This document shows, in pieces, positions 1 through 64,000 of a stretch of 64,000 nucleotides of DNA; the stretch's first letter is position 1; every line of letters starts with the position of its first letter. The notes under the pieces were generated by a model. It ran no database searches, was not told the origin of the DNA, and was given only the letters and a program-made list of their open reading frames with translations. The translations under genes were made by a program, and so were the position numbers. Location: contig NZ_AGBX01000007.1 of the NCBI RefSeq assembly GCF_000225825.1, positions 248,001 through 312,000 of the forward strand, given 5' to 3'. This stretch comes from Brachybacterium squillarum M-6-3. GTDB lineage: Bacteria; Actinomycetota; Actinomycetes; Actinomycetales; Dermabacteraceae.

Positions 1-138
1 CAGAGCGAAGACCACCAGGCCCGCCCGGCCGTACCAGCTGAACCCGGGGATCACGACCGCCCAGAAGGTCACCCCGGCGAGGGTGATCAGGCCGGTCGCA
101 TAGCCGACGACCCGCACCATCCGGGGGCGGAGCACCAC
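1..138 (-). CDS. Membrane protein, probably PH-domain family (3' part outside window)
   Basis: The frame downstream of hisG encodes a basic start (VVLRPRMVRVVGYATG) followed by two hydrophobic stretches, and runs off the left edge of the window. In many actinobacteria a PH-domain membrane protein with an LRPR-like N-terminus follows hisG, and the visible residues fit that pattern. The start is uncertain. GTG at 138 has a GAGGAG 12 bases upstream, and there is no in-frame ATG between it and the hisG stop. Function is unknown. Confidence 0.5.
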   Translation of the reverse strand, partial: MVLRPRMVRVVGYATGLITLAGVTFWAVVIPGFSWYGRAGLVVFAL

Positions 139-181
139 GGTGCCCGCCCGCTCCTCGGCGCGGTCGTCGGCCGTCAGGGGA

Positions 182-1039
182 TCAGATCCGGCAGGCCTGG
201 ATGGCGGTGACGAGGATGGCGCGGGCGCCCACCTCGTACAGCTCGTCCATCATCCGGTGCGCGCCGCGGCGCTCGACCATCACCCGCACGGCGGACCACT
301 CGCCGCCGTGCAGCGGGGAGACCGTCGGGGACTGCAGGCCGGGCGAGATCGCGACGGCCTTCTCGAGCTGCGCGGAGGGGATGTCGTAGTCGAGCATCAC
401 GTACTGGCGGGCCACGAGCACGCTGCGCAGGCGCCGCTCCAGCACCTCCAGGGAGCGGGCGGCGGCGCCGTCCAGCTCCATGCCGGGGCGGGAGAACAGC
501 ACGGCCTCGCTGGTCATGATCGGGGCGCCGAAGGTCTCCAGACCCGCCTGGCGCAGGGTGGTGCCGGTCTCGACCACGTCGGCGATGAGCTCGGCGACGC
601 CCAGCCGGATGGAGGACTCCACGGCGCCGTCGAGGTGGACGACGTCGGCGCTGATGCCGTGGGCGGCGAGGTGGTCCTCGACCAGGCCCTCGTAGCTGGT
701 GGCGATGCGGGCGCCGGACAGGTCGCCGAGCTCGCGGTCGGTGCCGGCGGGCCCGGCGAAGCGGAAGGTGGAGCGGGCGAAGCCGAGCGGCAGGATCTCG
801 GTGGCCGGGGTGCGGGAGTCGGCCAGCATGTCCTGACCGGTGATGCCGACGTCCACGGTGCCCGAGCCGACGTAGACGGCGATGTCGCGGGGGCGCAGGT
901 AGAAGAACTCGACGTCGTTCTCCTGGTCCACCACGACCAGCTCCTTGGCCTGGCCGCGGCGGCGGTAGCCCGCCTCCTGCAGCAGCTCGGCGGCGGGCTC
1001 GGACAGGGCGCCCTTGTTGGGGACGGCGATGCGCAGCAC
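182..1039 (-). CDS. hisG: ATP phosphoribosyltransferase, long form
   Basis: HisG joins ATP to PRPP, the first and feedback-controlled step of histidine synthesis, in the cytoplasm. The protein of 285 residues begins [15 protein letters not shown], typical of the family, and its length fits the long form with a C-terminal histidine-binding regulatory domain that needs no HisZ. I chose the GTG at 1039 because a perfect AGGAGG lies 4 bases upstream (1044-1049); an ATG at 1075 would add 12 residues unlike the family. hisE lies 71 bases upstream on the same strand, the usual actinobacterial hisE-hisG pair, so the two are probably co-transcribed. Confidence 0.95.
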
Positions 1040-1110
1040 GGATCCTCCTTCGCCGCGCGGGGCGGCGGACGGCACGCGGGGCGATCGGCCCCGCGGCGGG
1101 GTGGGGTGGC

Positions 1111-1374
1111 TCAGAGGTGGCGGTACACGTCCGCCGGGGAGATGCCCTTGGCGAGCATCATCACCTGCAGGTGGTAGATCAGCTGGCTGATCTCCATCGC
1201 GGCGTCGTCGTCGCTCTCGTGCTCGCAGGCCATCCAGACCTCGGCGGCCTCCTCGACGATCTTCTTGCCGATCTGATGGACCCCGGCGTCGAGCTCGCGG
1301 ACGGTGCCGGAGCTCTCCGGACGGGTGCGGGCCTTCTCGCTGAGCTCGGCGTACAGCGCCTCGAAATCCTTCAC
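1111..1374 (-). CDS. hisE: Phosphoribosyl-ATP pyrophosphatase
   Basis: HisE hydrolyses phosphoribosyl-ATP to phosphoribosyl-AMP, the second step of histidine synthesis. The 87-residue product shows the all-alpha MazG-like fold signature: the acidic metal-binding helix [13 protein letters not shown] (37-49) and a later [13 protein letters not shown] helix. The start is the GTG before [11 protein letters not shown]; no strong ribosome binding site is visible, so it could shift slightly upstream. It sits between the riboflavin transporter gene (62-base gap) and hisG. A separate hisI would be needed for the next step; none is in this window. Confidence 0.92.
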
Positions 1375-1436
1375 GGTGCCAGCGTACTCGGGGGCGCCGG
1401 AGCCCCGGGAACCGCGTCCCCGGGGCGGGACGGAGG

Positions 1437-2156
1437 TCACGCCTGGTCGCCCCCGCTCCGGGTGACGGTCGGGTCCAGGTGCGCGGTCTCGACGCTGACC
1501 CGTTCCACGCGGTCCTGGCGGGCCCGCACTCGCGCCCACACCACGAAGCCGGTGAGGGTGAAGATCCCGTAGAACAGGTACATGAAGGCGCTGGCGTAGT
1601 AGCCGGCGCTGACCAGCAGCGGCACCCCGACGATGTCGACCGCCACCCAGATCAGCCAGAACTCGACCCAGCCCTTGGCCATGCCGTAGGTGGCCAGCAG
1701 CGAGCCCATGAAGATCCAGGCGTCGGCCCAGACGGGCTCGTAGGAGCCCAGCGCGCGGAAGATCGGGGTCAGCGCGGCGGTGCCGCCGACCAGGGCGACC
1801 AGCAGCAGGGCACGTGTGCCCCAGGAGGCCCATTCGGGCTGCACGGCGGTGCCGCCGGCCTCCTTCGCCTGCCGCCAGCGCACCCAGCCGTAGATGCTGG
1901 TGGCGATGAACATGATCTGGCGGCCTGCCTGGCCGAGCAGGTTCACGGTGTCGGGGCTGCCGAACAGGGTGCCCAGGAAAACGGTCAGCAGCAGCAGGTT
2001 GCCGATGATGCCGACGGGCCAGGCCCAGACCTTGCGTCGCATCCCGCCCAGCGCGCTGAGCAGGCCGAAGACGTTGCCGAGCACCTCGCGGACGAGCAGG
2101 GACTGCCCTCCGCCCAGCTCGATCCTGGCGTCGAAGAGCCACTGCAGGAAATCCAT
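1437..2156 (-). CDS. pnuX: PnuC-fold vitamin transporter, probably riboflavin importer (PnuX/RibM type)
   Basis: The 239-residue protein is very hydrophobic with about seven predicted membrane segments and the PnuC layout ([17 protein letters not shown] near residue 37, [10 protein letters not shown] near 85, repeated W-rich helices). PnuC homologues usually carry nicotinamide riboside, but the PnuX/RibM branch carries riboflavin. An FMN riboswitch in the leader (2258-2376) argues for riboflavin here. A purine-rich ribosome binding site (GAGAGAGG) precedes the ATG. It probably works by facilitated diffusion, with import trapped by the RibF kinase (established for PnuX homologues). The fold is clear; the substrate is inferred from the riboswitch. 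Confidence 0.85.
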
Positions 2157-2257
2157 CTCGGTCCTCTCTCCCGTCGGATGCAGTGGCTCCGGGGGACATA
2201 GGACATGCGGACCTGCGGATCACCGGGGCGCGGATACGCGCACGGGTGTCCCGTCAG

Positions 2258-2376
2258 GACGTGCGCCTCTCATCCAGGCTCTGACTGTCGGTGCCGGAGT
2301 TCCACCGGCTCCACCGCCGAAGCGGGTCGCGGACTATCACCGCCGGCTCGGACTTTCACCGACCCCGGAGCACGTC
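2258..2376 (-). promoter_or_regulatory. FMN riboswitch (RFN element)
   Basis: On the minus strand this stretch contains the hallmark conserved blocks of the FMN riboswitch in order: GGTCGGTGAAAGTCCGA, CCGGCGGTGATAGTCCGCGA, a GTGGAACTCCGGC segment, CCGACAGTC, and the closing GGATGAGAGG. Helix P1 is a perfect 7-bp pairing of GACGTGC (2370-2376) with GCACGTC (2258-2264). It sits about 100 bases upstream of the PnuC-fold transporter ATG. FMN binding is expected to lower transporter expression when riboflavin is plentiful. Confidence 0.93.
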
Positions 2377-2399
2377 ACGATGCGTGACCGGCTCAGCAT

Positions 2400-2443
2400 A
2401 GACCCGCTACCCCCGGCGACCTGCTCCGGCGTGCAGCGGGTCT
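2400..2443 (-). terminator. Inverted repeat, candidate rpe terminator
   Basis: A perfect 9-bp inverted repeat AGACCCGCT / AGCGGGTCT (2400-2408 and 2435-2443) with a GC-rich 26-base interior lies downstream of rpe and upstream of the FMN riboswitch. It has no U-tract, so terminator function is only inferred. The rest of the 350-base gap between rpe and the transporter is the riboswitch and its expression platform. Confidence 0.4.
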
Positions 2444-2508
2444 CAGCCCAGACCCGGCAGTCCCCGCGGACAGGACACAGGGCTCAGGGGACTGGGGTGA
2501 GGGGGTGC

Positions 2509-3198
2509 TCAGTGGGCGTGCCGGCCCTCGGCGGCGAGGCGGCGCAGGGTGGCGATCTCCTCGGCGGCGTCGCGGGCGCGGTAGATCGCGGAGCCGGCCA
2601 CGAACACGTTGGCGCCGGCCTCGGCGCAGCGCTCGATGGTCTCCTGGCTGACGCCGCCGTCGACCTGGATGGAGACCTGTAGGTTCGCCTCGGAGATGGC
2701 CTTCCGGGCGAGGCGGATCTTGGGGAGCATGCTCTCCAGGAAGCTCTGCCCGCCGAAGCCCGGCTCGACGGTCATCAGCAGCAGCATGTCGAACTCGCCG
2801 ATCACGTCGAGCAGCGGCTCGACGGGGGTGACCGGGCGCAGAGCCACGCCGACGGCAGCGTTCTTGCGGCGCAGCTCGCGGGCCAGGCGCACGGGGGCGT
2901 CGGCGGCCTCGAGGTGGAACGTGACGGAGTCGGCGCCGGCCTCGGCGAACAGCGGCGCCTGGGTGTCGGCGTCGTCGATCATCAGGTGGGCGTCCACGGG
3001 GATCGGCGCGTGGCGGGCGATCTGCTCGACCATGTCGGCGCCGAAGGTCAGGTTCGGCACGAAGTGGTTGTCCATCACGTCGACGTGGACGGCGTCGGCC
3101 GTGGCGATCGCGTCGACCTCCTCGCCGAGGCGCAGGAAGTCGGCGTTGAGGATGCTCGGGTGGATGTACTGGGTGTCGGTCGAGTACAGGGCGTTCAC
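2509..3198 (-). CDS. rpe: Ribulose-phosphate 3-epimerase
   Basis: Rpe interconverts ribulose 5-phosphate and xylulose 5-phosphate in the pentose phosphate pathway. The 229-residue TIM barrel shows HPSILNADF at the N-terminus, the metal-site segments [13 protein letters not shown] and [23 protein letters not shown], and the phosphate-binding QVDGGVS and FVAGSAIY. The ATG overlaps the rsmB stop by 4 bases (ATGA), so it is translationally coupled to rsmB-fmt. This order is common in actinobacteria. Confidence 0.97.
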
Positions 3199-4844
3199 GG
3201 GCGGGATCCTTCCTCGGGGCGGGCGGTGTCGGTGTCGGTGGCGCCGGACCCGGTGCTGCCGGTGGCGGTGCCGCCGGTGCGGCGGAGCAGGGCGATGAAC
3301 ATCGCGTCGGTGCCGTGCACGTGGGGCCAGAGCTGCACGGCGGGCCCCTCCCCCAGCTCCACCTCGTCCTGGCGGGCGGGGAGCACGCCGGCGCGGACGG
3401 CCTCGCGGGCGTCGAGCTGCTCGACGTCCTCGCGGCGGCGCAGCACGTCGGCGACGACCAGGCGGGTCTCGGCCAGGTGCGGGGAGCAGGTGACGTAGGC
3501 GACGACGCCGCCGGGGGCGGTGGCGTCCAGGGCGGAACCCAGCAGCTCGCGCTGCAGCACGCCGAGCTGGCCGATGTCCCCGGGGCTGCGACGCCAGCGG
3601 GACTCGGGCCGGCGCCGCAGCGCCCCGAGGCCGGAGCAGGGCACGTCGGCCATCACCCGGGAGAAGCGCCCGGGCTGCTCGGCGCCGAGGGTGGTGCCGT
3701 CGGCGGTGCGGGTGGTGATCTCGCAGCCGGCCTCGACCAGGGTGGCGACGGCGCGCTCGACGAGCTCGCGGCGGTGCTCCTGCACCTCGGTGGCCAGCAG
3801 CTCGGCGTCGTGCTCGAGGGTGAGACCGCCGAGCACGGCGGTCTTGCCGCCGGGTCCGGCGCAGAGGTCGAGCCAGTGGCGGTCGTCCTCGGCGGTGACG
3901 AGCTCGTCGGCGCCGAGGGCGAGGGCGAGGGCCATCAGCTGGCTGCCCTCGTCCTGCACGGCGGCCCGACCCTCCTTCACGGCGTCCAGGCCACCGGGGT
4001 CGCCGGAGGGCCAGGAGGCGCCGAGGATGCTGAGGGCCGCCACGGAGGCGCCGCCGTCGATGAGCTCGTCGAGGTCGGTGAGGCCGGGGCGCATCACCAG
4101 GGACACCCCGGGGGCGGCGTTCTGGGCCTCGAGCAGGGCGGGCAGCTCGGCGCGGTCGCGGCCGTGGGCGGCGAGGGCGTCGCCGAGGGCGCGCACCACC
4201 CAGCGGGGGTGGGAGTGGACGACGGCCAGGTGCCCGACGAGGTCCTGCTCCGGGTCGGGGGCGACCTCGGCCATCCAGGTGTCGAGGTCCTTCTCGCCGA
4301 CGCGCCGCAGGATCGCGTTGGCGAAGCTGGCGGCGCCGGTGCCGACCTCGGCGCGGGCCAGGGCCACGGTCTCGGAGGTGGCGGCGTGCGGGGCGACGGC
4401 CATGTCCAGCAGCTGGTAGGCGCCGAGCCGCAGCACGTCCAGCAGGGCCGGCTCGACGTCCTCGAGCCGGCGGTCGGTGCAGGCGGCGATGACGGCGTCG
4501 AGGCGGCCCTGGGCGCGCAGGGAGCCGTAGAACAGCTCCGTGGTGAAGGCGGCGTCGCGGCCGGAGAGGCGGTGGCGGCGCAGCAGGGAGGGCAGGACGA
4601 GGTTCGCGTAGGCGTCGTCCTCGCGCACGGCGCGCAGGCCCTCGAAGGCGACCTGCCGGGAGCCGGTGCTGCGGCGGCCGCGCTCGGAGGGGCGCTGCTG
4701 GGACCAGCCACGGCGGGGGCCGCCCTGGCCACGGGAGCCGGAGCGCTGGTGGCCGCGGTCGTTGCGGTGACCGCCGTCGCGGCGTCCGCCGTCCTCCCGG
4801 CGGGGTCGGCCGCCGCGGTCGTCGGGGCGTCGCTCGGGGCTCAT
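3195..4844 (-). CDS. rsmB: 16S rRNA (cytosine-967-C5)-methyltransferase
   Basis: RsmB methylates C967 of 16S rRNA using SAM. The 549-residue protein has a basic, disordered Arg/Gly/Asp-rich start (about 1-60), an NusB-like RNA-binding domain (about 60-200), and a Rossmann methyltransferase domain with [10 protein letters not shown] for [18 protein letters not shown] holding the motif IV cysteine, and TCSPHLAET holding the catalytic cysteine. The C-terminus ends in a Gly/Thr/Ser-rich tail. ATG at 4844 overlaps the fmt stop (ATGA), and its own stop overlaps the rpe start. Confidence 0.95.
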
Positions 4845-5806
4845 GCGGTCTCCTGGGTGGGGTGCTCGGGAAAGGTCTCGAAGGCGGTGCCGGGGGCGAG
4901 GCCGGCGCCGCGGGCCCAGTCGGCGGCGGCCATCTCCCGCTTGCCGGGCGGGGAGAGACGGTCCAGCGCCAGCGGGGTGGTGCCGGTGCCGACCAGCAGG
5001 GCGCGCTTGGTGGGGTGCAGCTGCCCGGGGGCGAGTGCGGGGAGGTCGCCGGCGGGGGTCTCCCCCACGCCGTGCAGCTTGACCCGCTGCCCTTCCAACA
5101 GGCTCCAGGCGCCGGGGTCGGGGCTCATGCCGCGCAGGTGCGCGGAGACCTCGGCGGCGGGTCGGCGCCAGTCCACGCGGGCCTCGGCGGGGGTGAGCTT
5201 GGCGGCGCGGGTGGCGAGGTCGTCGTCCTGCGGGGTGAAGTTCGCGGTGCCGGCGGCCAGCTCGTCCAGCGCGCGGAGCAGCAGCGGGGCGCCCTCGACG
5301 GCCATGCGGTCCAGCAGCTGCCCGGAGGTCTCGGTGGCGCCGATGGGGGTGGCAGAGGTCGCGATGACGTCGCCGGTGTCCAGGCCCTCGGCGATGCGGA
5401 AGACGCTCATGCCGGTGCTGTCCTGCCCCGCGAGCACGGCGCGCTGGGCGGGGGCGGCGCCGCGCCAGGCGGGCAGCAGGGAGAAGTGCAGGTTGATCCA
5501 GCCGTGGGCGGGGATCGTGAGGGCGTCCGGCGGGATCAGGGCCCCGTAGGCGACCACGGGGGCGGCGTCCGGGGCGAGCTCGCGCAGCTCGGCCTGCACG
5601 TCCGGGTCCTTGAGCGTTGCGGGGGTGAGCACGGGCACGCCGGCCTCGAGGGCGAGCGCCTTGACGGGGCTCGGGGTGAGGCGGCGGCCGCGGCCCTGGG
5701 GCGCGTCGGGGCGGGTGAGGACGGCGACGACCTCGTGCTCGCTGTCGAGCAGGGCGCGCAGGGAGGGCAGGGCGGCCGCGGGGGTGCCGGCGAAGAGCAG
5801 TCGCAT
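4841..5806 (-). CDS. fmt: Methionyl-tRNA formyltransferase
   Basis: Fmt formylates initiator Met-tRNA with 10-formyl-THF. The 321-residue product has the normal length, the N-terminal start [16 protein letters not shown], the catalytic loop [20 protein letters not shown], and a C-terminal OB-like domain. It is first in the fmt-rsmB-rpe cluster. A TAGACT box at 5816-5821 lies 9 bases before the ATG, so the leader may be only 2-3 bases long. Confidence 0.96.
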
Positions 5807-5854
5807 GATGCCCCCAGTCTAGGTGGGCGGGACCGGGACCCGGCGCTTCCGGGC

Positions 5855-7540
5855 TCAGAGCGCGAGGTCGAACACGGCGACTGCGAGGGTGCACGTGACC
5901 AGGGTGATCACCACGATGGAGAGGAGGTTCAGCCAGAGGCCCGCGCGCACCATCTGCGGGATGGTGACGTAGCCGGACCCGTAGGCGATGGCGTTGGGCG
6001 GGGTCGCCACCGGGAGCATGAAGGCGCTGGTCGCGGCGATGGCCACGGGGATCGCGAGCAGCATCGGGTCCACCCCGATGCCGGTGGCGACGGCCGTGGC
6101 GACCGGCAGAAAGGTGGCGGCGGTCGCCGTGTTCGAGGTGAGCTCGGTGAGGAACAGGACCCCGGCGGCGACGATCGCGACCAGCAGCACCACGGGCAGG
6201 CCGCCGAGCCCGGCGGTGACCTCGCCGATCCAGTCGGTCAGGCCGGAGGAGCCGAACTGGGCGCTGAGCGCCAGGCCGCCGCCGAACAGCAGCAGCACGC
6301 CCCAGGGCAGGGTCACGGCGGTCTCCCAGTCCAGCAGCCGCACCCCGCGGGCGGCGCCGGCGGGCACCAGGAACAGCAGCAGGGCGATGAGCATCGCGAT
6401 GCCGGCGTCGCCGATCGGCGGCTCCCCGCCCAGCAGCACCGGCCAGAGCAGGGGCAGGCCCACCCAGCTGGCGGCGGCGAGGGCGAACAGGACCAGCACG
6501 CGCCGCTCGGCGCCGCTCATGGCGCCCAGCTTCCCGCGCTCCTCGCGGATCAGGGCGTCGCCGCCGGGGATCTCGTCCAGCTCGGGCCGGTAGATGACCT
6601 TGGTCAGCAGCAGCCAGGTGATCACCAGCAGCACGGCGGCCAGCGGGGCGCCCACCAGCATCCAGCGGCCGAAGCCGATGCGGACGTCGAAGGTCTCCTG
6701 CAGGTGCGCGGCGAGCAGGGCGTTGGGCGGGGTGCCGATGATGGTGGCGAGGGAGCCGATGGAGGCGGCGTAGGCGATGCCGAGCATCAGCGCGGTGCCG
6801 ATGTTCGAGCGGATCACGGTGCCGGCCTGCGCGGGATCCTCCGCGCTCTCGTGGTCGACAGGGTCGTCCCCGGGAGGTCCCTCGTCCTCCCCCGCGACGG
6901 CCCCGAGGGTCGAGCGGCGGGTCTCCTCCGGCAGCAGGCGCGTGACCAGCAGCAGCACGGAGACGCCGATGGGCAGCATCATCACCGCGGTAGCCGTGTT
7001 GGAGACCCACATCGACAGGAAGGCGGTGGCCAGCATGAAGCCGAGCACCAGGCGGGCGGGGCTGGTGCCGATCGCCCCGACGATGGTCAGGGCGATGCGG
7101 CGGTGCAGGTTCCAGCGCTGCATCGCCAGGGCCAGCAGGAAGCCGCCCATGAACAGGAAGATGATGTTGTTGCCGTAGGAGGCGCCGACGTCGTCGAAGC
7201 CCACGTCCGGGGCGAGCACGGGGAACACCACCAGCGGCACCAGGGCGGTGGCGGGGATGGGCAGGGCCTCGGTCATCCACCAGGCGCCCATCAGCACGGC
7301 GACGGCCGCGGTGAGCCGGGCGTCGTGGGGGACGTCCCCCGGCATCACCAGGTGGACCAGCACCGCGAGGACGAGCCCCGCCAGCAGGCCCAGCACCCGG
7401 ACGCGACGTGCGCGGCGGGGCACCTCCGGATCGTGGGCACCGGGCGCCCGCTCGTCGCGGACCGGGGTGCCGTCCGCGGTGGCGTCGCGGGCGGGCGCCT
7501 CGGGGGCCGGATCGTCGGGGGTTGGGGTGCTGCGCGGCAT
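5855..7540 (-). CDS. SLC13/DASS family anion transporter
   Basis: A 561-residue membrane protein with about 12 predicted membrane spans. It carries the two paired SLC13 signatures, SNTATAVMMLPIG and SNTATAATFLPVA, which form the sodium and carboxylate sites in the DASS family, and IIGTPPNALLAAH. The family moves di- or tricarboxylates (succinate, malate, citrate) or sulfate with sodium; which one cannot be read from sequence. A hydrophilic N-terminal extension (about 1-45) and an acidic cytoplasmic loop near residue 215 are extra. It is flanked by fmt and priA but is functionally unrelated to them. GAGG precedes the ATG. Confidence 0.88.
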   Translation of the reverse strand: MPRSTPTPDDPAPEAPARDATADGTPVRDERAPGAHDPEVPRRARRVRVLGLLAGLVLAVLVHLVMPGDVPHDARLTAAVAVLMGAWWMTEALPIPATALVPLVVFPVLAPDVGFDDVGASYGNNIIFLFMGGFLLALAMQRWNLHRRIALTIVGAIGTSPARLVLGFMLATAFLSMWVSNTATAVMMLPIGVSVLLLVTRLLPEETRRSTLGAVAGEDEGPPGDDPVDHESAEDPAQAGTVIRSNIGTALMLGIAYAASIGSLATIIGTPPNALLAAHLQETFDVRIGFGRWMLVGAPLAAVLLVITWLLLTKVIYRPELDEIPGGDALIREERGKLGAMSGAERRVLVLFALAAASWVGLPLLWPVLLGGEPPIGDAGIAMLIALLLFLVPAGAARGVRLLDWETAVTLPWGVLLLFGGGLALSAQFGSSGLTDWIGEVTAGLGGLPVVLLVAIVAAGVLFLTELTSNTATAATFLPVATAVATGIGVDPMLLAIPVAIAATSAFMLPVATPPNAIAYGSGYVTIPQMVRAGLWLNLLSIVVITLVTCTLAVAVFDLAL

Positions 7541-7635
7541 CGGAACCTCGTCGTCGGGGTCGCGGTCGTGCCCCGCACCCTACGGGAGGCCCCCGCGGGA
7601 CGGCACCCGGGGCGCACCCTGGGGACGGGACCGGA

Positions 7636-9729
7636 TCAGAACACGTCGGGAGGATCCAGGCGCACCCGCAGGGAGCCGCGGTCCTTGCGGGCGCTGCGGG
7701 CGGCGACCCCGGCGCGCAGGGCCTCGGCGAGCTGCGGGGCGCGGCCCGGCTCGATGCGCAGCACGGCGCGGGCGCGGCCGGCGTCCTCGGGGCGCTCGAG
7801 GTCCACGGGCCCGAAGACGGCGGTGCCGTCGGGCAGCTCGGTGCGCTCCAGGTAGCTGCGGGCGGCCTCCCGCTCCCCCACCACCTCGGCGGTGCGGGAG
7901 GTGGGGGGCAGATCCAGCTCGGCGCGGTCGTGCAGCACCCGCTCCAGGAACAGGTCGGAGCGGCGGGCGACGAGGTCGCGGATGGCGGGCAGGGTGGCGG
8001 TGCCGACCACGAGCACCTCCCCGCCCGCGGCGGCGGGGCGCGCCAGGGCGATGGCATTGCGCCAGCGGCGCACGGCCTCCACGTCGGCGTCGTAGGCGGC
8101 GCGGGCGAGCATCGCGTCGGCGTCCAGCAGCACGGCGGCGGCGTAGCCCGCGGCCGGGGCGGGCTCGGCGCCCGGGGTGGCGACGACGATCGCGGGGTCC
8201 TGCACCTGCTCGTCGGCGAGGGCGCCGTGCGCCCCGCCGGCGACCTGCAGCGGGACCTTCGGGAAGGCGCGGGCGAGCTCCTCCGCGGTGCGGGTGGAGC
8301 CGATGACCATGGCGCGCACCTCGGTGCGATGGCACTCGGGGCAGCGGTAGCCGTCCTCCCGGCGTCCGCAGACCCCGCAGTGCAGCGGCCCGGAGCGCCC
8401 GGCGAAGCTCAGCGGCCCCGAGCAGTGCGGGCAGCGCGCGCGGGTGGCGCAGAAGGTGCAGGCCACGGCGGGGACGTAGCCGGAGCGGGGCACCTGCACC
8501 AGCACCGGGCCGCGCTCCAGACCGCTGCGGATCACCCGCATCACCTCGCGCGGCATCCGGGAGTGGCCGGAGGGTCCCTCGCGCTCGCGCAGGTAATCGT
8601 CCATCGCCACCACGCGGGGGCGCTCCTCGGCGGCGGGGCGCGGCACCGGGGACAGGCGGCGCAGGTAGCCGCCCTCGATGAGCATCCGCAGGGGGATCGA
8701 CTCGGAGGACGCCAGGAACAGCAGGGCGCAGCGCTCGTGACGGGAGCGCAGCTGCAGGATGGTGCGCATCTGCGGGTAGGGGGCGCGGGGCTCGGCGAGC
8801 AGGTCGTCGGACTCGTCGTAGCAGATGATCAGCCCGAGGTCGCGGACGGGCGCGAAGGCGGCGGAGCGGTTGCCCAGCACGATGCGGGTGGCGCCGCGCA
8901 GGATGCGGCGGAAGGTGCGGTAGCGCTTCTCGGGTCCCTCGGCGCCGGCGAGGACCTCGTGGGCGAGGCCGCGGGCGTCCAGCTCCCGGGAGAGGCGGGC
9001 GACGTCGCGCTGGTCGGGGGCGATGACCAGCCCGCCGAGGGCGGGGTCGAGGTCCTCGAGGGCGTCGGCGGTGACGACGGTCCAGGGGTCGGCCGGCTCC
9101 AGCACCAGGGAGGCGCGGGGCACGGGACCCTCGGGGTGGCCGGCCCGGGCGATGAGCGCCGCGAGGCCCGGGTGGATCGTGCCGGCGCGGGGTCGTGCCT
9201 CGGCATCCGCCCCTTCCGTCGACGTCTCCTCGGACGGGGTCCCGTCGGTCGGGGCCGTCTCGGTGTCAGCCGCCTCCGAGGCGGTTCCCGCGGCCTCCGC
9301 GGTCTCCTCCCCGTCCTCCTGCTGGGCGGCGAGCTCCTTCTCCGCGGCGGCGCGGTCGGCCTTCTCGGCGCGGGCGTGGCGGGGCGGCAGGGCCAGGCGC
9401 AGCACGTCGCCGACGCTGCCGGCGCAGCGCTCGGCGAGGTCCTCGCAGGTGGCCATGAGGGCGGGCGGCATCACCACGTCGTCGGAGACCAGGCGGGTCA
9501 GCGGGGCGAGCGGCCGGTCGGTGGTGGGCGCGGCGGCGCGCTCGAGGACGATGCCCTCGGTGTCCTTGCCGGAGAACCGCACCCGCACCCGCATGCCGGG
9601 GCCCGCGGCGGCGGTCTCCGGGGTGACGGCGTACTCGAAGGGCCGGTCCAGGTGGGGCAGCACCCCGATCAGGCGGACGCGGGCCACCGGCTCGTCCTCG
9701 ACCACGGCGAAGCCGGCGGTGGTGCGCAA
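7636..9729 (-). CDS. priA: Primosomal protein N' (PriA), apparently helicase-degenerate
   Basis: The N-terminal DNA-binding domain (VRLIGVLPHLDRPFEYAV onward) and the zinc-binding cysteine cluster (CTFC, CPHC, CGVC, CPEC) are those of PriA, which restarts stalled replication forks. The Walker A GxGKT motif is not found, and the DEEH box is replaced by YDESDD. A low-complexity Glu/Thr/Ala insert of about 50 residues follows the N-domain. Degenerate PriA of this kind is known in actinobacteria. The start is uncertain: TTG at 9729 is the only usual start codon I see, but the open frame continues upstream through a Pro-rich stretch with an AGGAGG near 9808. Confidence 0.85.
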   Translation of the reverse strand: MRTTAGFAVVEDEPVARVRLIGVLPHLDRPFEYAVTPETAAAGPGMRVRVRFSGKDTEGIVLERAAAPTTDRPLAPLTRLVSDDVVMPPALMATCEDLAERCAGSVGDVLRLALPPRHARAEKADRAAAEKELAAQQEDGEETAEAAGTASEAADTETAPTDGTPSEETSTEGADAEARPRAGTIHPGLAALIARAGHPEGPVPRASLVLEPADPWTVVTADALEDLDPALGGLVIAPDQRDVARLSRELDARGLAHEVLAGAEGPEKRYRTFRRILRGATRIVLGNRSAAFAPVRDLGLIICYDESDDLLAEPRAPYPQMRTILQLRSRHERCALLFLASSESIPLRMLIEGGYLRRLSPVPRPAAEERPRVVAMDDYLREREGPSGHSRMPREVMRVIRSGLERGPVLVQVPRSGYVPAVACTFCATRARCPHCSGPLSFAGRSGPLHCGVCGRREDGYRCPECHRTEVRAMVIGSTRTAEELARAFPKVPLQVAGGAHGALADEQVQDPAIVVATPGAEPAPAAGYAAAVLLDADAMLARAAYDADVEAVRRWRNAIALARPAAAGGEVLVVGTATLPAIRDLVARRSDLFLERVLHDRAELDLPPTSRTAEVVGEREAARSYLERTELPDGTAVFGPVDLERPEDAGRARAVLRIEPGRAPQLAEALRAGVAARSARKDRGSLRVRLDPPDVF

Positions 9730-9833
9730 CGCGCCGACCCGGGCCGCGTCGGGGCGGCCCGGGTCGGGGCTGGGTGGCGGCGGGGCGGGGGCCTCGAACA
9801 GGCCCTCCTGCCGCTCCGTATCGGGCGAGGGGC

Positions 9834-10214
9834 TCAGCGCTCGTGCACCGCCGCCAGGTCGCAGACGAAGATCAGGGTCTCGTTCGGGGCGATGACGGGC
9901 GGGGCGCCGCGGCTGCCGTAGGCGAGGTCGGCGGGGATCTCCAGGTGGCGGCGGCCGCCGACCTTCATGCCCTGCACGCCCTGGTCCCAGCCGGAGATGA
10001 CCTGGCCGACGCCGAGCTGGAAGCGCAGCGGCTCGCCGCGGTCCCAGGAGGCGTCGAACTGCTCGCCGGTGGAGTGGGAGACGCCGACGTAGTGCACGTC
10101 GACGACGTCGCCGGCCGCGGCCTCGGGGCCGTCGCCCTCGATGAGGTCCTTCACGACCAGCTCGGTGGGCGCGGGGCCCTCGGGGAACTCGATCTCGGGC
10201 TTGCTGCGGTCCAT
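9834..10214 (-). CDS. FKBP-type peptidyl-prolyl isomerase, cytoplasmic
   Basis: 126 residues, a single FKBP domain: DVVDVHYVGV, FDASWDRGEPLRFQLG, VISGWDQGVQGMKVGGRR and LAYGSRG, which include the aromatic pocket residues. It has no signal peptide, so it acts in the cytoplasm on proline bonds or as a foldase. GAGGAGG lies just before the ATG at 10214. It is followed by priA and preceded by a secreted FKBP; the pair next to pafA is a recurrent actinobacterial arrangement. Confidence 0.93.
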   Translation of the reverse strand: MDRSKPEIEFPEGPAPTELVVKDLIEGDGPEAAAGDVVDVHYVGVSHSTGEQFDASWDRGEPLRFQLGVGQVISGWDQGVQGMKVGGRRHLEIPADLAYGSRGAPPVIAPNETLIFVCDLAAVHER

Positions 10215-10267
10215 GCGTCCTCCTCGGATGCGGTGGGTGGGCGGGACGGGGATGCCGTCCCGCGGGG

Positions 10268-11227
10268 TCAGTCCCGGGTGTGGGCGGCGTCGAGCACGTC
10301 GATGACGAACAGCAGGGTCTGCCCGGCCAGCTCGCTCTCGGACTCGCCCTCCTCGCCGTAGGCCTCGGCCGGGGGTATCACCAGCATCACCTGGCTGCCG
10401 ACGGGCAGGTCCAGCAGGTTCTCGTCCCAGCCGGTGATGACCTGCTGCTGGCCCTGCACGAAGGAGAAGGGGGCGCCGCGCTCCCAGGAGGAGTCGAACT
10501 GCTCCCCCGTCTCCCAGTTCCAGCCGGTGTAGTGCATGGTGAGGTAGTCGCCCTCGCGGGTGGTGTCCTCGCCGTCGCCCTCGATGAGCACCTCGCGCAC
10601 CGTCTCGGTGGGGGCCTCGCCCTCGGGGGTGGAGTCCAGGCTGGGGGCGCCGTCCTCGGCGAGGGTCACGGCCGGGTAGTCGCCGGAGGCCTCCTGCTCC
10701 TCGCCCTCGGCGCGCAGCGGCTCGACCTTGCGCAGGATGTCGGAGACCTGGATCAGGGAGACGGCGGTGCCGGAGGCGTCCTGCTGCCAGCCGGCCATCG
10801 CGAAGCGGGCGCCGACGGCGGCGGTGGTGAGGAAGCCGAAGGCCTGCTCGCCGATCGCGTCGGAGGTGACCTGCACGCCGCCGGCGGGGGCGCCCTGCCA
10901 CCAGGACTGCAGCACCTCGCCACTGGAGGCGTCCACGAACAGGGAGTTCCAGATGATGGTGTCGCCCTCGGCGAGGGCGTCGCCGTCGCCGGGCACGACC
11001 TCCTGCGCCTCGGGGGCGGTGATGGACAGCGGCGCCTCGAACTCGACGGTGGGCTCCGCGTCGAGGTCGGTGCCGAAGGTCACGGAGTCCAGGGCGTTGC
11101 CGCCGCCGTCCGAGGCCCCACCCGCGTCGGAGGCCGCACTGTTCGAGGAGTCATCGCTGCAGGCGGCCAGCCCGAGGGCGGCGGAGGCGGCGATCGCGGT
11201 GGACAGCAGGGTGCGACGACGGATCAC
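10268..11227 (-). CDS. FKBP-type peptidyl-prolyl isomerase lipoprotein
   Basis: 319 residues. The start IRRRTLLSTAIAASAALG followed by LAAC is a signal peptide with a lipobox, and Cys23 would be lipidated. A Ser/Asp/Gly linker follows, then a degenerate FKBP-like segment (about 70-160) and a C-terminal FKBP domain (about 220-319: YLTMHYTGWNWETGEQFDSSW, VITGWDENLLDLPVGS). It should fold proteins on the outer face of the membrane. The GTG at 11227, preceded by GAAAGG, is the start. Confidence 0.9.
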   Translation of the reverse strand: MIRRRTLLSTAIAASAALGLAACSDDSSNSAASDAGGASDGGGNALDSVTFGTDLDAEPTVEFEAPLSITAPEAQEVVPGDGDALAEGDTIIWNSLFVDASSGEVLQSWWQGAPAGGVQVTSDAIGEQAFGFLTTAAVGARFAMAGWQQDASGTAVSLIQVSDILRKVEPLRAEGEEQEASGDYPAVTLAEDGAPSLDSTPEGEAPTETVREVLIEGDGEDTTREGDYLTMHYTGWNWETGEQFDSSWERGAPFSFVQGQQQVITGWDENLLDLPVGSQVMLVIPPAEAYGEEGESESELAGQTLLFVIDVLDAAHTRD

Positions 11228-11337
11228 GAGGGACCTTTCGGGACGGGGTGCGCCGACGGTCGGGCCGGGGCGGTCACCAGGGTACGGGGCGCGGCCGGGA
11301 GTCCTCCCAGCCGACACGGAGCGGCCGCGGGCGGGTC

Positions 11338-12738
11338 TCAGGCGGGAGGCGGGGCGGCGGGCTCCCCGGCCTCGCGGATCTGCGCGAGCAGGGCGTCGAC
11401 CTCGGCGGACTCGGTGGCGAAGGGGTCCATGACCTGCACGGGCATCGCCCCGGGGCGGCCCAGGCGCATCGTGGTCCAGTCCACCACGTGATCCACGCCG
11501 TGCTCCTGGGCGGCGGTGACGACGGCGCCGCGGAGGTGGGCGCGGGTCGTGGCGGGGGCCACGGTGCGGGCGTGCTCGATGCGCTCGGCGGTGACCTCGC
11601 GGGGGGCGAGGCCGCGCCTCTGCAGGGCGCGGAACACCGACTGGGTCTCGTCGATGTCGTGGTAGGCGAGGTCGAGTCGCTCGATCGCAGGGTCCCCGAG
11701 GGTGATGCCGCGGCGCCCGGCGACCTGGCCGAGCAGGCGCTCCTTGATGGCCCAGTCGAGGTGGGTCGCGGCCCAGGAGCGGTCGCCGGTGCGCACGGCG
11801 TCCAGCGCCCGCTGCCAGTCCTGGAGGGCGGCCAGCTCGGCGGGGCCCTCGGCGACGGTGGCGGCGAGGTCCAGCCAGCGCTGCTGGACCTCCAGGGCGG
11901 TGGTGGTGCCGCCGGCCTCGAGCGGCAGCGGGGCCATGCCCGTGAGGTCCCGGGCGACGGTGCGGATCGCGGCGATGTCGTCGGCCAGGGCCAGGTCCGG
12001 CAGGGTGCGGCCGGACTCGATGAGGCGCAGCACCAGGTCGGTGGTGGCGAAGCGGAGGTGGGTGGAGACCTCGCTCATGGTGGAGTCGCCGACGATGACG
12101 TGCAGGCGGCGGAAGCGGGAGGGGTCGCCGTGGGGCTCGTCGCGGGTGTTGATGATGGGGCGGGTGCGGGTGGTGGCCGAGGAGACCGCCTCCCACATGT
12201 GGTCGCTGCGGCGGGAGAAGACGAACCGGCCGGCGTCCCCGCCGCCGGTGTCGTCATCGCGCACCACGCCGCCGGCGCCGGTGACGATCTGCCGGGTGAC
12301 CAGGAAGGGCAGCAGGAAGCGCGGCAGGCGGGTGAACTCGCCGCGGCGGTCCACCAGGTAGTTCTCGTGGGAGCCGAAGGCATTGCCGGCGGAGTCGACG
12401 TTGTTCTTCAGCAGGTGGATGCGGGCGTCCTGGCCCTCGGCGGCGAGGCGCTCGTTGGCCTGCGTCACCAGGTCCCCGAGGACGCGCTCCCCGGCGAGGT
12501 CCTGGGCGACCAGCTCCCACCAGTCGTCGCACTCGGCGGTGGCGTACTCGGGGTGAGAGCCGACGTCGAGGTAGAGCCGGGCGGCGTTGCGCAGGAAGAC
12601 GTTGGAGGAGCGGCCCATCGCCACGACGGGCCGGAACAGCTCGCGGGCGGCGGCCTCCGGCTCCAGGGCGCGGCTGCCGTCGGCGCGCACGCACACCAGG
12701 CCGAACTCGGTCTCCAGACCTCCCACGCGGCGCTTCAT
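11338..12738 (-). CDS. pafA: Pup--protein ligase
   Basis: PafA uses ATP to join the C-terminal glutamate of Pup to lysines of target proteins. The 466-residue protein has the family start RRVGGLETEFGLV (ATP and magnesium glutamates), LYLDVGSHPEYATAECDD with the catalytic Asp, KNNVDSAGNAFGSHENYL, and NTRDEPHGDP. Its ATG lies 4 bases after the pup stop. In most actinobacteria prcB and prcA lie between pup and pafA; here nothing does. Confidence 0.97.
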   Translation of the reverse strand: MKRRVGGLETEFGLVCVRADGSRALEPEAAARELFRPVVAMGRSSNVFLRNAARLYLDVGSHPEYATAECDDWWELVAQDLAGERVLGDLVTQANERLAAEGQDARIHLLKNNVDSAGNAFGSHENYLVDRRGEFTRLPRFLLPFLVTRQIVTGAGGVVRDDDTGGGDAGRFVFSRRSDHMWEAVSSATTRTRPIINTRDEPHGDPSRFRRLHVIVGDSTMSEVSTHLRFATTDLVLRLIESGRTLPDLALADDIAAIRTVARDLTGMAPLPLEAGGTTTALEVQQRWLDLAATVAEGPAELAALQDWQRALDAVRTGDRSWAATHLDWAIKERLLGQVAGRRGITLGDPAIERLDLAYHDIDETQSVFRALQRRGLAPREVTAERIEHARTVAPATTRAHLRGAVVTAAQEHGVDHVVDWTTMRLGRPGAMPVQVMDPFATESAEVDALLAQIREAGEPAAPPPA

Positions 12739-12742
12739 CGGC

Positions 12743-12931
12743 TCACTCGCCGCCCTTCTGGACGAAGGAGCGCACGAAGGTCTCGGCGTTGGACTCGAGG
12801 ACCTCGTCGATCTCGTCGAGGATGTCGCCGGCGCCCTGGGCGGAGGCGAAGGTCTGGCCGCCGGTGGTGGTCTCGGGGCCGGTCTGCTCCGGCTCCTCGC
12901 CGCCGGGGGCGTTGAGGGACTGCTGGCTCAT
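12743..12931 (-). CDS. pup: Prokaryotic ubiquitin-like protein
   Basis: 62 residues, disordered at the N-terminus, then the ARC-binding helix region DILDEIDEVLESNAETFVRS and the invariant QKGGE end. The terminal residue is Glu, so the protein is ready for ligation by PafA; forms ending in Gln must first be deamidated by Dop. ATG at 12931 overlaps the dop stop (ATGA). Confidence 0.97.
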   Translation of the reverse strand: MSQQSLNAPGGEEPEQTGPETTTGGQTFASAQGAGDILDEIDEVLESNAETFVRSFVQKGGE

Positions 12932-14652
12932 GGGGTGTCCTCCTGGACTCCGGGGGCGGGGCGAGAGGTGTCGGGCGCGGGGCCGTCCTGATCGACGGCG
13001 CGGCCGAGGGCCTCCACCAGGGTGTCGAGCTCGGCGGCGGGGTCCACGCCGTGGGCGGCGCACCAGGCGGCGGAGCCGAGGGTGGGGTCGGCCAGTCGCA
13101 GGCGGTGCCCCGTGGTGGGGCCGGCCAGGGTGATGGTGTCCCAGCCGGCGGCGGGCACCGCGGGGCCGTGGGCGGCGATGAGCCTGCCGCGCAGGTGGGC
13201 GCGGGTGCTCGCGGGCGGGGTGGTGACGGCCGCCTCGACCTCCCCGGCCTCGACCAGGGCGGGCACGGCGCCGCTCGCGCGGAGCTTGCCGAACAGGCCG
13301 TGGCCGGGGCGGAGGTCGGAGAACTGCAGGTCGATGGCCTGCAGCCGGGGGTCGTCCCAGCCCAGGCCGTGGCGGTCGCGGTAGCGCTGCAGCAGGTGCA
13401 GCTTCGCCACCCATTCCACACGGTCGGCGGCGCGCATCGGGTCGTCCTCGAGCAGGTCCAGCAGCTCCGCCCAGCTGTCGAGCACGCGGGCGGTCTCCTC
13501 GTCGTCCGTGTCCGCCAGGGGCCGGATCGCGGCGAGGACCTCCCGCTGGATCTGCACGGCGGTCAGCGCGCGGCCGTCGCGCAGGGGCACGGTCGCCCGC
13601 AGACTCGGGTCGTGGCTGAGGGTGCGGGCGGCGGCGACGGGGTCCACGAGCGCGAGGTCCCCCAGCAGGCCCTCGCCGCGGCGGTGGGCCACCTCCAGCG
13701 CGCCGAGCAGCAGCGAAGTGGTGCCGAGCTTGAGGAAGGTGGACTCCTCCAGCAGGTTCGCGTCGCCCACGATCACGTGCAGGCGGCGGAAGCGGCGCGC
13801 ATCGGCGTGGGGCTCGTCGCGGGTGTTGACCAGGGGCCGGTTCAGGGTGGTCTCCAGACCCACCTCGGCCTCGAGGAAGTCGGCACGGGAGGAGAGCTGG
13901 AAGCCGGGCTCCTGGCCGCGCGTGCCGAGGCCGACGCGGCCGGCGCCGACCAGCACGGGGCGACTGGCGAAGAACGGCAGCAGCGCCGCGACCAGGTCCT
14001 CGAAGGGGACGTCGCGGTCCACCAGGTAGTTCTCGTGGGTGCCGTAGGAGGCGCCCTTGCCGTCGGTGTTGTTCTTGTACAGCGCCACCGCGGGCACGCC
14101 CTCGGCGGCCTCGAGGATCGCCATCGCCCGCTGAGCGATGAGCTCCCCGGCGCGGTCGACGACCACGGCCTCGCGGGCGCGCATCACCTCGGGGGCGGAG
14201 TACTCGGGGTGGGCGTGGTCCACGTACCAGCGGGCGCCGTTGCGCAGCACCGCGTTGCCGATGGAGCGGCGGGTCGCCCAGGCCAGCACGGTCGCGTCGT
14301 CGCCCTCGGGCGGCGTCTCGGGGCCCAGCAGCGGCTGGTCGAGGTCGACGCTGGGCAGGTGCGCGTCGTGGGTCTCGTCGGTGAGCTGGGTGGGGTGGGC
14401 GGCGGCGCGCTGGATCTCGAAGCCGCGCGCGTCCCGCAGCGGTGACTCGTCGCCGTAGTCCCAGCGCACGCGGCGGCCCCGTTCCCCCTCGGCGGGGTCC
14501 AGCAGCGCGTAGGCACCCACCACCAGGTGGGACAGCGCGATGGCGCTGCCGGCGGTGGTGGCGGCGCGGTCGGCGAGGTCGGCGTGCAGCACCCCGAACT
14601 CGGTCTCGATGCCCATCGCCCGCGCGGTGGTGATCCCCCGGCCGGCGCTCAT
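12928..14652 (-). CDS. dop: Depupylase / Pup deamidase
   Basis: Dop removes Pup from substrates, and deamidates PupQ where present. The 574-residue protein has [11 protein letters not shown] (nucleotide-binding glutamates), [15 protein letters not shown] with the catalytic Asp and the extra loop that distinguishes Dop from Paf[19 protein letters not shown], and [13 protein letters not shown] at 14652 overlaps the stop of the ATPase gene (ATGA). Because this Pup already ends in Glu, only the depupylase activity should matter. Confidence 0.96.
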
Positions 14653-16199
14653 CGGGACTGCTCCGCGGCCAGGCCCAGCAGCGGCACCACGGACTCGATG
14701 CGGCGGCCGCGGCGTCCGGAGATGCGGGCCCACTCCTCGGGGTGCGCCGCGGAGGGCAGGTCCTCGTTCTCGGCGAACTCGGCGGAGATCGCGTCGTCCA
14801 GGTGGGCGGCGGTGACGCCGACCTCCCCGGTGGCCAACTGCTCCTTGACGGCGTTCTTCTTGGCGCGGTCCACGATGTTGCGCAGGGTCGCACCGGAGAC
14901 GAAGTCGCGGAAGTGGAGGGTCTCGGCGCTGCCGTCGGAGAACTCGATCCGCACGAAGGCGCTGGAGGCGGCGGTGTCGTAGATCCGGGCGACGGCCCGG
15001 TCCAGCAGCGCCTCCCGGTCCCCGCGCAGCGGCACCTGCGCATCGAGGTACAGACCCAGGATCTCGCGACCGGCGGCCTCGTCGGGGCGCTGCACCCGGA
15101 TCTTCACGTCCAGCCGGCCCGGGCGGAGGATCGCCGGGTCGATCATGTCCTCACGGTTGGAGGCGCCGATGACGATGACGTTGTCCAGGCCCTCGACGCC
15201 GTCGATCTCGGCCAGCAGCTGCGGCACGATCGTGGTCTCCACGTCGCTGGACAGGCCCGTGCCGCGGGTGCGGAACAGCGCCTCCATCTCGTCGAAGAAG
15301 ATCACCACCGGGTGGTTCGCGCTGGCCTTCTCCCGGGCCCGCTCGAAGACCAGGCGGATGCCGCGCTCGGACTCGCCGACGTACTTGTTCAGCAACTCCG
15401 GGCCCTTGACGTTGAGGAAGGCCGAGTGCTCGAGGGCCTCGGCGACGCCGACACCGCGCACCTGCGCCGAACGCAGCACCAGCTCGTGGGCGACGGCCTG
15501 CGCGATCATCGTCTTGCCGCAGCCCGGCGGGCCGTACAGCAGCACGCCCTTGGGCGGACGCAGCCCGTAGGTGCGGTAGAGGTCCTGCTGCAGGAACGGC
15601 AGCTCCACGGCGTCGCGGATGGTCTCGATCTGGGTGGAGAGCCCGCCGATGCGGTCGAAGGAGGTGTCGGGCACCTGCTCGAGCACCAGGTCGGTGATCT
15701 CGGCGCGGTCGATCCGCTCCCGCACCAGCTGGGCGCGCAGGTCCACCAGCACGCTGTCGCCGGGGTGCAGGGGCTCCTCGGTCAGGGTGCCGGCGCGGCG
15801 CAGCACCCGGATGTCGTCGGGGGCGACGGCCACCAGCACGCGGGAATCCGGCAGCGCCTCGACCACGGAGACGACGTTGCCGGCGTCGGTGCCCGGGACC
15901 ACCTCGACCACGGCCAGACCCTCGTTCAGCCGCAGCTCGGTGCCCGGGGTCAGGGCGTCCAGGTCGATCTGGGCGGCGGTCGCCACCCGCAGGCGGCGGC
16001 CCTGATGCAGCACGTCCACGGTGGTGCCCTCGGCGCGGCGCAGGAAGGTCGCGTAGGTGTTGGGCGGGTCGCCGATGCGCTCCAGGTCGGCCTTGAGGTC
16101 GACGATCTGGGAGCGGGCGGTGCGCAGCGCGGCCGTGAGCCGGTCGTTCTGGGCGGTCGCCCGCTCGAGCTCGGTGGTCATCTCGGCGTAGGTCTTCAT
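14649..16199 (-). CDS. arc: Proteasome-associated-type AAA ATPase ARC/Mpa, without proteasome-docking tail
   Basis: 516 residues: an N-terminal coiled coil that binds Pup (about 1-45), two OB folds (about 50-160), Walker A GPPGCGKT (223-230), Walker [10 protein letters not shown] (298-306) and an arginine-finger region. Family members that feed the 20S proteasome end in a tail such as QYL that opens its gate. This one ends [10 protein letters not shown]. Together with the absence of prcBA this suggests it works as an unfoldase alone. AGGAGGA precedes the ATG. trmI lies 46 bases upstream. Confidence 0.95.
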
Positions 16200-16245
16200 C
16201 GGATGGTCCTCCTCCCGGCGGACGGGGCGGGTCTGCGGACGGATC

Positions 16246-17331
16246 TCAGCGGTCGCGGCCCTGACGGATGTCGCGCAGGGCGCGCTTGATCTTGCGGGGG
16301 GCGACGCCGCGCTCGCCGATGTCCTCGGGGCCCCATTCCTCGACGCCGCCGCCGAAACCCTCGTTGTCGGGGTGGGTCAGCTCCGCCTCGTCCCGGGAGC
16401 CGGGCGCGGGGCGGGTCACGCGGGTCATGGCCGTGGTGCCGTGGGCGGTGCGGCGGGCGGTGAGCAGGAAGCCGGTGTGGGCGTTCATGCGGTGCTCGGG
16501 CCGCACCGCCAGACCCTCGAGGTGCCAGGGCCGCACGAAGGACTCCCAGGCGGAGGGCTCGGTGAACTCGCCGTGGTCGCGAAGCGCCTCGGCGGTGCGG
16601 GAGAGCTGGGTGACGGTGGCGACGTAGGCGAGGAACACGCCGCCGGAGACCAGCACCTCGGCCGCGGCGTCGATGCACTCCCAGGGGGCGAGCATGTCCA
16701 GCACCACGCGGTCCACGGCGGGGCCCTCGGGGGCGAGGGTCGGCGCGACGTCCTGGAAGTCGCCGATGGTGAGGTCCCAGGCGGGGTGCGTGGCGCCGAA
16801 GTAGGTCTCGACGTTCTCGCGGGCCACCTCGGCGAAGTCCTCGCGGCGCTCGATGGAGTGCACGGAGCCCTCGGGGCCGACGGCGCGCAGCAGCGCGGTG
16901 GTGAGACCGCCCGAGCCGACGCCGGCCTCCAGCACGCGGGCGCCGGGGAAGATGTCGCCCCACATCAGGATCTGCGCGGAGTCCTTGGGGTAGATGATCG
17001 CGGCGCCGCGGGGCATGGACAGCATGTAGTCCGAGTACAGGGGGCGCAGCGCCTGGTAGGGGGTGCCGTGGTTGTCGGTCACCGTGGTGCCGTCCTCGGC
17101 GCCGATCAGCTGGTCGTGGCGCAGCACGCCGCGGTGGGTGTGGAACTCGCCGCCGGGCTTCAGGGTGATGGTGTGCAGGCGTCCCTTGGCGTCGGAGAGC
17201 TGCACCTTGTCGCCGAGGTCGAGGGGGCCGCTGCGGTCCAGGCCGCGGCGGGGCGCGCGGGGCGCGGGCCCGTCCCCCTGGCCGGTGCCCCCGGGAGCAG
17301 GGACGACGGGCTCGGAGGGGTTCTGACTCAT
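16246..17331 (-). CDS. trmI: tRNA (adenine-58-N1)-methyltransferase
   Basis: TrmI makes m1A58 in tRNA using SAM. The 361-residue protein has an N-terminal extension rich in Gly/Pro, a beta-rich domain, and the methyltransferase fold with SAM motif [25 protein letters not shown]-like residues follow ([13 protein letters not shown]). It stands directly before arc-dop-pup-pafA, the usual actinobacterial position. I prefer ATG at 17331 because GGGGAG lies just upstream; an ATG 4 codons earlier is possible. Confidence 0.93.
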
Positions 17332-17375
17332 GCTCCCCAGCATAGGCGCGACGCCCCGCCCGGCGGGGTGCCCGT

Positions 17376-18488
17376 TCAGCGTCCGCGCAGGTGCTGCTGC
17401 ACTCGGGCGGTGTTGATCACACCGAGCGCGCTGCCGTCGTCCTCCCGCACCAGGTAGAAGGGCGCGGGCGCATCGAGCATGACGGAGACCAGGGCGTCGC
17501 CCCGCAGGTCCGCTCGCAGCGGCACCAGGGGGCCGAGGGCGGTGGAGACGGCGGCGAGCGGGGTGCTCCCCCGCGCCTGGGCGGGGACGGCGGCGAGGGC
17601 GCCGGCGTCCGGGAGCATCACCTGGGGGTGCGCCCCGGGAGCGGTGGGCGCGGCGACGACGAGCACCTGGCCGGGGCCCGCGGGCATCCGGTCCAGCGCG
17701 GCGACGGGCTGCTCGGCGGGCAGCAACGGCAGCCGCTGGGCGAGGCCGCGCGCGTCCAGCACCTCCACCCGGTCCTGCACCTGGGCTCCCTGCAGGGCGC
17801 GGGTGGCGCCCTGCCAGAGCAGGCTGGCGATGAGCACGGCCCACAGCACCGTCAGCAGGGTGCCGGTGCCGAGCTCGGATCCGGCCAGCCGCCACAGAGG
17901 CACCACCAGCACCAGCACGGCGATGCCGCGACCGATCCAGGCGGTGATGCGGGTGCCGCGGGTGCGGGAGGACAGCACAGCGCCGAGCACCGATTCCAGC
18001 GCCCGGCCGCCGTCCATCGGCAGCCCGGGCAGCAGGTTGAACACGGCCAGCGCGAGATTCAGGTACCCGATCAGCGAGAGCACCAGGCTGCCGGCGCCAC
18101 CGTCGGGGATCAGCGCGGCGGCCCCGGCGGCCGATCCGGCCAGCAGCAGGTTCGAGGCGGGACCGGCCAGGGAGATGAGGGTGGAGCCGGCGGCACCGAT
18201 GCCCTCCCCGCGGTACTGGGTGTGCCCGCCCCACAGGGTGAGCGCGATGTGGTCGACCGTCCCGCCGAAGGCCCGGGCCACCAGCGCGTGAGCCATCTCG
18301 TGCACCAGCACGGAGGCGATCATCGCCACGCCCACGGCGACCGCGAGGACGATGGCGGTGCCCGCCCCGAGCCCGGCGCGCATCAGGGTGGGCTGGACGA
18401 TCACGGCGAGCACCACCACGGCCAGCAGCGTGCCGGTGGACAAGCGGATCGGCGGCAGGGAGCCCAGACGCAGGATGGGCTGGCTCAT
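17376..18488 (-). CDS. Site-2 protease family (M50) membrane metalloprotease
   Basis: 370 residues. HEMAH (63-67) in a membrane helix and NLLPGLPMDGGR (151-162) supply the two histidines and the aspartate that hold zinc. About six membrane spans occupy residues 15-220, followed by a cytoplasmic region resembling a degenerate CBS pair and ending in GVINTARVQQHL. Proteins of this kind cut within membrane helices, often of anti-sigma factors; the substrate is not evident. A homologue upstream of trmI-arc is common in actinobacteria. Confidence 0.88.
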   Translation of the reverse strand: MSQPILRLGSLPPIRLSTGTLLAVVVLAVIVQPTLMRAGLGAGTAIVLAVAVGVAMIASVLVHEMAHALVARAFGGTVDHIALTLWGGHTQYRGEGIGAAGSTLISLAGPASNLLLAGSAAGAAALIPDGGAGSLVLSLIGYLNLALAVFNLLPGLPMDGGRALESVLGAVLSSRTRGTRITAWIGRGIAVLVLVVPLWRLAGSELGTGTLLTVLWAVLIASLLWQGATRALQGAQVQDRVEVLDARGLAQRLPLLPAEQPVAALDRMPAGPGQVLVVAAPTAPGAHPQVMLPDAGALAAVPAQARGSTPLAAVSTALGPLVPLRADLRGDALVSVMLDAPAPFYLVREDDGSALGVINTARVQQHLRGR

Positions 18489-18670
18489 GGGATGGTGGTC
18501 TCCGGGAGTTCGAGGGGCGGCGGGCGCGCGCCCGACGGGGGCGAGGATAGCGAGGTCCCCTGCCCCTCGGCTGGGTGCCGGGGCGGGCCGGCGGGTAGGA
18601 GCAGAGCGGGACGTCCGTGCCCGGCGGGGGGTGGTCCCCGGGGGCGCCCCGCGGGAGGTGGTCGGCGACC

Positions 18671-18676
18671 TATGAT
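18671..18676 (+). promoter_or_regulatory. -10 box of PAC2 gene, leaderless
   Basis: TATGAT, a near-perfect -10 hexamer, ends six bases before the ATG at 18683, so transcription should begin at or next to the A of the start codon. Confidence 0.65.
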
Positions 18677-18682
18677 GGCCGG

Positions 18683-19489
18683 ATGAGTCGCATCGCCATC
18701 ACCGCGTTCGGCGGCTGGAACGACGCGGGCGAGGCCGCCACCAGCGTCATCGAGCACCTGCTCGAGGTCTGGCCCTCGCGCCCCGCCGGCGCGGTCGACG
18801 CCGAGGAGTTCATCGACTTCCAGGTGAACCGCCCCGAGATCCGCACCACCGAGGACGCCCGGCGGGTGATCGACTGGCCGGACACGGAGCTGCACATCGT
18901 CGAGCCACCCCGCGGCCCCGAGATCGTCACCGTGATGGGCCCGGAGCCGTCCCTGCACTGGAAGCGCTTCTGCGACGAGGTGCTCGAGCAGCTGCAGGTG
19001 CTGGACGTCAGCGCCGTGATCTCGCTCGGCGCCCTGCTGGCCGACGCCCCGCACTCGCGCCCGTTGCCGGTCTCCGCGCACGTCGAGCCGGGGGCGGCCG
19101 AGCAGGTGCGGGACCAGGCCCTGTACGAGGGCCCCATCGGGGTGCCGACGATCCTGGCGCGCCGCACCACCAGCGCCGGACTGCGCACCACCAGCGTGTG
19201 GGTGCAGGTGCCGCACTACGTCGCCCAGAACCCCTCCCCCAAGGCCACCCTGGCGCTGCTGCGCGAGGTGCAGGACGCGATCACCGCGCCGATCCCGCTG
19301 CAGGAACTGGTCGAGGACGCCGAGGCCTGGGAGCGCGGCGTGGACGACCTGGCCCGCACCGACGAGGACGTCGCCGACTACGTGCGTCGTCTGGAGAGGG
19401 CGCAGGACGCCGCGGACCTCCCCGAGGCCAGCGGGGACGCGATCGCCCGCGAGTTCGAGAAGTTCCTGCGCCGCCGCGACGACGACTGA
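18683..19489 (+). CDS. PAC2 family protein
   Basis: 268 residues with the PAC2 fold features: ITAFGGWNDAGEAATSVIEHL at the start, FQVNRPEI, and VISLGALLADAPHSRP. PAC2 relates to eukaryotic proteasome-assembly chaperones, but bacterial members have no proven role and occur without proteasomes, as perhaps here. It diverges from the M50 protease gene and converges with mshC. The C-terminus is charged and helical. No ribosome binding site precedes the ATG, consistent with a leaderless message. Confidence 0.85.
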   Translation: MSRIAITAFGGWNDAGEAATSVIEHLLEVWPSRPAGAVDAEEFIDFQVNRPEIRTTEDARRVIDWPDTELHIVEPPRGPEIVTVMGPEPSLHWKRFCDEVLEQLQVLDVSAVISLGALLADAPHSRPLPVSAHVEPGAAEQVRDQALYEGPIGVPTILARRTTSAGLRTTSVWVQVPHYVAQNPSPKATLALLREVQDAITAPIPLQELVEDAEAWERGVDDLARTDEDVADYVRRLERAQDAADLPEASGDAIAREFEKFLRRRDDD

Positions 19490-19528
19490 GCCGGCGGCCG
19501 CGCGGGGCGGGAGCTCAGGCGCGCAGGG

Positions 19529-20818
19529 TCACGCCCGCAGGTCGAGGCCGAACAGCGCGTCGACGGCGGCGGTGACGTCACCCGGCCGGGCATCGGCCGC
19601 GGAATCCGTCGTGAGAGTGGTGGGAGCCGCCGCGACAGCACCTTCGGCGCTCTCCCGGGCCCAGGCGTCGAGCACGCCGAGGGCGGTGGGGGTGTCCAGG
19701 TCGCCGCGCAGGGCGGCCCGCAGGGCGTCGACCACCGCGGGGTGGTGGCCGCCGCGGGCGGCCGCGGTGCGGTAGGCGGACAGCCGCTCGGCGGCCCGCT
19801 CCTCCTCGGCACCGCTCCACTCCCAGTCGGCGCGGTAGTGGTGGGCCATCAGGACCAGCCGCACCACCGCGGGCTCCACCCCGTCGCGCACCAGACGGTG
19901 CATGAACACGAGATTCCCCAGGGACTTGCTCATCTTGGTGCCCTGGTAGGCGACCATGCCGGCGTGCGCGTACAGCGCCGCGAAGGGGCGGCCGGATGCC
20001 ACCGCGTGCGCGGCGCCGAGGTCGTGGTGCGGGAACACCAGGTCGCTGCCGCCGGTCTGGATGTCGAAGGGCAGGCCCAGGCCGTCCTCGGCGATGCAGA
20101 CGCACTCGACGTGCCAGCCGGGGCGGCCGCGGCCCAGCTCCCCCGCCTCCCAGGCGGGCTCGCCCTCGCGCTCCGCGCGCCACAGCAGCGGATCGAACAC
20201 CCCGCGCTTGCCGGGGCGCTCGGGGTCGCCGCCGCGCTCGGCGAAGACCTCCAGCATCTGCCGCTCGCTCCAGCCGGAGACGTCGCCCAGGGCGCCGTCC
20301 TGGGCGAGGTCGAGGTACCAGTCCACCGCGTCGGTGCCGAGGGCGTCCTCGGCGGGGACCGGGTAGGCGCGGCCGCGCTCCCGCAGGGTCTGCACGAGGC
20401 CGATGATGTCGTCCATCGCCTCGCTGACGGAGCGGTAGGTCTCCGGGGCGACGACGCGCAGAGCCTCCATGTCCTCGGAGAACAGCTCCACCTGGGAGTC
20501 GGCCAGCTCCCGCCAGTCCACGCCGTCGCGCGCGGCCCGCTCGAACAGCGGGTCGTCGACGTCGGTGACGTTCTGGGCGACCTGCACCTCCAGCCCGGTG
20601 TCGCGCAGAGCGCGGCGCATCAGGTCGGCTGCGTGGTAGGTCGCGGCGTGGCCGAGGTGAGTGGCGTCGTAGGGGGTGATCCCGCAGACGTACATCCGCG
20701 CGGTGCCGGGGATGGCGGGGACCACCGGGGCGATCCGGCCAGTGCGGGTGTCATGCAGTCGCAGCGGGAGGCCGGAGGCGGGCAGCGGGGTCAGCGCGGG
20801 GGAGGTCCAGGAAAGCAC
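19529..20818 (-). CDS. mshC: Cysteine ligase of mycothiol synthesis
   Basis: MshC links cysteine to glucosaminyl-inositol with ATP, the penultimate step in mycothiol synthesis. It is related to CysS: MYVCGITPYDATHLGHA (zinc cysteine and HIGH-like motif), WHVECVCIA, and KMSKS. The 429-residue length, lack of the CysS anticodon domain and the TPYDATHLGHA signature separate it from CysS. It neighbours uppP and PAC2, as in mycobacteria. GTG at 20818 has no ribosome binding site and is preceded by TATGAT six bases away. Confidence 0.93.
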   Translation of the reverse strand: MLSWTSPALTPLPASGLPLRLHDTRTGRIAPVVPAIPGTARMYVCGITPYDATHLGHAATYHAADLMRRALRDTGLEVQVAQNVTDVDDPLFERAARDGVDWRELADSQVELFSEDMEALRVVAPETYRSVSEAMDDIIGLVQTLRERGRAYPVPAEDALGTDAVDWYLDLAQDGALGDVSGWSERQMLEVFAERGGDPERPGKRGVFDPLLWRAEREGEPAWEAGELGRGRPGWHVECVCIAEDGLGLPFDIQTGGSDLVFPHHDLGAAHAVASGRPFAALYAHAGMVAYQGTKMSKSLGNLVFMHRLVRDGVEPAVVRLVLMAHHYRADWEWSGAEEERAAERLSAYRTAAARGGHHPAVVDALRAALRGDLDTPTALGVLDAWARESAEGAVAAAPTTLTTDSAADARPGDVTAAVDALFGLDLRA

Positions 20819-20824
20819 CCGACG

Positions 20825-20830
20825 ATCATA
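20825..20830 (-). promoter_or_regulatory. -10 box of mshC, leaderless
   Basis: On the minus strand TATGAT ends six bases before the GTG start of mshC at 20818. This spacing places the transcription start on the start codon. Confidence 0.65.
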
Positions 20831-20849
20831 CGGTCCGGGACCCGGGTGC

Positions 20850-21728
20850 TCAGGCGCCGCCCAGGGGGTCCAGCACGCCGCCCAGCAGCAGGCCGAGCAG
20901 GATCACACCGGCCAGGACCCGGTACAGCACGAAGGGCATGTAGGAGTACTGGGAGATGATCTTCATGAACCAGACGATCACGACGTAGCCGATGCCGAAC
21001 GCCACCAGGGTGGCGACGGCGATGGCCAGCAGGCCCGGCTCCCCCGCGGCCGCGGCGGCGGCCTGGCCCTCGCTGCTCAGCAGCGCCGGGACCTCTTGGG
21101 CGGCCTTGTACAGACCGGAGGCGAAGACCGCCGGCACCGCGAGCAGGAAGGCGTAGCGGGCGGCGGCCTCCCGGGTGTAGCCCATCGCCAGGCCCGCGGT
21201 GATGGTGCCGCCGGAGCGGGAGACGCCGGGGATCAGCGCGAGCGCCTGGGCGAGGCCGAAGACGATGCCGTCCTTGACGGTGAGCTGGGTCAGCTCCTTG
21301 CGCTGCGGGGCGAAGCGGTCCGCGAGGCCCAGGAAGATTCCGAAGACGATCAGCATCGTCGCGGTGATGTAGAGGTTCCGCAGGCCGTGGTCGATCTGGT
21401 CCTCGAACAGCAGGCCCAGCACGCCGATGGGGATCGAGCCGAGGATGACCAGCCAGCCCATCCGCACGTCCGGGTCGGAGTGCGGCAGCTTGCCCGCGAC
21501 CGCCCGGCACCAGCGGCCGATGATGCGGGTGATGTCCTTCCAGAAGTAGATCAGCACCGCGGTCTCGGTGCCGAGCTGCACGATCGCGGTGAAGGCCGCG
21601 CCGGGGTCCTGCCCGGGCATCAGCAGCTCGCCGACCACCCGCAGGTGGGCGCTCGAGGAGATCGGCAGGAACTCGGTCAGCCCCTGGACGATGCCGAGGA
21701 TGATCGCGTCGAGGATGGACATGGGCAC
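20850..21728 (-). CDS. uppP: Undecaprenyl-diphosphatase
   Basis: UppP (BacA) removes a phosphate from undecaprenyl diphosphate at the membrane to recycle the cell-wall lipid carrier. The 292-residue protein is polytopic and has both catalytic motifs: [14 protein letters not shown] near residue 16 and [17 protein letters not shown] near 165. A GGAG ribosome binding site precedes ATG at 21728, with a second ATG two codons in. It is the gene immediately upstream of mshC. Confidence 0.96.
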
Positions 21729-21821
21729 TCCTAGCGGGGCTCCCCGGGAAGCGGGGGTGCCCCCGGGCGGGACCGGGGACGAATCGTGCGAAGGGCCCCG
21801 TGCGGAGCCCCGGACACACTA

Positions 21822-21852
21822 CGCGGCGCCGGGGACGATGCCCGGCGCCGCG
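21822..21852 (-). terminator. Hairpin terminator after the acidic protein gene
   Basis: A perfect 12-bp stem CGCGGCGCCGGG / CCCGGCGCCGCG with a 7-base loop lies 62 bases downstream of the minus-strand gene ending at 21915 and upstream of uppP. No U-tract is present, as is common in GC-rich genomes. Confidence 0.55.
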
Positions 21853-21914
21853 TGCGGGTGCATGGTGAAGATCGCGTGCAGACCCTCGGATCAACGGGAG
21901 GATCAGCGGGCGGA

Positions 21915-22241
21915 TCAGCGAGAGGTGGAGTCGTCCTGCCCCTCGTCGTCCTCTTCGTCCTCGTCGTCGTAGTCGTCCTCGTCGTCGTCGAAGTCGTCCA
22001 GGTCGTCGAGATCATCGAAGTCGTCGTCGTCCTCGTCGTCGCCGTCGAAGACGATCAGCGGGGTCGCGACCTCGTAGGCGTCGAAGAGGGCGTCGTCGTA
22101 GGCGTCGAAGGCGGTGGTCAGCCGCTCGGTGGCGGCCTCCAGCGAGGGGTCGTCGTCACTGGTGGCGGTGGAGGCCGCCTCATGGTGACGTTCGAGGGCG
22201 GCGATCAGCGCGGCGAGAGCGGAGCGAGGATCCGTGTTCAT
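21915..22241 (-). CDS. Small acidic protein with Asp-rich tail
   Basis: 108 residues. The first half is helical (ALAALIAALERHHEAA, LTTAFDAYDDALFDAYEV) and the last third is almost only Asp and Glu, giving a strongly acidic protein. Similar short proteins are widespread in Micrococcales and are sometimes labelled primosomal or DNA primase; nothing visible supports that label. The Asp codons create a GTC-rich microsatellite-like stretch on the plus strand. ATG at 22241 has a TACGGT box six bases upstream and no ribosome binding site. Confidence 0.75.
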   Translation of the reverse strand: MNTDPRSALAALIAALERHHEAASTATSDDDPSLEAATERLTTAFDAYDDALFDAYEVATPLIVFDGDDEDDDDFDDLDDLDDFDDDEDDYDDEDEEDDEGQDDSTSR

Positions 22242-22247
22242 GGGTGG

Positions 22248-22253
22248 ACCGTA
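22248..22253 (-). promoter_or_regulatory. -10 box of acidic protein gene, leaderless
   Basis: TACGGT on the minus strand ends six bases before the ATG at 22241, the same spacing as for mshC, the PAC2 gene, pepA and lipB. Confidence 0.5.
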
Positions 22254-22332
22254 CCGCGTCGGGGAGCACAATGGACAGCGGACGGCCCCGGCTGTCCGCT
22301 CCGCCCGACCCTCGTCCCGGAAGGTTCCCGAC

Positions 22333-22629
22333 GTGCCGCAGTCCCCCCGTCCCCTGCCCGGCCGCATCGTCCATGTGCGGGATCCGCGCGGCATGCGGGA
22401 CCTGCCGCTGGAGCGCGGCCGCGTGCCCGAGGACTACGAGTTCCAGATCATCACGGTGCCGCGCGGCTCCTCCGTCTCCGCGGTGCGGTCCTCGCTCACC
22501 GAGGAGGCCGAGTACGGCCGCTGGGAGCTGGTGCGCACCCGGCTCTACATGGGCGGCGAGAAGAAGGTGTGGATGCGGCGCCGGATCATCCGGGTGCGCT
22601 CGACCCTCGGGGCGCTACCGGTCGGCTGA
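22333..22629 (+). CDS. DUF5703 family protein
   Basis: 98 residues with the conserved core DYEFQIITVPRGSSVSAV, LTEEAEYGRWEL and RRRIIRVR, found across actinobacteria as a small protein of unknown function. The start GTG at 22333 has GGAAGG eight bases upstream. It diverges from the acidic protein gene and is followed by a prepilin-peptidase-like gene. Confidence 0.75.
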   Translation: MPQSPRPLPGRIVHVRDPRGMRDLPLERGRVPEDYEFQIITVPRGSSVSAVRSSLTEEAEYGRWELVRTRLYMGGEKKVWMRRRIIRVRSTLGALPVG

Positions 22630-22755
22630 GCCCCGCTGGTAGCCCGAGCCCTGACCGCCGCCTGAATCCTCCGGCGGCCCCTCCCCCGCGACCGCTCGTC
22701 CACAGCGGCCGCCCGGGGCGCGCGCGAGCCGCGGTCCTCGTGCTCCCATGACGGG

Positions 22756-23256
22756 ATGATCCCGATCCCGACCGGCGCACTGCTGGTGCTGCTGCTGGGC
22801 TACCTGCCGCCCGCTCTCGTGCTCAGCGCGATCGACGCCCGGGAGCACCGGCTGCCGAACCGCCTGCTGGGCTGGATGAGCGGGGGCACCCTCGGCGGTC
22901 TGCTGCTCGTGGCGGCGGCGGTCCCGGCGCAGCGGGGCGCCGTGCGCACGGCGCTGGTGCTGGGGCTCGTCGCAGGCGTCGCGGCCGTGGTGCTGGCCCT
23001 GGTCGCGCCCTCCCTGCTGGGCATGGGTGATGCGAAGGCGCTGCCCGCGGTGGTGGCGGTCTCCGCCGCGCTCGGCGGCGAGGTGCTGATCGGCGGCCTG
23101 CTGGCGGCCGCGGTGCTGGCGGGCCTGGCCGGGGCGATGGTGCTCGCGGTGGCCCGCCGGGGCGGGGTGCGGTTCCCGCTGGGCCCGATCCTGCTCGCCG
23201 CCCCCTTCCTGGGGATCGTGGCGGCCCCGCTGGTCCGGCAGGCCCTCGGCGGCTGA
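22756..23256 (+). CDS. A24 family prepilin peptidase-like protein
   Basis: 166 residues with about six membrane spans. The two catalytic aspartates of A24 aspartyl proteases are in place: Asp27 in SAIDAREHRLPN and Asp92 in the GMGD motif of LGMGDAKALP. It lacks the cysteine-rich methyltransferase loop of full PilD, so it is the short form seen with Flp/Tad pili. No pilin genes are in the window, so the substrate is unknown. Confidence 0.87.
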   Translation: MIPIPTGALLVLLLGYLPPALVLSAIDAREHRLPNRLLGWMSGGTLGGLLLVAAAVPAQRGAVRTALVLGLVAGVAAVVLALVAPSLLGMGDAKALPAVVAVSAALGGEVLIGGLLAAAVLAGLAGAMVLAVARRGGVRFPLGPILLAAPFLGIVAAPLVRQALGG

Positions 23257-23292
23257 ACCGGACACGCGCACGGGACGGCGACAGCGACAGTC

Positions 23293-24120
23293 TCACACGC
23301 GGCGCTGACGGTCCCGCTCGTAGAGGGCGATGGAGCCGGCCACCGCGGCGTTCAGGGAACTGGCGGTGCCGCCCATGGGGATCTCCGCGAAGGCGTCGCA
23401 GCTCTCCCGCCACCCGGCGGACAGGCCGGAGGTCTCGGTGCCGATCACGAGCACCCTGGGCCCGGTGAGGTCGGTGTCGGCGAGGGTGCGCCCGCGGGCT
23501 TCGTCCAGGCCGATCACCTGCCACGGGCGGCCCGCCGCTCGCCGGGCCTCGACCCAGTCCAGCAGCTCCCGGTGGGAGGGCAGTCGCAGCACCGGCAGGG
23601 CGAACATCGAGCCGGTGCTGGCACGGATCGAGGCCGGGTCCCAGGCGTCCGCGCTGTGCCCGGTGAGCACGAGGGCATCGGCGCCGAGGGCGTCCGCGGT
23701 GCGGGCCAGGGAGCCGATGTTCCCGGGTGTGGAGGGCCGGTCGAAGACCAGCACCAGGCCGTCCGCGGGCACCGTGTCGAGGCGGGCGAGATCGTCCCCC
23801 GGCAGGGCGGCCACCAGCAGCAGCTCGGGGCTGCCCTCCTCCCGCTCCCCCAGCTCGGCCATCAGCTCGGCGCTCAGCTCGACGACGGGCCCGGGCGGGG
23901 CGGCGAGGATCTCGCGGGCCCAGTCGGAGCGGCGGGGACGGTCCTCCACCAGCACGGCGCGCACGTCGATGCCGGAGGCCAGCGCCCGGGTGATCGGCCG
24001 GACGCCCTGGACGATCATCTCGCCGCGTCGGTGACGTTTGGTGCGGCTGCCCAGCAGCGCCTGCCACTGTTGGAAGGTGGCGTTGCGGCGGGTGATCCGC
24101 GCGGGCAGGCGCTCGCTCAT
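23293..24120 (-). CDS. TrmH/SpoU family RNA 2'-O-methyltransferase
   Basis: 275 residues: an N-terminal L30e-like substrate-binding domain (about 1-110) and the knotted SPOUT domain with motif 1 DRPSTPGNIGSLARTADALG, motif 2 VIGTETSGL and motif 3 GGTASSLNAAVAGSIALYE. It methylates a ribose in rRNA or tRNA; which site is not decided by sequence. It overlaps the stop of trmL by 4 bases (ATGA), so the two RNA methylases are coupled. Confidence 0.9.
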   Translation of the reverse strand: MSERLPARITRRNATFQQWQALLGSRTKRHRRGEMIVQGVRPITRALASGIDVRAVLVEDRPRRSDWAREILAAPPGPVVELSAELMAELGEREEGSPELLLVAALPGDDLARLDTVPADGLVLVFDRPSTPGNIGSLARTADALGADALVLTGHSADAWDPASIRASTGSMFALPVLRLPSHRELLDWVEARRAAGRPWQVIGLDEARGRTLADTDLTGPRVLVIGTETSGLSAGWRESCDAFAEIPMGGTASSLNAAVAGSIALYERDRQRRV

Positions 24121-24584
24121 GAGCCGGCCTCGGTGTAGCCGAGCTGCCGCCAGGCCTCGTAGACGGCGATGGAGGCGGCGTTGGCGAGGTTCAGGGAGCG
24201 CCGCGCCGGCAGCATCGGGATGCGGAGCCGGTCCGTGACGCGGGGATGGGCCAGGGCCTCCTCGGGCAGACCGGTGGGCTCGGTGCCCATCAGCAGCACG
24301 TCGTCCTCGCGGTAGGAGACCTCCTGGAAGCCGGTCTCGGTGCGGGCCGTGAAGGCGTACACCCGGGACTCCGGCACGGCGGCCAGTGCGGTCTCCAGGT
24401 CCGGATGGATCGAGACCTCGGCGAGGTCGTGGTAGTCCAGGCCGGCCCGGCGCAGCTTCGCATCGGAGAGGTCGAAGCCGAGCGGTTCGATGAGGTGGAG
24501 ACGGGCCCCGGTGACGGCGGCCAGGCGGATCGCGTTGCCGGTGTTCCCGGCGATCGCCGGCTCGTGCAGGAAGAGGTGGACCAT
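24117..24584 (-). CDS. trmL: tRNA (cytidine/uridine-34-2'-O)-methyltransferase
   Basis: 155 residues, a minimal SPOUT domain: HEPAIAGNTGNAIRLAA, LLMGTEPTGLPEE and MLPARRSLNLANAASIAVYEAW. TrmL methylates the wobble ribose in tRNA-Leu isoacceptors; a tRNA-Leu gene lies just upstream on the same strand, though not in the same operon because a terminator separates them. The ATG at 24584 has no ribosome binding site and CATGAT lies six bases upstream. Confidence 0.9.
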   Translation of the reverse strand: MVHLFLHEPAIAGNTGNAIRLAAVTGARLHLIEPLGFDLSDAKLRRAGLDYHDLAEVSIHPDLETALAAVPESRVYAFTARTETGFQEVSYREDDVLLMGTEPTGLPEEALAHPRVTDRLRIPMLPARRSLNLANAASIAVYEAWRQLGYTEAGS

Positions 24585-24590
24585 CCCGCG

Positions 24591-24596
24591 ATCATG
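24591..24596 (-). promoter_or_regulatory. Candidate -10 box of trmL, leaderless
   Basis: CATGAT on the minus strand, one base off TATGAT, ends six bases before the ATG of trmL. Confidence 0.45.
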
Positions 24597-24664
24597 GCAC
24601 GTCCGCGGGGCTCCTCAGGGCTCCGCCGTGCGCGAGGGCGGCGGCCTGGGCCCGGGCATGACGA

Positions 24665-24691
24665 AGGCCCCGACTCCAGACGTCGGGGCCT
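24665..24691 (-). terminator. Terminator of tRNA-Leu
   Basis: A perfect 10-bp stem AGGCCCCGAC / GTCGGGGCCT with a 7-base loop, followed on the minus strand by TTCGT, begins 11 bases after the tRNA 3' end. Confidence 0.8.
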
Positions 24692-24701
24692 GTCACGAAC
24701 G

Positions 24702-24787
24702 TGTCCGAGGGGGGACTTGAACCCCCACGACCTATACCGGTCACTAGCACCTCAAGCTAGCGCGTCTACCTATTCCGCCACCCGGAC
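24702..24787 (-). tRNA. tRNA-Leu (anticodon GAG)
   Basis: The minus strand folds as a class II tRNA. The acceptor stem GTCCGGG pairs with CTCGGAC, followed by discriminator A and no encoded CCA. The anticodon stem CTAGC / GCTAG holds the loop TTGAGGT with anticodon GAG, which reads CUC and CUU. A variable arm and a T-arm with GGTTCAAGTCC are present. Length is 86 bases. The T-stem has five G-C pairs. Confidence 0.97.
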
Positions 24788-24911
24788 GAGTGGCCGCCTC
24801 AGCGACTCGGCAACATTAGCACGCAGCGGGGGCCCGGCCGTGCCGGGGCGGGTCGCGCAGGGCCTGCTCGTGGGGACAATCACGCCCGCTGTCGCGCCCC
24901 CGCACCGGCGC

Positions 24912-25331
24912 TCAGAGCGGAGCGGCCAGGCTCGCGCCCTCCAGCTCCCGGTGCAGCCGCCCCAGCACGGTGCCGACGGCGGAGGCGAGCGCCGGGTCCT
25001 CGCTGTCGGGGAGGCGCTCGGCGAGGTCCTGCAGGGAGGCGGCGGAGAGGGCCAGCATCGTCGGATCCGGCGTGAGCAGCTCCCGCTCGCCCCAGCCGCG
25101 GATCTCCTCCAGCACCCCGAGAAGGTCCTTGGCCGCGGGATGCCGACCACCCGAGAGCATCTCGACCCGCGCCCGGGTGGCCAGGGCGGTGCAGCGCCGC
25201 AGCACCGGGGTGGTGACCACGGTGCCGAGCGGGCGCAGCTCCCCGGACTCGTCGGCGACCTCGCGGAGGGGACGCTCGCGGGTGTCGACGACCGGCGAGT
25301 CGGCCGACGCGGCGGCGCGGTCCAGGTCCAT
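24912..25331 (-). CDS. Hypothetical protein, helical
   Basis: 139 residues, cytoplasmic by composition, with long amphipathic helices (VLRRCTALATRARVEML, KDLLGVLEEIRGWGERE, LASAVGTVLGRLHRELEG). No recognised motif. The start is ATG at 25331; an upstream in-frame start at 25397 would add residues of random composition. It lies between the tRNA and aroE on the same strand, with codon use like its neighbours, so it is probably real. Confidence 0.6.
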   Translation of the reverse strand: MDLDRAAASADSPVVDTRERPLREVADESGELRPLGTVVTTPVLRRCTALATRARVEMLSGGRHPAAKDLLGVLEEIRGWGERELLTPDPTMLALSAASLQDLAERLPDSEDPALASAVGTVLGRLHRELEGASLAAPL

Positions 25332-25448
25332 GCGGGGTACGTCCTCGGGGTGGTCGATCAGGGGTGGACGGCCGCACGGCGATGTGACGGCGCACACCGA
25401 TTTTACAACTGCTTTACCCGCGGGACAAGCCGGGGAGCCGATGGTGGA

Positions 25449-26285
25449 TCAGCGGGACGCGAGCTCTGCCCGGGCGGCGGCGAGCATCGCCTCCACCGGC
25501 GCCTCCGGGACCCCGAGCATCGACCTCACCTGCATGTCCGCCTGATGCGCGAGCATCTGCAGGCCGTCGGCGACGGGGGCGCCCGTGGCGGTGACCAGGG
25601 CTGCGAGCGGCGCCGGCCAGGGCTCGTAGAGCACGTCGAGGAAGGCGCCGGGACGCGGGAGCGGGCCCTGCCCGCCCCAGCGCTCGGCGACGGCCGCGGC
25701 GCCCTCGGCCGCGAGCGCGCTGACGACGGCCTCCGCGTCGAGCAGCTCCGCGGAGCGCTCCCAGGGGACCTCGGCCACGGCGATCCCGGAAGCCTCGGCG
25801 AGCTCACGCAGCGGGGCCAGGGCCTCGGGCCGGCGCGCGGACAGCAGCAGCCGGTCGACCCCCAGCTCGGCCAGAGCCGCCGTCGCGCTGAGCGCGGTCG
25901 CCCCGGAGCCGAGCACCGCCCCGGTGGTGGGCCCGCCGTCCAGGAGAGGGCGCAGGGCGGCGACGATGCCGTGCACGTCATGGTTCTCGGCCCGCCAGCC
26001 CCCGTCGGGACGGCGCAGCAGGGTGTTGGCGATGCCGAGGCGGAGGGAGGTCCCGTCGTGCTCCGCGGCGACGGCATGGGCTTCCGGCTTGCCGGGCATG
26101 GTCACGCTGAGCCCCTGCAGCTCCCGGCCGGGGCCGTCCGCGAGGAAGGCGTCCAGCTCCCCCGCCGGCACCTCGTGGCGGTCGTACGCGGCGTCGTCCA
26201 CCCCGAGCTCGCGGTACGCGGCCCGGTGCAGCACCGGCGAGAGGGAATGGGAGACCGGGCTCCCGACCACCGCGAAGCGGCGCAC
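25449..26285 (-). CDS. aroE: Shikimate dehydrogenase
   Basis: AroE reduces dehydroshikimate to shikimate with NADPH. 278 residues: VVGSPVSHSLSPVLHRAAY (shikimate serines), SVTMPGKPEA with the catalytic lysine, ENHDVHGI with the catalytic aspartate, GSGATALSATAAL for the nucleotide, and DGLQMLAHQADMQ. Two usual residues differ: NVT is SVT and NTD is NHD, but lysine and aspartate are kept. It starts 2 bases after mltG ends, in the common mltG-aroE order. Confidence 0.93.
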   Translation of the reverse strand: MRRFAVVGSPVSHSLSPVLHRAAYRELGVDDAAYDRHEVPAGELDAFLADGPGRELQGLSVTMPGKPEAHAVAAEHDGTSLRLGIANTLLRRPDGGWRAENHDVHGIVAALRPLLDGGPTTGAVLGSGATALSATAALAELGVDRLLLSARRPEALAPLRELAEASGIAVAEVPWERSAELLDAEAVVSALAAEGAAAVAERWGGQGPLPRPGAFLDVLYEPWPAPLAALVTATGAPVADGLQMLAHQADMQVRSMLGVPEAPVEAMLAAARAELASR

Positions 26286-26286
26286 C

Positions 26287-27459
26287 TCAGCCCTCGGCGT
26301 CGCGAGCGGCGGCCCAGTCGCGCCACTCCTCGACGTTCTGCTCGTGCTCGTCGAAGGTCGCGGAGAACTTGGTCTCCCCGGTCTCGGTGTTCACCGTGAC
26401 CCAGTACAGCCAGTCGCCCTCGGGCGGATCGATCGCGGCCTGCAGGGTCGCCTCCCCGGGGTTGGAGATCGGCCCGACCGGCAGCCCTGCGTGGAGGTAG
26501 GTGTTGTACGGGCTGTCCTCGGCCCGCTGCTCGGGAGTGGTGGAGATGGTCTCGCTGCCGGTGAAGTAGGCGACCGTCGAGTCGAGCTGCAGGTTCATCG
26601 GCTCGCCGTCGGCCTCCCCGATGCCCTCCAGGCGGTTCTCCAGGGTGCGGATCACCCGTCCGTAGTCGTCGGGGTCCCGGGCCTCCTTCTCGGCGATGGA
26701 GGCGAGGGTGAGCACCCGGTGGCGGTCGTCCTCGGCGACGCCCAGCTCGTCGAGCTCGGTCTCCATCCGCTCCCACATCATCGTGATGACCTCCTCGGCG
26801 GTGGCCTCCTCGGTGATGTCGTAGCGCCCCGGCCAGAGGTAGCCCTCCAGGGAGTCCGCGGGGTTCTCGGGGATGCCGAGGGAGGTGTAGTCCCCGGCGG
26901 CGGCCTCGAGGTCCTCGACCTCGATCTGGGTCTCCTCGGCGATCAGCTCCCAGATCTGGGTGGCCCGCAGGCCCTCGGGGACGATCACCCGGTGGCCGGC
27001 GATGTTGGCGGGGTCCAGCAGCATGTCCAGGGCGTCGGCGGAGGTCATCTGCTGCTTCAGCCGGTACAGGCCCGGTTCGATGCCGGAGGCGTCGGGCGTG
27101 TTGGTGAAGAGGGTGACGAAGGGGCCGGTGGAGAGGATCACGTCCTGCTCGACCAGGGTCTCGGCGATGTCGGTGCCGGTGTCGCCGTCGTCGACCTGCA
27201 CGATGGCCTCGCCGCTGCCGGGGCCGGGGTAGTCGGTCTCCTCCGCCTCGACGCTGACGTTGGAGGTCAGCCAGCGGTAGCCGGTGATGCCCCCGGCGAC
27301 CAGGGCGCCGACGACCAGCAGCACCAGCAGCACGGGCAGCAGCGCTCGGAAGGGGTTGCGGCGCGGGGAACGGGTGCCGCGATGGGAGTGCCCGGAGCGG
27401 TCGGGGCCGCGGTGCTGGTCCTCGGCGATCTCGTCGAAGCTGACGCGGTCCTCGCTCAT
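26287..27459 (-). CDS. mltG: Endolytic murein transglycosylase
   Basis: MltG cuts nascent peptidoglycan strands at the membrane to set glycan length. 390 residues: a charged cytoplasmic start (1-37), one membrane helix (38-60), a LysM-like domain (about 85-150) and the YceG catalytic domain with TLASIAEKEA, where the catalytic glutamate is expected (Glu257), and LQLDSTVAYF. It overlaps the ruvX stop by 4 bases (ATGA). Confidence 0.94.
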   Translation of the reverse strand: MSEDRVSFDEIAEDQHRGPDRSGHSHRGTRSPRRNPFRALLPVLLVLLVVGALVAGGITGYRWLTSNVSVEAEETDYPGPGSGEAIVQVDDGDTGTDIAETLVEQDVILSTGPFVTLFTNTPDASGIEPGLYRLKQQMTSADALDMLLDPANIAGHRVIVPEGLRATQIWELIAEETQIEVEDLEAAAGDYTSLGIPENPADSLEGYLWPGRYDITEEATAEEVITMMWERMETELDELGVAEDDRHRVLTLASIAEKEARDPDDYGRVIRTLENRLEGIGEADGEPMNLQLDSTVAYFTGSETISTTPEQRAEDSPYNTYLHAGLPVGPISNPGEATLQAAIDPPEGDWLYWVTVNTETGETKFSATFDEHEQNVEEWRDWAAARDAEG

Positions 27460-27998
27460 CGGGCCTCCTGCTGCTCGGCGGCGGGCCCGTCCTCCGGGTC
27501 CGCGGTCGTGGCGGTCACGAGCTCCCCGGCGCGGGCGCCGGTGGAGCGTTCGACGTCCAGGGCCTGCTGCAGGATCATCACTGCGGCGACCTGGTCGACG
27601 ACCTGGCGGTGCGTGCGTCCCTTGCGGCCGGACCGATGCAGGGCCTGGTGGGCGGTGACCGTGGTCAGCCGCTCGTCCACCAGCCGCACCTCGGGCGGTT
27701 CGTCCTCCCCGGCCAGTGCCTCGGCGAGCTGCTCGGCGAGGGTCCGGGCCTTCGCGGCAGCCGCGCCCTCGGAGCCGTCCAGGGAGCGGGGAAGCCCCAC
27801 CATGATGGCACGGGCCCCGCCCTCGGCCGCCTCGGCGAGGATGCGCGCGGCCGCGACCTCGCGCGGCACGGTCTCCACCGGCGTGGCGAGCAGCCCGTCC
27901 ATGTCGCTGCGGGCCAGGCCCACCCGGACGTCGCCGACGTCGACGCCGAGTCGCACCCCGCGGGGCAGGCCGGGGCGCGCGTCCTGCGGGGAGGTCAT
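27456..27998 (-). CDS. ruvX: RuvX/YqgF family nuclease
   Basis: 180 residues with an RNase H-like fold: LGVDVGDVRVGLARSD (first acidic residue), MVGLPRSLDGS, VRLVDERLTTVTA and DQVAAVMILQQAL. The family is a putative Holliday-junction resolvase also tied to 16S rRNA 5'-end processing. It overlaps alaS by 4 bases (ATGA) and mltG likewise, in the widespread alaS-ruvX-mltG-aroE order. The C-terminal 25 residues are acidic and disordered. Confidence 0.93.
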   Translation of the reverse strand: MTSPQDARPGLPRGVRLGVDVGDVRVGLARSDMDGLLATPVETVPREVAAARILAEAAEGGARAIMVGLPRSLDGSEGAAAAKARTLAEQLAEALAGEDEPPEVRLVDERLTTVTAHQALHRSGRKGRTHRQVVDQVAAVMILQQALDVERSTGARAGELVTATTADPEDGPAAEQQEAR

Positions 27999-30703
27999 GC
28001 GGTGACGGCGTTGCGGAGGGCGGTGCGCACGGCCTCGAGGGCCTCCGGGACCTGCCCGGGCGTGCCCCCGCCGCCCTGCGCCAGGTCGTCCTTGCCGCCC
28101 CCGCGGCCGCCCATCGCCTCGGCGCCGGCGCGCAGCAGCGCTCCGGCCTTCGCGCCCCGCTCGCGCGCGGCGCCGTTGGTCGCGACCACCAGGGCGGCGC
28201 GGCCGTCCTCGTGGCCGGCGACGGCCACCACCGCGGCGGTGTCCTCGCCGAGGCGGGCGCGGAGGTCCTGGGCCAGGGTGCGCAGGTCGCCCGCGGGGAC
28301 GCCCTCGCCGGCGTCGTGGACCAGCACGCGCACGCCGTCCTGCTCGACGGCCCCGGCGACGAGCTCGCCGGCGCGGGCCTGGAGCTGCTGGCCGCGCAGG
28401 GCGGCGAGCTGCTTCTCCATGTCCTTCATCCGCTGGGTGAGGGAGCGGACGCGCTCGGGGATCTCCTCGGAGGAGCCGACCTTCAGCAGCTCGGTGAGCT
28501 GCGAGACCAGGGCGTGCTCGCGCGCCTGGTAGCGGTAGGCGGACAGGCCCACCAGCGCGTCGACGCGGCGCACGCCGGAGCCGATGGAGGACTCCCCCAT
28601 CAGCTGCACGGTGCCGATGGAGCCCGTGGAGCCGACGTGGGTGCCGCCGCAGAGCTCGCGGGACCAGTCCCCGCCGATGGAGACCACGCGGACCACGTCC
28701 CCGTACTTCTCGCCGAACAGCGCCTGGGCGCCGAGCGCCTTGGCCTCGTCCAGGCTCATCTGCTGGTCGGTGACCAGCAGCTCGTCCTGCAGCAGGGTGT
28801 TGACGCGGCCCTCGATCTGCTCGAGGGCGGCCTTGGGCACGCCCTGGCCGTAGCGGAAGTCGAAGCGCATGCGGCCGGGCGAGTTCTCGGAGCCCGCCTG
28901 GGTGGCGCCCTCGCCGAGCTCCTCGCGCAGGGCCTCGTGGACCATGTGGGTGGCGGTGTGGGCGCGGGCGATCGCGCCGCGGCGGGCGGTGTCGATGGCG
29001 GCGACCGCCTCGGTGCCGGCGGCGAGGGTGCCCTCGACCAGGCGGCCGCGGTGGACGATGAGGCCCTTGACGGGGCGCTGCACGTCGTCGACCTCGACGG
29101 TGGCGCCGCCGCCGGCGGAGATCGTGCCCTGGTCGGCGAGCTGGCCGCCGGACTCGGCGTAGAAGGGGGTCTGCGCGAGCACGACCTCGACCTCCGCCGG
29201 CGCGTCGGCGGCGTTCACCAGCTGCCCGTCCACCAGCACCGACTCGACGGTGGTGGCGACGGTGGACTCGGTGTAGCCGAGGAAGGGCACGGCCTCGCCG
29301 CGCTCCCCCAGCAGGCGGTTGTAGAGCGCGGTGTCGGTGTGGCCGGACTTCTTGGCGGCGGCGTCGGCGCGGGCGCGCTCGCGCTGCTCCTGCATGGAGG
29401 AGCGGAAGGCCTCCTCGTCGACGCCGAGCCCGACCTCCTGGGCCATCTCCAGGGTGAGGTCGATGGGGAACCCGTAGGTGTCGTGCAGGCGGAAGGCGTC
29501 CTCGCCGGAGACGGCGCGGCCGCCGCCGGACTTCACCTGGTCGACGACCTGGTCGAAGATCGCGGTGCCGGTCTCCAGGGTGCGACGGAACGCCTCCTCC
29601 TCGCCGTTCACGACCTCGCGGATGCGGGCGGCGTCGCGGGTGAGCTCCGGGTAGGACTCCTGCATCACGGACAGGGAGGCCTCGAGCAGCTGCGGCATCG
29701 CCGGCTCGGTGTAGCCGAGCAGGCGCATCGAGCGGACGGCGCGGCGGATCAGGCGGCGCATCACGTAGCCGCGGCCCTCGTTGCCGGGGCGGACCCCGTC
29801 GGAGGCCAGCATCATCGCACTGCGGACGTGGTCGGCGACGACGCGCATGCGCACGTCGTCCTCCTCGTCGGCGCCGTACCGCCGTCCGCTGAGGGCCTGG
29901 GCCACCTCGATCACCGGGAAGACCTGGTCGATCTCGTACATGTTGTTCCTGCCCTGGAGCAGGAAGGCGAGGCGCTCGACGCCGAGGCCGGTGTCGATGG
30001 CCTTCCGGTCCAGCTCGCCGAGGAGCTCGTAGTCCTTGCCCTTGCCGGGGCCGCGCAGGAACTGGTCGAACACGAGGTTCCAGATCTCCAGGTAGCGGTC
30101 CTCGGCGGCGGGGTCGCCGGGCCACTCGGCCTGACGGCCGGTGGGCGCCTCGGGGCCGAACTCCGGGCCGCGGTCGTAGTACCACTCGCCGGTGGAGCCG
30201 GCGGGGCCGGGCTGACCGGTGTCCCAGCAGCTCTCCTCCCAGGGCAGCTGCACGATGCGGGCCGGGTCCAGGCCGATCACGGAGGTGAGGTGGTCGTAGG
30301 ACTCCTGGTCCTCCTCCCACAGGGTGATCCAGAGGCGCTCGGGGTCCAGGCCGTAGCCGCCGTCCTCGACGGAGCCGGTCAGCAGCTCCCAGGAGAAGTC
30401 GATGGCGCCGGCCTTGAAGTAGTCGCCGAAGGAGAAGTTACCGGCCATCTGGAAGAAGGTGCCGTGGCGGGTGGTGCGGCCGACGTTCTCGATGTCGTTG
30501 GTGCGGATGCACTTCTGGACGCTGACGGCCCGGTCGTAGGGCGCCTTCTCCGTGCCCACGATGTAGGGGATGAAGGGGACCATGCCCGCGATCGTGAACA
30601 GGATCGAGGGGTCCGAGGAGACCAGGGAGACGCTGGGGACCACCTCGTGCTGCTTCTTCTCGAAGTGCGCGAGGAAGCGCCGGTGGATCTCGGAGGTGCG
30701 CAT
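27995..30703 (-). CDS. alaS: Alanyl-tRNA synthetase
   Basis: 902 residues: class II catalytic domain (MRTSEIHRRFLAHFEKKQH onward), tRNA-binding domain, editing domain with the zinc-site histidines HTATHMVHEAL and the ELCGGTHVG motif, and a C-terminal DHHA1 domain. The ATG at 30703 fits the family start and has GGAAGGA about nine bases upstream; a GTG further up would add 21 unrelated residues. It is first in the alaS-ruvX-mltG-aroE operon. Confidence 0.97.
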   Translation of the reverse strand: MRTSEIHRRFLAHFEKKQHEVVPSVSLVSSDPSILFTIAGMVPFIPYIVGTEKAPYDRAVSVQKCIRTNDIENVGRTTRHGTFFQMAGNFSFGDYFKAGAIDFSWELLTGSVEDGGYGLDPERLWITLWEEDQESYDHLTSVIGLDPARIVQLPWEESCWDTGQPGPAGSTGEWYYDRGPEFGPEAPTGRQAEWPGDPAAEDRYLEIWNLVFDQFLRGPGKGKDYELLGELDRKAIDTGLGVERLAFLLQGRNNMYEIDQVFPVIEVAQALSGRRYGADEEDDVRMRVVADHVRSAMMLASDGVRPGNEGRGYVMRRLIRRAVRSMRLLGYTEPAMPQLLEASLSVMQESYPELTRDAARIREVVNGEEEAFRRTLETGTAIFDQVVDQVKSGGGRAVSGEDAFRLHDTYGFPIDLTLEMAQEVGLGVDEEAFRSSMQEQRERARADAAAKKSGHTDTALYNRLLGERGEAVPFLGYTESTVATTVESVLVDGQLVNAADAPAEVEVVLAQTPFYAESGGQLADQGTISAGGGATVEVDDVQRPVKGLIVHRGRLVEGTLAAGTEAVAAIDTARRGAIARAHTATHMVHEALREELGEGATQAGSENSPGRMRFDFRYGQGVPKAALEQIEGRVNTLLQDELLVTDQQMSLDEAKALGAQALFGEKYGDVVRVVSIGGDWSRELCGGTHVGSTGSIGTVQLMGESSIGSGVRRVDALVGLSAYRYQAREHALVSQLTELLKVGSSEEIPERVRSLTQRMKDMEKQLAALRGQQLQARAGELVAGAVEQDGVRVLVHDAGEGVPAGDLRTLAQDLRARLGEDTAAVVAVAGHEDGRAALVVATNGAARERGAKAGALLRAGAEAMGGRGGGKDDLAQGGGGTPGQVPEALEAVRTALRNAVTA

Positions 30704-30787
30704 GGTCGGGGTCCTTCCGTGGACGCGGGACGGCCGGGCCCTCGTCGCGGAGGGGCCGCGGGTCACCGCGGGATGATCTGGGGGCGA

Positions 30788-30833
30788 CGAAGGCCCCGGT
30801 CAGCGTACCGGAGTACGCCCGCCGGGGCCTTCG
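30788..30833 (-). terminator. Terminator of rpsD
   Basis: A perfect 12-bp outer stem CGAAGGCCCCGG / CCGGGGCCTTCG (30788-30799 and 30822-30833) encloses a second 5-bp stem CGTAC / GTACG. It lies 19 bases after the rpsD stop and before alaS. Confidence 0.85.
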
Positions 30834-30851
30834 TCTCGAAGAGGTGACGCG

Positions 30852-31478
30852 TCAGCGCGCGTAGTACTCGACGACCATCTGGACGTCGCAGGTCACGGGG
30901 ACCTCGGCGCGCTTGGGGCGCGAGACGAGCTGCGCCTTCAGCTCGGGCAGCTCGACGGAGAGGTAGCCGGGGGTGGCCGCCAGCACGTCGGAGTTGCCGC
31001 CCTCGGCCGCGACCTGGAAGGGCTCCATGGCCTGGGACTTGGGCTTGATCTGGATGGTCTGGCCCGGCTTCACGCGGAAGGAGGGGCGGTCGACCAGCTT
31101 GCCGTCCACCAGCACGTGGCGGTGGGTGACGGCCTGGCGGGCCTGCAGGATGGTGCGGGCGAAGCCGGCGCGCAGGACCAGGGAGTCCAGGCGCATCTCC
31201 AGCAGCTCGACCATGCTCTCGCCGGTCAGGCCGGACTCCTTGCGGGCGTCCAGGTAGGCGCGGTGCATCTGCTTCTCGCGCAGGGCGTACTGGGCGCGCA
31301 GGCGCTGCTTCTCGCGCAGACGGACGGCGTAGTCCGACTCGGTCCGGCGGCGGGCGCGGCCGTGCTCGCCCGGGGGGTACGGACGCTTCTCGAAGTACTT
31401 GACGGACTTCGGGGTCAGGGGGAGCCCGAGGGCTCGGGACAGACGCGCCTGGCGGCGCGCACGGGTGACGTTGGTCAC
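30852..31478 (-). CDS. rpsD: 30S ribosomal protein S4
   Basis: 208 residues. S4 nucleates assembly of the 30S body. It shows SVKYFEKRPYPPGEHG, the S4 domain (about 95-160: MRLDSLVLRAGFARTILQARQAV, VLVDGKLVDRPSFRVKPGQ) and a basic N-terminus without the four zinc cysteines, which is the zinc-free form normal in actinobacteria. Here rpsD stands alone, outside the rpoA operon. The start is GTG at 31478 with AAGAGG upstream. Confidence 0.97.
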   Translation of the reverse strand: MTNVTRARRQARLSRALGLPLTPKSVKYFEKRPYPPGEHGRARRRTESDYAVRLREKQRLRAQYALREKQMHRAYLDARKESGLTGESMVELLEMRLDSLVLRAGFARTILQARQAVTHRHVLVDGKLVDRPSFRVKPGQTIQIKPKSQAMEPFQVAAEGGNSDVLAATPGYLSVELPELKAQLVSRPKRAEVPVTCDVQMVVEYYAR

Positions 31479-31543
31479 GAGGTGTACCTCTTGATGTCGA
31501 CGGGGGTGTGAATCCTATGAAGCAGCCGCGGATTCAGCGTCCC

Positions 31544-31549
31544 ACCCTA
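31544..31549 (-). promoter_or_regulatory. Candidate -10 box of rpsD
   Basis: TAGGGT on the minus strand lies about 65 bases before the rpsD start, leaving a leader of roughly 60 bases that could hold the S4 autoregulatory site. The 160-base gap to rarA shows nothing else. Confidence 0.4.
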
Positions 31550-31638
31550 GCGCAGCCCCGGGGGCGCCTCAATGCTTCCCGGTGCAGGTCGCGGCCCGAT
31601 TCCTGTGGGTTCGCTCACGCGGAACGGCGCGCGAGCCC

Positions 31639-33027
31639 TCAGCCCTGCTGGTCCCGCACGATCCGCCGCAGGGCCTGCACCCGCTGCCGGGTGCGCTCCT
31701 CGGCGCCGTGGCCGGTGGGGTGGTAGTAGTCCGTGCCGACCAGCTCGTCGGGCGGGTACTGCTGGGCGACGACGCCGTGCGGGGCGTCGTGGGCGTAGCG
31801 GTAGCCCTGCCCGTGCCCGAGGGCGGACGCCCCGGCGTAGTGGGCGTCCTTGAGGTCCGCCGGGACGTCCCCCGCGCGGCCGGCGCGGACGTCGGCGATC
31901 GCGGCGTCCAGCGCCGTGTAGGAGGCGTTGGACTTGGGGGCGGTGGCGATGTGCACCACGGCCTGCGCGAGGGGGATGCGCCCCTCGGGCATGCCGAGCA
32001 TCTGCACCGCCTGCATCGCGGCGACGGCGACCTGCAGGGCGGTGGGGTCTGCCATGCCGACCTCCTCGCTGGCGGCGATCACCACGCGGCGGGCGATGAA
32101 CCGCGGGTCCTCCCCCGCCTCGATCATCCGCGCCAGGTAGTGCAGGGCGGCGTCGACGTCACTGCCGCGCATGGACTTGATGAAGGCGCTGGTCACGTCG
32201 TAGTGCTGGTCGCCGGCGCGGTCGTAGCGCAGGGCGGCGCGGTTCACGGCCTGCGCGAGCACCTCGGCGGTGATCTCCCGCTCCCCCTCGCCGCCGCCGG
32301 TCATCAGCGCGGCCGCGGCGGCGGCCTCCAGGGAGGTGAGGATCTTGCGGGCGTCCCCGCCGCCGAGCCGCAGCAGCGCCTCGCGGGCCTCGGGGGTCAG
32401 GGTCACGGCGCCGTCGAGGCCCTGAGGCGAGGTCAGCGCCCGGTCGACCAGGGCATCGAGGTCGGCGCGGTCCAGGGACTCGAGGGTGACCATGATCGAG
32501 CGGGACAGCAGCGGGGAGATCACCGAGAAGTACGGGTTCTCGGTGGTCGCGGCGATCAGCGTGACCCAGCGGTTCTCGACGCTGGGCAGCAGCGCGTCCT
32601 GCTGGGACTTGGAGAAGCGGTGCACCTCGTCCACGAACAGCACGGTTTCGCGCCCGGTGGTGCGCAGGCGGGAGCGGGCCGCATCGACCACCTCGCGAAT
32701 GTCCTTGACGCCGGCGAGCACGGCGGAGACCTCGACGAACTCGCGGTCACCGGACTGGGCGACCACGTAGGCCAGGGTGGTCTTCCCGGTGCCGGGCGGG
32801 CCCCAGAGGATCACCGAGGCGGGGGCGGTGCGGGCGTCGTCGGCGGCGACCAGGCGGCGCAGCGGGCTGCCGGGTTCGAGCGCCGCGTGCTGGCCGACGA
32901 TCTCCTCGAGGCTGCGCGGGCGCATCCGCACCGCGAGCGGCGCCCGGTGGTCGCGGTTGCGGTCGGAGAGTGTGCGGGGCGCGGGGGCGTCCCCGCCGAG
33001 GGTGAAGAGGTCGTCCTCGCCGCTCAT
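31639..33027 (-). CDS. rarA: Replication-associated recombination protein A
   Basis: RarA (MgsA) is a clamp-loader-like AAA ATPase acting at stalled forks. 462 residues: Walker [10 protein letters not shown] near residue 75, Walker [20 protein letters not shown], sensor 1 [13 protein letters not shown], arginine-finger region, and the C-terminal tetramerisation domain ([34 protein letters not shown]). It overlaps pyrD by 4 bases (ATGA). Confidence 0.95.
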
Positions 33028-34133
33028 CGGCCCCTCGCCAGCTGCCGGGCCAGACGGCCGGGCCAGGCCGGTCCCTGGTAGATCATCGCGGTGTAGCCCT
33101 GCACCAGGTCCGCTCCGGCGTCCAGGCGGGCCCGCAGGTCGGCCGCCTCGGTGACGCCGCCGCAGCTGATGATCACGGCCTCCTCGGGCAGCTCGCGGCG
33201 CAGCAGCCGCAGCACCTGCATGGAGCGCTCGGCGAGCACCGGACCGGAGAGGCCGCCCGCACCGATCTGCTCGATCCGTGTGCGGTCGGTCCGCAGGGAG
33301 GCGGGGCGCTCGATGGTGGTGTTGGTGGCGATCACGCCGGCGAGCCCGACCTCGGTGGCGAGGTGGGCCACCGCGATCACGTCCTCGTCGTGCAGATCGG
33401 GCGCGATCTTCACCAGCACGGGCACCTCGCGGCGCAGGCGTCGGGCGGCGTCCTCGGCCTCCTCCTGCACGGCCTCCAGCACCGGGCGGAGGGCGGTCAC
33501 GGTCTGCAGGTCCCGCAGCCCCGGGGTGTTCGGGCTGGAGACGTTGATGGCGAGGTAGCTCGCGTAGGGGGCGAGCAGCCGGGCGGAGAAGCGGTAGTCG
33601 TCGGCGGCGTCCTCCAGGGCGGTGGCCTTGGACTTGCCGATGTTCACGCCGATCACGGCGCGCTGGCCCCGCTCGGTGCGCCGAGCGCGGGCGAGGGACT
33701 TGGCGAGCTCGGCGGCGCCGTGGTTGTTGAAGCCCATCCGGTTGATCAGCGCCTCGTCCCCCGGAAGGCGAAAGCTGCGCGGGCGCGGGTTGCCCGGCTG
33801 CGGGCGGGCGGTGACGGTGCCGACCTCGACGTGGCCGAAGCCCAGGTCCAGGAGGGCCAGCGGCACCTCGCCGTCCTTGTCGAAACCGGCCGCCAGGCCC
33901 AGCGGGCTGTGGTGGTCCGCCCCGAGCGCGTGACGCACCGGGCGGGGATCCCGCAGCGGGGCGGGGGTGCCGAAGGCGGCACGCAGCAGGGCGGGCCCGC
34001 CGGGGACGGCGTGGGCCAGCGCGAGGGACTGCACGGTGAGCCGATGCGCGGTCTCCGGGTCCAGGCGCCGCAGGACGTGTCGGAACAGCAGGGCGTAGGG
34101 GCCGGACCGGGCAGCGGGGTCGTTCGTGCTCAC
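33024..34133 (-). CDS. pyrD: Dihydroorotate dehydrogenase (quinone)
   Basis: PyrD oxidises dihydroorotate to orotate and passes electrons to membrane quinones. 369 residues: an N-terminal helix pair typical of class 2 ([20 protein letters not shown]), [47 protein letters not shown], and [20 protein letters not shown] for FMN phosphate. It is upstream of rarA with overlapping stop and start codons. Confidence 0.96.
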
Positions 34134-34180
34134 GGCCCCTACCGTACGGGGTGGCCCCGACGGACGAGCACCGGGCCCGG

Positions 34181-34618
34181 TCAGCGCAGCGTGCCCCGCG
34201 CGACCCGCCGGCGGGAGCGCAGGATCAGCGCCAGCGCGACGATCGGCAGCAGCAGCGGCACCAGGCCGTAGCCGATGCCGTAGCCGGACCAGACGGTCGC
34301 GTCCGGGAACAGCGCGGGATCCAGCACCGTCAGGGTGCCGACCGTGAGCACCCCGACCAGCTCGACCAGCACCACGGTCAGCGCGGCCCGTGAGCCCGGG
34401 CCCCGCCGCAGCAGCACCACGGTCACCGCGATGTAGGTCAGCGCGGCCAGCAGGGAGAGCAGGTAGGCGACCGGCGCCCGGTCGAGCTCGCGCAGGATCT
34501 GCACCAGGCTGCGGGCCGTGGCGGAGAGGGCGAACAGGCCGTAGACGAACACCAGCAGGGCGGTCGGGCCCTGCACCCGTCGCTCCCCCCGGGCCGCGCG
34601 GGCGCTGCGCACGCTCAT
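34181..34618 (-). CDS. Small integral membrane protein
   Basis: 145 residues with four predicted membrane helices (about 20-40, 50-70, 78-98, 108-132) and a basic C-terminus. No catalytic motif. Its ATG overlaps the stop of the next membrane gene (ATGA). Pairs of small membrane proteins like these occur near pepA in actinobacteria; the function is unknown. Confidence 0.7.
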
Positions 34619-34980
34619 GCGAAGCCCCCCGCCCAGATCTGCGGCAGCCGCAGGTTCAGCACCACCATCGTGATCGCCGCGGCGGCCACCACCAGGCTCC
34701 CCCAGCGGGTGCGCTCGAACAGCGCCGCCCAGCCGGCCCCGATCGGCAGCACCAGCCCGGTGAGCAGGTAGCCGTAGAGCGTCACCGGGTCGTCCACCGC
34801 GCCGCCCCCGAGGTCACGCAGGGCCAGGGCGGCGCCCTCGGTGAACCAGACCAGCAGGCTCAGGGCGCAGGCCCCCAGCAGCACCAGGTCGGCGGCGAGG
34901 TCGCGGGCCGCGTAGTACAGGGCGAGCAGGGCGGTCAGTCCGCAGACGACGTAGACCACCACCGACAGCACGAGGGTCAC
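34615..34980 (-). CDS. Small integral membrane protein
   Basis: 121 residues with four predicted membrane helices and little else. The GTG at 34980 (TLVLSVVVYVVCGLTALLA) fits the start because the upstream frame is Pro/Arg-rich with no membrane character. It is coupled to the 145-residue membrane protein by an ATGA overlap and diverges from pepA. Function unknown. Confidence 0.65.
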   Translation of the reverse strand: MTLVLSVVVYVVCGLTALLALYYAARDLAADLVLLGACALSLLVWFTEGAALALRDLGGGAVDDPVTLYGYLLTGLVLPIGAGWAALFERTRWGSLVVAAAAITMVVLNLRLPQIWAGGFA

Positions 34981-35070
34981 CGGGCGACTCCGAGCCCGCC
35001 TGCCCGCTGCCGTCGCTCCCCCGGCGGGTGGGGCGGGACGGGGCCGGTCCGAGCGGTCCGGGCCGGTGCC

Positions 35071-35076
35071 TACGAT
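35071..35076 (+). promoter_or_regulatory. -10 box of pepA, leaderless
   Basis: TACGAT ends six bases before the ATG of pepA at 35083; no ribosome binding site is present. Confidence 0.6.
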
Positions 35077-35082
35077 AGATCC

Positions 35083-36549
35083 ATGCCCACCATCACCATC
35101 GCCACCACAGCCCCCGCGGACCTCGAGACCGAGGTCCTGATCCTGCCGCTGCTGTCCGGCGGCGAGGACGCCCCCTCCCGCGTGCCCGACCAGGAGGAGC
35201 TCACCGCGGCGATCGCGGAGCTGGACCCCTCGGCCTCCCGCGGCGCCACCCACCGCCTCCCCGCCCTCGGCGGCGTCAGCGCCCGCACGCTGCTGCTGGT
35301 GGGGCTCGGCGTCGAGGACCTCGCCGAGGCCTCCGCCGAGGATCTCCGCCTGGCCTACGGAGCGGCGACCCGCGTGCTCGCCGGCGTGGAGCAGGCCGCC
35401 CTCGCCCTGCCCGGCGGCACCCCCGAGCAGCTCGCCGCCGCCACCGAGGGCGCAGCGCTCGGCGCCTACGCACTGACCGCCCACAAGTCCGGAACCCCCG
35501 CCGTGAAGGCCGCCCTCGCCGGCCTGCAGGTCCTCGCCGAGGACGGGCAGGAGGAGGCCGCCGAGACCGGCGCCGCCCGCTCCCGGGTCCTCGCCGAGGC
35601 CGTCGGCATCGCCCGCGACCTGGTGAACACCCCGCCGAACCTGCTGTTCCCCGCCGAGTTCGCCCGCCGCGCCGAGGAGCTCGCCGCCGAGCTGCCCCTC
35701 GAGGTCACCGTCCTGGACGAGCAGGAGCTCGCCGACGGCGGCTACGGCGGCATCGTGGGCGTCGGCCAGGGCTCCGCCCGGCCCCCGCGCCTGGTGAAGG
35801 TGCACTACGCCCCTGAGGGCGCCCGCGGCTCCGTGGCCCTGGTCGGCAAGGGCATCACCTTCGACACCGGCGGCATCTCGCTGAAGCCTGCCGCGGGCAT
35901 GGAGGACATGACCTCCGACATGACCGGCGCCGCCACCGTGCTGGCCGCGACCGTCGGCGCCGCCCGCCTCGGCCTCCCCCTGGAGATCACCACCTACCTG
36001 GCCCTGGCCGAGAACATGCCCGGCGGCGGCGCCCAGCGCCCCGGTGACGTGGTCACCATGCGCAACGGCCGCACCGTGGAGGTGCTCAACACCGATGCCG
36101 AGGGCCGCATGGTGATGGCCGACGCCCTGGTCGACGCCGTCGCCACGGAGCCGGACCTGGTGATGGACGTGGCCACCCTGACCGGCGCCGCGGTGGTGGC
36201 GCTGGGCAAGCGCACCGCCGCCGTGATGGGCACCGAGGCCGCCCGCGACGAGGTGCTCGCCGCGGCCGGGACCGCCGGGGAGCCCTTCTGGCCCCTGCCC
36301 TTCCCGGCCGAGCTGCGCGAGGACCTCACCGGCCGCTTCGCCGACCTGCGCAACATCGGCTCCGGCCGCTGGGGCGGCGCCCTGACCGCCGGGATCTTCC
36401 TGTCCGAGTTCGTGGGCGAGACCCCCTTCGCCCACCTCGACATCGCCGGTCCCGCCTTCGCCGACGCCCCCCTGGGGTACATGGGCAAGGGCGCCACCGG
36501 CATGAGCGTGCGCACCGTGCTCGAGGTGCTCGAGGCCCGCTCCCGCTGA
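35083..36549 (+). CDS. pepA: Leucyl aminopeptidase (M17)
   Basis: PepA removes N-terminal residues from peptides with two metal ions. 488 residues: an alpha/beta N-domain (about 1-165) and the catalytic domain with LVGKGITFDTGGISLKP (metal lysine and aspartate) and the family signature NTDAEGRMVMADAL. The C-terminus holds the hexamer contacts. It stands alone, with its own leaderless promoter and terminator. Confidence 0.96.
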   Translation: MPTITIATTAPADLETEVLILPLLSGGEDAPSRVPDQEELTAAIAELDPSASRGATHRLPALGGVSARTLLLVGLGVEDLAEASAEDLRLAYGAATRVLAGVEQAALALPGGTPEQLAAATEGAALGAYALTAHKSGTPAVKAALAGLQVLAEDGQEEAAETGAARSRVLAEAVGIARDLVNTPPNLLFPAEFARRAEELAAELPLEVTVLDEQELADGGYGGIVGVGQGSARPPRLVKVHYAPEGARGSVALVGKGITFDTGGISLKPAAGMEDMTSDMTGAATVLAATVGAARLGLPLEITTYLALAENMPGGGAQRPGDVVTMRNGRTVEVLNTDAEGRMVMADALVDAVATEPDLVMDVATLTGAAVVALGKRTAAVMGTEAARDEVLAAAGTAGEPFWPLPFPAELREDLTGRFADLRNIGSGRWGGALTAGIFLSEFVGETPFAHLDIAGPAFADAPLGYMGKGATGMSVRTVLEVLEARSR

Positions 36550-36561
36550 GCCCGCCCGGAA

Positions 36562-36591
36562 CCGGGGTCGTCCCGCCCGGGACGGCCCCGG
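36562..36591 (+). terminator. Terminator of pepA
   Basis: A 14-bp stem CCGGGGTCGTCCCG / CGGGACGGCCCCGG with one G-T pair and a very short loop begins 13 bases after the pepA stop. Confidence 0.7.
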
Positions 36592-36682
36592 TCCCGCGTC
36601 CGCGGGGAGCCCGCGACGTGACCTCCTCGACGTTCAGGGGCGGACCGGACGCCACTGCCCCTGCACCCACGGGCGCGTGCCC

Positions 36683-36688
36683 TAGCAT
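36683..36688 (+). promoter_or_regulatory. Candidate -10 box of lpdA
   Basis: TAGCAT lies about 75 bases before the GTG of lpdA, giving an ordinary leader with a GAGGAG ribosome binding site. Confidence 0.45.
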
Positions 36689-36762
36689 GGACCCCGCAGG
36701 CGACGCCCGGTCGAAGGGCCGCTCCCGCGTCGCAGACGACCCGAACTCCGAGGAGCACACAG

Positions 36763-38166
36763 GTGGCGGATACAACCACTGACCAGTACGACGTCGTGAT
36801 CCTGGGCGGTGGCAGCGGCGGCTACGCGGCCGCGCTGCGCGGGGCCCAGCTGGGCCTCAGCATCGCCCTGGTCGAGAAGGACAAGCTCGGGGGCACCTGC
36901 CTGCACCGCGGCTGCGTCCCCACCAAGGCCATGCTCCACGTCGGCGAGCTCGCCGGCGCCCCCGCCGAGGGTGCGGAGATGGGCCTGGACCTCACCCTGA
37001 ACTCCGTGGACGCCCCCAAGGTGCTCGAGTTCAAGGACAAGGTCATCTCCCGCCTGTACAAGGGCCTGCAGGGCCTGGTGAAGGCCCGCAAGGTCGAGTA
37101 CGTCGAGGGCTTCGGCCGCCTGACCGGCAAGAACACCGTCACGGTCGAGACCGAGGGCGGCACCCGCGAGCTGACCGGCAAGAACGTCATCCTGGCCTCC
37201 GGTTCCTTCTCCAAGACCCTTCCCGGCCTCGAGCTGGGCGGCCGCGTCCTGGACTCCGAGGCCGCGCTGCAGCTCCCCGAGATCCCCAAGAACCCGATCA
37301 TCCTGGGCGGCGGCGTCATCGGCGTCGAGTTCGCCTCGGTGTGGAAGTCGCTGGGCGCCGAGTCGGTGACCATCGTCGAGGGCCTGCCCCACCTGGCCGC
37401 CAACGAGGACGAGGCCCTGTCCAAGGCCCTCGAGCGCGCCTTCAAGAAGCGCGGCATCACGTTCTCGCTGGGCACCTTCTTCGAGAAGGCCGAGCAGACC
37501 GACTCCGGCGTGAAGGTCACCCTGGTGGACGGCACCGTCTTCGAGGGCGACTACCTGCTGGTCGCCGTCGGTCGCGGCCCGAACACCAAGGACCTCGGCT
37601 ACGAGGAGCAGGGCGTCGAGATGGACCGCGGCTTCGTGCTCGCGGACAAGCAGACCCTGCAGACCAACGTCGAGGGCATCTACGCCGTCGGCGACATCGT
37701 CCCCGGCCTGCAGCTCGCCCACCGCGGCTTCCAGCAGGGCATCTTCGTGGCCGAGCGGATCGCCGGGCAGAACCCGGCCCCGATCGTCGAGTCCGGGATC
37801 CCCCGCATCACCTACTGCGAGCCCGAGCTGGGCTCCGTCGGCCTCACCCAGAAGCAGGCCGAGGAGGAGTTCGGCACCGAGGGCGTGGAGACCTACGAGT
37901 ACAACCTGGGCGGCAACGGCAAGTCCCAGATCCTCGGCACCACCGGCTTCGTGAAGCTGGTGCGCGAGAAGGACGGCCCGATCGTCGGCGTCCACATGGT
38001 CGGCACCCGCATGTCCGAGCAGATGGGCGAGGCCCAGCTGATCGTGAACTGGGAGGCCTACCCGGAGGACGTCGCCTCGCTGATCCACGGTCACCCCACG
38101 CAGAACGAGGCCCTGGGCGAGGCCGCTCTGGCCCTCGCCGGCAAGCCGCTGCACGCCCACGCCTGA
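36763..38166 (+). CDS. lpdA: Dihydrolipoyl dehydrogenase (E3)
   Basis: Lpd reoxidises the dihydrolipoyl groups of 2-oxoacid dehydrogenase complexes with FAD and NAD. 467 residues: ILGGGSGGYAAALRGAQLG for FAD, the redox disulfide GGTCLHRGCVPTK, a second nucleotide fold LGGGVIGVEFASVW, the ATG-like YAVGDIVPG, and the catalytic HPTQNEALGEA. The start is GTG at 36763. The E2 gene follows 22 bases later, so the two are one operon. Confidence 0.97.
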   Translation: MADTTTDQYDVVILGGGSGGYAAALRGAQLGLSIALVEKDKLGGTCLHRGCVPTKAMLHVGELAGAPAEGAEMGLDLTLNSVDAPKVLEFKDKVISRLYKGLQGLVKARKVEYVEGFGRLTGKNTVTVETEGGTRELTGKNVILASGSFSKTLPGLELGGRVLDSEAALQLPEIPKNPIILGGGVIGVEFASVWKSLGAESVTIVEGLPHLAANEDEALSKALERAFKKRGITFSLGTFFEKAEQTDSGVKVTLVDGTVFEGDYLLVAVGRGPNTKDLGYEEQGVEMDRGFVLADKQTLQTNVEGIYAVGDIVPGLQLAHRGFQQGIFVAERIAGQNPAPIVESGIPRITYCEPELGSVGLTQKQAEEEFGTEGVETYEYNLGGNGKSQILGTTGFVKLVREKDGPIVGVHMVGTRMSEQMGEAQLIVNWEAYPEDVASLIHGHPTQNEALGEAALALAGKPLHAHA

Positions 38167-38188
38167 GCCCTTCGAAGGAGAACACCTG

Positions 38189-39988
38189 ATGTCCGAAACC
38201 GTGAAGATGCCCGCGCTGGGCGAGTCCGTCACCGAGGGCACGGTCACCCGCTGGCTGAAGTCCGTGGGCGACACCGTCGAGGTCGACGAGCCCCTGCTGG
38301 AGGTCTCCACCGACAAGGTCGACACCGAGATCCCCTCCCCCGTCTCCGGCACGATCGAGAAGATCCTGGTCGAGGAGGACGAGGACGCCGAGGTCGGCGC
38401 CGACCTGGTCGTGATCGGCGACGGCTCCGGCTCGGAGGGTTCGTCCTCCGACGACTCCGGCGCCGCCGAGGAGCAGGCCGAGCAGGCCCCCGCCGCGGAG
38501 GAGCAGGCCGAGCAGGCCCCCGCCGCGGAGGAGCAGGCCGAGGAGCCGGCCTCCGCGGCCGAGGAGGAGCCGGCGCAGGAGTCCGAGCAGAAGCCCGCCT
38601 CCGGCGGTGGTGGTGGTGGGCAAGAGATCACCATGCCGGCGCTCGGCGAGTCCGTCACCGAGGGCACCGTGACCCGCTGGCTGAAGTCAGTGGGCGATAC
38701 CGTGGAGGTGGACGAGCCCCTGCTGGAGGTCTCCACCGACAAGGTCGACACCGAGGTCCCCTCCCCCGTGGCCGGCACCCTGCTGTCGATCGCGGTGCAG
38801 GAGGACGAGGACGCCGAGGTCGGCGCCGTGCTGGCGACCATCGGGGACGACGCGGCCGCCTCCGAGCAGGCCGAGTCCACCCCGGCCCCCGCGGCCGAGG
38901 ACAAGCCGGAGGAGGAGAAGGCGGAGGAGAAGCCCGCCGAGCAGCCGAAGCAGGAGGCCCCCAAGCAGGAGGCCCCGAAGCAGGAGGCCCCGAAGCAGGA
39001 GCAGGCTCCCGCGCCCAAGGCGGCGGACTCGGTCTCCGGCGAGCAGTCCTCCGGCTACGTGACCCCGCTGGTGCGGAAGATGGCCGCCGATGCCGGGGTG
39101 GACCTGTCCACCGTGGCCGGCACCGGCCTGGGCGGTCGTATCCGCAAACAGGACGTGCAGAAGGCGATCGACGAGAAGAAGGCCGCGTCCTCCGCTCCCG
39201 CCGCCTCCGAGGCGCCCGCCGCATCCGGCTCCTCCGCCCCGGCGAAGGCCCCCAGCGTGGAGGTCTCCCCGCTGCGCGGCACCACCGAGAAGATGAGCCG
39301 CATCCGCAAGGTCACCGCCAAGCGGATGATGGAGTCGCTGCACAACCAGGCCCAGCTCACCACGGCGGTCGAGGTGGACATGACCCGCGTGGCCAAGCTG
39401 CGCGGCAAGGCCAAGGACTCCTTCGCCCAGCGCGAGGGCGCCAAGCTCACCTTCCTGCCCTTCATCATGCAGGCGGCGGTCGAGGCGCTGAAGACCTACC
39501 CGAAGCTGAATGCCTCGATCTCCGAGGACACCATCACCTACGGTGCCTCCGAGAACATCGGCATGGCGGCGGACACCGAGCGCGGCCTGGTCGTGCCGGT
39601 GATCAAGAACGCGGGCGACCTGAACCTCGCGGGCCTGGCCCGTCAGATCGGTGAGCAGGGCGCCAAGGCGAAGAACAACAAGCTCACGCCGGACGACCTG
39701 CAGGGCGCCACCTTCACGATCACCAACACCGGCTCCGGCGGCGCCCTCTGGGACACCCCGATCGTGCCGGACCCGCAGGTGGGCATCCTGGGCTGCGGCA
39801 CCATCGTGAAGCGTCCCGCCGTGGTGCAGAACGCCGAGGGTGACGACTCGATCGCCATCCGCTCGATGATGTACCTGTTCCTCTCCTACGACCACCGTCT
39901 GGTCGACGGCGGCGACGCCGCCCGCTTCCTCACCTTCATGAAGAAGCGTCTGGAGGAGGGGGCCTTCGAGGCCGAGCTGGGTCTGTGA
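38189..39988 (+). CDS. sucB: Dihydrolipoamide acyltransferase (E2), two lipoyl domains
   Basis: 599 residues: two lipoyl domains (about 1-78 and 150-226) each with the STDKVDTE lipoylation site, Ala/Glu/Pro/Gln-rich linkers, a peripheral-subunit-binding domain (YVTPLVRKMAADAGVDL, near 290) and the catalytic core ending SYDHRLVDGGDAARFL. In actinobacteria the protein annotated SucB commonly serves as the E2 of pyruvate dehydrogenase (DlaT), so the substrate may be pyruvate and not 2-oxoglutarate. lpdA is directly upstream and lipB-lipA follow nearby. GAAGGAG precedes the ATG. Confidence 0.95.
   Translation: MSETVKMPALGESVTEGTVTRWLKSVGDTVEVDEPLLEVSTDKVDTEIPSPVSGTIEKILVEEDEDAEVGADLVVIGDGSGSEGSSSDDSGAAEEQAEQAPAAEEQAEQAPAAEEQAEEPASAAEEEPAQESEQKPASGGGGGGQEITMPALGESVTEGTVTRWLKSVGDTVEVDEPLLEVSTDKVDTEVPSPVAGTLLSIAVQEDEDAEVGAVLATIGDDAAASEQAESTPAPAAEDKPEEEKAEEKPAEQPKQEAPKQEAPKQEAPKQEQAPAPKAADSVSGEQSSGYVTPLVRKMAADAGVDLSTVAGTGLGGRIRKQDVQKAIDEKKAASSAPAASEAPAASGSSAPAKAPSVEVSPLRGTTEKMSRIRKVTAKRMMESLHNQAQLTTAVEVDMTRVAKLRGKAKDSFAQREGAKLTFLPFIMQAAVEALKTYPKLNASISEDTITYGASENIGMAADTERGLVVPVIKNAGDLNLAGLARQIGEQGAKAKNNKLTPDDLQGATFTITNTGSGGALWDTPIVPDPQVGILGCGTIVKRPAVVQNAEGDDSIAIRSMMYLFLSYDHRLVDGGDAARFLTFMKKRLEEGAFEAELGL
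38461..38545 (+). repeat. 30-bp tandem repeat in E2 linker
   Basis: Two copies (38461-38490 and 38491-38520, 29 of 30 bases identical) and a partial third encode AEEQAEQAPA-type linker units. Such repeats can change copy number by slippage. Confidence 0.85.
38944..38998 (+). repeat. 15-bp tandem repeat in E2 second linker
   Basis: About four copies of a CCGAAGCAGGAGGCC-like unit encode repeated PKQEA between the second lipoyl domain and the subunit-binding domain. Confidence 0.85.
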
Positions 39989-40010
39989 CCCGCTGAGTCC
40001 CCCGCGCACG

Positions 40011-40052
40011 CGGCCGGGCCCGGCATCCCCTCGGGGCTGCCGGGCCCGGCCG
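40011..40052 (+). terminator. Strong hairpin terminator after E2 gene
   Basis: A perfect 15-bp stem CGGCCGGGCCCGGCA / TGCCGGGCCCGGCCG with a further CCCC/GGGG pairing in the loop lies 22 bases after the stop. It sits between convergent genes and may serve both. Confidence 0.85.
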
Positions 40053-40071
40053 TGTCCGCGTCCGCTGCGGC

Positions 40072-41619
40072 TCAGGCGGGGGTGGCCTCGGTGATCCGCC
40101 AGGCCTGCCCGTCCCAGCGCAGGCTCAGCAGCACCGTGCTGGGCTCGCTCGCCGCGATCTCCTCGACCGAGCCGTCGGCGCGCACCACCTCGTGCGCGGG
40201 GACCTCGGTCTGGACCCGCAGCGAGGCGGTGCCCTCGGCGACCTCGGTGCCGCTGAGCTCGGCGGCGAGCACCTCGGGCTCCCCGCCGACCACCTCGATG
40301 TCCGCGTAGGCGCGGCGCACTTCCTCGTCGGCGGTGCGGGCCGCGCTGCCCTCCAGGGTGACCGGCGTCGAGGAGGCCCCGGTGACGTAGTCGTGGCGCG
40401 CGGAGGCCAGCTGCTCGGCCAGCGCCACCGGATCGGGGATGGTCGGTGCCTCGGTGACCACCACGGTGGGACTGGCCCCCGGGGCGGGGGTGGCTGCCGG
40501 GTCCCCGCTGCGCAGCATCCAGACGGCGGCACCGGCCAGGAGCAGCAGCCCGGCGAGCAGGACCGCGAGCCACACGCGCCTCGGGACCCGGGCCCGCTCC
40601 TCGCGGCGCCGCGCACGGGGGGACGCGGACCGGCGGACAGCCGCCGTTGATCTCCCTCCCCCGACGGGGGTGTCCGGCCGCGACAGTGCCCGGGCCGCGA
40701 CCGGCGCCGGCTGACCGGGGCGGGGCGCCGTCACCGCCCCGGAGGACACCGTCAGCAGCGGGGCCGGTGCGAGCTCCTCCTCCGCCGGGTCCGCGAGGGT
40801 CCCCTCCTCCTCGAGCGGGGCGCCGGCGCGGACGCGACCCCGCCATTGCCGCCGACGGTGCTCGCGCCGCGCGTCCGGGAGGTCGGCCGGACCGGGGGCC
40901 GCGGAGGGTCCGAGGTCCTCTCCCTCCTGCAGCCAGCCGTCCTCCCAGCTCGCCTCCCAGGTGCCGGGCGCGGCCCGCCCTCGGGCGGCGGCCTCGGCCG
41001 CGAGGGCGTCGACGCGGCGGCGCAGGGTGCGGTCGCGGTCGTGCAGCACCGAGTCGACCCAGGTGAGGTCCCCGCGCCGCTCCCCCGGCGCCGAGGACAT
41101 GCGCAGTCCCTCCAGGTCCGTGACGACGACGGTGCCGTCCTCCCGCAGTCCGAGGCCGGCACCGGGGGTCGCCCCGAGCACCCAGCCGCGTCCGTGCAGC
41201 GACTCCAGGAGCGCCTCGAGGTCCTCCCGGGCGCGTCCCAGCGCCTCCCGCTCGGCGGTGTCCGGGCTGGTCTCCGCGGCGGCGCGGCGTCCGCTGCCGT
41301 GCCGCATCGGCGCGGCCCACTCCCGCAGGTAGCCGTCGTCCTCCAGCGAGACCACGGCCGGGGCGGCACGCACCGCGTCCACCTCGAGCGCCACCAGGAG
41401 CTGCACCTCCTCGCGGGCGACGTGGCGCGCCTCGGAGCCCAGCGCCCGGACCCGCACGCACCAGGCGCCCTCGACCTGCTCGGCGAGCTCCTCGCGGCCC
41501 CCGTCGCGGCGCAGCACCCGCGCCTCGGGTCGGCCCGGCGCGCCGCGTCCGGGACCGCTGCGATCCGTCGGTCCCGCGGGGCGCCGTCCCCGCCCCGCAC
41601 TGTGCTCGGAGAGTTCCAT
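40072..41619 (-). CDS. Single-pass membrane protein with kinase-like cytoplasmic domain (putative pseudokinase)
   Basis: 515 residues. The cytoplasmic part contains LLESLHGRGWVLGATPGAGLG ... TVVVTDLEG (about 137-171), which resembles the catalytic-loop and DFG region of bacterial Ser/Thr kinases (LH..G..HGD..P.N ... D.G), but the HGD/HRD aspartate is replaced and DFG is DLEG. A Pro/Arg-rich stretch leads to one membrane helix (349-369). A secreted domain of about 145 residues follows. A pseudokinase or a very degenerate signalling protein is likely. It is transcribed divergently from lipB. Kinase homology is by eye only. Confidence 0.6.
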   Translation of the reverse strand: MELSEHSAGRGRRPAGPTDRSGPGRGAPGRPEARVLRRDGGREELAEQVEGAWCVRVRALGSEARHVAREEVQLLVALEVDAVRAAPAVVSLEDDGYLREWAAPMRHGSGRRAAAETSPDTAEREALGRAREDLEALLESLHGRGWVLGATPGAGLGLREDGTVVVTDLEGLRMSSAPGERRGDLTWVDSVLHDRDRTLRRRVDALAAEAAARGRAAPGTWEASWEDGWLQEGEDLGPSAAPGPADLPDARREHRRRQWRGRVRAGAPLEEEGTLADPAEEELAPAPLLTVSSGAVTAPRPGQPAPVAARALSRPDTPVGGGRSTAAVRRSASPRARRREERARVPRRVWLAVLLAGLLLLAGAAVWMLRSGDPAATPAPGASPTVVVTEAPTIPDPVALAEQLASARHDYVTGASSTPVTLEGSAARTADEEVRRAYADIEVVGGEPEVLAAELSGTEVAEGTASLRVQTEVPAHEVVRADGSVEEIAASEPSTVLLSLRWDGQAWRITEATPA

Positions 41620-41689
41620 ACGGGCATTTCACCCCAGCCCTCCTCCCGCTGCCCGCGCTCGTCCACAGTGCGCAGGTCGCGCGGGGGCG

Positions 41690-41695
41690 TAGCCT
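41690..41695 (+). promoter_or_regulatory. -10 box of lipB, leaderless
   Basis: TAGCCT ends six bases before the GTG start of lipB at 41702, which has no ribosome binding site. Confidence 0.5.
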
Positions 41696-41701
41696 GATCC
41701 G

Positions 41702-42406
41702 GTGCTCGACGTGATCCGCCTCGGCTTCAGCGAGTCCCTGCCCGGCGGGGACCGTCACGAGGAGTTCGGCCTGCCCGCGGGCCCCGTCGAGTACCGCGCC
41801 GCCTGGGACCTGCAGCGCCGCATCCATGCCGAGGTCGTGGCCGGGACCCGCCCGGACACGCTGCTGCTGCTGGAGCACCGGCCCGTGTACACCGCCGGCA
41901 AGCTCACCCGGGACGAGGAGCGCCCGCGCGACGGCGCCCCGGTCGTCGACATCGACCGCGGCGGCAAGATCACCTGGCACGGGCCGCAGCAGCTGGTCGG
42001 CTACCCCATCGTGAGCCTGCCGGTGCCGATCGACGTGGTCGGCTTCGTGCGGGCCCTGGAGCGCAGCATCATCGCGGTGTGCGCGGACCTGGGGCTGGAC
42101 ACCGAGCCCGTCGAGGGGCGCAGCGGGGTGTGGGTGCCGGCGGCCTCCCCCTCGGAGCAGGACCGCAAGCTCTGCGCGATCGGGATGCGGGTCTCCCGCC
42201 GCGCCACCATGCACGGCTTCGCCCTGAACTGCGCGAACCAGCTGGAGTGGGCGGGCAACGTGATCCCCTGCGGGATCGACGACGCCGGGGTCACCTCCCT
42301 GAGCCGGGAGCTGGGCCGCGAGGTGCCCGTCTCCGCCGTGATCGACGCCGCGGAGGCCCGCCTGCGGGAGCTGGTGGCGGAGCGCACCACCACCCGGGCG
42401 CGCTGA
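41702..42406 (+). CDS. lipB: Lipoyl(octanoyl) transferase
   Basis: LipB moves octanoyl from acyl carrier protein to lipoyl domains. 234 residues: [52 protein letters not shown] with the catalytic lysine, and the catalytic cysteine in [12 protein letters not shown]. lipA follows 62 bases later with its own promoter. The targets include the E2 encoded just upstream. Confidence 0.96.
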
Positions 42407-42432
42407 ACGCCCGGAACGTGCCGCCGGGTCGA

Positions 42433-42438
42433 TAGAAT
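42433..42438 (+). promoter_or_regulatory. -10 box of lipA
   Basis: TAGAAT lies 30 bases before the lipA GTG, giving a short leader that contains a perfect AGGAGG (42457-42462). Confidence 0.55.
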
Positions 42439-42468
42439 GGACGGCAGTCGACTGCTAGGAGGCACGGG

Positions 42469-43491
42469 GTGAGCATCGCTCCCGAAGGCCGACGCATGCT
42501 GCGCGTCGAGGCCCGCAACGCCGAGGTGCCGATCGAGCGCAAGCCGGACTGGATCAAGACCCGGGCCGTGATGGGCCCCGAGTACAGCGCCATGAAGCAG
42601 CGTGTGCACGGCCGCGGCCTGCACACCGTCTGCGAGGAGGCGGGCTGTCCCAACATCTTCGAGTGCTGGGAGGACCGCGAGGCCACCTTCCTCATCGGCG
42701 GGGACACCTGCACCCGGCGCTGCGACTTCTGCGACATCGCCACTGGCAAGCCGCAGGCCCTGGACCCGATGGAGCCCTTCAAGGTGGCCCAGTCGGTCAA
42801 GGAGATGGGTCTGCGCTACTCCACCATCACCGGGGTGGCGCGGGACGACCTGCCCGACGGGGCGGCCGAGCTGTTCGCCCGCACCTGCGAGCAGATCCAC
42901 GCGATGAATCCGGGCACCGGGGTGGAGCTGCTGATCGACGACATCAAGGGCAACGGCGAGGCGCTGGAGCGGGTCTTCGCCGCCGAGCCGCAGGTCTTCG
43001 CGCACAACCTGGAGACGGTGCCGCGGATCTTCAAGCAGATCCGCCCCGCCTTCCGCTACCAGCGCTCCCTGGACGTCATCACGATGGCCAAGGAGCACGG
43101 GCAGATCACCAAGTCGAACCTGATCCTGGGGATGGGCGAGACCACCACGGAGATCCTCGAATCCCTCGAGGCCCTGCGCGACGCCGGCTGCGACATCATC
43201 ACCATCACCCAGTACCTGCGGCCCTCCAAGCTGCACCACCCGATCGACCGCTGGGTCAAGCCGGAGGAGTTCCTGGACATCTCCGAGGCCGCCGAGGAGA
43301 TGGGCTTCCTGGCCGTCATGGCCGGGCCGATGGTCCGCTCCTCGTACCGCGCCGGCAAGCTCTGGGCGCAGGCCATGCGCAAGCTCGGCCGCGAGATCCC
43401 GGAGAACCTGCGCCACCTGGACCAGGACCAGCCCGCCCGCCAGGAGGCCGCCAGCGTCGTGGCCCGCATCCAGCGCCCCGCCGCCGGCTGA
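42469..43491 (+). CDS. lipA: Lipoyl synthase
   Basis: LipA inserts two sulfurs into octanoylated domains by radical SAM chemistry. 340 residues: Cys55, Cys60 and Cys66 hold the auxiliary 4Fe-4S cluster that is consumed as sulfur donor, and Cys81, Cys85, Cys88 (CTRRCDFC) hold the radical SAM cluster. GMGET and the C-terminal RSSYRAG with the cluster-ligating serine are present. GTG at 42469 with AGGAGG six bases upstream is the start. Confidence 0.97.
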
Positions 43492-43564
43492 CGCCCCGGC
43501 CCCACCTGTCCCGCCGCGACCCGCCGCGGCCTTCCGCGAACTCCCGAGAGGAACCCCCACCCCC

Positions 43565-44284
43565 ATGCCCCGCAACCGCGAAGCCGCGACGACCCCGGAG
43601 AAGAAGCCCGGTCGCATCCGGCAGATGGTCGACGTCTTCAAGTACACCCAGGGCATCGACCGCTCCACCGCCCCCCTGATGATCGGCGCGATCCTCGCCG
43701 CGATCGCGCTGGGCGTCCTGCTGAGCTGGCTGATCTTCGACAGCCCCTGGTACGGCGTGTTCCTGGGCCTGGGCATCGGCGTCCTGCTGGCGATGATCAT
43801 CCTGGCCCGCAAGGCCGAGCGCGCCGCCTTCAGCCGGATCAAGGGTCAGCCCGGCGCGGCCCTCGCGGCGATGCAGTCCATCCGTCGCGGCTGGAACGTC
43901 ACCGAGGAGCCGGTGCAGGTCGACCCGCGCAGCCAGAAGATGATCTTCCGCGCCTCCGGCCGTCCCGGCATCGCCCTGGTGGCCGACGACTCCTCGGCCA
44001 CCTCCCTGAAGCTCATCGAGAAGGAGCGCCGCGCGATCCGTCGCGTGCTGCAGCAGGAGGGCGTCCCGATCCACGTGATCGTCGTCGGCGACGGCGAGGA
44101 CGAGGTGGCCCTGCACAAGCTCCCCACCTACATGATGCGCATGCGCCGCACCCTCACCAAGGACGAGGCAGCCCAGGTGACCAAGCGCCTCGGCGCCCTG
44201 CAGCGCTCGCTGCGGCAGTCGATCCCGCAGGGCGTGGACCCGAGCCGCGCCCGCCCCAACCGCAAGGCGATGCGCGGCCGCTGA
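43565..44284 (+). CDS. DUF4191 family membrane protein
   Basis: 239 residues. Two membrane helices (about 40-60 and 63-82) sit between a basic N-terminus and a cytoplasmic domain ending in a basic tail. It follows lipA in most actinobacteria and is of unknown function; the fixed position suggests a link to lipoylation or simply to the glnA-lipA syntenic block. A clear terminator follows. Confidence 0.85.
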   Translation: MPRNREAATTPEKKPGRIRQMVDVFKYTQGIDRSTAPLMIGAILAAIALGVLLSWLIFDSPWYGVFLGLGIGVLLAMIILARKAERAAFSRIKGQPGAALAAMQSIRRGWNVTEEPVQVDPRSQKMIFRASGRPGIALVADDSSATSLKLIEKERRAIRRVLQQEGVPIHVIVVGDGEDEVALHKLPTYMMRMRRTLTKDEAAQVTKRLGALQRSLRQSIPQGVDPSRARPNRKAMRGR

Positions 44285-44307
44285 ACCCGTGCCTCCCCCG
44301 CCGCCAC

Positions 44308-44340
44308 GACGGCCCGGCACCCCAGGGGTGCCGGGCCGTC
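44308..44340 (+). terminator. Terminator after DUF4191 gene
   Basis: A long perfect inverted repeat GACGGCCCGGCACCCC / GGGGTGCCGGGCCGTC begins 24 bases after the stop. The rest of the 313-base gap to the RDD gene (about 44341-44490) shows no gene or clear signal. Confidence 0.85.
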
Positions 44341-44492
44341 TCGCGTCGTGGACGGTCCCGCCGGGACCCGATTCGCCGTAACCTTCCCGTGACCTTCGTG
44401 ATCGAACCGTGACATTCACTGTTTCCGCAGGTCATGGATACGAAAGGACGGGACGTCCGGACCGATGGGGACCGCGGAATCGCCCTTCAGGG

Positions 44493-44518
44493 GCCGCCGC
44501 GTGGGGTTCCGCGGCGGC
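44493..44518 (-). terminator. Candidate terminator of RDD gene
   Basis: A 9-bp stem GCCGCCGCG / CGCGGCGGC with an 8-base loop lies about 80 bases downstream of the minus-strand RDD gene. Confidence 0.45.
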
Positions 44519-44597
44519 GTGGGGAGAGGGGCCGCGGCGGGGTCCTCGACGGCGCCGGGAGGGCCCCGACCGGGCTGCGACGGCCCGTCCGAGCCCG

Positions 44598-45032
44598 TCA
44601 GGCGCGGACGACCGCGGTGCCCGCGATGACGTCGTGCAGGGGCTGGCGGTCGCCGTTCCAGAACACGGCCGGGAGCACCAGCGCGAGACCGAAGGTCCGG
44701 AACAGGGATCGCAGGATCATCGGGCTGCGGCCGCCCACGGGGCGCACCCGCAGGCCGAGCACGAACTGCGCCGGGGTGGCCCCGAAAACCGTGATGAACA
44801 GGACGTTCATCAGCAGGAAGAGGCCGAGGGTGGCCTCCTCGTTCCCCTGCAGCAGCCACCAGGACAGCAGCAGGCAGAGCGCCCAGTCCAACAGCAGCGA
44901 CAGGAAGCGGCGGCCGATCGGCGCCACCGAGCCGGGACCCTCGGCGGGCAGCCCGAGCCGCGAGCCGGGGACGTACTCCTCCGCGGTGGGGGCGCCGTCC
45001 ATCCACGAGCCGAGGTCCTTGCGATCGATCAC
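44598..45032 (-). CDS. RDD family membrane protein
   Basis: 144 residues with the RDD features: IGRRFLSLLLDWALCLLLSWW (Arg and Asp in the first helix), GATPAQFVLGLRV and RSLFRTF. About three membrane helices. RDD proteins are poorly understood, some proposed as ion antiporters. It stands divergently next to glnA, as in many actinobacteria. The start is GTG at 45032. Confidence 0.85.
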   Translation of the reverse strand: MIDRKDLGSWMDGAPTAEEYVPGSRLGLPAEGPGSVAPIGRRFLSLLLDWALCLLLSWWLLQGNEEATLGLFLLMNVLFITVFGATPAQFVLGLRVRPVGGRSPMILRSLFRTFGLALVLPAVFWNGDRQPLHDVIAGTAVVRA

Positions 45033-45143
45033 GATGCCAGCCTACCGAGGCCGCCCGCGCGCTCCCCCAATCGGCGCTCGCCCCGGGCCACCTCTTCACG
45101 GACCGGTGGTCGGAAGCTCCCAGCGGGTCCCGGGACCTCCCTC

Positions 45144-45149
45144 TAGGGT
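45144..45149 (+). promoter_or_regulatory. Candidate -10 box of glnA
   Basis: TAGGGT lies in the divergent RDD/glnA gap, about 108 bases before the glnA start, so the message would have a leader of roughly 100 bases. No clear GlnR or AmtR box was recognised by eye. Confidence 0.4.
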
Positions 45150-45257
45150 GGAGCCACCCGATCGCCCGCGGCGGACGCTCCGTCGCGGCCCGGGCCCGTG
45201 ATGACCCCCCGGGGTGAGACAGCACAAGGCGCACCACCCGGTGCGGATGGAGGAGAT

Positions 45258-46688
45258 GTGTTCAACAATCCCAGCGAGGTCGTGAAGTACATCGAGGAGG
45301 AGGGCGTCGAGTTCGTCGACATCCGCTTCTGCGATCTTCCCGGCGTGATGCAGCACTTCAACGTGCCGGCCAGCACGTTCGATGAGGACGCGATGGAGAC
45401 CGGGCAGCTGTTCGACGGCTCCTCGATCCGTGGCTTCCAGGCCATCCACGAGTCCGACATGAAGCTCGTGCCGGACCTGGACACCGCCTACATCGACCCC
45501 TTCCGTGAGCGGAAGACCCTGGTCATCAACTTCTCGATCGTGGACCCCTTCACGGACGAGCCCTACTCCCGCGATCCCCGCACCGTGGCCACCAAGGCCC
45601 AGGAGTACCTCACCTCCACCGGCATCGCGGACACCGCGTTCTTCGCCGCCGAGGCCGAGTTCTACATCTTCGACGACGTGCGGTTCAAGACCAGCATCAA
45701 CTCGGGCTTCTACCAGATCGACTCGGACGAGGCGGTGTGGAACACCGACCGCGACGAGTCCGAGTTCGGTGGCAACCAGGGCTACAAGACCCGCGTCAAG
45801 GGCGGCTACTTCCCGGTGCCCCCGAACGACCAGATGGCCGATCTGCGCGACGAGGTCTGCGCGATCCTGGACTCGGTCGGCCTCGAGGTCGAGCGCGCCC
45901 ACCACGAGGTCGGCACCGCCGGTCAGCAGGAGATCAACTACAAGTTCAACACCCTGCTGAACGCCGCCGACGACGTCATGAAGTTCAAGTACATCGTGAA
46001 GAACACGGTGTGGGAGGCCGGCAAGACCGCCACCTTCATGCCCAAGCCCCTGTTCGGCGACAACGGCTCGGGCATGCACACCCACCAGTCGCTGTGGAAG
46101 GACGGCGAGCCGCTGTTCTTCGACGAGCGCGGCTACGGCGGCCTGTCTGATATCGCCCGCTGGTACATCGGCGGCCTCATCGAGCACGCCCCGGCGCTGA
46201 CCGCCTTCACCAACCCCACGGTGAACTCGTTCAAGCGTCTGGTGCCGGGCTTCGAGGCCCCCGTGAACATGGTCTACTCGGCCCGCAACCGCTCCGCGGC
46301 GATCCGCATCCCGGTCACCGGCTCCTCGCCGAAGGCCAAGCGCATCGAGTTCCGTGCGCCGGACCCGTCCTCGAACCCCTACCTGTGCTTCGCGGCGCAG
46401 CTGATGGCGGGCATCGACGGCATCCGCAACCGGATCGAGCCGCCCGAGCCGATCGACAAGGACCTCTACGAGCTGCCCCCCGAGGAGCACGCGCAGATCA
46501 AGCAGCTGCCGGCCTCCCTCGACGAGGCGCTCACCGCGCTCGAGGCTGACCACGACTTCCTCACCGAGGGCGACGTGTTCCCCGAGGACCTCATCGAGAC
46601 CTGGATCGAGCTGAAGCGCACCACGGAGATCGATCCGTTCCGCTTCCGCCCGCACCCCCACGAGTTCGAGCTCTACTACGACATCTGA
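45258..46688 (+). CDS. glnA: Glutamine synthetase type I, adenylylation-regulated
   Basis: GlnA makes glutamine from glutamate, ammonia and ATP as a dodecamer. 476 residues: [76 protein letters not shown] and the adenylylation site near Tyr404 ([11 protein letters not shown]). I chose the GTG at 45258 ([14 protein letters not shown] follows), which fits the family start and has GGAGGAG just upstream. glnE, which would modify the Tyr, lies 13 kb away beyond an inserted island. The last codons and stop are the attachment core of that island. Confidence 0.97.
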
Positions 46689-46690
46689 GC
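46673..46690 (+). repeat. attL core, overlapping glnA stop
   Basis: CTACTACGACATCTGAGC. It covers the last codons (Tyr-Tyr-Asp-Ile) and stop of glnA, and matches attR at all 18 positions; bases on either side differ. Confidence 0.92.
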
Positions 46691-46757
46691 AACGAGCGTC
46701 CGGGAATGCTTCGCTGACCTGCCTGTTTCTGGGGTGCTGCCTGCACAGTAGCACTCC

Positions 46758-46815
46758 CGTGCAATAGAACCGAGCGGAACCGACTACCATCGGTGTAACG
46801 CACGGTTATTGCACG
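46758..46815. promoter_or_regulatory. Inverted repeat around integrase promoter
   Basis: CGTGCAATA (46758-46766) and TATTGCACG (46807-46815) are a perfect 9-bp inverted repeat flanking the likely integrase promoter. They may be integrase arm sites, an Xis site or a repressor operator. A related TTGCACG occurs at 53096-53102 near attR. Confidence 0.6.
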
Positions 46816-46829
46816 AGCAGGAGGTAGGC

Positions 46830-47984
46830 ATGCCAGCGAAACGGCGACGGACCCGCCGGTCCTTCGGGGCGGTGCGGAAGCTCCCCAGCGGCAGGTACCA
46901 GGCCAGTTACCTGGACCCCGCCGGGAAGCGCCGCACCGCCCCGTCGACGTTCACCGCCAAGGTCGACGCCGACGCCTGGCTGTCCGTGCAACGCGCCGCC
47001 CTAGAGACCGGATCATGGCGCGGCCGCGACGACCGCATGACCGTGGGCGAGTACGCCACGCAGTGGCTCCGCACGCACCAGGTGCGCGAGCGGACCCGCT
47101 ACCACTACAGCGTGCAGGTGGACCGGTGGATCGTCCCCACCTTCGGCACCACCCCGATGGTCGACGTGACCCCCGCGATGGTCCGCAAGTGGCTGGGCAC
47201 CTTCCCCTCGGACAAGCCCGCCGCCCGCGCCAACGCGTACCGCGTCCTGGCGCAGCTGTTCCGGGCCGCGGTGGACGATGGCGTCGTCTCCGAGTCGCCC
47301 GTGAAGGTCCGCGGGGCGGGCCAGTACGAGCGCAAGCGCGAGGGCCACGCCCTGACCGTCCCCGAGGTCCAGCAGCTCGCGGAGAAGGCCCCCGAGGCCC
47401 GCCGCCTGGCGATCCTCCTGGGCGCGTTCTGCGCCCTGCGCCCGGGCGAGGCCCTGGGACTGCGCCGGCGCGACGTGGACACCCGCACGCACGCCCTCAG
47501 CATCCGCGAGACGGCATCGGCGGTGCACGCGAAATCGGGTCGCATCGGCCCGGTCAAGACCGCATCGAGCGTCCGCACCGTCCACTACCCCGCCGAGCTG
47601 CACGACCTCGTGCTGGCTCAGCTGGCAGAGCACGCGGCCGAGGGGCCGATGGGTCACCTGTTCCCCTCCCCCAGGGACGCGGGCCAGCCGCTGTCCTACA
47701 CGGGGTACCTGTACATGTTCCGGCGGGCGGCGGAGGCCGCTGGCCTGGACGATGTGAAGCCGCACGACCTGCGGCACACGGGCGCGACGCTGGCAGCGGC
47801 GACGGGCGCGACAACGAGGGAGCTGATGGCCCGGCTAGGCCACACGTCCCCGCAGGTGGCGATGCGCTACCAGCACGCGGTCCGGGAGCGGGACCAAGCG
47901 ATCGCGGACGCCCTCGGGGCGGCCCTCGCCCCCTCTGTTGGCGCGCAAGTCAGCAGCGAGACGACGGGAGACGATGACCGATGA
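46830..47984 (+). CDS. int: Tyrosine-type site-specific integrase
   Basis: 384 residues: an AP2-like arm-binding start (about 15-60: SFGAVRKLPSGRYQASYLDP), a SAM-like core-binding domain (about 70-165) and the catalytic domain with the first arginine in CALRPGEALGL, the HxxR box PHDLRHTGATL, LGHTSPQVAM and the nucleophile in RYQHA. AGGAGG lies five bases before ATG at 46830. It is next to attL and should recombine the 18-bp core. No terminator separates it from glnA, so read-through is possible. Confidence 0.95.
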   Translation: MPAKRRRTRRSFGAVRKLPSGRYQASYLDPAGKRRTAPSTFTAKVDADAWLSVQRAALETGSWRGRDDRMTVGEYATQWLRTHQVRERTRYHYSVQVDRWIVPTFGTTPMVDVTPAMVRKWLGTFPSDKPAARANAYRVLAQLFRAAVDDGVVSESPVKVRGAGQYERKREGHALTVPEVQQLAEKAPEARRLAILLGAFCALRPGEALGLRRRDVDTRTHALSIRETASAVHAKSGRIGPVKTASSVRTVHYPAELHDLVLAQLAEHAAEGPMGHLFPSPRDAGQPLSYTGYLYMFRRAAEAAGLDDVKPHDLRHTGATLAAATGATTRELMARLGHTSPQVAMRYQHAVRERDQAIADALGAALAPSVGAQVSSETTGDDDR

Positions 47985-48397
47985 GCGGCATGCAGCAGAT
48001 GATGACGGCGGCGCTGGCAGCTGAGCCGGGCGTGCCTGACTTGCTGGACCGGCTGTGCGGGGACACGGGCCGCTCGCCATTGGTCCGCCTCACGTGCAAG
48101 GGGCGCGAGCGCAGGACGCAGCGGCACGACACGGGCGGCACGGTGCGGTTCAAGCGAACCGGTGACGGCTGGACCCTCGCCGGTGGCCGGGACAGCGTGG
48201 CAATGCCCGGCGTGGACTCCGACGGGCGTGTGACGGTGCAGGTGCAGTGCACGGTCTGCGGGACGCCCAAGCTCCGAGCAGGCCGTGAAGCCCTGGAGCC
48301 GATTCTGGGGACACTGGTCGCATGGGAGAGGCGGCGGGACGAGCTGGCGGCGCAGGGCATCACGGACCCCGGAACGGTGCGTGTCGCCTGGCACTGA
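47981..48397 (+). CDS. Hypothetical protein of the element
   Basis: 138 residues, overlapping int by ATGA. The middle is beta-rich (GGTVRFKRTGDGWTLAGG, GRVTVQVQCTVCG). CTVC together with an earlier Cys could be a zinc site, but the spacing is not a recognised motif. The C-terminus is helical (EALEPILGTLVAWERRRDELA). No known family. Confidence 0.65.
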   Translation: MSGMQQMMTAALAAEPGVPDLLDRLCGDTGRSPLVRLTCKGRERRTQRHDTGGTVRFKRTGDGWTLAGGRDSVAMPGVDSDGRVTVQVQCTVCGTPKLRAGREALEPILGTLVAWERRRDELAAQGITDPGTVRVAWH

Positions 48398-48550
48398 GCG
48401 GAACCGACGTATGGTACCGTGAATGCTCCAACGTTCGGCGAGCACGGTCGCCACCAGTACAGGGCCACCAGTAGGTGGAACAGCGGCGCATAGGCGTATC
48501 AGCTCCCGGTGACGTAGCGCAGCATGCGCACATCGCACGGGAGCTTTCTC
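48396..48550 (+). promoter_or_regulatory. Promoter region of xis-replication operon
   Basis: This 155-base gap begins with GAGCGGAACCGAC (48396-48408), identical to a 13-bp motif upstream of int (46772-46784), and is followed by GGTACCGTGAAT, which contains a possible -10. A GGGAG ribosome binding site for the next gene is at its end. Confidence 0.5.
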
Positions 48551-48754
48551 ATGCCTGAGACCCTGACAGGCCGGTACGTCACGCAGACGGCCGCGGCCGA
48601 GTACCTGAACGTCACCGGCCGCACGATTCGCAACCTCATCGCCCGCGGCGACCTCACCGGATACCGCCTCGGAGCCCGCTCCATCCGCGTTGACCGCGCG
48701 GAGCTGGACGCCCTGCTCACCCCCATCCCAACGGCGGGGGTGGAGAACCGGTGA
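48551..48754 (+). CDS. xis: Excisionase-type helix-turn-helix protein
   Basis: 67 residues forming one MerR/Xis-like winged helix: YVTQTAAAEYLNVTGRTIRNLIARGDLTGYRLGARSIRV. Proteins of this size and fold next to tyrosine integrases direct excision or act as early regulators. ATG at 48551 is preceded by GGGAG; an upstream ATG at 48524 is less likely. Its stop overlaps the GTG of the next gene. Confidence 0.82.
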   Translation: MPETLTGRYVTQTAAAEYLNVTGRTIRNLIARGDLTGYRLGARSIRVDRAELDALLTPIPTAGVENR

Positions 48755-49350
48755 CGATCACACAGGAAAGCCGCCCCGGTGGTCAGACCGAGGCGGCACG
48801 AGACACCCGTAGCACTCACCCCCAGGATACCCGCCCGGGGTCTCCCACGCCCATCCCCACGCTGATCGACGTCGCCACCCTCGATACCCGCGAGGCCGCC
48901 GTCACCGGGGCACTGATCCACGCCTCCCACGCGGACGTGATCACCACCCTGGACACCATCACCCCCGCGGACGTCACCAGTGCCCCTCTGCGGGCCGTTC
49001 TCCGCACCATCGGGCTCCTGGCCCGCCGTGGGGACGCTGTGGCCGTGACGGCCCTCGGAGGGGCCGCGCAGGCCGCAGGGATCATCCGGCCCGTGGACCG
49101 GCAACGGTTCGACACCCTCGTGATCGACCTGTCCGGTGTGGATGCCTGCCCCCGCGGTGCCGGTGACCTCGTGCTCGTGCCCGAGCTGATCGAGGCCACC
49201 ACTCGCCGCCGCGCCATCGAGCACGCGACTCGCATCCGGCAGGCCGTGGACGAAGGTCCGGCCGATGGCCTGGTGCTGGTGCTGCGGGACGCTGCGAGGG
49301 CACTGGAGGACGACGCGGCCCGCCTGGACGCGCAGGGGGTGACCGCATGA
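48751..49350 (+). CDS. DnaB N-terminal-domain-like protein
   Basis: 199 residues. After a disordered Thr/Pro/Arg start, residues about 45-115 (REAAVTGALIHASHADVIT, ITPADVTSAPLRAVLRTIGLL, GDAVAVTALG) follow the pattern of the helical N-domain of replicative DnaB helicases, which binds primase and loader. No ATPase domain is attached; the next gene supplies one. It starts GTG and overlaps both neighbours. Confidence 0.65.
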   Translation: MTITQESRPGGQTEAARDTRSTHPQDTRPGSPTPIPTLIDVATLDTREAAVTGALIHASHADVITTLDTITPADVTSAPLRAVLRTIGLLARRGDAVAVTALGGAAQAAGIIRPVDRQRFDTLVIDLSGVDACPRGAGDLVLVPELIEATTRRRAIEHATRIRQAVDEGPADGLVLVLRDAARALEDDAARLDAQGVTA

Positions 49351-50678
49351 CCACCCCACTGGACACCGCTGGCGACTGGTGCGACGAGCACGCCGTCCCT
49401 ACGATCGACTGCACCGGCGACCACCAGGGCCGACAGCTCATCGTGCAGCGCGCCAACAGCGTGACGCCCCGCCGTGTCTCCTGGCTCTGGGACGGTCGCA
49501 TCGCGGCAGGCACCCTCTCCCTCCTCGCCGGCGGCGAGGGCCTGGGGAAGTCCACCCTCACCGCGTGGCTGGTCGCCGCGATCACCCGCGGCACGCTCCC
49601 CGGCGACGAGTACGGCGCCCCCCGGTCCGTGATCATCGCGGCCACGGAGGACTCTTGGGAGCACACCCTCGTGCCGCGCCTCATGGCCGCCGGGGCCGAC
49701 CTCTCCCGCGTGCTACAGGTAGACGTCCAGACCAGCGACGGGTTCATCACCGGCCTTTCCCTGCCCAAGGACATCGAGGCCCTGGCCGACCTCGCCCGCG
49801 TCGAGGGCGTGGCCCTGCTCGTGCTCGACCCGATCATGTCGCGCCTGGAGGGTCTGGACACGCACAAGGACTCCGAGGTGCGCCGTGCCCTGGAGCCCCT
49901 GGTGAAAGCCGCCGACGTCGCGCGCATGGCCGTCCTGGGCCTGATCCACGTCAACAAGAGCGGTGCCGCGGACCCGCTGCGGGCCCTCATGGGCTCCCGC
50001 GCCTTCCCTGCGGTCGCCCGCTCGGTGTCCACCGTCGTCGCGGACCCCGAGGACGAGGACGACCGTCGCCGCCTGTTCGGCACCGTGAAGAACAACCTCG
50101 GGCCGATCAGCCCGTCCTCGGACGTGTTCACCGTAGCCACCGCCACGGTGCCTTCCCTGGACGGGCCGATCAGCACGGGACTGCTGGAGTGGCACGGCTC
50201 CGTGGACACCACCGTGAAGGCCGCGATGGCCGACGCGGCCGCCGGGGGCGGCATGGAGACCCGCGGCGCGCTAGCCGAGGCGTGTGAGTGGCTGCGGGAT
50301 TACCTGGACGCGTGCCCCGGCGAGCAGCGTCAGATCGTCATCCGCGAGGGCCAGAAGGAGGGGCACAGCCTCCCCACCATCAAGCGGGCAGCGCACCGGC
50401 TCGGAGTCGTGTCGGTACGGAAGGGTGGACAACCCCCGAGGTCGCTGTGGTCCCTCCCGGCTGAACCCAACGGCTCAAGCCCTGGGGAGAGTGTGTGTAT
50501 TGAACCTATGGAGCCTATGGGCTCTGACCTGCAGGTTCGATCGGCTCAGAGTGGCTCCATTGGCTCAATGGGTCCAAGGGATCAACGCCCCCTAGAGCTT
50601 GAACCGATGGCCGAGGACCTCTGCCCTGGCTGCGGTGACCCGGCCTGCACCGGCGAGTGCGACGGGGGCCTGGCATGA
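49347..50678 (+). CDS. RecA-fold ATPase, probable replication helicase of the element
   Basis: 443 residues. Walker A GGEGLGKST (about 62-70), Walker B LLVLDPIM, a Q-loop-like HVNKSG and AVARSVSTVVADPED match the RepA/AAA_25 type of hexameric helicase found on plasmids, phages and satellites. A helix-turn-helix-like segment follows (about 320-360) and a low-complexity Met/Glu/Pro/Ser/Gly stretch (about 385-410). The end holds CPGCGDPACTGEC, a possible metal knuckle. It overlaps the DnaB-N-like gene upstream and the WhiB-like gene downstream. Confidence 0.82.
   Translation: MTTPLDTAGDWCDEHAVPTIDCTGDHQGRQLIVQRANSVTPRRVSWLWDGRIAAGTLSLLAGGEGLGKSTLTAWLVAAITRGTLPGDEYGAPRSVIIAATEDSWEHTLVPRLMAAGADLSRVLQVDVQTSDGFITGLSLPKDIEALADLARVEGVALLVLDPIMSRLEGLDTHKDSEVRRALEPLVKAADVARMAVLGLIHVNKSGAADPLRALMGSRAFPAVARSVSTVVADPEDEDDRRRLFGTVKNNLGPISPSSDVFTVATATVPSLDGPISTGLLEWHGSVDTTVKAAMADAAAGGGMETRGALAEACEWLRDYLDACPGEQRQIVIREGQKEGHSLPTIKRAAHRLGVVSVRKGGQPPRSLWSLPAEPNGSSPGESVCIEPMEPMGSDLQVRSAQSGSIGSMGPRDQRPLELEPMAEDLCPGCGDPACTGECDGGLA
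50499..50569. repeat. Imperfect inverted repeat array inside the ATPase gene
   Basis: ATTGAACCTATGGAGCC (50499-50515) matches the reverse complement of 50553-50569 at 15 of 17 bases. Additional GGCTC/GAGCC copies lie between and beside them. The stretch is less GC-rich than its surroundings. It encodes the EPMEPMGS-like low-complexity region, and could also be an origin-type iteron cluster. Confidence 0.65.
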
Positions 50679-50932
50679 GCAACAGCCTCGGTGTCCCCGA
50701 GCACGCCCTCACCGCATGGCGAGCCCTCCACGACCGCATCACCGCTACCGGCCCCACCCCCTGCACCGGGGCCGACGCGGACCGGTGGAACGGCACCACC
50801 GCCGAGCAGCGTTGGGCCGCCGGCCGATGCATCGACTGTCCAGCCCTGATCCAGTGCGGCACCTACGCGGACACAGCCGGGGAACGGCACGGCGTCTGGG
50901 GCGGCACCCCGCGGACGGGGGCGAACCGATGA
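50675..50932 (+). CDS. WhiB-like iron-sulfur protein
   Basis: 85 residues with the WhiB cysteine pattern: one Cys in PTPCTG, then 21 residues, then CIDCPALIQC (C-x2-C-x5-C), followed by the family turn GVWGG. WhiB proteins bind a 4Fe-4S cluster and regulate transcription with the major sigma factor. Phage-borne members can alter host regulation and cause superinfection immunity (known for mycobacteriophage TM4). It overlaps both neighbours by ATGA. Confidence 0.88.
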   Translation: MSNSLGVPEHALTAWRALHDRITATGPTPCTGADADRWNGTTAEQRWAAGRCIDCPALIQCGTYADTAGERHGVWGGTPRTGANR

Positions 50933-51111
50933 GCACCACCCCCAGCGCCCCGCGCGTCACCCCCTACTGGTGGAACCGCCTCCAGGTGGACGCCGAACCC
51001 GGAGCGCTCATCACCACCCGCGGCCGGTCCCTGTTCATCCCCGCCGACCAGCTGCGGGCCATCGCGGACGGCCTGCACGACATCGCCGACGACCTGGAGG
51101 CCACACCATGA
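50929..51111 (+). CDS. Small hypothetical protein
   Basis: 60 residues, translationally coupled on both sides by ATGA. It reads TPYWWNRLQV, ITTRGRSLFIPADQLRAIADGLHDIADDLEA: a short beta part and a C-terminal helix. It resembles small adaptor or regulator proteins of phages but has no recognised family. Confidence 0.6.
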   Translation: MSTTPSAPRVTPYWWNRLQVDAEPGALITTRGRSLFIPADQLRAIADGLHDIADDLEATP

Positions 51112-51194
51112 CCGGCCAGGCAACAGCGAGGGCACCACCATCCCCGCCCCCGCCTCCGACATCTCAATCACTCCTGAGCAGAAAGGCTCACCCC

Positions 51195-51932
51195 ATGAAG
51201 AACACGAACAGCTACCAGGCCGCCTACCTCACCTACCGGGCGGCACTCATCGAGTCGGCGAAGCTGCACGATCCCCGCCTCACCCCCGAGGCGAACCAGG
51301 CCGAGCGGTACCAGGCCCGCGTCAAGGCCCGGCAGGCCCTCCGAGCAGCCGTGCCCGAGCGGGTCACCGGCCCCGACCCCGTCGAGGCCGTCCTCGCCAC
51401 CCTCGCCCCCCGCACCGCCGACGACATCGCCGTGCAGGGCCGGGAACGGCAGAAGGTCGAGACGCTGCTGGACAACGACCGGAACCTCCTCGCCATCGTG
51501 GACGCCGCCACGGAGACCCGCTGCGCGGTGATCCTGGACATGCTGGAGACCAGTCCCCGTGTCCTCGCGTCCGCCGACCCCGAGGGCGCACAGGTCGAGG
51601 TCCGCGCCCGCGTCATGGACCGGCTCACCGCGCTGGGCCACGACGGTGCTCAGAAGGCCCAGGAAGTCGCCCAGGAGCGTGCGCTCGTCAACGCCTGGGC
51701 CGACGTCCTCGAGGCCACCGCAGACGGCCAGGAACCCGGCTACGGGCCCCGCGCGACCCTGTTCCAGGCCGACCACGACGGATACGCCGCCACCCTCGGG
51801 ATGCGGCCCAATGCGGACGACGCCCGCACCCTGTCCGACGCCGACCGGACCGTCCACAACGACGCGATCCGCGAGCAGGCCAACGCCCGCACCGCGGGAC
51901 AGGACACGGGACTCATGGAGGCGGGACAGTGA
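51195..51932 (+). CDS. Hypothetical helical protein of the element
   Basis: 245 residues, nearly all helix and rich in Ala, Glu and Arg, with heptad-like stretches (ERQKVETLLDNDRNLLAIVD, RVMDRLTALGHDGAQKAQE). No known domain. ATG at 51195 has AAAGG nine bases upstream; an ATG at 51108, overlapping the previous stop, would add a 29-residue Pro/Ser-rich start. It directly precedes the small-terminase-like gene, a place where phages often keep head or packaging accessories. Confidence 0.65.
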   Translation: MKNTNSYQAAYLTYRAALIESAKLHDPRLTPEANQAERYQARVKARQALRAAVPERVTGPDPVEAVLATLAPRTADDIAVQGRERQKVETLLDNDRNLLAIVDAATETRCAVILDMLETSPRVLASADPEGAQVEVRARVMDRLTALGHDGAQKAQEVAQERALVNAWADVLEATADGQEPGYGPRATLFQADHDGYAATLGMRPNADDARTLSDADRTVHNDAIREQANARTAGQDTGLMEAGQ

Positions 51933-52333
51933 AGGCCTCCAGCCGCGCCGAGCGCGAGCAGCGGGACGCCCGCATCGTGCAGTCCCTCGCCGCTGGGGCG
52001 ACCATCCGGCAGGCCGCCGACACGCACGGCGTGTCCCGGATGACCGCGCACCGGGCCCTGGAGAACGCGAAGGGCGTCCTCCCCGAGGCGCAGCACGCCC
52101 GGGACCTCATGCTGGCCCGCTTCCAGATGTACCGGCTGCGGCTGTTCCCGCTGCTGTCCACGGACCCCGTGCGGGCCGTGCCGCGACTGCTGGAGGTGGA
52201 CACGACCGAGGCGAAGATGCGCGGCTACTTCGAGCCCGACCGTGACGACGGCACCGCGGAGGCGTCGGGCATGCTCGCCGGCTTCATCGCGGGCCTGGCC
52301 GATCAGCGCGACCGCGAGAGGGGGCAGCGATGA
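51929..52333 (+). CDS. Helix-turn-helix protein resembling phage small terminase subunit
   Basis: 134 residues. An N-terminal helix-turn-helix (ARIVQSLAAGATIRQAADTHGVSRMTAHRAL) is followed by a helical part RDLMLARFQMYRLRLFPLL ... AVPRLLEVDTTEAKMRGYFEPD. The same plan (HTH, then a helical Leu/Arg stretch, then a lysine/arginine-rich R-hLGL-like end) is common in actinophage proteins beside large terminases. It starts GTG, overlapping the upstream stop. Alternative: a simple regulator. Confidence 0.6.
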   Translation: MKASSRAEREQRDARIVQSLAAGATIRQAADTHGVSRMTAHRALENAKGVLPEAQHARDLMLARFQMYRLRLFPLLSTDPVRAVPRLLEVDTTEAKMRGYFEPDRDDGTAEASGMLAGFIAGLADQRDRERGQR

Positions 52334-52611
52334 GGGGCATCATGCGCATGTGGCGGCACCTCCTCGCCCGCATCGTGCCGCACCAGCCCGCGTCTGAGGA
52401 CCCGGTGCAGAAGTGGCGGCGCTTGCTGGCCGAGGTCGAGGCCGAGCAGGCCGTCTGCGAGGACGTGGAGCGGGCCGGTGAGCTGGACGGCGCGGCCATG
52501 CTGCTGCGCAGCGTCCTGTTCCAGGAGGACTTCACCCTGTCCCCGGACGATGAGGTGTTCTTCCGGCAGGCCCGCGGCTACCGGCAGATGTGCGCCCTCA
52601 TGGACGCCTGA
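52330..52611 (+). CDS. Hypothetical protein
   Basis: 93 residues, overlapping the previous gene by ATGA. Basic start (MWRHLLARIVPHQP), then an acidic helix (KWRRLLAEVEAEQAVCEDVERAGELDG) and a C-terminal helix. No known motif. It is the last gene of the long plus-strand operon and is followed by a terminator. Confidence 0.55.
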   Translation: MRGIMRMWRHLLARIVPHQPASEDPVQKWRRLLAEVEAEQAVCEDVERAGELDGAAMLLRSVLFQEDFTLSPDDEVFFRQARGYRQMCALMDA

Positions 52612-52633
52612 CGGGCCCTGAGCGTCCACGGCG

Positions 52634-52669
52634 ACGGCCCCCGCACCCCGAGTTGGGTGTGGGGGCCGT
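52634..52669 (+). terminator. Terminator of the element operon
   Basis: A 15-bp GC-rich stem ACGGCCCCCGCACCC / GGGTGTGGGGGCCGT with a 6-base loop lies between convergent genes, followed on the plus strand by TCGTCTGTCTG. It can serve both. Confidence 0.8.
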
Positions 52670-52688
52670 TCGTCTGTCTGTGGGCCTG

Positions 52689-53048
52689 TCAGCGGTCTGC
52701 ACGGGGCGACTGGACGCACCCCCACACCTCAGCGTCCACGGGATGGTGGTGGCCGATGCACCGAGGGTCGGGGCATCCGCACACGTCGCCGCCGGGCAGG
52801 GTGTCCGTGGCGCCGTGGGCGTCGATCCATGCCGCCCGCTCCGGGGTGGCGTCCAGGTGTGCGGCGGCCACGGCATCCCAGAACGCGGGCCCGTGGACCT
52901 GCTGGGCGTAGCCCTGGGCGTGGACACCGAGCACGGCGTCCGCAATGGCGTCCACGTCATAGCTGCTGGTGTCGTCGTGTCCGTCGAGGGTGAGGGCAGG
53001 GAGGATCAGGGAGTCGATGGCGTCGCGGCGGGTGGTGTAGGTGGTCAT
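52689..53048 (-). CDS. Hypothetical protein next to attR
   Basis: 119 residues, the only minus-strand gene of the element. The N-terminal half is helical (DAIDSLILPALTLDG, DVDAIADAVLGVHAQGYAQQ). The C-terminus has a Cys/His cluster (CGCPDPRCIGHHH) that could bind metal. GGAAGG precedes ATG at 53048. Proteins beginning like this occur in actinobacterial prophages; function unknown. Its separate promoter and position at the edge are typical of a cargo gene. Confidence 0.65.
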   Translation of the reverse strand: MTTYTTRRDAIDSLILPALTLDGHDDTSSYDVDAIADAVLGVHAQGYAQQVHGPAFWDAVAAAHLDATPERAAWIDAHGATDTLPGGDVCGCPDPRCIGHHHPVDAEVWGCVQSPRADR

Positions 53049-53138
53049 GGCGGGTGCCTTCCGAGGGGTGTTGACGGTTCGGGAGCGCACGCTAGTTGCA
53101 CGCTCCTGCATTTCCCCAGGTGAAAGACACGCCGTGCA

Positions 53139-53156
53139 CTACTACGACATCTGAGC
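53139..53156 (+). repeat. attR core
   Basis: CTACTACGACATCTGAGC, identical to attL. The sequence after it (from 53157) should be the original region downstream of glnA. Confidence 0.92.
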
Positions 53157-53199
53157 CGTCAGAGCCATCTGAGTCGTCGGAGCCCGAGCCCCGGGCATC

Positions 53200-53235
53200 G
53201 GCCCCCGTCCTGCCTCGCGCGGGGCGGGGGCCTTT
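53200..53235 (+). terminator. Probable native glnA terminator, displaced by the element
   Basis: GGCCCCCG (53200-53207) pairs with CGGGGGCC (53225-53232), extended by CC/GG with a one-base bulge, and is followed by TTTCC. It lies 44 bases beyond the attR core, which would be 44 bases after the glnA stop in an empty site. Confidence 0.65.
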
Positions 53236-53342
53236 CCGTATGCACCAGCGATTCGGCGGTCGCGTAGCGGTCACCTCGTCCCGCGGGATGACCGCCGCGA
53301 CCAGGCAGATGCCACAAGAATGACGACCTTGTCCTCCGTCCA

Positions 53343-53449
53343 CTAGGTGTACTGTTCGGAGAGGTTGATCGAGCCGCCCCGGCCCTGGCGGTCGTGTAGC
53401 GACACCACAGTGGTCGTCAGACAAGTGACTGTTTCTGGGCCGGGGCTTC
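53343..53449 (-). mobile_element. Remnant end of a third IS481-type element
   Basis: TGTACTGTTCGG... (53348-53369) matches the outer end of the element at 55820-56896 at 19 of 22 positions and abuts CTAGG (53343-53347), the favoured IS481 target. Read on the minus strand it ends a frame NLSEQYT-stop, with TAG supplied by CTAG. The 80 bases inward (53370-53449) contain an imperfect inverted repeat (GCCCCGGCCC / GGGCCGGGGC) but no recognisable transposase. Confidence 0.55.
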
Positions 53450-53450
53450 C

Positions 53451-54452
53451 CTAGGTGTAGTTGGCCATGACGTTACCGACGCCGGTGTGGAGGCGTGAGG
53501 CTGGGGGCTGATCGCTGCAGGCGGTGTGGGGGCGATGGTAGTCGTAGTGGTGGACCCAGATCCTGATCGCGTCTCGCCGCTCATTCTCGGAGGCATAGGC
53601 GCGGGCGTAGAGGCATTCGTCGGTCATGATCCGCTGGTAGCGCTCGACCTTCCCGTTGTGCCGAGGCGTGTAGATCCTGGTGCGCTGGTGCCGGCCGATG
53701 AACGCCCTGGTTGAACGTCGGAACGCTTTGGCGGTGTAGTTGCTGCCGTTGTCGGTGATCAGGCGGGAGATTCGCGTGATCCCGTGGGCGGTGAAGAATG
53801 CCCGGGCGCGGTGGAAGAACGCGATGGTCGTTGCGGCAGTTTCGTCCTCGAGTGCTTCGGTGTAGGCCAGGCGGGAGAACCCGTCGATGATCGAGTGGAG
53901 GTAGGTGTAGCCAATCCGCTGCGAGTGCTTCTTCTTGTCCTGCACGGAACCGCGGCCATGCGCCCACCAGCCCCCGCCGTCGCGGAGCTTGCCGATCTTC
54001 TTCACGTCCATGTGGACCATGTGCCCGGGATACCGGGCGTGGATCTTCCCTGGTCGACGCAGGTTCTCTCCGTCCGGGGTGATGTCTCGGATCCGGTTCA
54101 ATCCCAGGCGGTCCAGCCAGCGAGTCACCGTCCGCACGCAGCATGCGAAGCCGTGGCCGTCGGTGAGTTCGCGGGCGATCCGGCGGGCGGACCACTTCTT
54201 CTCTCGCCGCCAGGACTCGATCAGCTCGAGCACCCAGACCGGGAGCCGGGTGGGTCGGTTCGCTGGCGCGCTGGAGCGGTCCTGCAGACCGAGCTCGCCG
54301 TGCTCGCGGAAGCGGCCGACCCATTTCGAGAGCGTCGTTCGGGCGATGTGGAACTCCGCGGCGACGTGCGCGATCGGACGGCCTCTCTCGATCACCTGGT
54401 CGATGGCTCGCTGTCTCCCAAGCGTCGTCAGCGGGGCATTACGGTGGGTCAT
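53451..54452 (-). CDS. IS481 family transposase
   Basis: 333 residues: an N-terminal helix-turn-helix (about 15-60: AAEFHIARTTLSKWVGRFREHG), a second HTH region, and the rve-type DDE catalytic core with Asp in HMDVKKIGKL, Asp in LITDNGSNYTAKAF and Glu in NGKVERYQRI. The last codon and the TAG stop use bases of the CCTAGG target copy, so the gene is completed only by insertion at such a site. AGGAGG precedes the ATG. Confidence 0.93.
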   Translation of the reverse strand: MTHRNAPLTTLGRQRAIDQVIERGRPIAHVAAEFHIARTTLSKWVGRFREHGELGLQDRSSAPANRPTRLPVWVLELIESWRREKKWSARRIARELTDGHGFACCVRTVTRWLDRLGLNRIRDITPDGENLRRPGKIHARYPGHMVHMDVKKIGKLRDGGGWWAHGRGSVQDKKKHSQRIGYTYLHSIIDGFSRLAYTEALEDETAATTIAFFHRARAFFTAHGITRISRLITDNGSNYTAKAFRRSTRAFIGRHQRTRIYTPRHNGKVERYQRIMTDECLYARAYASENERRDAIRIWVHHYDYHRPHTACSDQPPASRLHTGVGNVMANYT

Positions 54453-54521
54453 GGAACGGGCCTCCTGCCGCGAGATGGCTGTCTAGACACCACCCATCGT
54501 GCCGGTCACGGGGCCCGTTCC
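54453..54521 (-). promoter_or_regulatory. Fold-back repeat next to transposase start
   Basis: GGAACGGGCC (minus strand, 54521-54512) pairs perfectly over 10 bp with GGCCCGTTCC (54462-54453), which touches the AGGAGG and the ATG. A message entering from outside the element could hide its ribosome binding site this way. Confidence 0.5.
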
Positions 54522-54564
54522 TTCATCCCCGGCCAGCGTCTACAACGTCATGCCCCGCAACACC

Positions 54565-54570
54565 TAGGGT
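54565..54570 (+). promoter_or_regulatory. -10 box of AraC gene, rebuilt at IS boundary
   Basis: TAGGGT ends six bases before ATG at 54577. Its first four bases are the right CCTAGG copy of the IS target duplication, and the last two are flanking DNA. Confidence 0.45.
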
Positions 54571-54576
54571 GGGTGC

Positions 54577-55374
54577 ATGCCCGTCTGGCAGCCAGCTATC
54601 CCGCAAGGGTTGCGCCCCCATCTCCTTTCCTGGGTGGGGTACGACTTCACCAGTACCGACACCGTCCACCACGGGGTTCCCTCGATGGGCGTCACGGTGG
54701 TGCTGTCCCTCGCAGAGCCGATCGACTGTGGCTGGCTTCATGGCGGCGCGCGGCAGCTCTGTGACGTACTTGTCTCCGGCTTGCACACTACTCCGGCTCT
54801 GATCCAGTCGAGGGGACGCCAGCAGGGCCTCGAATTGTCGCTCCACCCGCTCTCGGCCCGTCGGCTTCTCGGGCTGCCGGCCGGGGAACTGGCCGGCTCG
54901 ATGGTTGATGTGAATGATCTCTCGTGGCCCGGGCACCAGCTCGACCAGCTGCGACAGTCAACGTGGCCACGACGGTTCCACCTCTTGGCGGCATTCCTCA
55001 CCAAGAGGCTGGAGCAGCATCCTCATGCACCGCGCGCAGACCTGGTCGAGGCACTCGCGCGGATCCATCGGACCCGAGGCACGATCCCCATCTCCGGCCT
55101 GGCTCAGGACGTTGGCCTGTCCAGACGGCGGCTCTCAAGCCTGTTCGACCTCGAGACCGGTCTCTCGCCCAAGCAGGTGGCGCGCATCGCTCGCTTCACC
55201 CACGCCAAAGACTTGGTCCAGCGTGGCGCCCAGCCCTCGAACGTCGCGGCGATGGCCGGCTACAGCGACCAACCGCACCTGTCCCGGGAATGGAAGTCGA
55301 TGACTGGATGGACGCTGCGCCAGTCGAAGGACGATTTCCCATTGCTTCAAGACACCGACATGCTTCCGGCGTGA
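54577..55374 (+). CDS. AraC-family transcriptional regulator
   Basis: 265 residues. The C-terminal 100 residues form the double helix-turn-helix: ISGLAQDVGLSRRRLSSLFDLETGLSPKQVARIARF and SNVAAMAGYSDQPHLSREWKSMTGWT. The N-terminal part (SWVGYDF, LSLAEPIDCG) is like the sensor domain of DUF6597-type regulators. A VOC protein gene follows after 10 bases. Lower GC and looser codon use than the core genes suggest transfer. An IS481 copy now sits at its promoter. Confidence 0.85.
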   Translation: MPVWQPAIPQGLRPHLLSWVGYDFTSTDTVHHGVPSMGVTVVLSLAEPIDCGWLHGGARQLCDVLVSGLHTTPALIQSRGRQQGLELSLHPLSARRLLGLPAGELAGSMVDVNDLSWPGHQLDQLRQSTWPRRFHLLAAFLTKRLEQHPHAPRADLVEALARIHRTRGTIPISGLAQDVGLSRRRLSSLFDLETGLSPKQVARIARFTHAKDLVQRGAQPSNVAAMAGYSDQPHLSREWKSMTGWTLRQSKDDFPLLQDTDMLPA

Positions 55375-55384
55375 GGCTAGAGCC

Positions 55385-55771
55385 ATGACGACACCACAGC
55401 TGTTCCACTGCCTGCGCTATACAGACGCCGATCGAGGCATCGACTTCCTCCAAGCCATCGGCTTCACCACCGCCATGATCGTGCGGGATCCTGATGACGC
55501 GACCTTGGTGGCCCATGCGCAACTTGCCTGGCGCGACAACGGGGGCATCATGCTCGGCTCTGTTCGGGACGATGACCCGCATTACGGGCCGGGGATCTGC
55601 AACCTGGTGGTCGCCAGTGATGAGGACGTGGACAGCCTCTTCGCCGCAGCCCTGGCACACGGCGCGACCACCGTCACGGAGCCCAACGACGCCCCCCACG
55701 GAGGGCGCAACGCATGTGTCGCTGACTTCGATGGCCACTGGTGGAACCTCGACTCCTACCCGGGAGCCTGA
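55385..55771 (+). CDS. VOC (glyoxalase/bleomycin-resistance) family protein
   Basis: 128 residues with the paired beta-alpha-beta-beta-beta modules of the VOC fold: LFHCLRYTDADRGIDFLQAIGF at the start and FAAALAHGATTVTEPNDAPHGGRNACVADFDGHWWNL at the end. PhnB/YraH-like members of this kind have no assigned substrate. Co-transcription with the AraC regulator suggests the regulator controls it; this pair recurs in actinobacteria. Confidence 0.83.
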   Translation: MTTPQLFHCLRYTDADRGIDFLQAIGFTTAMIVRDPDDATLVAHAQLAWRDNGGIMLGSVRDDDPHYGPGICNLVVASDEDVDSLFAAALAHGATTVTEPNDAPHGGRNACVADFDGHWWNLDSYPGA

Positions 55772-55819
55772 GCCGGGGAACGCCCCTCGACACCGTCATG
55801 TGCCACGGCTCACGAGTTC

Positions 55820-56896
55820 GTGCACATCTCAATGAGCCCTGACCCACACAATTTCGCCGCCCGCGGCGGCAACTGGCCTTCCTGGGCGGCGCATGCCCCC
55901 AGGAAGGCCTCGTCATGTCCCACGCGAACGCCGCTCTCACCCCTCGCCACCGCCTGATCGTCGGCCGCTTGGTCGTCGATGACGGCTGGCCGATCAGCGA
56001 GGTCGCCGCCAGGTTCCAGGTCTCCTGGCCCACGGTGAAGCGCTGGGCCGACCGCTACCGCACCGGCGAGCCAATGCAGGACAGGTCATCCAGGCCGCAT
56101 CACTCACCGAACAAGACCAACCAGCAGACTGCCAGGCGCTGCGTCCGTCTTCGCCTGCAACTACGGGAGGGGCCGGTGCAGTTGGCCAGCCGACTTGGGA
56201 TAGCCCCGTCCACGGTCCACCGCATCCTTACAGACGTGCACTTGAACCGGCTGTCGCACGTCGACCGCGCCACGGGAGAACCGGTCCGCCGTTACGAGCA
56301 CGATCACCCGGGGTCGATGCTGCACGTCGACGTGAAGAAGCTCGGCAACATTCCCGACGGCGGAGGATGGCGCTACGTCGGGCGGCGAAAGGGCGACAAG
56401 AACCGGGCCGCTACACCCGACAAGCCGAAGAACAAGCACTACGACCCGTTGATGGGCAAGGCTTACGTCCATACCGTCCTCGACGACCACTCCCGCGTCG
56501 CCTATGTCGAGATCCACGACGACGAAACCGCCCGCACTGCCACCGCCGTGCTGGTCCGAGCCGTCGAGTGGTTCAACGCCCGCGGCGTCACCGTCGAGCA
56601 GGTCCTGTCCGACAACGGCGGCGCGTACCGCTCACACCTGTGGCGCGACACCTGCGCCGAACTCGGTATCCGGCACAAGCGCACCCGGCCCTACAGGCCG
56701 CAGACCAACGGGAAAATCGAGCGCTTCCACCGCACCCTGGCCGACGGATGGGCTTACGCCCGCTGCTACACCTCCGAAGCCGAACGACAGTGCGAGCTGG
56801 ACGACTGGCTGCACTACTACAACCATCACCGGCCGCACACGGCCTTCAGGAACCTCCCGCCCTTCTCGCGATTGATCAACGTCTCCGGGCAGTACA
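55820..56896 (+). mobile_element. Second IS481-family element, without target duplication
   Basis: About 1077 bp. The right end is ...CAGTACA at 56896 by comparison with the other copies (TGTACTG inward). The left end is placed near 55820 (GTGCACATCTCAATGAGCC) and is uncertain by some bases. Neither flank is CTAG, so at least one junction was changed after insertion. Confidence 0.65.
55875..55909 (+). promoter_or_regulatory. Hairpin covering the transposase ribosome binding site
   Basis: A perfect 12-bp stem GGCCTTCCTGGG / CCCAGGAAGGCC. The right arm contains AGGAAGG, the ribosome binding site for the ATG at 55915. A read-through transcript would have its start blocked. Confidence 0.6.
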
Positions 56897-57204
56897 CCGC
56901 GACGGAGCGTGGTGGACATTCGAGATTCCAGCGCTCACCTCCGTCAGCTCCGCCACCGGCAAGACGATCGTCGCCACGGGGCAGGCGCGACGCGCTGAGG
57001 ACCTCGCCCGAGAGGCGCGAGACGTCATCGATCTGTGGAGCGACGATCCTGATATCGACGTCCGGGTCAACTACTCGCTGCCTGCCGAGGTGGCGAGGGC
57101 CGTCGACACTGCCGCCGAACGTGAGGCGACGGGGCGTGCCGCGCTGGACGAGGCCGCCGCGCTTCGTCGCCGCGCCGTCCACGAGCTCCTCGCGCAGGGC
57201 CTGA
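55915..57204 (+). CDS. IS481 family transposase, reading on into host DNA
   Basis: 429 residues, of which about 327 belong to the element. HTH start (SEVAARFQVSWPTVKRWADRY), then the DDE core: Asp in HVDVKKLGNI, Asp in VLSDNGGAYRSHLW, Glu in NGKIERFHRTL. A normal copy ends GQYT-stop, with TAG from the target. Here the target is missing and the frame runs another 100 residues through a HicB-like gene in the wrong frame. The tail may impair activity. Confidence 0.85.
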   Translation: MSHANAALTPRHRLIVGRLVVDDGWPISEVAARFQVSWPTVKRWADRYRTGEPMQDRSSRPHHSPNKTNQQTARRCVRLRLQLREGPVQLASRLGIAPSTVHRILTDVHLNRLSHVDRATGEPVRRYEHDHPGSMLHVDVKKLGNIPDGGGWRYVGRRKGDKNRAATPDKPKNKHYDPLMGKAYVHTVLDDHSRVAYVEIHDDETARTATAVLVRAVEWFNARGVTVEQVLSDNGGAYRSHLWRDTCAELGIRHKRTRPYRPQTNGKIERFHRTLADGWAYARCYTSEAERQCELDDWLHYYNHHRPHTAFRNLPPFSRLINVSGQYTATERGGHSRFQRSPPSAPPPARRSSPRGRRDALRTSPERRETSSICGATILISTSGSTTRCLPRWRGPSTLPPNVRRRGVPRWTRPPRFVAAPSTSSSRRA

Positions 57205-57272
57205 GCCAAGCCGACACCGCGACACTCCTCGGTCTCTCGCGCCAAAGGATCCAGCAGCTCTCCTCCGTCTGA
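56898..57272 (+). pseudogene. HicB-like antitoxin gene, 5' end removed by the IS
   Basis: In the frame ending at 57272, about 124 residues remain: HRDGAWWTFEIPALT (HicB-like partial RNase H fold), RRAEDLAREARDVIDLW, then DIDVRVNYSLPAEVARAV and a C-terminal HTH (LSQADTATLLGLSRQRIQQL). Only the first few residues and the start are missing; they would lie where the IS right end now is. No ATG, GTG or TTG suitable for a start is seen near the break. No HicA toxin gene is nearby. The missing 5' end is not on the left flank of the IS. Confidence 0.7.
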
Positions 57273-57364
57273 CGGTCTTCCCGAAGCCCTGAGTCGACGG
57301 ATACCGCCGGGGCGCCGCGGCGAGGGGACGATCACGTCGTCCGCCACCGGCCGCGGCGGGACCC

Positions 57365-57370
57365 TACAGT
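57365..57370 (+). promoter_or_regulatory. Candidate -10 box of MFS transporter gene
   Basis: TACAGT lies 60 bases before the ATG at 57431, in a 158-base gap otherwise without recognisable signals. A GGAGG-like site is near the start. Confidence 0.4.
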
Positions 57371-57430
57371 GGGCTGGTCCCCGTGCCGTCCGGCGCCGGG
57401 ACGGCACGCGAGACGCGACGGCGGAGGACG

Positions 57431-58768
57431 ATGACCAGCACGCAGGCCCCCGGCACCACCCCCACCCGCACCCCCTGGCGGGTGGCCTGGGCCTCGATGA
57501 TCGGCACCTCCCTGGAGCAGTTCGACTTCTACCTCTACGCTTACTTCTCGGCGTTCTTCGTGGGGCCGCTGTTCTTCGAGCCGCTCGGCGCGGCCGGGGC
57601 GACGCTGGCCTCCTTCAGCACCATCGCGGTGTCCTTCGTGATCCGTCCCGTCGGGGCGCTGATCTTCGGGCACATGGGCGACCGGCTGGGCCGACGCGCC
57701 ACCCTGATCTGGACCGTCACCCTGATGGGTGTCGCCACCGGGCTGATCGGCGTGCTGCCCACCTATGCGCAGGCCGGCTGGCTGGGGGCGATGGGCCTGG
57801 TGCTGCTGCGCCTGGTGCAGGGCATCTCGCTGGGCGGCGAGTGGGGCGGCGCGGTGCTGCTGGCCACCGAGCACGCCCATCCCGTGCGACGCGCCTTCTA
57901 CGCGGCGATCCCGCAGCTCGGCTCCCCCATCGGCTCGATCCTCTCGGCCACCGTGTTCCTCGTGCTCACGGCGACGCTGCCGATGGAGGCGATGGCGAGC
58001 TGGGGCTGGCGGGTGCCGTTCTTCCTGGCGATCCCGCTGCTGCTGGTCTCCCTCTACCTGCGCCGCCGGGTCGAGGAGACCCCGGTGTTCACCCGGATGA
58101 GCCGCGAAGGCGCCCGGGAGAAGCTGCCGATGCTGGCGATGCTGCGGCGCCGCCCCGGCGCGCTCCTGGTGGCCGTCGCCGCCGCACAGCTCGGCATCGG
58201 CTCCTACGCCCTGATGAACACGTACACGATGAACTACGGGGCCGTGGTGCTGGGCTACGACTCGGTGCAGCTGATGACGGCGGCGACCATCGGGGCGCTG
58301 CTGCAGCTGGTGACGGTGCCCGCCTTCGGGGCGCTCGCGGCCCGCACCAGCTCCGCCCTGGTGGTGGGGATCGGCGCGCTCGGCACCGCGCTGATCGCCT
58401 TCCCGATGTACTTCCTGCTGCAGTCGGCGGGCTTCGGGGTGCTGGTGGCGATGATGGTGATCGGCGGGATCCTGCCGACCATGTCCTGGGCGGCCCTCGG
58501 CGGGCTGATGAGCGACCTGTTCCCGGACCGCTTCCGCTACTCGGCGCTCTCGCTGTCCTACGCGGTCGCGGCGACGGTGGCGGGCTTCGTGCCGCTGCTG
58601 ACCGCGGCCCTCGGCACCGCGACCGGGCAGGCCTGGTGGCATCCGGGGGTGGTGCTGGTGCTGCTCTCCGCCGTGACAGGGGTGGCCTCGGTGCTGGCGG
58701 CGGTGCTGGTGCGCCGGCACGAGCAGGAGCCCGTCACCGACGGCGCCCCGCTCACCGCGACGGCCTGA
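57431..58768 (+). CDS. MFS transporter, metabolite:H+ symporter (MHS) family
   Basis: 445 residues with 12 predicted membrane spans. GTSLEQFDFYLYAYFSA in helix 1, GHMGDRLGRRATL in loop 2-3, RLVQGISLGGEWGGAVLLATEH in helix 4-5 and the loop 8-9 equivalent fit the MHS branch (ShiA, ProP, KgtP). These take up organic acids or osmolytes with protons; the substrate here is unknown. It stands alone between the IS region and the nuclease gene. GGAGGACG precedes the ATG. Confidence 0.92.
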   Translation: MTSTQAPGTTPTRTPWRVAWASMIGTSLEQFDFYLYAYFSAFFVGPLFFEPLGAAGATLASFSTIAVSFVIRPVGALIFGHMGDRLGRRATLIWTVTLMGVATGLIGVLPTYAQAGWLGAMGLVLLRLVQGISLGGEWGGAVLLATEHAHPVRRAFYAAIPQLGSPIGSILSATVFLVLTATLPMEAMASWGWRVPFFLAIPLLLVSLYLRRRVEETPVFTRMSREGAREKLPMLAMLRRRPGALLVAVAAAQLGIGSYALMNTYTMNYGAVVLGYDSVQLMTAATIGALLQLVTVPAFGALAARTSSALVVGIGALGTALIAFPMYFLLQSAGFGVLVAMMVIGGILPTMSWAALGGLMSDLFPDRFRYSALSLSYAVAATVAGFVPLLTAALGTATGQAWWHPGVVLVLLSAVTGVASVLAAVLVRRHEQEPVTDGAPLTATA

Positions 58769-58798
58769 GCACCGCGGCCCCCGCGCGTCGGGCGCGGC

Positions 58799-59716
58799 TC
58801 AGGCGATCTGGTCGAGCCCGCCCTTGGCGCGCAGCAGGCTGAGCAGCAGCGCCTTCGGGTCCTTCGCGGCGTCCAGCGCGCAGTCCTCGGGCACGAAGCC
58901 CCAGGCGCTGCGCAGGGACCGGAACACCTCGAACTCGGCATCGGTGGTGCGCAGCGGCACCGCCGCGTAGCCGCCCTTCTCGGGCAGGTGGATCACGAAG
59001 GCGCCGGTCACCTCCGGCATCGGGCGCTGGGTGCCGTCGTCGTCCAGCAGCTGCTCGGCGCGGGTCACCGCGACGCCCTGCAGGGCGTAGTCGCCGCGCA
59101 CCTTCTTGGAGGTCTTGATGTCGGCCGAGAGCACCGTGTTGCCGATCCGCACGATCGCGTCGGTGGTGCCGGCGTAGCCCACGGAGTGGTTCACGACGGT
59201 CTGCTCGATCTCCAGGAACTCCGGCTGGAAGTCGTCGAGGAAGGCGGCATAGCCGTCCAGCCGCACCGCGGCCCGGTCCAGGATCCCCTCCATGTCCTGC
59301 TCGGCAGCGAACGCCCCGGAGGCGGCGCGCATCTCCGCGGCCCGCTCCCCCACCTGCTCGCGGCGGGGCCGCTCCCCCGCCCGGGCCCAGTCCTCGCAGG
59401 CGGCGTGGACCAGGGTGCCGAAGTCCGCGGCGCCGCGGGTGTACTCCTCGGCGGCGGCGGCGATGCGCTTCTGGGTGCCCCAGCGGTCGCGGGAGACGCG
59501 GGAGATCTCCGCGGCGGCCCGCTGCGGGTTCCGGTCCAGCCAGGCGTACATGTCCAGCGCCCGCTTCGAGGCCATCGTGGCGTACCAGCCCTGCAGGTGG
59601 TCCTTGGCGCGCATCCCGGCGACGGTGGTGATCGAGGGCAGCAGCATTGGGCCCTCGGGCTCGAGGCGATACATGCGGCCGCGGGGGGTGTCGGCGCTCA
59701 GGCTGGGGGTGGTCAT
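58799..59716 (-). CDS. PD-(D/E)XK superfamily nuclease-like protein
   Basis: 305 residues. The order of motifs is that of RecB/Cas4-type nucleases: FGTLVHAACEDWARAG, then EIEQTVVNHSVGYAGTTDAIVRI (metal Asp), then VLSADIKTSKKVRGDYALQ (D-x-K and the motif IV Tyr/Gln). All expected catalytic residues are visible. The substrate could be DNA or RNA. It is downstream of glnE and separated from it by a long hairpin. Standing alone with no helicase or Cas partner, it may act in repair. Confidence 0.78.
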   Translation of the reverse strand: MTTPSLSADTPRGRMYRLEPEGPMLLPSITTVAGMRAKDHLQGWYATMASKRALDMYAWLDRNPQRAAAEISRVSRDRWGTQKRIAAAAEEYTRGAADFGTLVHAACEDWARAGERPRREQVGERAAEMRAASGAFAAEQDMEGILDRAAVRLDGYAAFLDDFQPEFLEIEQTVVNHSVGYAGTTDAIVRIGNTVLSADIKTSKKVRGDYALQGVAVTRAEQLLDDDGTQRPMPEVTGAFVIHLPEKGGYAAVPLRTTDAEFEVFRSLRSAWGFVPEDCALDAAKDPKALLLSLLRAKGGLDQIA

Positions 59717-59837
59717 CGTTCCTCGGAGGGCACGGCGGGCGCGGGCTGGCCGCGCGGGACGGCGCCCAGGCTACGTCCCCGCCGGGCGCCCGCCGTGGTG
59801 GCGGGGCCGGGTGCCGCCCGCATCACACCAGGGCCCT

Positions 59838-59912
59838 GCGACGATCGGGCGCATGGCGCGGGGTCACGCCCGGGGGGCGGGGGTGACCCCGCGCCGAGCG
59901 CCGGATCGTCGC
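59838..59912 (-). terminator. Long imperfect hairpin after glnE
   Basis: Outer stem GCGACGATC / GATCGTCGC (59838-59846, 59904-59912), middle GCGC/GCGC and inner 12-bp stem GCGCGGGGTCAC / GTGACCCCGCGC (59856-59867, 59883-59894). It starts 7 bases after the glnE stop and probably ends the glnA2-glnE message. Confidence 0.7.
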
Positions 59913-59919
59913 GGGCTGA

Positions 59920-62900
59920 TCAGGTGCCGGGGAACAGGACCCGCTCGGCGACCGTGCGGGCGCGGCGGGTGAGCTTGCGATAGCGCTCCTCGACCTCCGT
60001 GGCCGAGGCCTCATCGCCCTCCAGCAGGGTGGCCAGCGCGCGCAGGTCGTTGCGGTCCGAGGGCAGCACGGCGCCCTCCTTGCCCTTCCACAGGAACAGG
60101 GCGCGGCGCACCTGCCAGGCCAGGGACCAGGCCTCGGCGAGCTCGCGCACCTCGTGGTGCTCGAGCAGTCCGGCCTCATCGATCGCGGTGAGGGCCGCGA
60201 GGGTGGTGGGGGTGCGCAGCGCCTCGACCTCGTGCCCGTGCTCCAGGGCGAGCAGCTGCACGGTCCATTCGACATCGGTCATGCCGCCACGGCCGAGCTT
60301 CAGGTGCCGCGTGGGGTCGGCGCCGCGGGGCAGCCGCTCGGACTCCACCCGCGCCTTCATCCGGGAGATCTCCCTGCGGGCCGTCTCCGACAGGCCCCCG
60401 GCCGGGTAGCGGTGCCGGTCCATCTCGGCGGTGATCCGTTCGGACAGCTCGGCGGAGGCCACCACCGGGCGGGCGCGCAGCAGGGCCTGCTTCTCCCAGG
60501 TGAGGGCGTCGCGCCGGTAGTAGTCGATCCAGCCGTCCAGGCTGCGGGCCAGCAGGCCGTTGCGGCCCTCGGGGCGCAGATCCGCGGAGAGCTTCATGTC
60601 GGTGCCGGCGGCGGGGGCGTTCAGCAGCTGCTGCAGGGTGGTGGCGACCTCCCCGCCGATGGCGGTGGTGTCCGTCCCGGCGCCGTGGTCGATGGCCAGG
60701 AACTGCACGTCCGCATCGGAGGAGTAGCCCATCTCGCGGGCGCCGAAGCTGCCCATCGCGATGACGGCCAGCTCGATGCCCAGGGCCCGCGCGGGATCGG
60801 AGCGGTTCTCGCGGATCCGCTCGGCGGTCTCCTCGTCCACCTCGGTCGCGCCGTCCAGGGTGGGGGCGTCCCGGGGGATCAGGCCGCGCTCCCGCGCCAC
60901 CTGGTGGTAGGCGACCAGGGTGCCGGCCTCGAGCACCGCCTCGGCGAGGTCGGTGAGGGCGGCGGCGACCTGCTCGGAGGTCACCGCCCCGGTCAGGTGC
61001 GCCAGGGACACCCGCAGCAGCTCCCGGGTGCGGGTGCGGCGCAGCACGTCGCGGGCCGCGTCCACGGTCTCCACCCGGCGGATGACCGCGAGGAACTCGC
61101 GGGCCAGGGCGTCGCGCGACAGCGGCCTCAGCTCCTCGTCGCGGGAGAGCCAGCGCACGGCCTCGGGGATCTGCTCGAGCTGCTCCCCGGCGAAGCGGCT
61201 GGCGGAGAGAACATGGGTGAGGCGGCGGGCGGCGACGCCGGAGTCGCGCAGCATCCCCAGGTACCAGTGGGCCGAGCCGATCCGATCGGAGATCCGGCGG
61301 AACATCAGCAGTCCCAGGTCCGGGTCGATGCCTTCGGCGAACCATTCCAGCAGGGCCGGCAGCAGCTGGCGCTGGATGGAGGCGCGGCGGGAGATGCCCT
61401 CGGTCAGCGCGGTGATGTGCCCGAGCGCCCGGGCGCCGTCGCGGTAGCCGATCGCGGCCAGGCGCGCGGCGGCCGACTCGGGGCTGAGCGCGATCTCCCC
61501 GTCGCTGAGCTGGGAGGAGGTGACCAGCAGCGGGCGGTAGAAGATCTCCTCGTGCAGCTGACGCACCCGGCGCCGGGTGGTCTGGTAGCGGGAGGCGAAG
61601 TCCTTGCTGGACAGGCCCAGCGAGCGGGCGAGGCGCCGCTGGTCGGCCTCGGCGGTGGGCAGCACCTGGATGCGGCGCAGACGCTGCATCTGCATGCGGT
61701 GCTCCACGCTGCGCAGGAAGCGGTAGGCGTCGTCCATCTCCCCCACGTGGCGGCGGGAGATGTAGCCGCCCTCCCCCAGCCGGGCCAGGGACTCCAGGGT
61801 GGTGCGGGTGTGCAGGGTGTCGTCGGTGCGGCCGTGGACCATCTGCAGCAGCTGCACGGTGAACTCGACGTCGCGCAGACCACCGGGGCCGAGCTTGATG
61901 TTGCGGTCGGCCTCCCCGCGGGGGATGTGCGCGATGACGCGGCGGCGCATCGCCCGGGTGTCCTCCACGAAGCTGTCGCGGGTGGAGGCCTGCCAGATCC
62001 AGGGCTCCACCATCGCCTCGTACTCCTCGCCGAGGGACCGGTCCCCGGCGGCGGCGCGGGCCTTCAGCAGCGCCTGGAACTCCCAGGAGTGCGCCCACTT
62101 CGTGTAGTAGCGGCGGTAGGAGTCCAGGGTGCGCACCAGCGGCCCGTCCTTGCCCTCCGGGCGCAGGTTCGCATCGACCTGCCACAGGGAGCCCTCGGCG
62201 GTGCGGTCCGAGCAGATCCGGGCCAGCTCCCGGGCCAGGGCCGAGCCGACGGTGACCAGCTCTTCCTCGTCGCAGGCGGGACCGTCCTGCCCCTCGGCGG
62301 GGGCGACCACGTGCATCACGTCGACGTCGGAGATGTAGTTGAGCTCCTGGGCGCCGGTCTTGCCCATGGCGATGACGCTCCAGCGGACGTGCTCCTGGCC
62401 CTCGACGGCGGCGCGTGCCAGGGCCGCGGCGGCGTCGAGGGCGGCGTCGGCGAGGTCGGAGATGGCGCGGGAGACGGCGGGCTGGATCGCGGTGGGCTCG
62501 GCGGCGACGACGTCGGCGGCGGCGATCTGCACCAGCCGCGCGTGGTAGGCGATGCGCAGGGCGTCGCGGCCCTCGCGGCCCTCCAGGCCGGCCACCGGCA
62601 CGGCCGACTCCGGGTCGGCTCCGACGGCCCGCACCAGGTCGGCCCGCACCTCGACGGCGCTGCGGCGCAGCTCGTCGTCGCCCTGCTGCAGCACCTCCAG
62701 GCTCTCGGGGTGCCGGGCGAGGAAGTCGCCGAGGGCCACCGAGGTGCCCAGCAGCCGCACCAGCCGGTGCCCGGGCCCGCCGCGCTCGGCGATCCCGGCG
62801 AGGAAGGGGCGCAGCAGGGCGCGCTGCCCCTTCTCCTCGGCGGCCTCGGCCAGGCGCAGCAGCCCCATCAGGGCGTCGTCCCCGTCGGCGGTGGCGCCGA

Positions 62901-63027
62901 TGGCGGCGGCCGCCCCCTCCCCGAGGTCCGCGAGTGCCGGGTCGTCCAGGAAGCGGCGCACCCGGTCGGTGCGGGTGAAGCCGAGCCGGGCGAGGGCACC
63001 GGTGGTGGTGGCCGGTTCGCGGGACAT
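59920..63027 (-). CDS. glnE: Bifunctional glutamine synthetase adenylyltransferase/deadenylase
   Basis: 1035 residues. The two nucleotidyltransferase domains are clear: AMGKTGAQELNYISDVDVMH (220-239, deadenylase half) and AMGSFGAREMGYSSDADVQF (757-776, adenylylating half), each with the paired metal aspartates SD-x-D. GPGGLRDVEFTVQLLQ and GRGGMTDVEWTVQLLA follow each. GlnE adds AMP to the GlnA tyrosine when nitrogen is rich. It lies 24 bases after glnA2 on the minus strand. The partner gene glnA is on the other side of the island. Confidence 0.96.
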   Translation of the reverse strand: MSREPATTTGALARLGFTRTDRVRRFLDDPALADLGEGAAAAIGATADGDDALMGLLRLAEAAEEKGQRALLRPFLAGIAERGGPGHRLVRLLGTSVALGDFLARHPESLEVLQQGDDELRRSAVEVRADLVRAVGADPESAVPVAGLEGREGRDALRIAYHARLVQIAAADVVAAEPTAIQPAVSRAISDLADAALDAAAALARAAVEGQEHVRWSVIAMGKTGAQELNYISDVDVMHVVAPAEGQDGPACDEEELVTVGSALARELARICSDRTAEGSLWQVDANLRPEGKDGPLVRTLDSYRRYYTKWAHSWEFQALLKARAAAGDRSLGEEYEAMVEPWIWQASTRDSFVEDTRAMRRRVIAHIPRGEADRNIKLGPGGLRDVEFTVQLLQMVHGRTDDTLHTRTTLESLARLGEGGYISRRHVGEMDDAYRFLRSVEHRMQMQRLRRIQVLPTAEADQRRLARSLGLSSKDFASRYQTTRRRVRQLHEEIFYRPLLVTSSQLSDGEIALSPESAAARLAAIGYRDGARALGHITALTEGISRRASIQRQLLPALLEWFAEGIDPDLGLLMFRRISDRIGSAHWYLGMLRDSGVAARRLTHVLSASRFAGEQLEQIPEAVRWLSRDEELRPLSRDALAREFLAVIRRVETVDAARDVLRRTRTRELLRVSLAHLTGAVTSEQVAAALTDLAEAVLEAGTLVAYHQVARERGLIPRDAPTLDGATEVDEETAERIRENRSDPARALGIELAVIAMGSFGAREMGYSSDADVQFLAIDHGAGTDTTAIGGEVATTLQQLLNAPAAGTDMKLSADLRPEGRNGLLARSLDGWIDYYRRDALTWEKQALLRARPVVASAELSERITAEMDRHRYPAGGLSETARREISRMKARVESERLPRGADPTRHLKLGRGGMTDVEWTVQLLALEHGHEVEALRTPTTLAALTAIDEAGLLEHHEVRELAEAWSLAWQVRRALFLWKGKEGAVLPSDRNDLRALATLLEGDEASATEVEERYRKLTRRARTVAERVLFPGT

Positions 63028-63051
63028 GCTGCTCCTTGCTCGGGGTGGGGC

Positions 63052-64000
63052 TCAGATGCGGCCGAAGGTGGACTCGAGCTCGTAGCGGGTGACCTGTTCG
63101 CGGTACCGGGACCACTCGTTGCGCTTGTCGCGCAGGAAGAACTCGAAGACCTGCTCGCCGAGGGTCTCGGCCATCAGCTCGGAGTGCTCGAAGTTGTCGA
63201 GCGCCCGGAACAGGTCGGTGGGCAGCGGCTCGATGCCCATCGCCTGCCGCTCCCGGTCCGTGAGCTCCCAGACGGCGTCCTCGGCGCCCTCGGGCATGTC
63301 GTAGCCCTCCTCGATGCCCTTCATCCCGGCGGCCAGCAGCACGGCGAAGGCCAGGTAGGGGTTGGTGGCGGAGTCGGTGCCGCGGTACTCGACGCGGGAG
63401 CTGGTGCCCTTGGTGGGCTTGTGGAACGGCACCCGCACCAGGGCGGAGCGGTTGTTGTGGCCCCAGCAGATGTAGCTCGGCGCCTCCTGCGCGCCCCACA
63501 GCCGCTTGTAGGAGTTCACCCACTGGTTGGTGATCGCGCAGTACTCGGGGGCGTGGCGCAGCAGGCCGGCGATGAACTGGCGGCCCATCCGGGACAGGCC
63601 GTACTCGGCGCCCGGCTCGTGGAAGGCGTTCTTGCCGCCCTGGAACAGGGAGAGGTGGGTGTGCATGCCGGAGCCGGGCTCGCCGACCATCGGCTTGGGC
63701 ATGAAGGTGGCCACCTGGTCCAGGCCGAGCGCGACCTCCTTGACCACGGTGCGCAGGGTGATGATGTTGTCGGCAGTGGTCATGGCGTCCGCGTAGCGCA
63801 GGTCGATCTCGTTCTGCCCGGGGCCGTTCTCGTGGTGGGAGTACTCCACCTGGATGTTCATGGCCTCCAGGTGCTCCACGGCGAGGCGGCGGAAGTCCTG
63901 CCCGTTGCCGCGGTGGACGTGGTCGAAGTAGCCGGCCCGGTCGATGGGGCGCAGCGCCTCCCCCACCTGGTAGGGCTCCTGGAACAGGTAGAACTCGATC
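63052..64000 (-). CDS. glnA2: Glutamine synthetase, GlnA2 type (N-terminal part outside window)
   Basis: The C-terminal 316 residues are present and the frame continues past the window end. Visible motifs: HHENGPGQNEIDLRYADAM, PMVGEPGSGMHTHLSLF, WGHNNRSALVRVP and SRVEYRGTDSATNPYLAF. The position of the adenylylation tyrosine reads VWELTDRERQ, so Tyr is replaced by Trp and GlnE should not modify this enzyme. GlnA2 next to glnE is the usual actinobacterial order. Confidence 0.93.
   Translation of the reverse strand, partial: IEFYLFQEPYQVGEALRPIDRAGYFDHVHRGNGQDFRRLAVEHLEAMNIQVEYSHHENGPGQNEIDLRYADAMTTADNIITLRTVVKEVALGLDQVATFMPKPMVGEPGSGMHTHLSLFQGGKNAFHEPGAEYGLSRMGRQFIAGLLRHAPEYCAITNQWVNSYKRLWGAQEAPSYICWGHNNRSALVRVPFHKPTKGTSSRVEYRGTDSATNPYLAFAVLLAAGMKGIEEGYDMPEGAEDAVWELTDRERQAMGIEPLPTDLFRALDNFEHSELMAETLGEQVFEFFLRDKRNEWSRYREQVTRYELESTFGRI

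Follow-up and report, generated by a model that had tools for sequence, protein, structure and literature searches.

A candidate minimal phage satellite at the 3' end of glnA in Brachybacterium squillarum

What kind of mobile element occupies the end of glnA in Brachybacterium squillarum M-6-3, and how can a glutamine synthetase gene serve as its target? The window analysed here, a stretch of 64,000 nucleotides from contig NZ_AGBX01000007.1, contains CTACTACGACATCTGAGC as an exact 18-bp direct repeat at 46673-46690 and 53139-53156, and nowhere else in the window on either strand. This exact repeat search confirmed the preliminary description, which had reported a perfect repeat spanning the glnA stop codon with a second copy at 53139-53156. 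The element between the repeats measures 6,466 bp, and a search of the host genome found no third exact copy. The features of the locus are listed below in window coordinates.

45258..46688, plus strand: glnA, type I glutamine synthetase (TIGR00653, 670.9 bits); its 3' end forms attB/attL
46673..46690, plus strand: attL core, exact 18-bp repeat covering the four final sense codons of glnA, its stop and then GC
46758..46764, minus strand: inverted half arm motif CGTGCAA (motif search)
46800..46815, plus strand: left arm-type site GCACGGTTATTGCACG; a similar site is found in the left ends of 6/6 related integrase loci, the window included
46830..47984, plus strand: tyrosine integrase (PF00589, 3.2e-18; PF14659; phrog_1, 6.4e-67)
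47981..48397, plus strand: orf138, no family assigned, kept in G037
48551..48754, plus strand: xis, excisionase/AlpA-type HTH_17 (PF12728, 3.1e-9; TIGR01764, 5.8e-12)
48751..49350, plus strand: orf199, no family in Pfam, PHROGs, NCBIfam or the defence library
49347..50678, plus strand: AAA_25 ATPase, primase/helicase-like replication protein (PF13481, 3e-26; phrog_10729, 4.6e-43)
50675..50932, plus strand: WhiB-like regulator (PF02467, 4e-7), not called in G037
50929..51111, plus strand: orf60, common to the window, G037 and G008 elements
51195..51932, plus strand: orf245, all-helical protein, adjoining a terS-like or other HTH gene
51929..52333, plus strand: probable terS, small terminase subunit, HTH_23; homologues precede TerL in two prophages (E 3e-12 and 6e-12)
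52330..52611, plus strand: orf93, no family assigned
52634..52669, plus strand: strong hairpin 3' of the plus-strand genes (inverted repeat, fold; negative in the terminator scan, no T run)
52689..53090, minus strand: orf133, no family assigned; homology to the terminal minus-strand orfs of G037 and G008 not established
53087..53102, plus strand: right arm-type site GCACGCTAGTTGCACG, starting 52 bp before the attR core
53139..53156, plus strand: attR core, exact repeat
53200..53232, plus strand: hairpin read as the displaced glnA terminator (fold; negative in the terminator scan, short T run)

Site-specific integration at the 3' end of glnA, as first proposed, is well supported by empty sites, by parallel insertions and by the right-hand repeats that two relatives have of their own. 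A search for relatives with a single copy of the 18-mer had been suggested as a check, and the sequence was matched in 15 of 38 genus genomes, twice in its own genome and exactly once in 14 others, although one of these (G037) is occupied. Beyond attR the window carries a gene for a 305-aa protein (58799-59716) and then a glnE match (59920-63027). In two genomes with an empty glnA, G018 and G007, the 305-aa gene starts 152 and 88 bp past glnA and is likewise followed by a glnE match, while in G010 and G022 one small gene separates glnA from the 305-aa gene. Nucleotide continuity across the empty junction is modest: in G029, G016, G010 and G022 a joined-flank query stays aligned for 21-26 nt beyond the junction, with 88-90% identity across each alignment as a whole, and in other genomes its alignment ends nearer the junction.

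Hairpins were seen by eye directly 3' of glnA at the empty sites, and we read the one at 53200..53232 as glnA's own, moved by the insertion and now 6.5 kb from its gene. A terminator scan made three predictions against 0.9 expected, each of them on the minus strand and none at the left end, 52634..52669 or 53200..53232; a promoter scan gave none (0.2 expected). The glnA products of all four occupied copies end in ...LYYDI*, so the GlnA product is unaltered, in agreement with the earlier claim that insertion leaves it unchanged. Transposase-like genes were considered as the agents of insertion and rejected, since they are found from 53451 on, outside attR, and leave the glnA-stop repeats unexplained.

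Integrases related to that of the window lie directly 3' of glnA in four of the 36 readable genus genomes, the window counted. The other three are G037, G028 and G002, the copy at glnA being broken in the last, while G037 and G028 have right-hand repeats of their own. The G037 element (6.76 kb, attR 17/18) has a gene order similar to that of the window. At the DNA level the two are 80% identical in their first 2.7 kb and 67% identical across 1.4 kb of the right module, and neither has a broken int, orf138, xis, orf60, orf245 or terS frame; G037 has no WhiB gene call and its ATPase differs from the AAA_25 protein of the window. The right module orf60-orf245-terS is also found in G008, there with another integrase and primase, and a small minus-strand orf closes the G037 and G008 elements too. 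The G028 element is larger (11.57 kb); a search with orf245 found no match in it and no terS was recognised by eye. Searches of a defence library gave restriction-type matches in the G028 cargo and a PDC-S13 match (9e-9) for an orf of G014, and no matches for the five window ORFs submitted.

Residues R204, K243, R315, H338 and Y347, which we take to be the catalytic set R, K, R, H, Y, are invariant in all five aligned integrase rows, while H312 varies. A 16-bp arm-type motif stands at both ends of the element, and the 52-bp spacing between right arm site and core is common to the window, G037 and G028. A first scan of genome contigs with the integrase as query returned no matches; a second, with the integrase alignment, returned 20 loci, three of them in Brachybacterium. 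Short integrase remnants matched no integrase family in PHROGs. Relatives of the integrase mostly lie at tRNA-like sequence, and a member of its clade in G014 lies at gpmA with a repeat beside it; the clade seems to have moved from tRNA genes to the stop codons of protein genes. The glnA site had been called uncommon, and within the searches made it is: the literature search found no paper describing a glnA attB, and PMC4482086 mentions one glutamate-ammonia ligase-associated integrase, in Rhodobacter sphaeroides ATCC 17029. The dusA-associated integrases treated in that paper are also specific for a protein-coding gene, but are described as another integrase family and replace the 5' end of dusA (PMC4482086), whereas the present element leaves the glnA 3' end intact.

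The gene content between the repeats had been described as entirely of int-xis-replication type. This stands for the integrase, xis and AAA_25 genes, the latter two giving the element, by homology, an excisionase and a replication gene of its own (the AAA_25 protein is about 33% identical to phage primase/polymerases), but not for the further genes, including the probable terS and orf245. No match to capsid, portal, TerL or FtsK families was obtained (10 ORFs in Pfam, 10 in PHROGs, 9 in NCBIfam), and no phage structural or lytic gene was found among the ORFs scanned against these libraries. Because a terS-like gene occurs without capsid, large-terminase or FtsK-type matches, our best reading, to which we give a probability of about 0.7, is a minimal PICI/PICMI-like phage satellite that a tyrosine recombinase inserted at the end of glnA. 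Judging by its genes, the element may travel in particles made by other phages.

The product of 51929-52333 is probably a small terminase subunit. A profile built from two satellites (E <=1e-6) matched 5 of 396 order genomes, a sample that apparently leaves out G028: three candidate satellites and two prophage genes, in G013 and G036. Both prophages carry the same type of TerL downstream of the terS-like gene, with one intervening gene in G013 and three in G036; the G013 TerL matches PF03237 and phrog_2, and that prophage also encodes a portal (PF05133) and a major head protein (phrog_212). In Microbacterium phage DelaGarza a relative of the G013 terS-like gene is gene 1 and the terminase is gene 8. 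The G008 protein gave a weak terminase-small-subunit match (phrog_1482, 0.0017), while PHROGs labels the TerS-like family itself, phrog_645, 'Rnase E' and not terminase. In all six satellite-prophage pairs compared, which are not independent of one another, the C-terminal part (36-61% identity) is better kept than that with the HTH (24-30%), as expected if the TerL-docking end were retained. This pattern offers weak support, since the C-terminal part is also the better conserved between the two prophages (82% versus 60%) and is not the best conserved between satellites. The TerS model (pLDDT 71.5) had no fold match in the PDB at E 0.001, the window TerS found no match among phages, and viral contigs searched with Int, orf245 and TerS gave none. 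The host genome contains neither a G013-type nor a phrog_2 TerL, and hence apparently no resident helper. A search for cos/pac sites shared with four prophages gave many weak alignments, none convincing; in the same comparison, all three satellites aligned with a segment of the G036 prophage at its terS 3' end. Homologues of orf245 were found in 3 of 38 genus genomes and 6 of 396 order genomes, with no match among 50,697 phage records and, for its structure model (pLDDT 88.9), no fold match in BFVD at E 0.001.

An actinomycete integrative plasmid-like element, of AICE/pSAM2 type or a mobilizable derivative, would be conjugative and its HTH_23 gene a regulator. The integrase is 39% identical to that of an 11-kb Micromonospora rosaria plasmid record (NC_006910), AICEs and pSAM2- and pMR2-like elements sharing its integrase family, and both the int-xis-rep gene order and the tRNA-like sites of its relatives would suit such an origin, as AICEs lie at tRNA-like sites. 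We nevertheless consider it unlikely: no FtsK/SpoIIIE-type, TraB or relaxase match was found among the ORFs scanned in Pfam, PHROGs and NCBIfam, the non-satellite HTH_23 homologues found are prophage genes upstream of TerL, and the element differs from AICEs in its phage-type terS-like gene and its protein-gene att. Less probable still is a decayed prophage stripped of its structural genes, even if a terS-like gene of phage type, accompanied by a primase-helicase-like ATPase but by no structural genes, could be such a remnant. The frames shared with G037 remain open at the DNA identities given above, and the right module recurs in G008 beside other int and rep genes, which looks like maintenance rather than decay. 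A repeat due to chance or composition, flanking an unrelated islet of genes, was rejected as scarcely credible, even with fifteen other exact repeat families of at least 18 nt in the window, as a first-order Markov model based on the window predicts 7.5e-9 copies of the 18-mer for every 10 kb on one strand, the repeat coincides with the stop codon and int, and repeats accompany related integrases in G037 and G028 (glnA) and G014 (gpmA). With 16 such families in all, and with 20 simulated windows containing 0-4 repeated 18-mers apiece, 18-nt repeats are not rare as such; the weight therefore falls on the position at the glnA stop, the adjoining integrase and the recurrence in relatives.

Returning to the satellite reading, the PICMI, minimalist satellites of Vibrio, are among the nearest known systems. 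PICMI115 measures 6,110 bp and has 17-bp repeats downstream of the housekeeping gene fis, and the PICMI core consists of int, alpA (PF05930/PF12728) and primase genes, without capsid-remodelling genes (PMC10803314). Small size, repeats at a housekeeping gene and an integrase with an AlpA-type HTH protein are shared, whereas the present element lies at glnA instead of fis, encodes AAA_25 instead of DUF3987/DUF5906, comes from a different phylum and has a terS-like gene, none being identified in PICMI115 (PMC10803314). PICIs and SaPIs have a terminal int, xis, a replication module, their own att and no structural or lytic genes, all features in common, and some have a terS, to which the probable terS here would correspond; the glnA element is smaller (6.5 kb versus about 15 kb typical of PICIs) and has no divergent stl/rpr-type regulator among its called genes (PMC6092414). 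Candidate mycobacterial PICIs are likewise putative satellites from actinobacteria and include some that use tyrosine integrases, but they are defined by an integrase and a capsid gene, for which the glnA element has no match, and the three Int-Y examples illustrated integrate at tRNA genes (PMC10654092).

The sequences themselves show the boundaries of the element, the empty sites, the insertions in parallel, motifs resembling arm sites and the gene homologies; for excision, replication, TerS function and packaging by a helper we infer the following course. The attP core recombined by Int would match the glnA terminal codons and stop exactly, so that GlnA would be rebuilt unchanged, and the HTH_17 protein would aid excision. 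The circle would be replicated by the AAA_25 protein, and the element's small terminase would steer the large terminase of an incoming helper phage to satellite DNA. Packaged in helper particles, this DNA would be carried to the next cell, where Int would reinstall the element at glnA.

Tentatively, and with somewhat less than even confidence, these elements may represent an undescribed family of terS-bearing mini-satellites in Actinomycetota, combining a satellite-only helical orf245 with exchangeable small terminases, and with an integrase clade that exchanged tRNA genes as targets for stop codons in central metabolism, first that of glnA and later that of gpmA. The clade keeps its arm-like sites and offers the glnA and gpmA cores for comparison, which makes core recognition directly testable. 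For Brachybacterium tools, the glnA site might also offer a neutral place to integrate. If the satellite reading is true, a small and simple satellite family would be added in Actinomycetota, with orf245 standing out as its conserved satellite gene.

The element, 6,466 bp between two 18-bp repeats, is almost certainly integrated at the 3' end of glnA. Its main features are:

45258-46688, plus strand, glnA
46673-46690, attL
46830-47984, plus strand, int, a tyrosine integrase gene
50929-51111, plus strand, orf60
51195-51932, plus strand, orf245
51929-52333, plus strand, TerS-like HTH_23 gene
53139-53156, attR

The preliminary description had reported a repeat at the glnA stop codon with a second copy downstream, and this was confirmed. 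Of 38 Brachybacterium genomes searched, 15 contain the 18-mer, the element's own genome in two copies and the remaining 14 in a single copy each; among these 14, G037 has an occupied site. Sequence past the glnA stop could be read in 36 of the 38 (the G031 contig ends there and G030 is without a matched glnA end). A related integrase lies directly 3' of glnA in four of these, namely the window genome, G037, G028 and G002, the last three sharing 86%, 76% and 74% identity with the window's integrase (for G002, whose copy is truncated, over query residues 2-192); by eye, many non-occupied genomes (uncounted) have a hairpin at this position. In G018 and G007, the empty glnA is followed directly by genes matching a 305-aa gene and glnE, which lie beyond attR in the window (58799-59716 and 59920-63027), and the 305-aa gene is second past glnA in G010 and G022. 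Similarly, the ferredoxin-like gene opening the right flank in G037 has homologues first past the empty glnA in G014, G004, G027 and G008, and second in G026. Empty sites and parallel insertions thus support the proposed integration, and the GlnA product is, as had been claimed, unaltered. The predicted uninterrupted site held for the single 18-mer copies and for gene order, but nucleotide continuity only in part: alignments of a joined-flank query extend 21-26 nt beyond the junction in G029, G016, G010 and G022 and end closer to it in other genomes, which indicates that the intergenic DNA has diverged. Between attR and the conserved 305-aa gene and glnE lie an AraC-like regulator and a gene of VOC/glyoxalase type, with a transposase-type gene on either side of the pair (53451-57204; names by eye). 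The literature searched, with slight coverage of subscription journals, yielded no report of glnA as an attB among the papers listed; a passage of PMC4482086 mentions a dusA-type integrase associated with glutamate-ammonia ligase in Rhodobacter.

The parallel elements differ in size. That of G037 (about 6.76 kb) has an exact attL and an attR matching at 17 of 18 positions, and that of G028 (about 11.57 kb) a common core of 17 bases preceded on both sides by AGCT (21 bases in total). In G002, IS-type genes lie beyond the truncated int, and no attR was found in the 12.9 kb read, with up to 4 mismatches allowed. About 70 bp are conserved at the right end (78% to G037, 68% to G028). The sequence GCACGnTnnTTGCACG has one copy close to either element end (46800 and 53087) and none elsewhere in the 64-kb window; these copies are read as putative Int arm-type sites. 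In the window as in G037 and G028 (one change in the G028 motif), the distance from the start of the right arm to the core downstream is exactly 52 bp, and the left arm recurs with small changes in G037, G028, G002, G036 and G014. The G028 element also carries restriction-type cargo (L060 8309-11074) with Mrr_cat_2 (6e-43), HNH and Type ISP C-terminal domains; the latter is split over two ORFs.

The gene order is int, orf138, xis, orf199, an AAA_25 ATPase, a WhiB-like gene, orf60, orf245, the TerS-like gene, orf93 and, on the minus strand, orf133. The ATPase is about 33% identical to part of phage primase/polymerases. G037 has a similar order with a different ATPase (weak phrog_97 match), and no WhiB gene was called in its element. 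We consider the element a phage satellite with a probability of roughly 0.7. The satellite literature covered includes PMC10654092, PMC6092414, PMC10023795 and PMC10803314; no paper on Brachybacterium prophage satellites was found, subscription journals being slightly covered. Such a satellite would be excised by Int and Xis, replicated through the AAA_25 protein and packaged by a helper phage under the direction of TerS. As the host genome contains no large terminase (TerL) detectable with a G013-type query (3 of 38 genomes positive) or with phrog_2 (11 of 14 controls positive), any helper would have to enter the cell as an infecting phage.

A profile from two HTH_23 proteins of the putative satellites matched in 5 of 396 order genomes. 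In three of these (window, G037, G008) the match belongs to a putative satellite, in the other two (G013, G036) to a prophage; G028 and G014 were apparently outside this sample, judging by their absence from the matches of another search. In both prophages the terS-like gene lies upstream of TerL, with one intervening gene in G013 and three in G036, and the two TerLs are 81% alike. Downstream of the G013 TerL (PF03237, 9e-12; phrog_2, 1e-40) lie genes for a portal of SPP1 type (PF05133) and for a major head protein (phrog_212). In phage DelaGarza, gene 1 is a homologue of the G013 gene and the terminase is gene 8, and in the two prophages of G014 a different HTH-like gene abuts TerL. Against a TerS identity stand the PHROGs label of the family, 'Rnase E', and a fold search that returned no match. 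Each of the six satellite-prophage pairs, which are non-independent, is more alike in the C-terminal part (36-61% identity) than in the HTH part (24-30%) or the middle (25-30%); identity rises likewise between the prophages (60, 71 and 82%), and the satellites lack this trend among themselves.

Searches for orf245 gave hits in 3 of the 38 Brachybacterium genomes (window, G037, G008) and in 6 of the 396 genomes at order level; each of the six loci that were read has a TerS-like gene or a different HTH gene as its neighbour. No match to orf245 came from 50,697 phage records, nor from G028, occupied at the same glnA site. G008 (L090 3579-11511), a mosaic relative, shares orf60-orf245-terS with the window, but with another integrase beside tRNA-Met and another, phage-type primase, so the right part of the element behaves as a module. 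In two other genera (L092 8877-10093, L095 9074-9902), an orf245-like gene precedes a different HTH gene near tad/pilus-type genes (by eye), and no integrase was seen on the near side.

Read from the sequence, the hairpin terminator that belongs to glnA has been displaced to 6.5 kb downstream of the gene, which would allow read-through from glnA into int; a terminator scan flagged none at the displaced hairpin or at the element's left end. C-terminal tyrosine-integrase-like remnants also lie past glnA, at about 50-190 bp in G009 and G024:

L032, opposite strand, remnant just after glnA in G009
L025, opposite strand, remnant just after glnA in G024
L039, opposite strand, weak remnant just after glnA in G012

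Another degraded integrase-like remnant lies right of attR in G028 (L060, about 12510-12610). The remnants matched no integrase family in PHROGs. Their one longer relative among the matches is a protein of 379 aa, integrase-like by eye, which is encoded at another place in the G012 genome and aligns at 41% across 29 residues (E 9e-4). These opposite-strand remnants may belong to a second integrase lineage, which would make glnA a possible hotspot for two.

At E 1e-30, 7 of the 47 genomes searched from the family contain a match to the integrase, and each of the 7 is a Brachybacterium. In a tree of 18 integrases, six Brachybacterium sequences form one clade (support 100/100), with G028 and G002 (glnA) beside the window and G037 (glnA) plus G036 and G014 (97/93). 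The G036 integrase, at a contig end, is preceded by a tad-type gene (by eye). The G014 element lies 3' of gpmA (named by eye), where the 14-bp repeat AGGGCAAGAAGTGA ends in the gpmA stop and recurs ahead of a hairpin (joined contig stretch L064+L101, element about 10.2 kb):

5435-5448, repeat at the gpmA stop
15663-15676, second copy, 10.2 kb downstream

Two of the 12 outgroup integrases adjoin tRNA genes by ARAGORN (G264a, tRNA-Thr; G034, tRNA-Ser). By eye, T-arm-like sequence lies upstream of seven (G383, G181, G406, G264b, G223, L120 and, weaker, L107) and was not seen upstream of three (L108, L110, L121). Because outgroup integrases lie mostly at tRNA genes or T-arm-like sequence and all clade members but G036 at glnA or gpmA, the target likely changed from tRNA genes to the stop codons of protein genes in this Brachybacterium clade.
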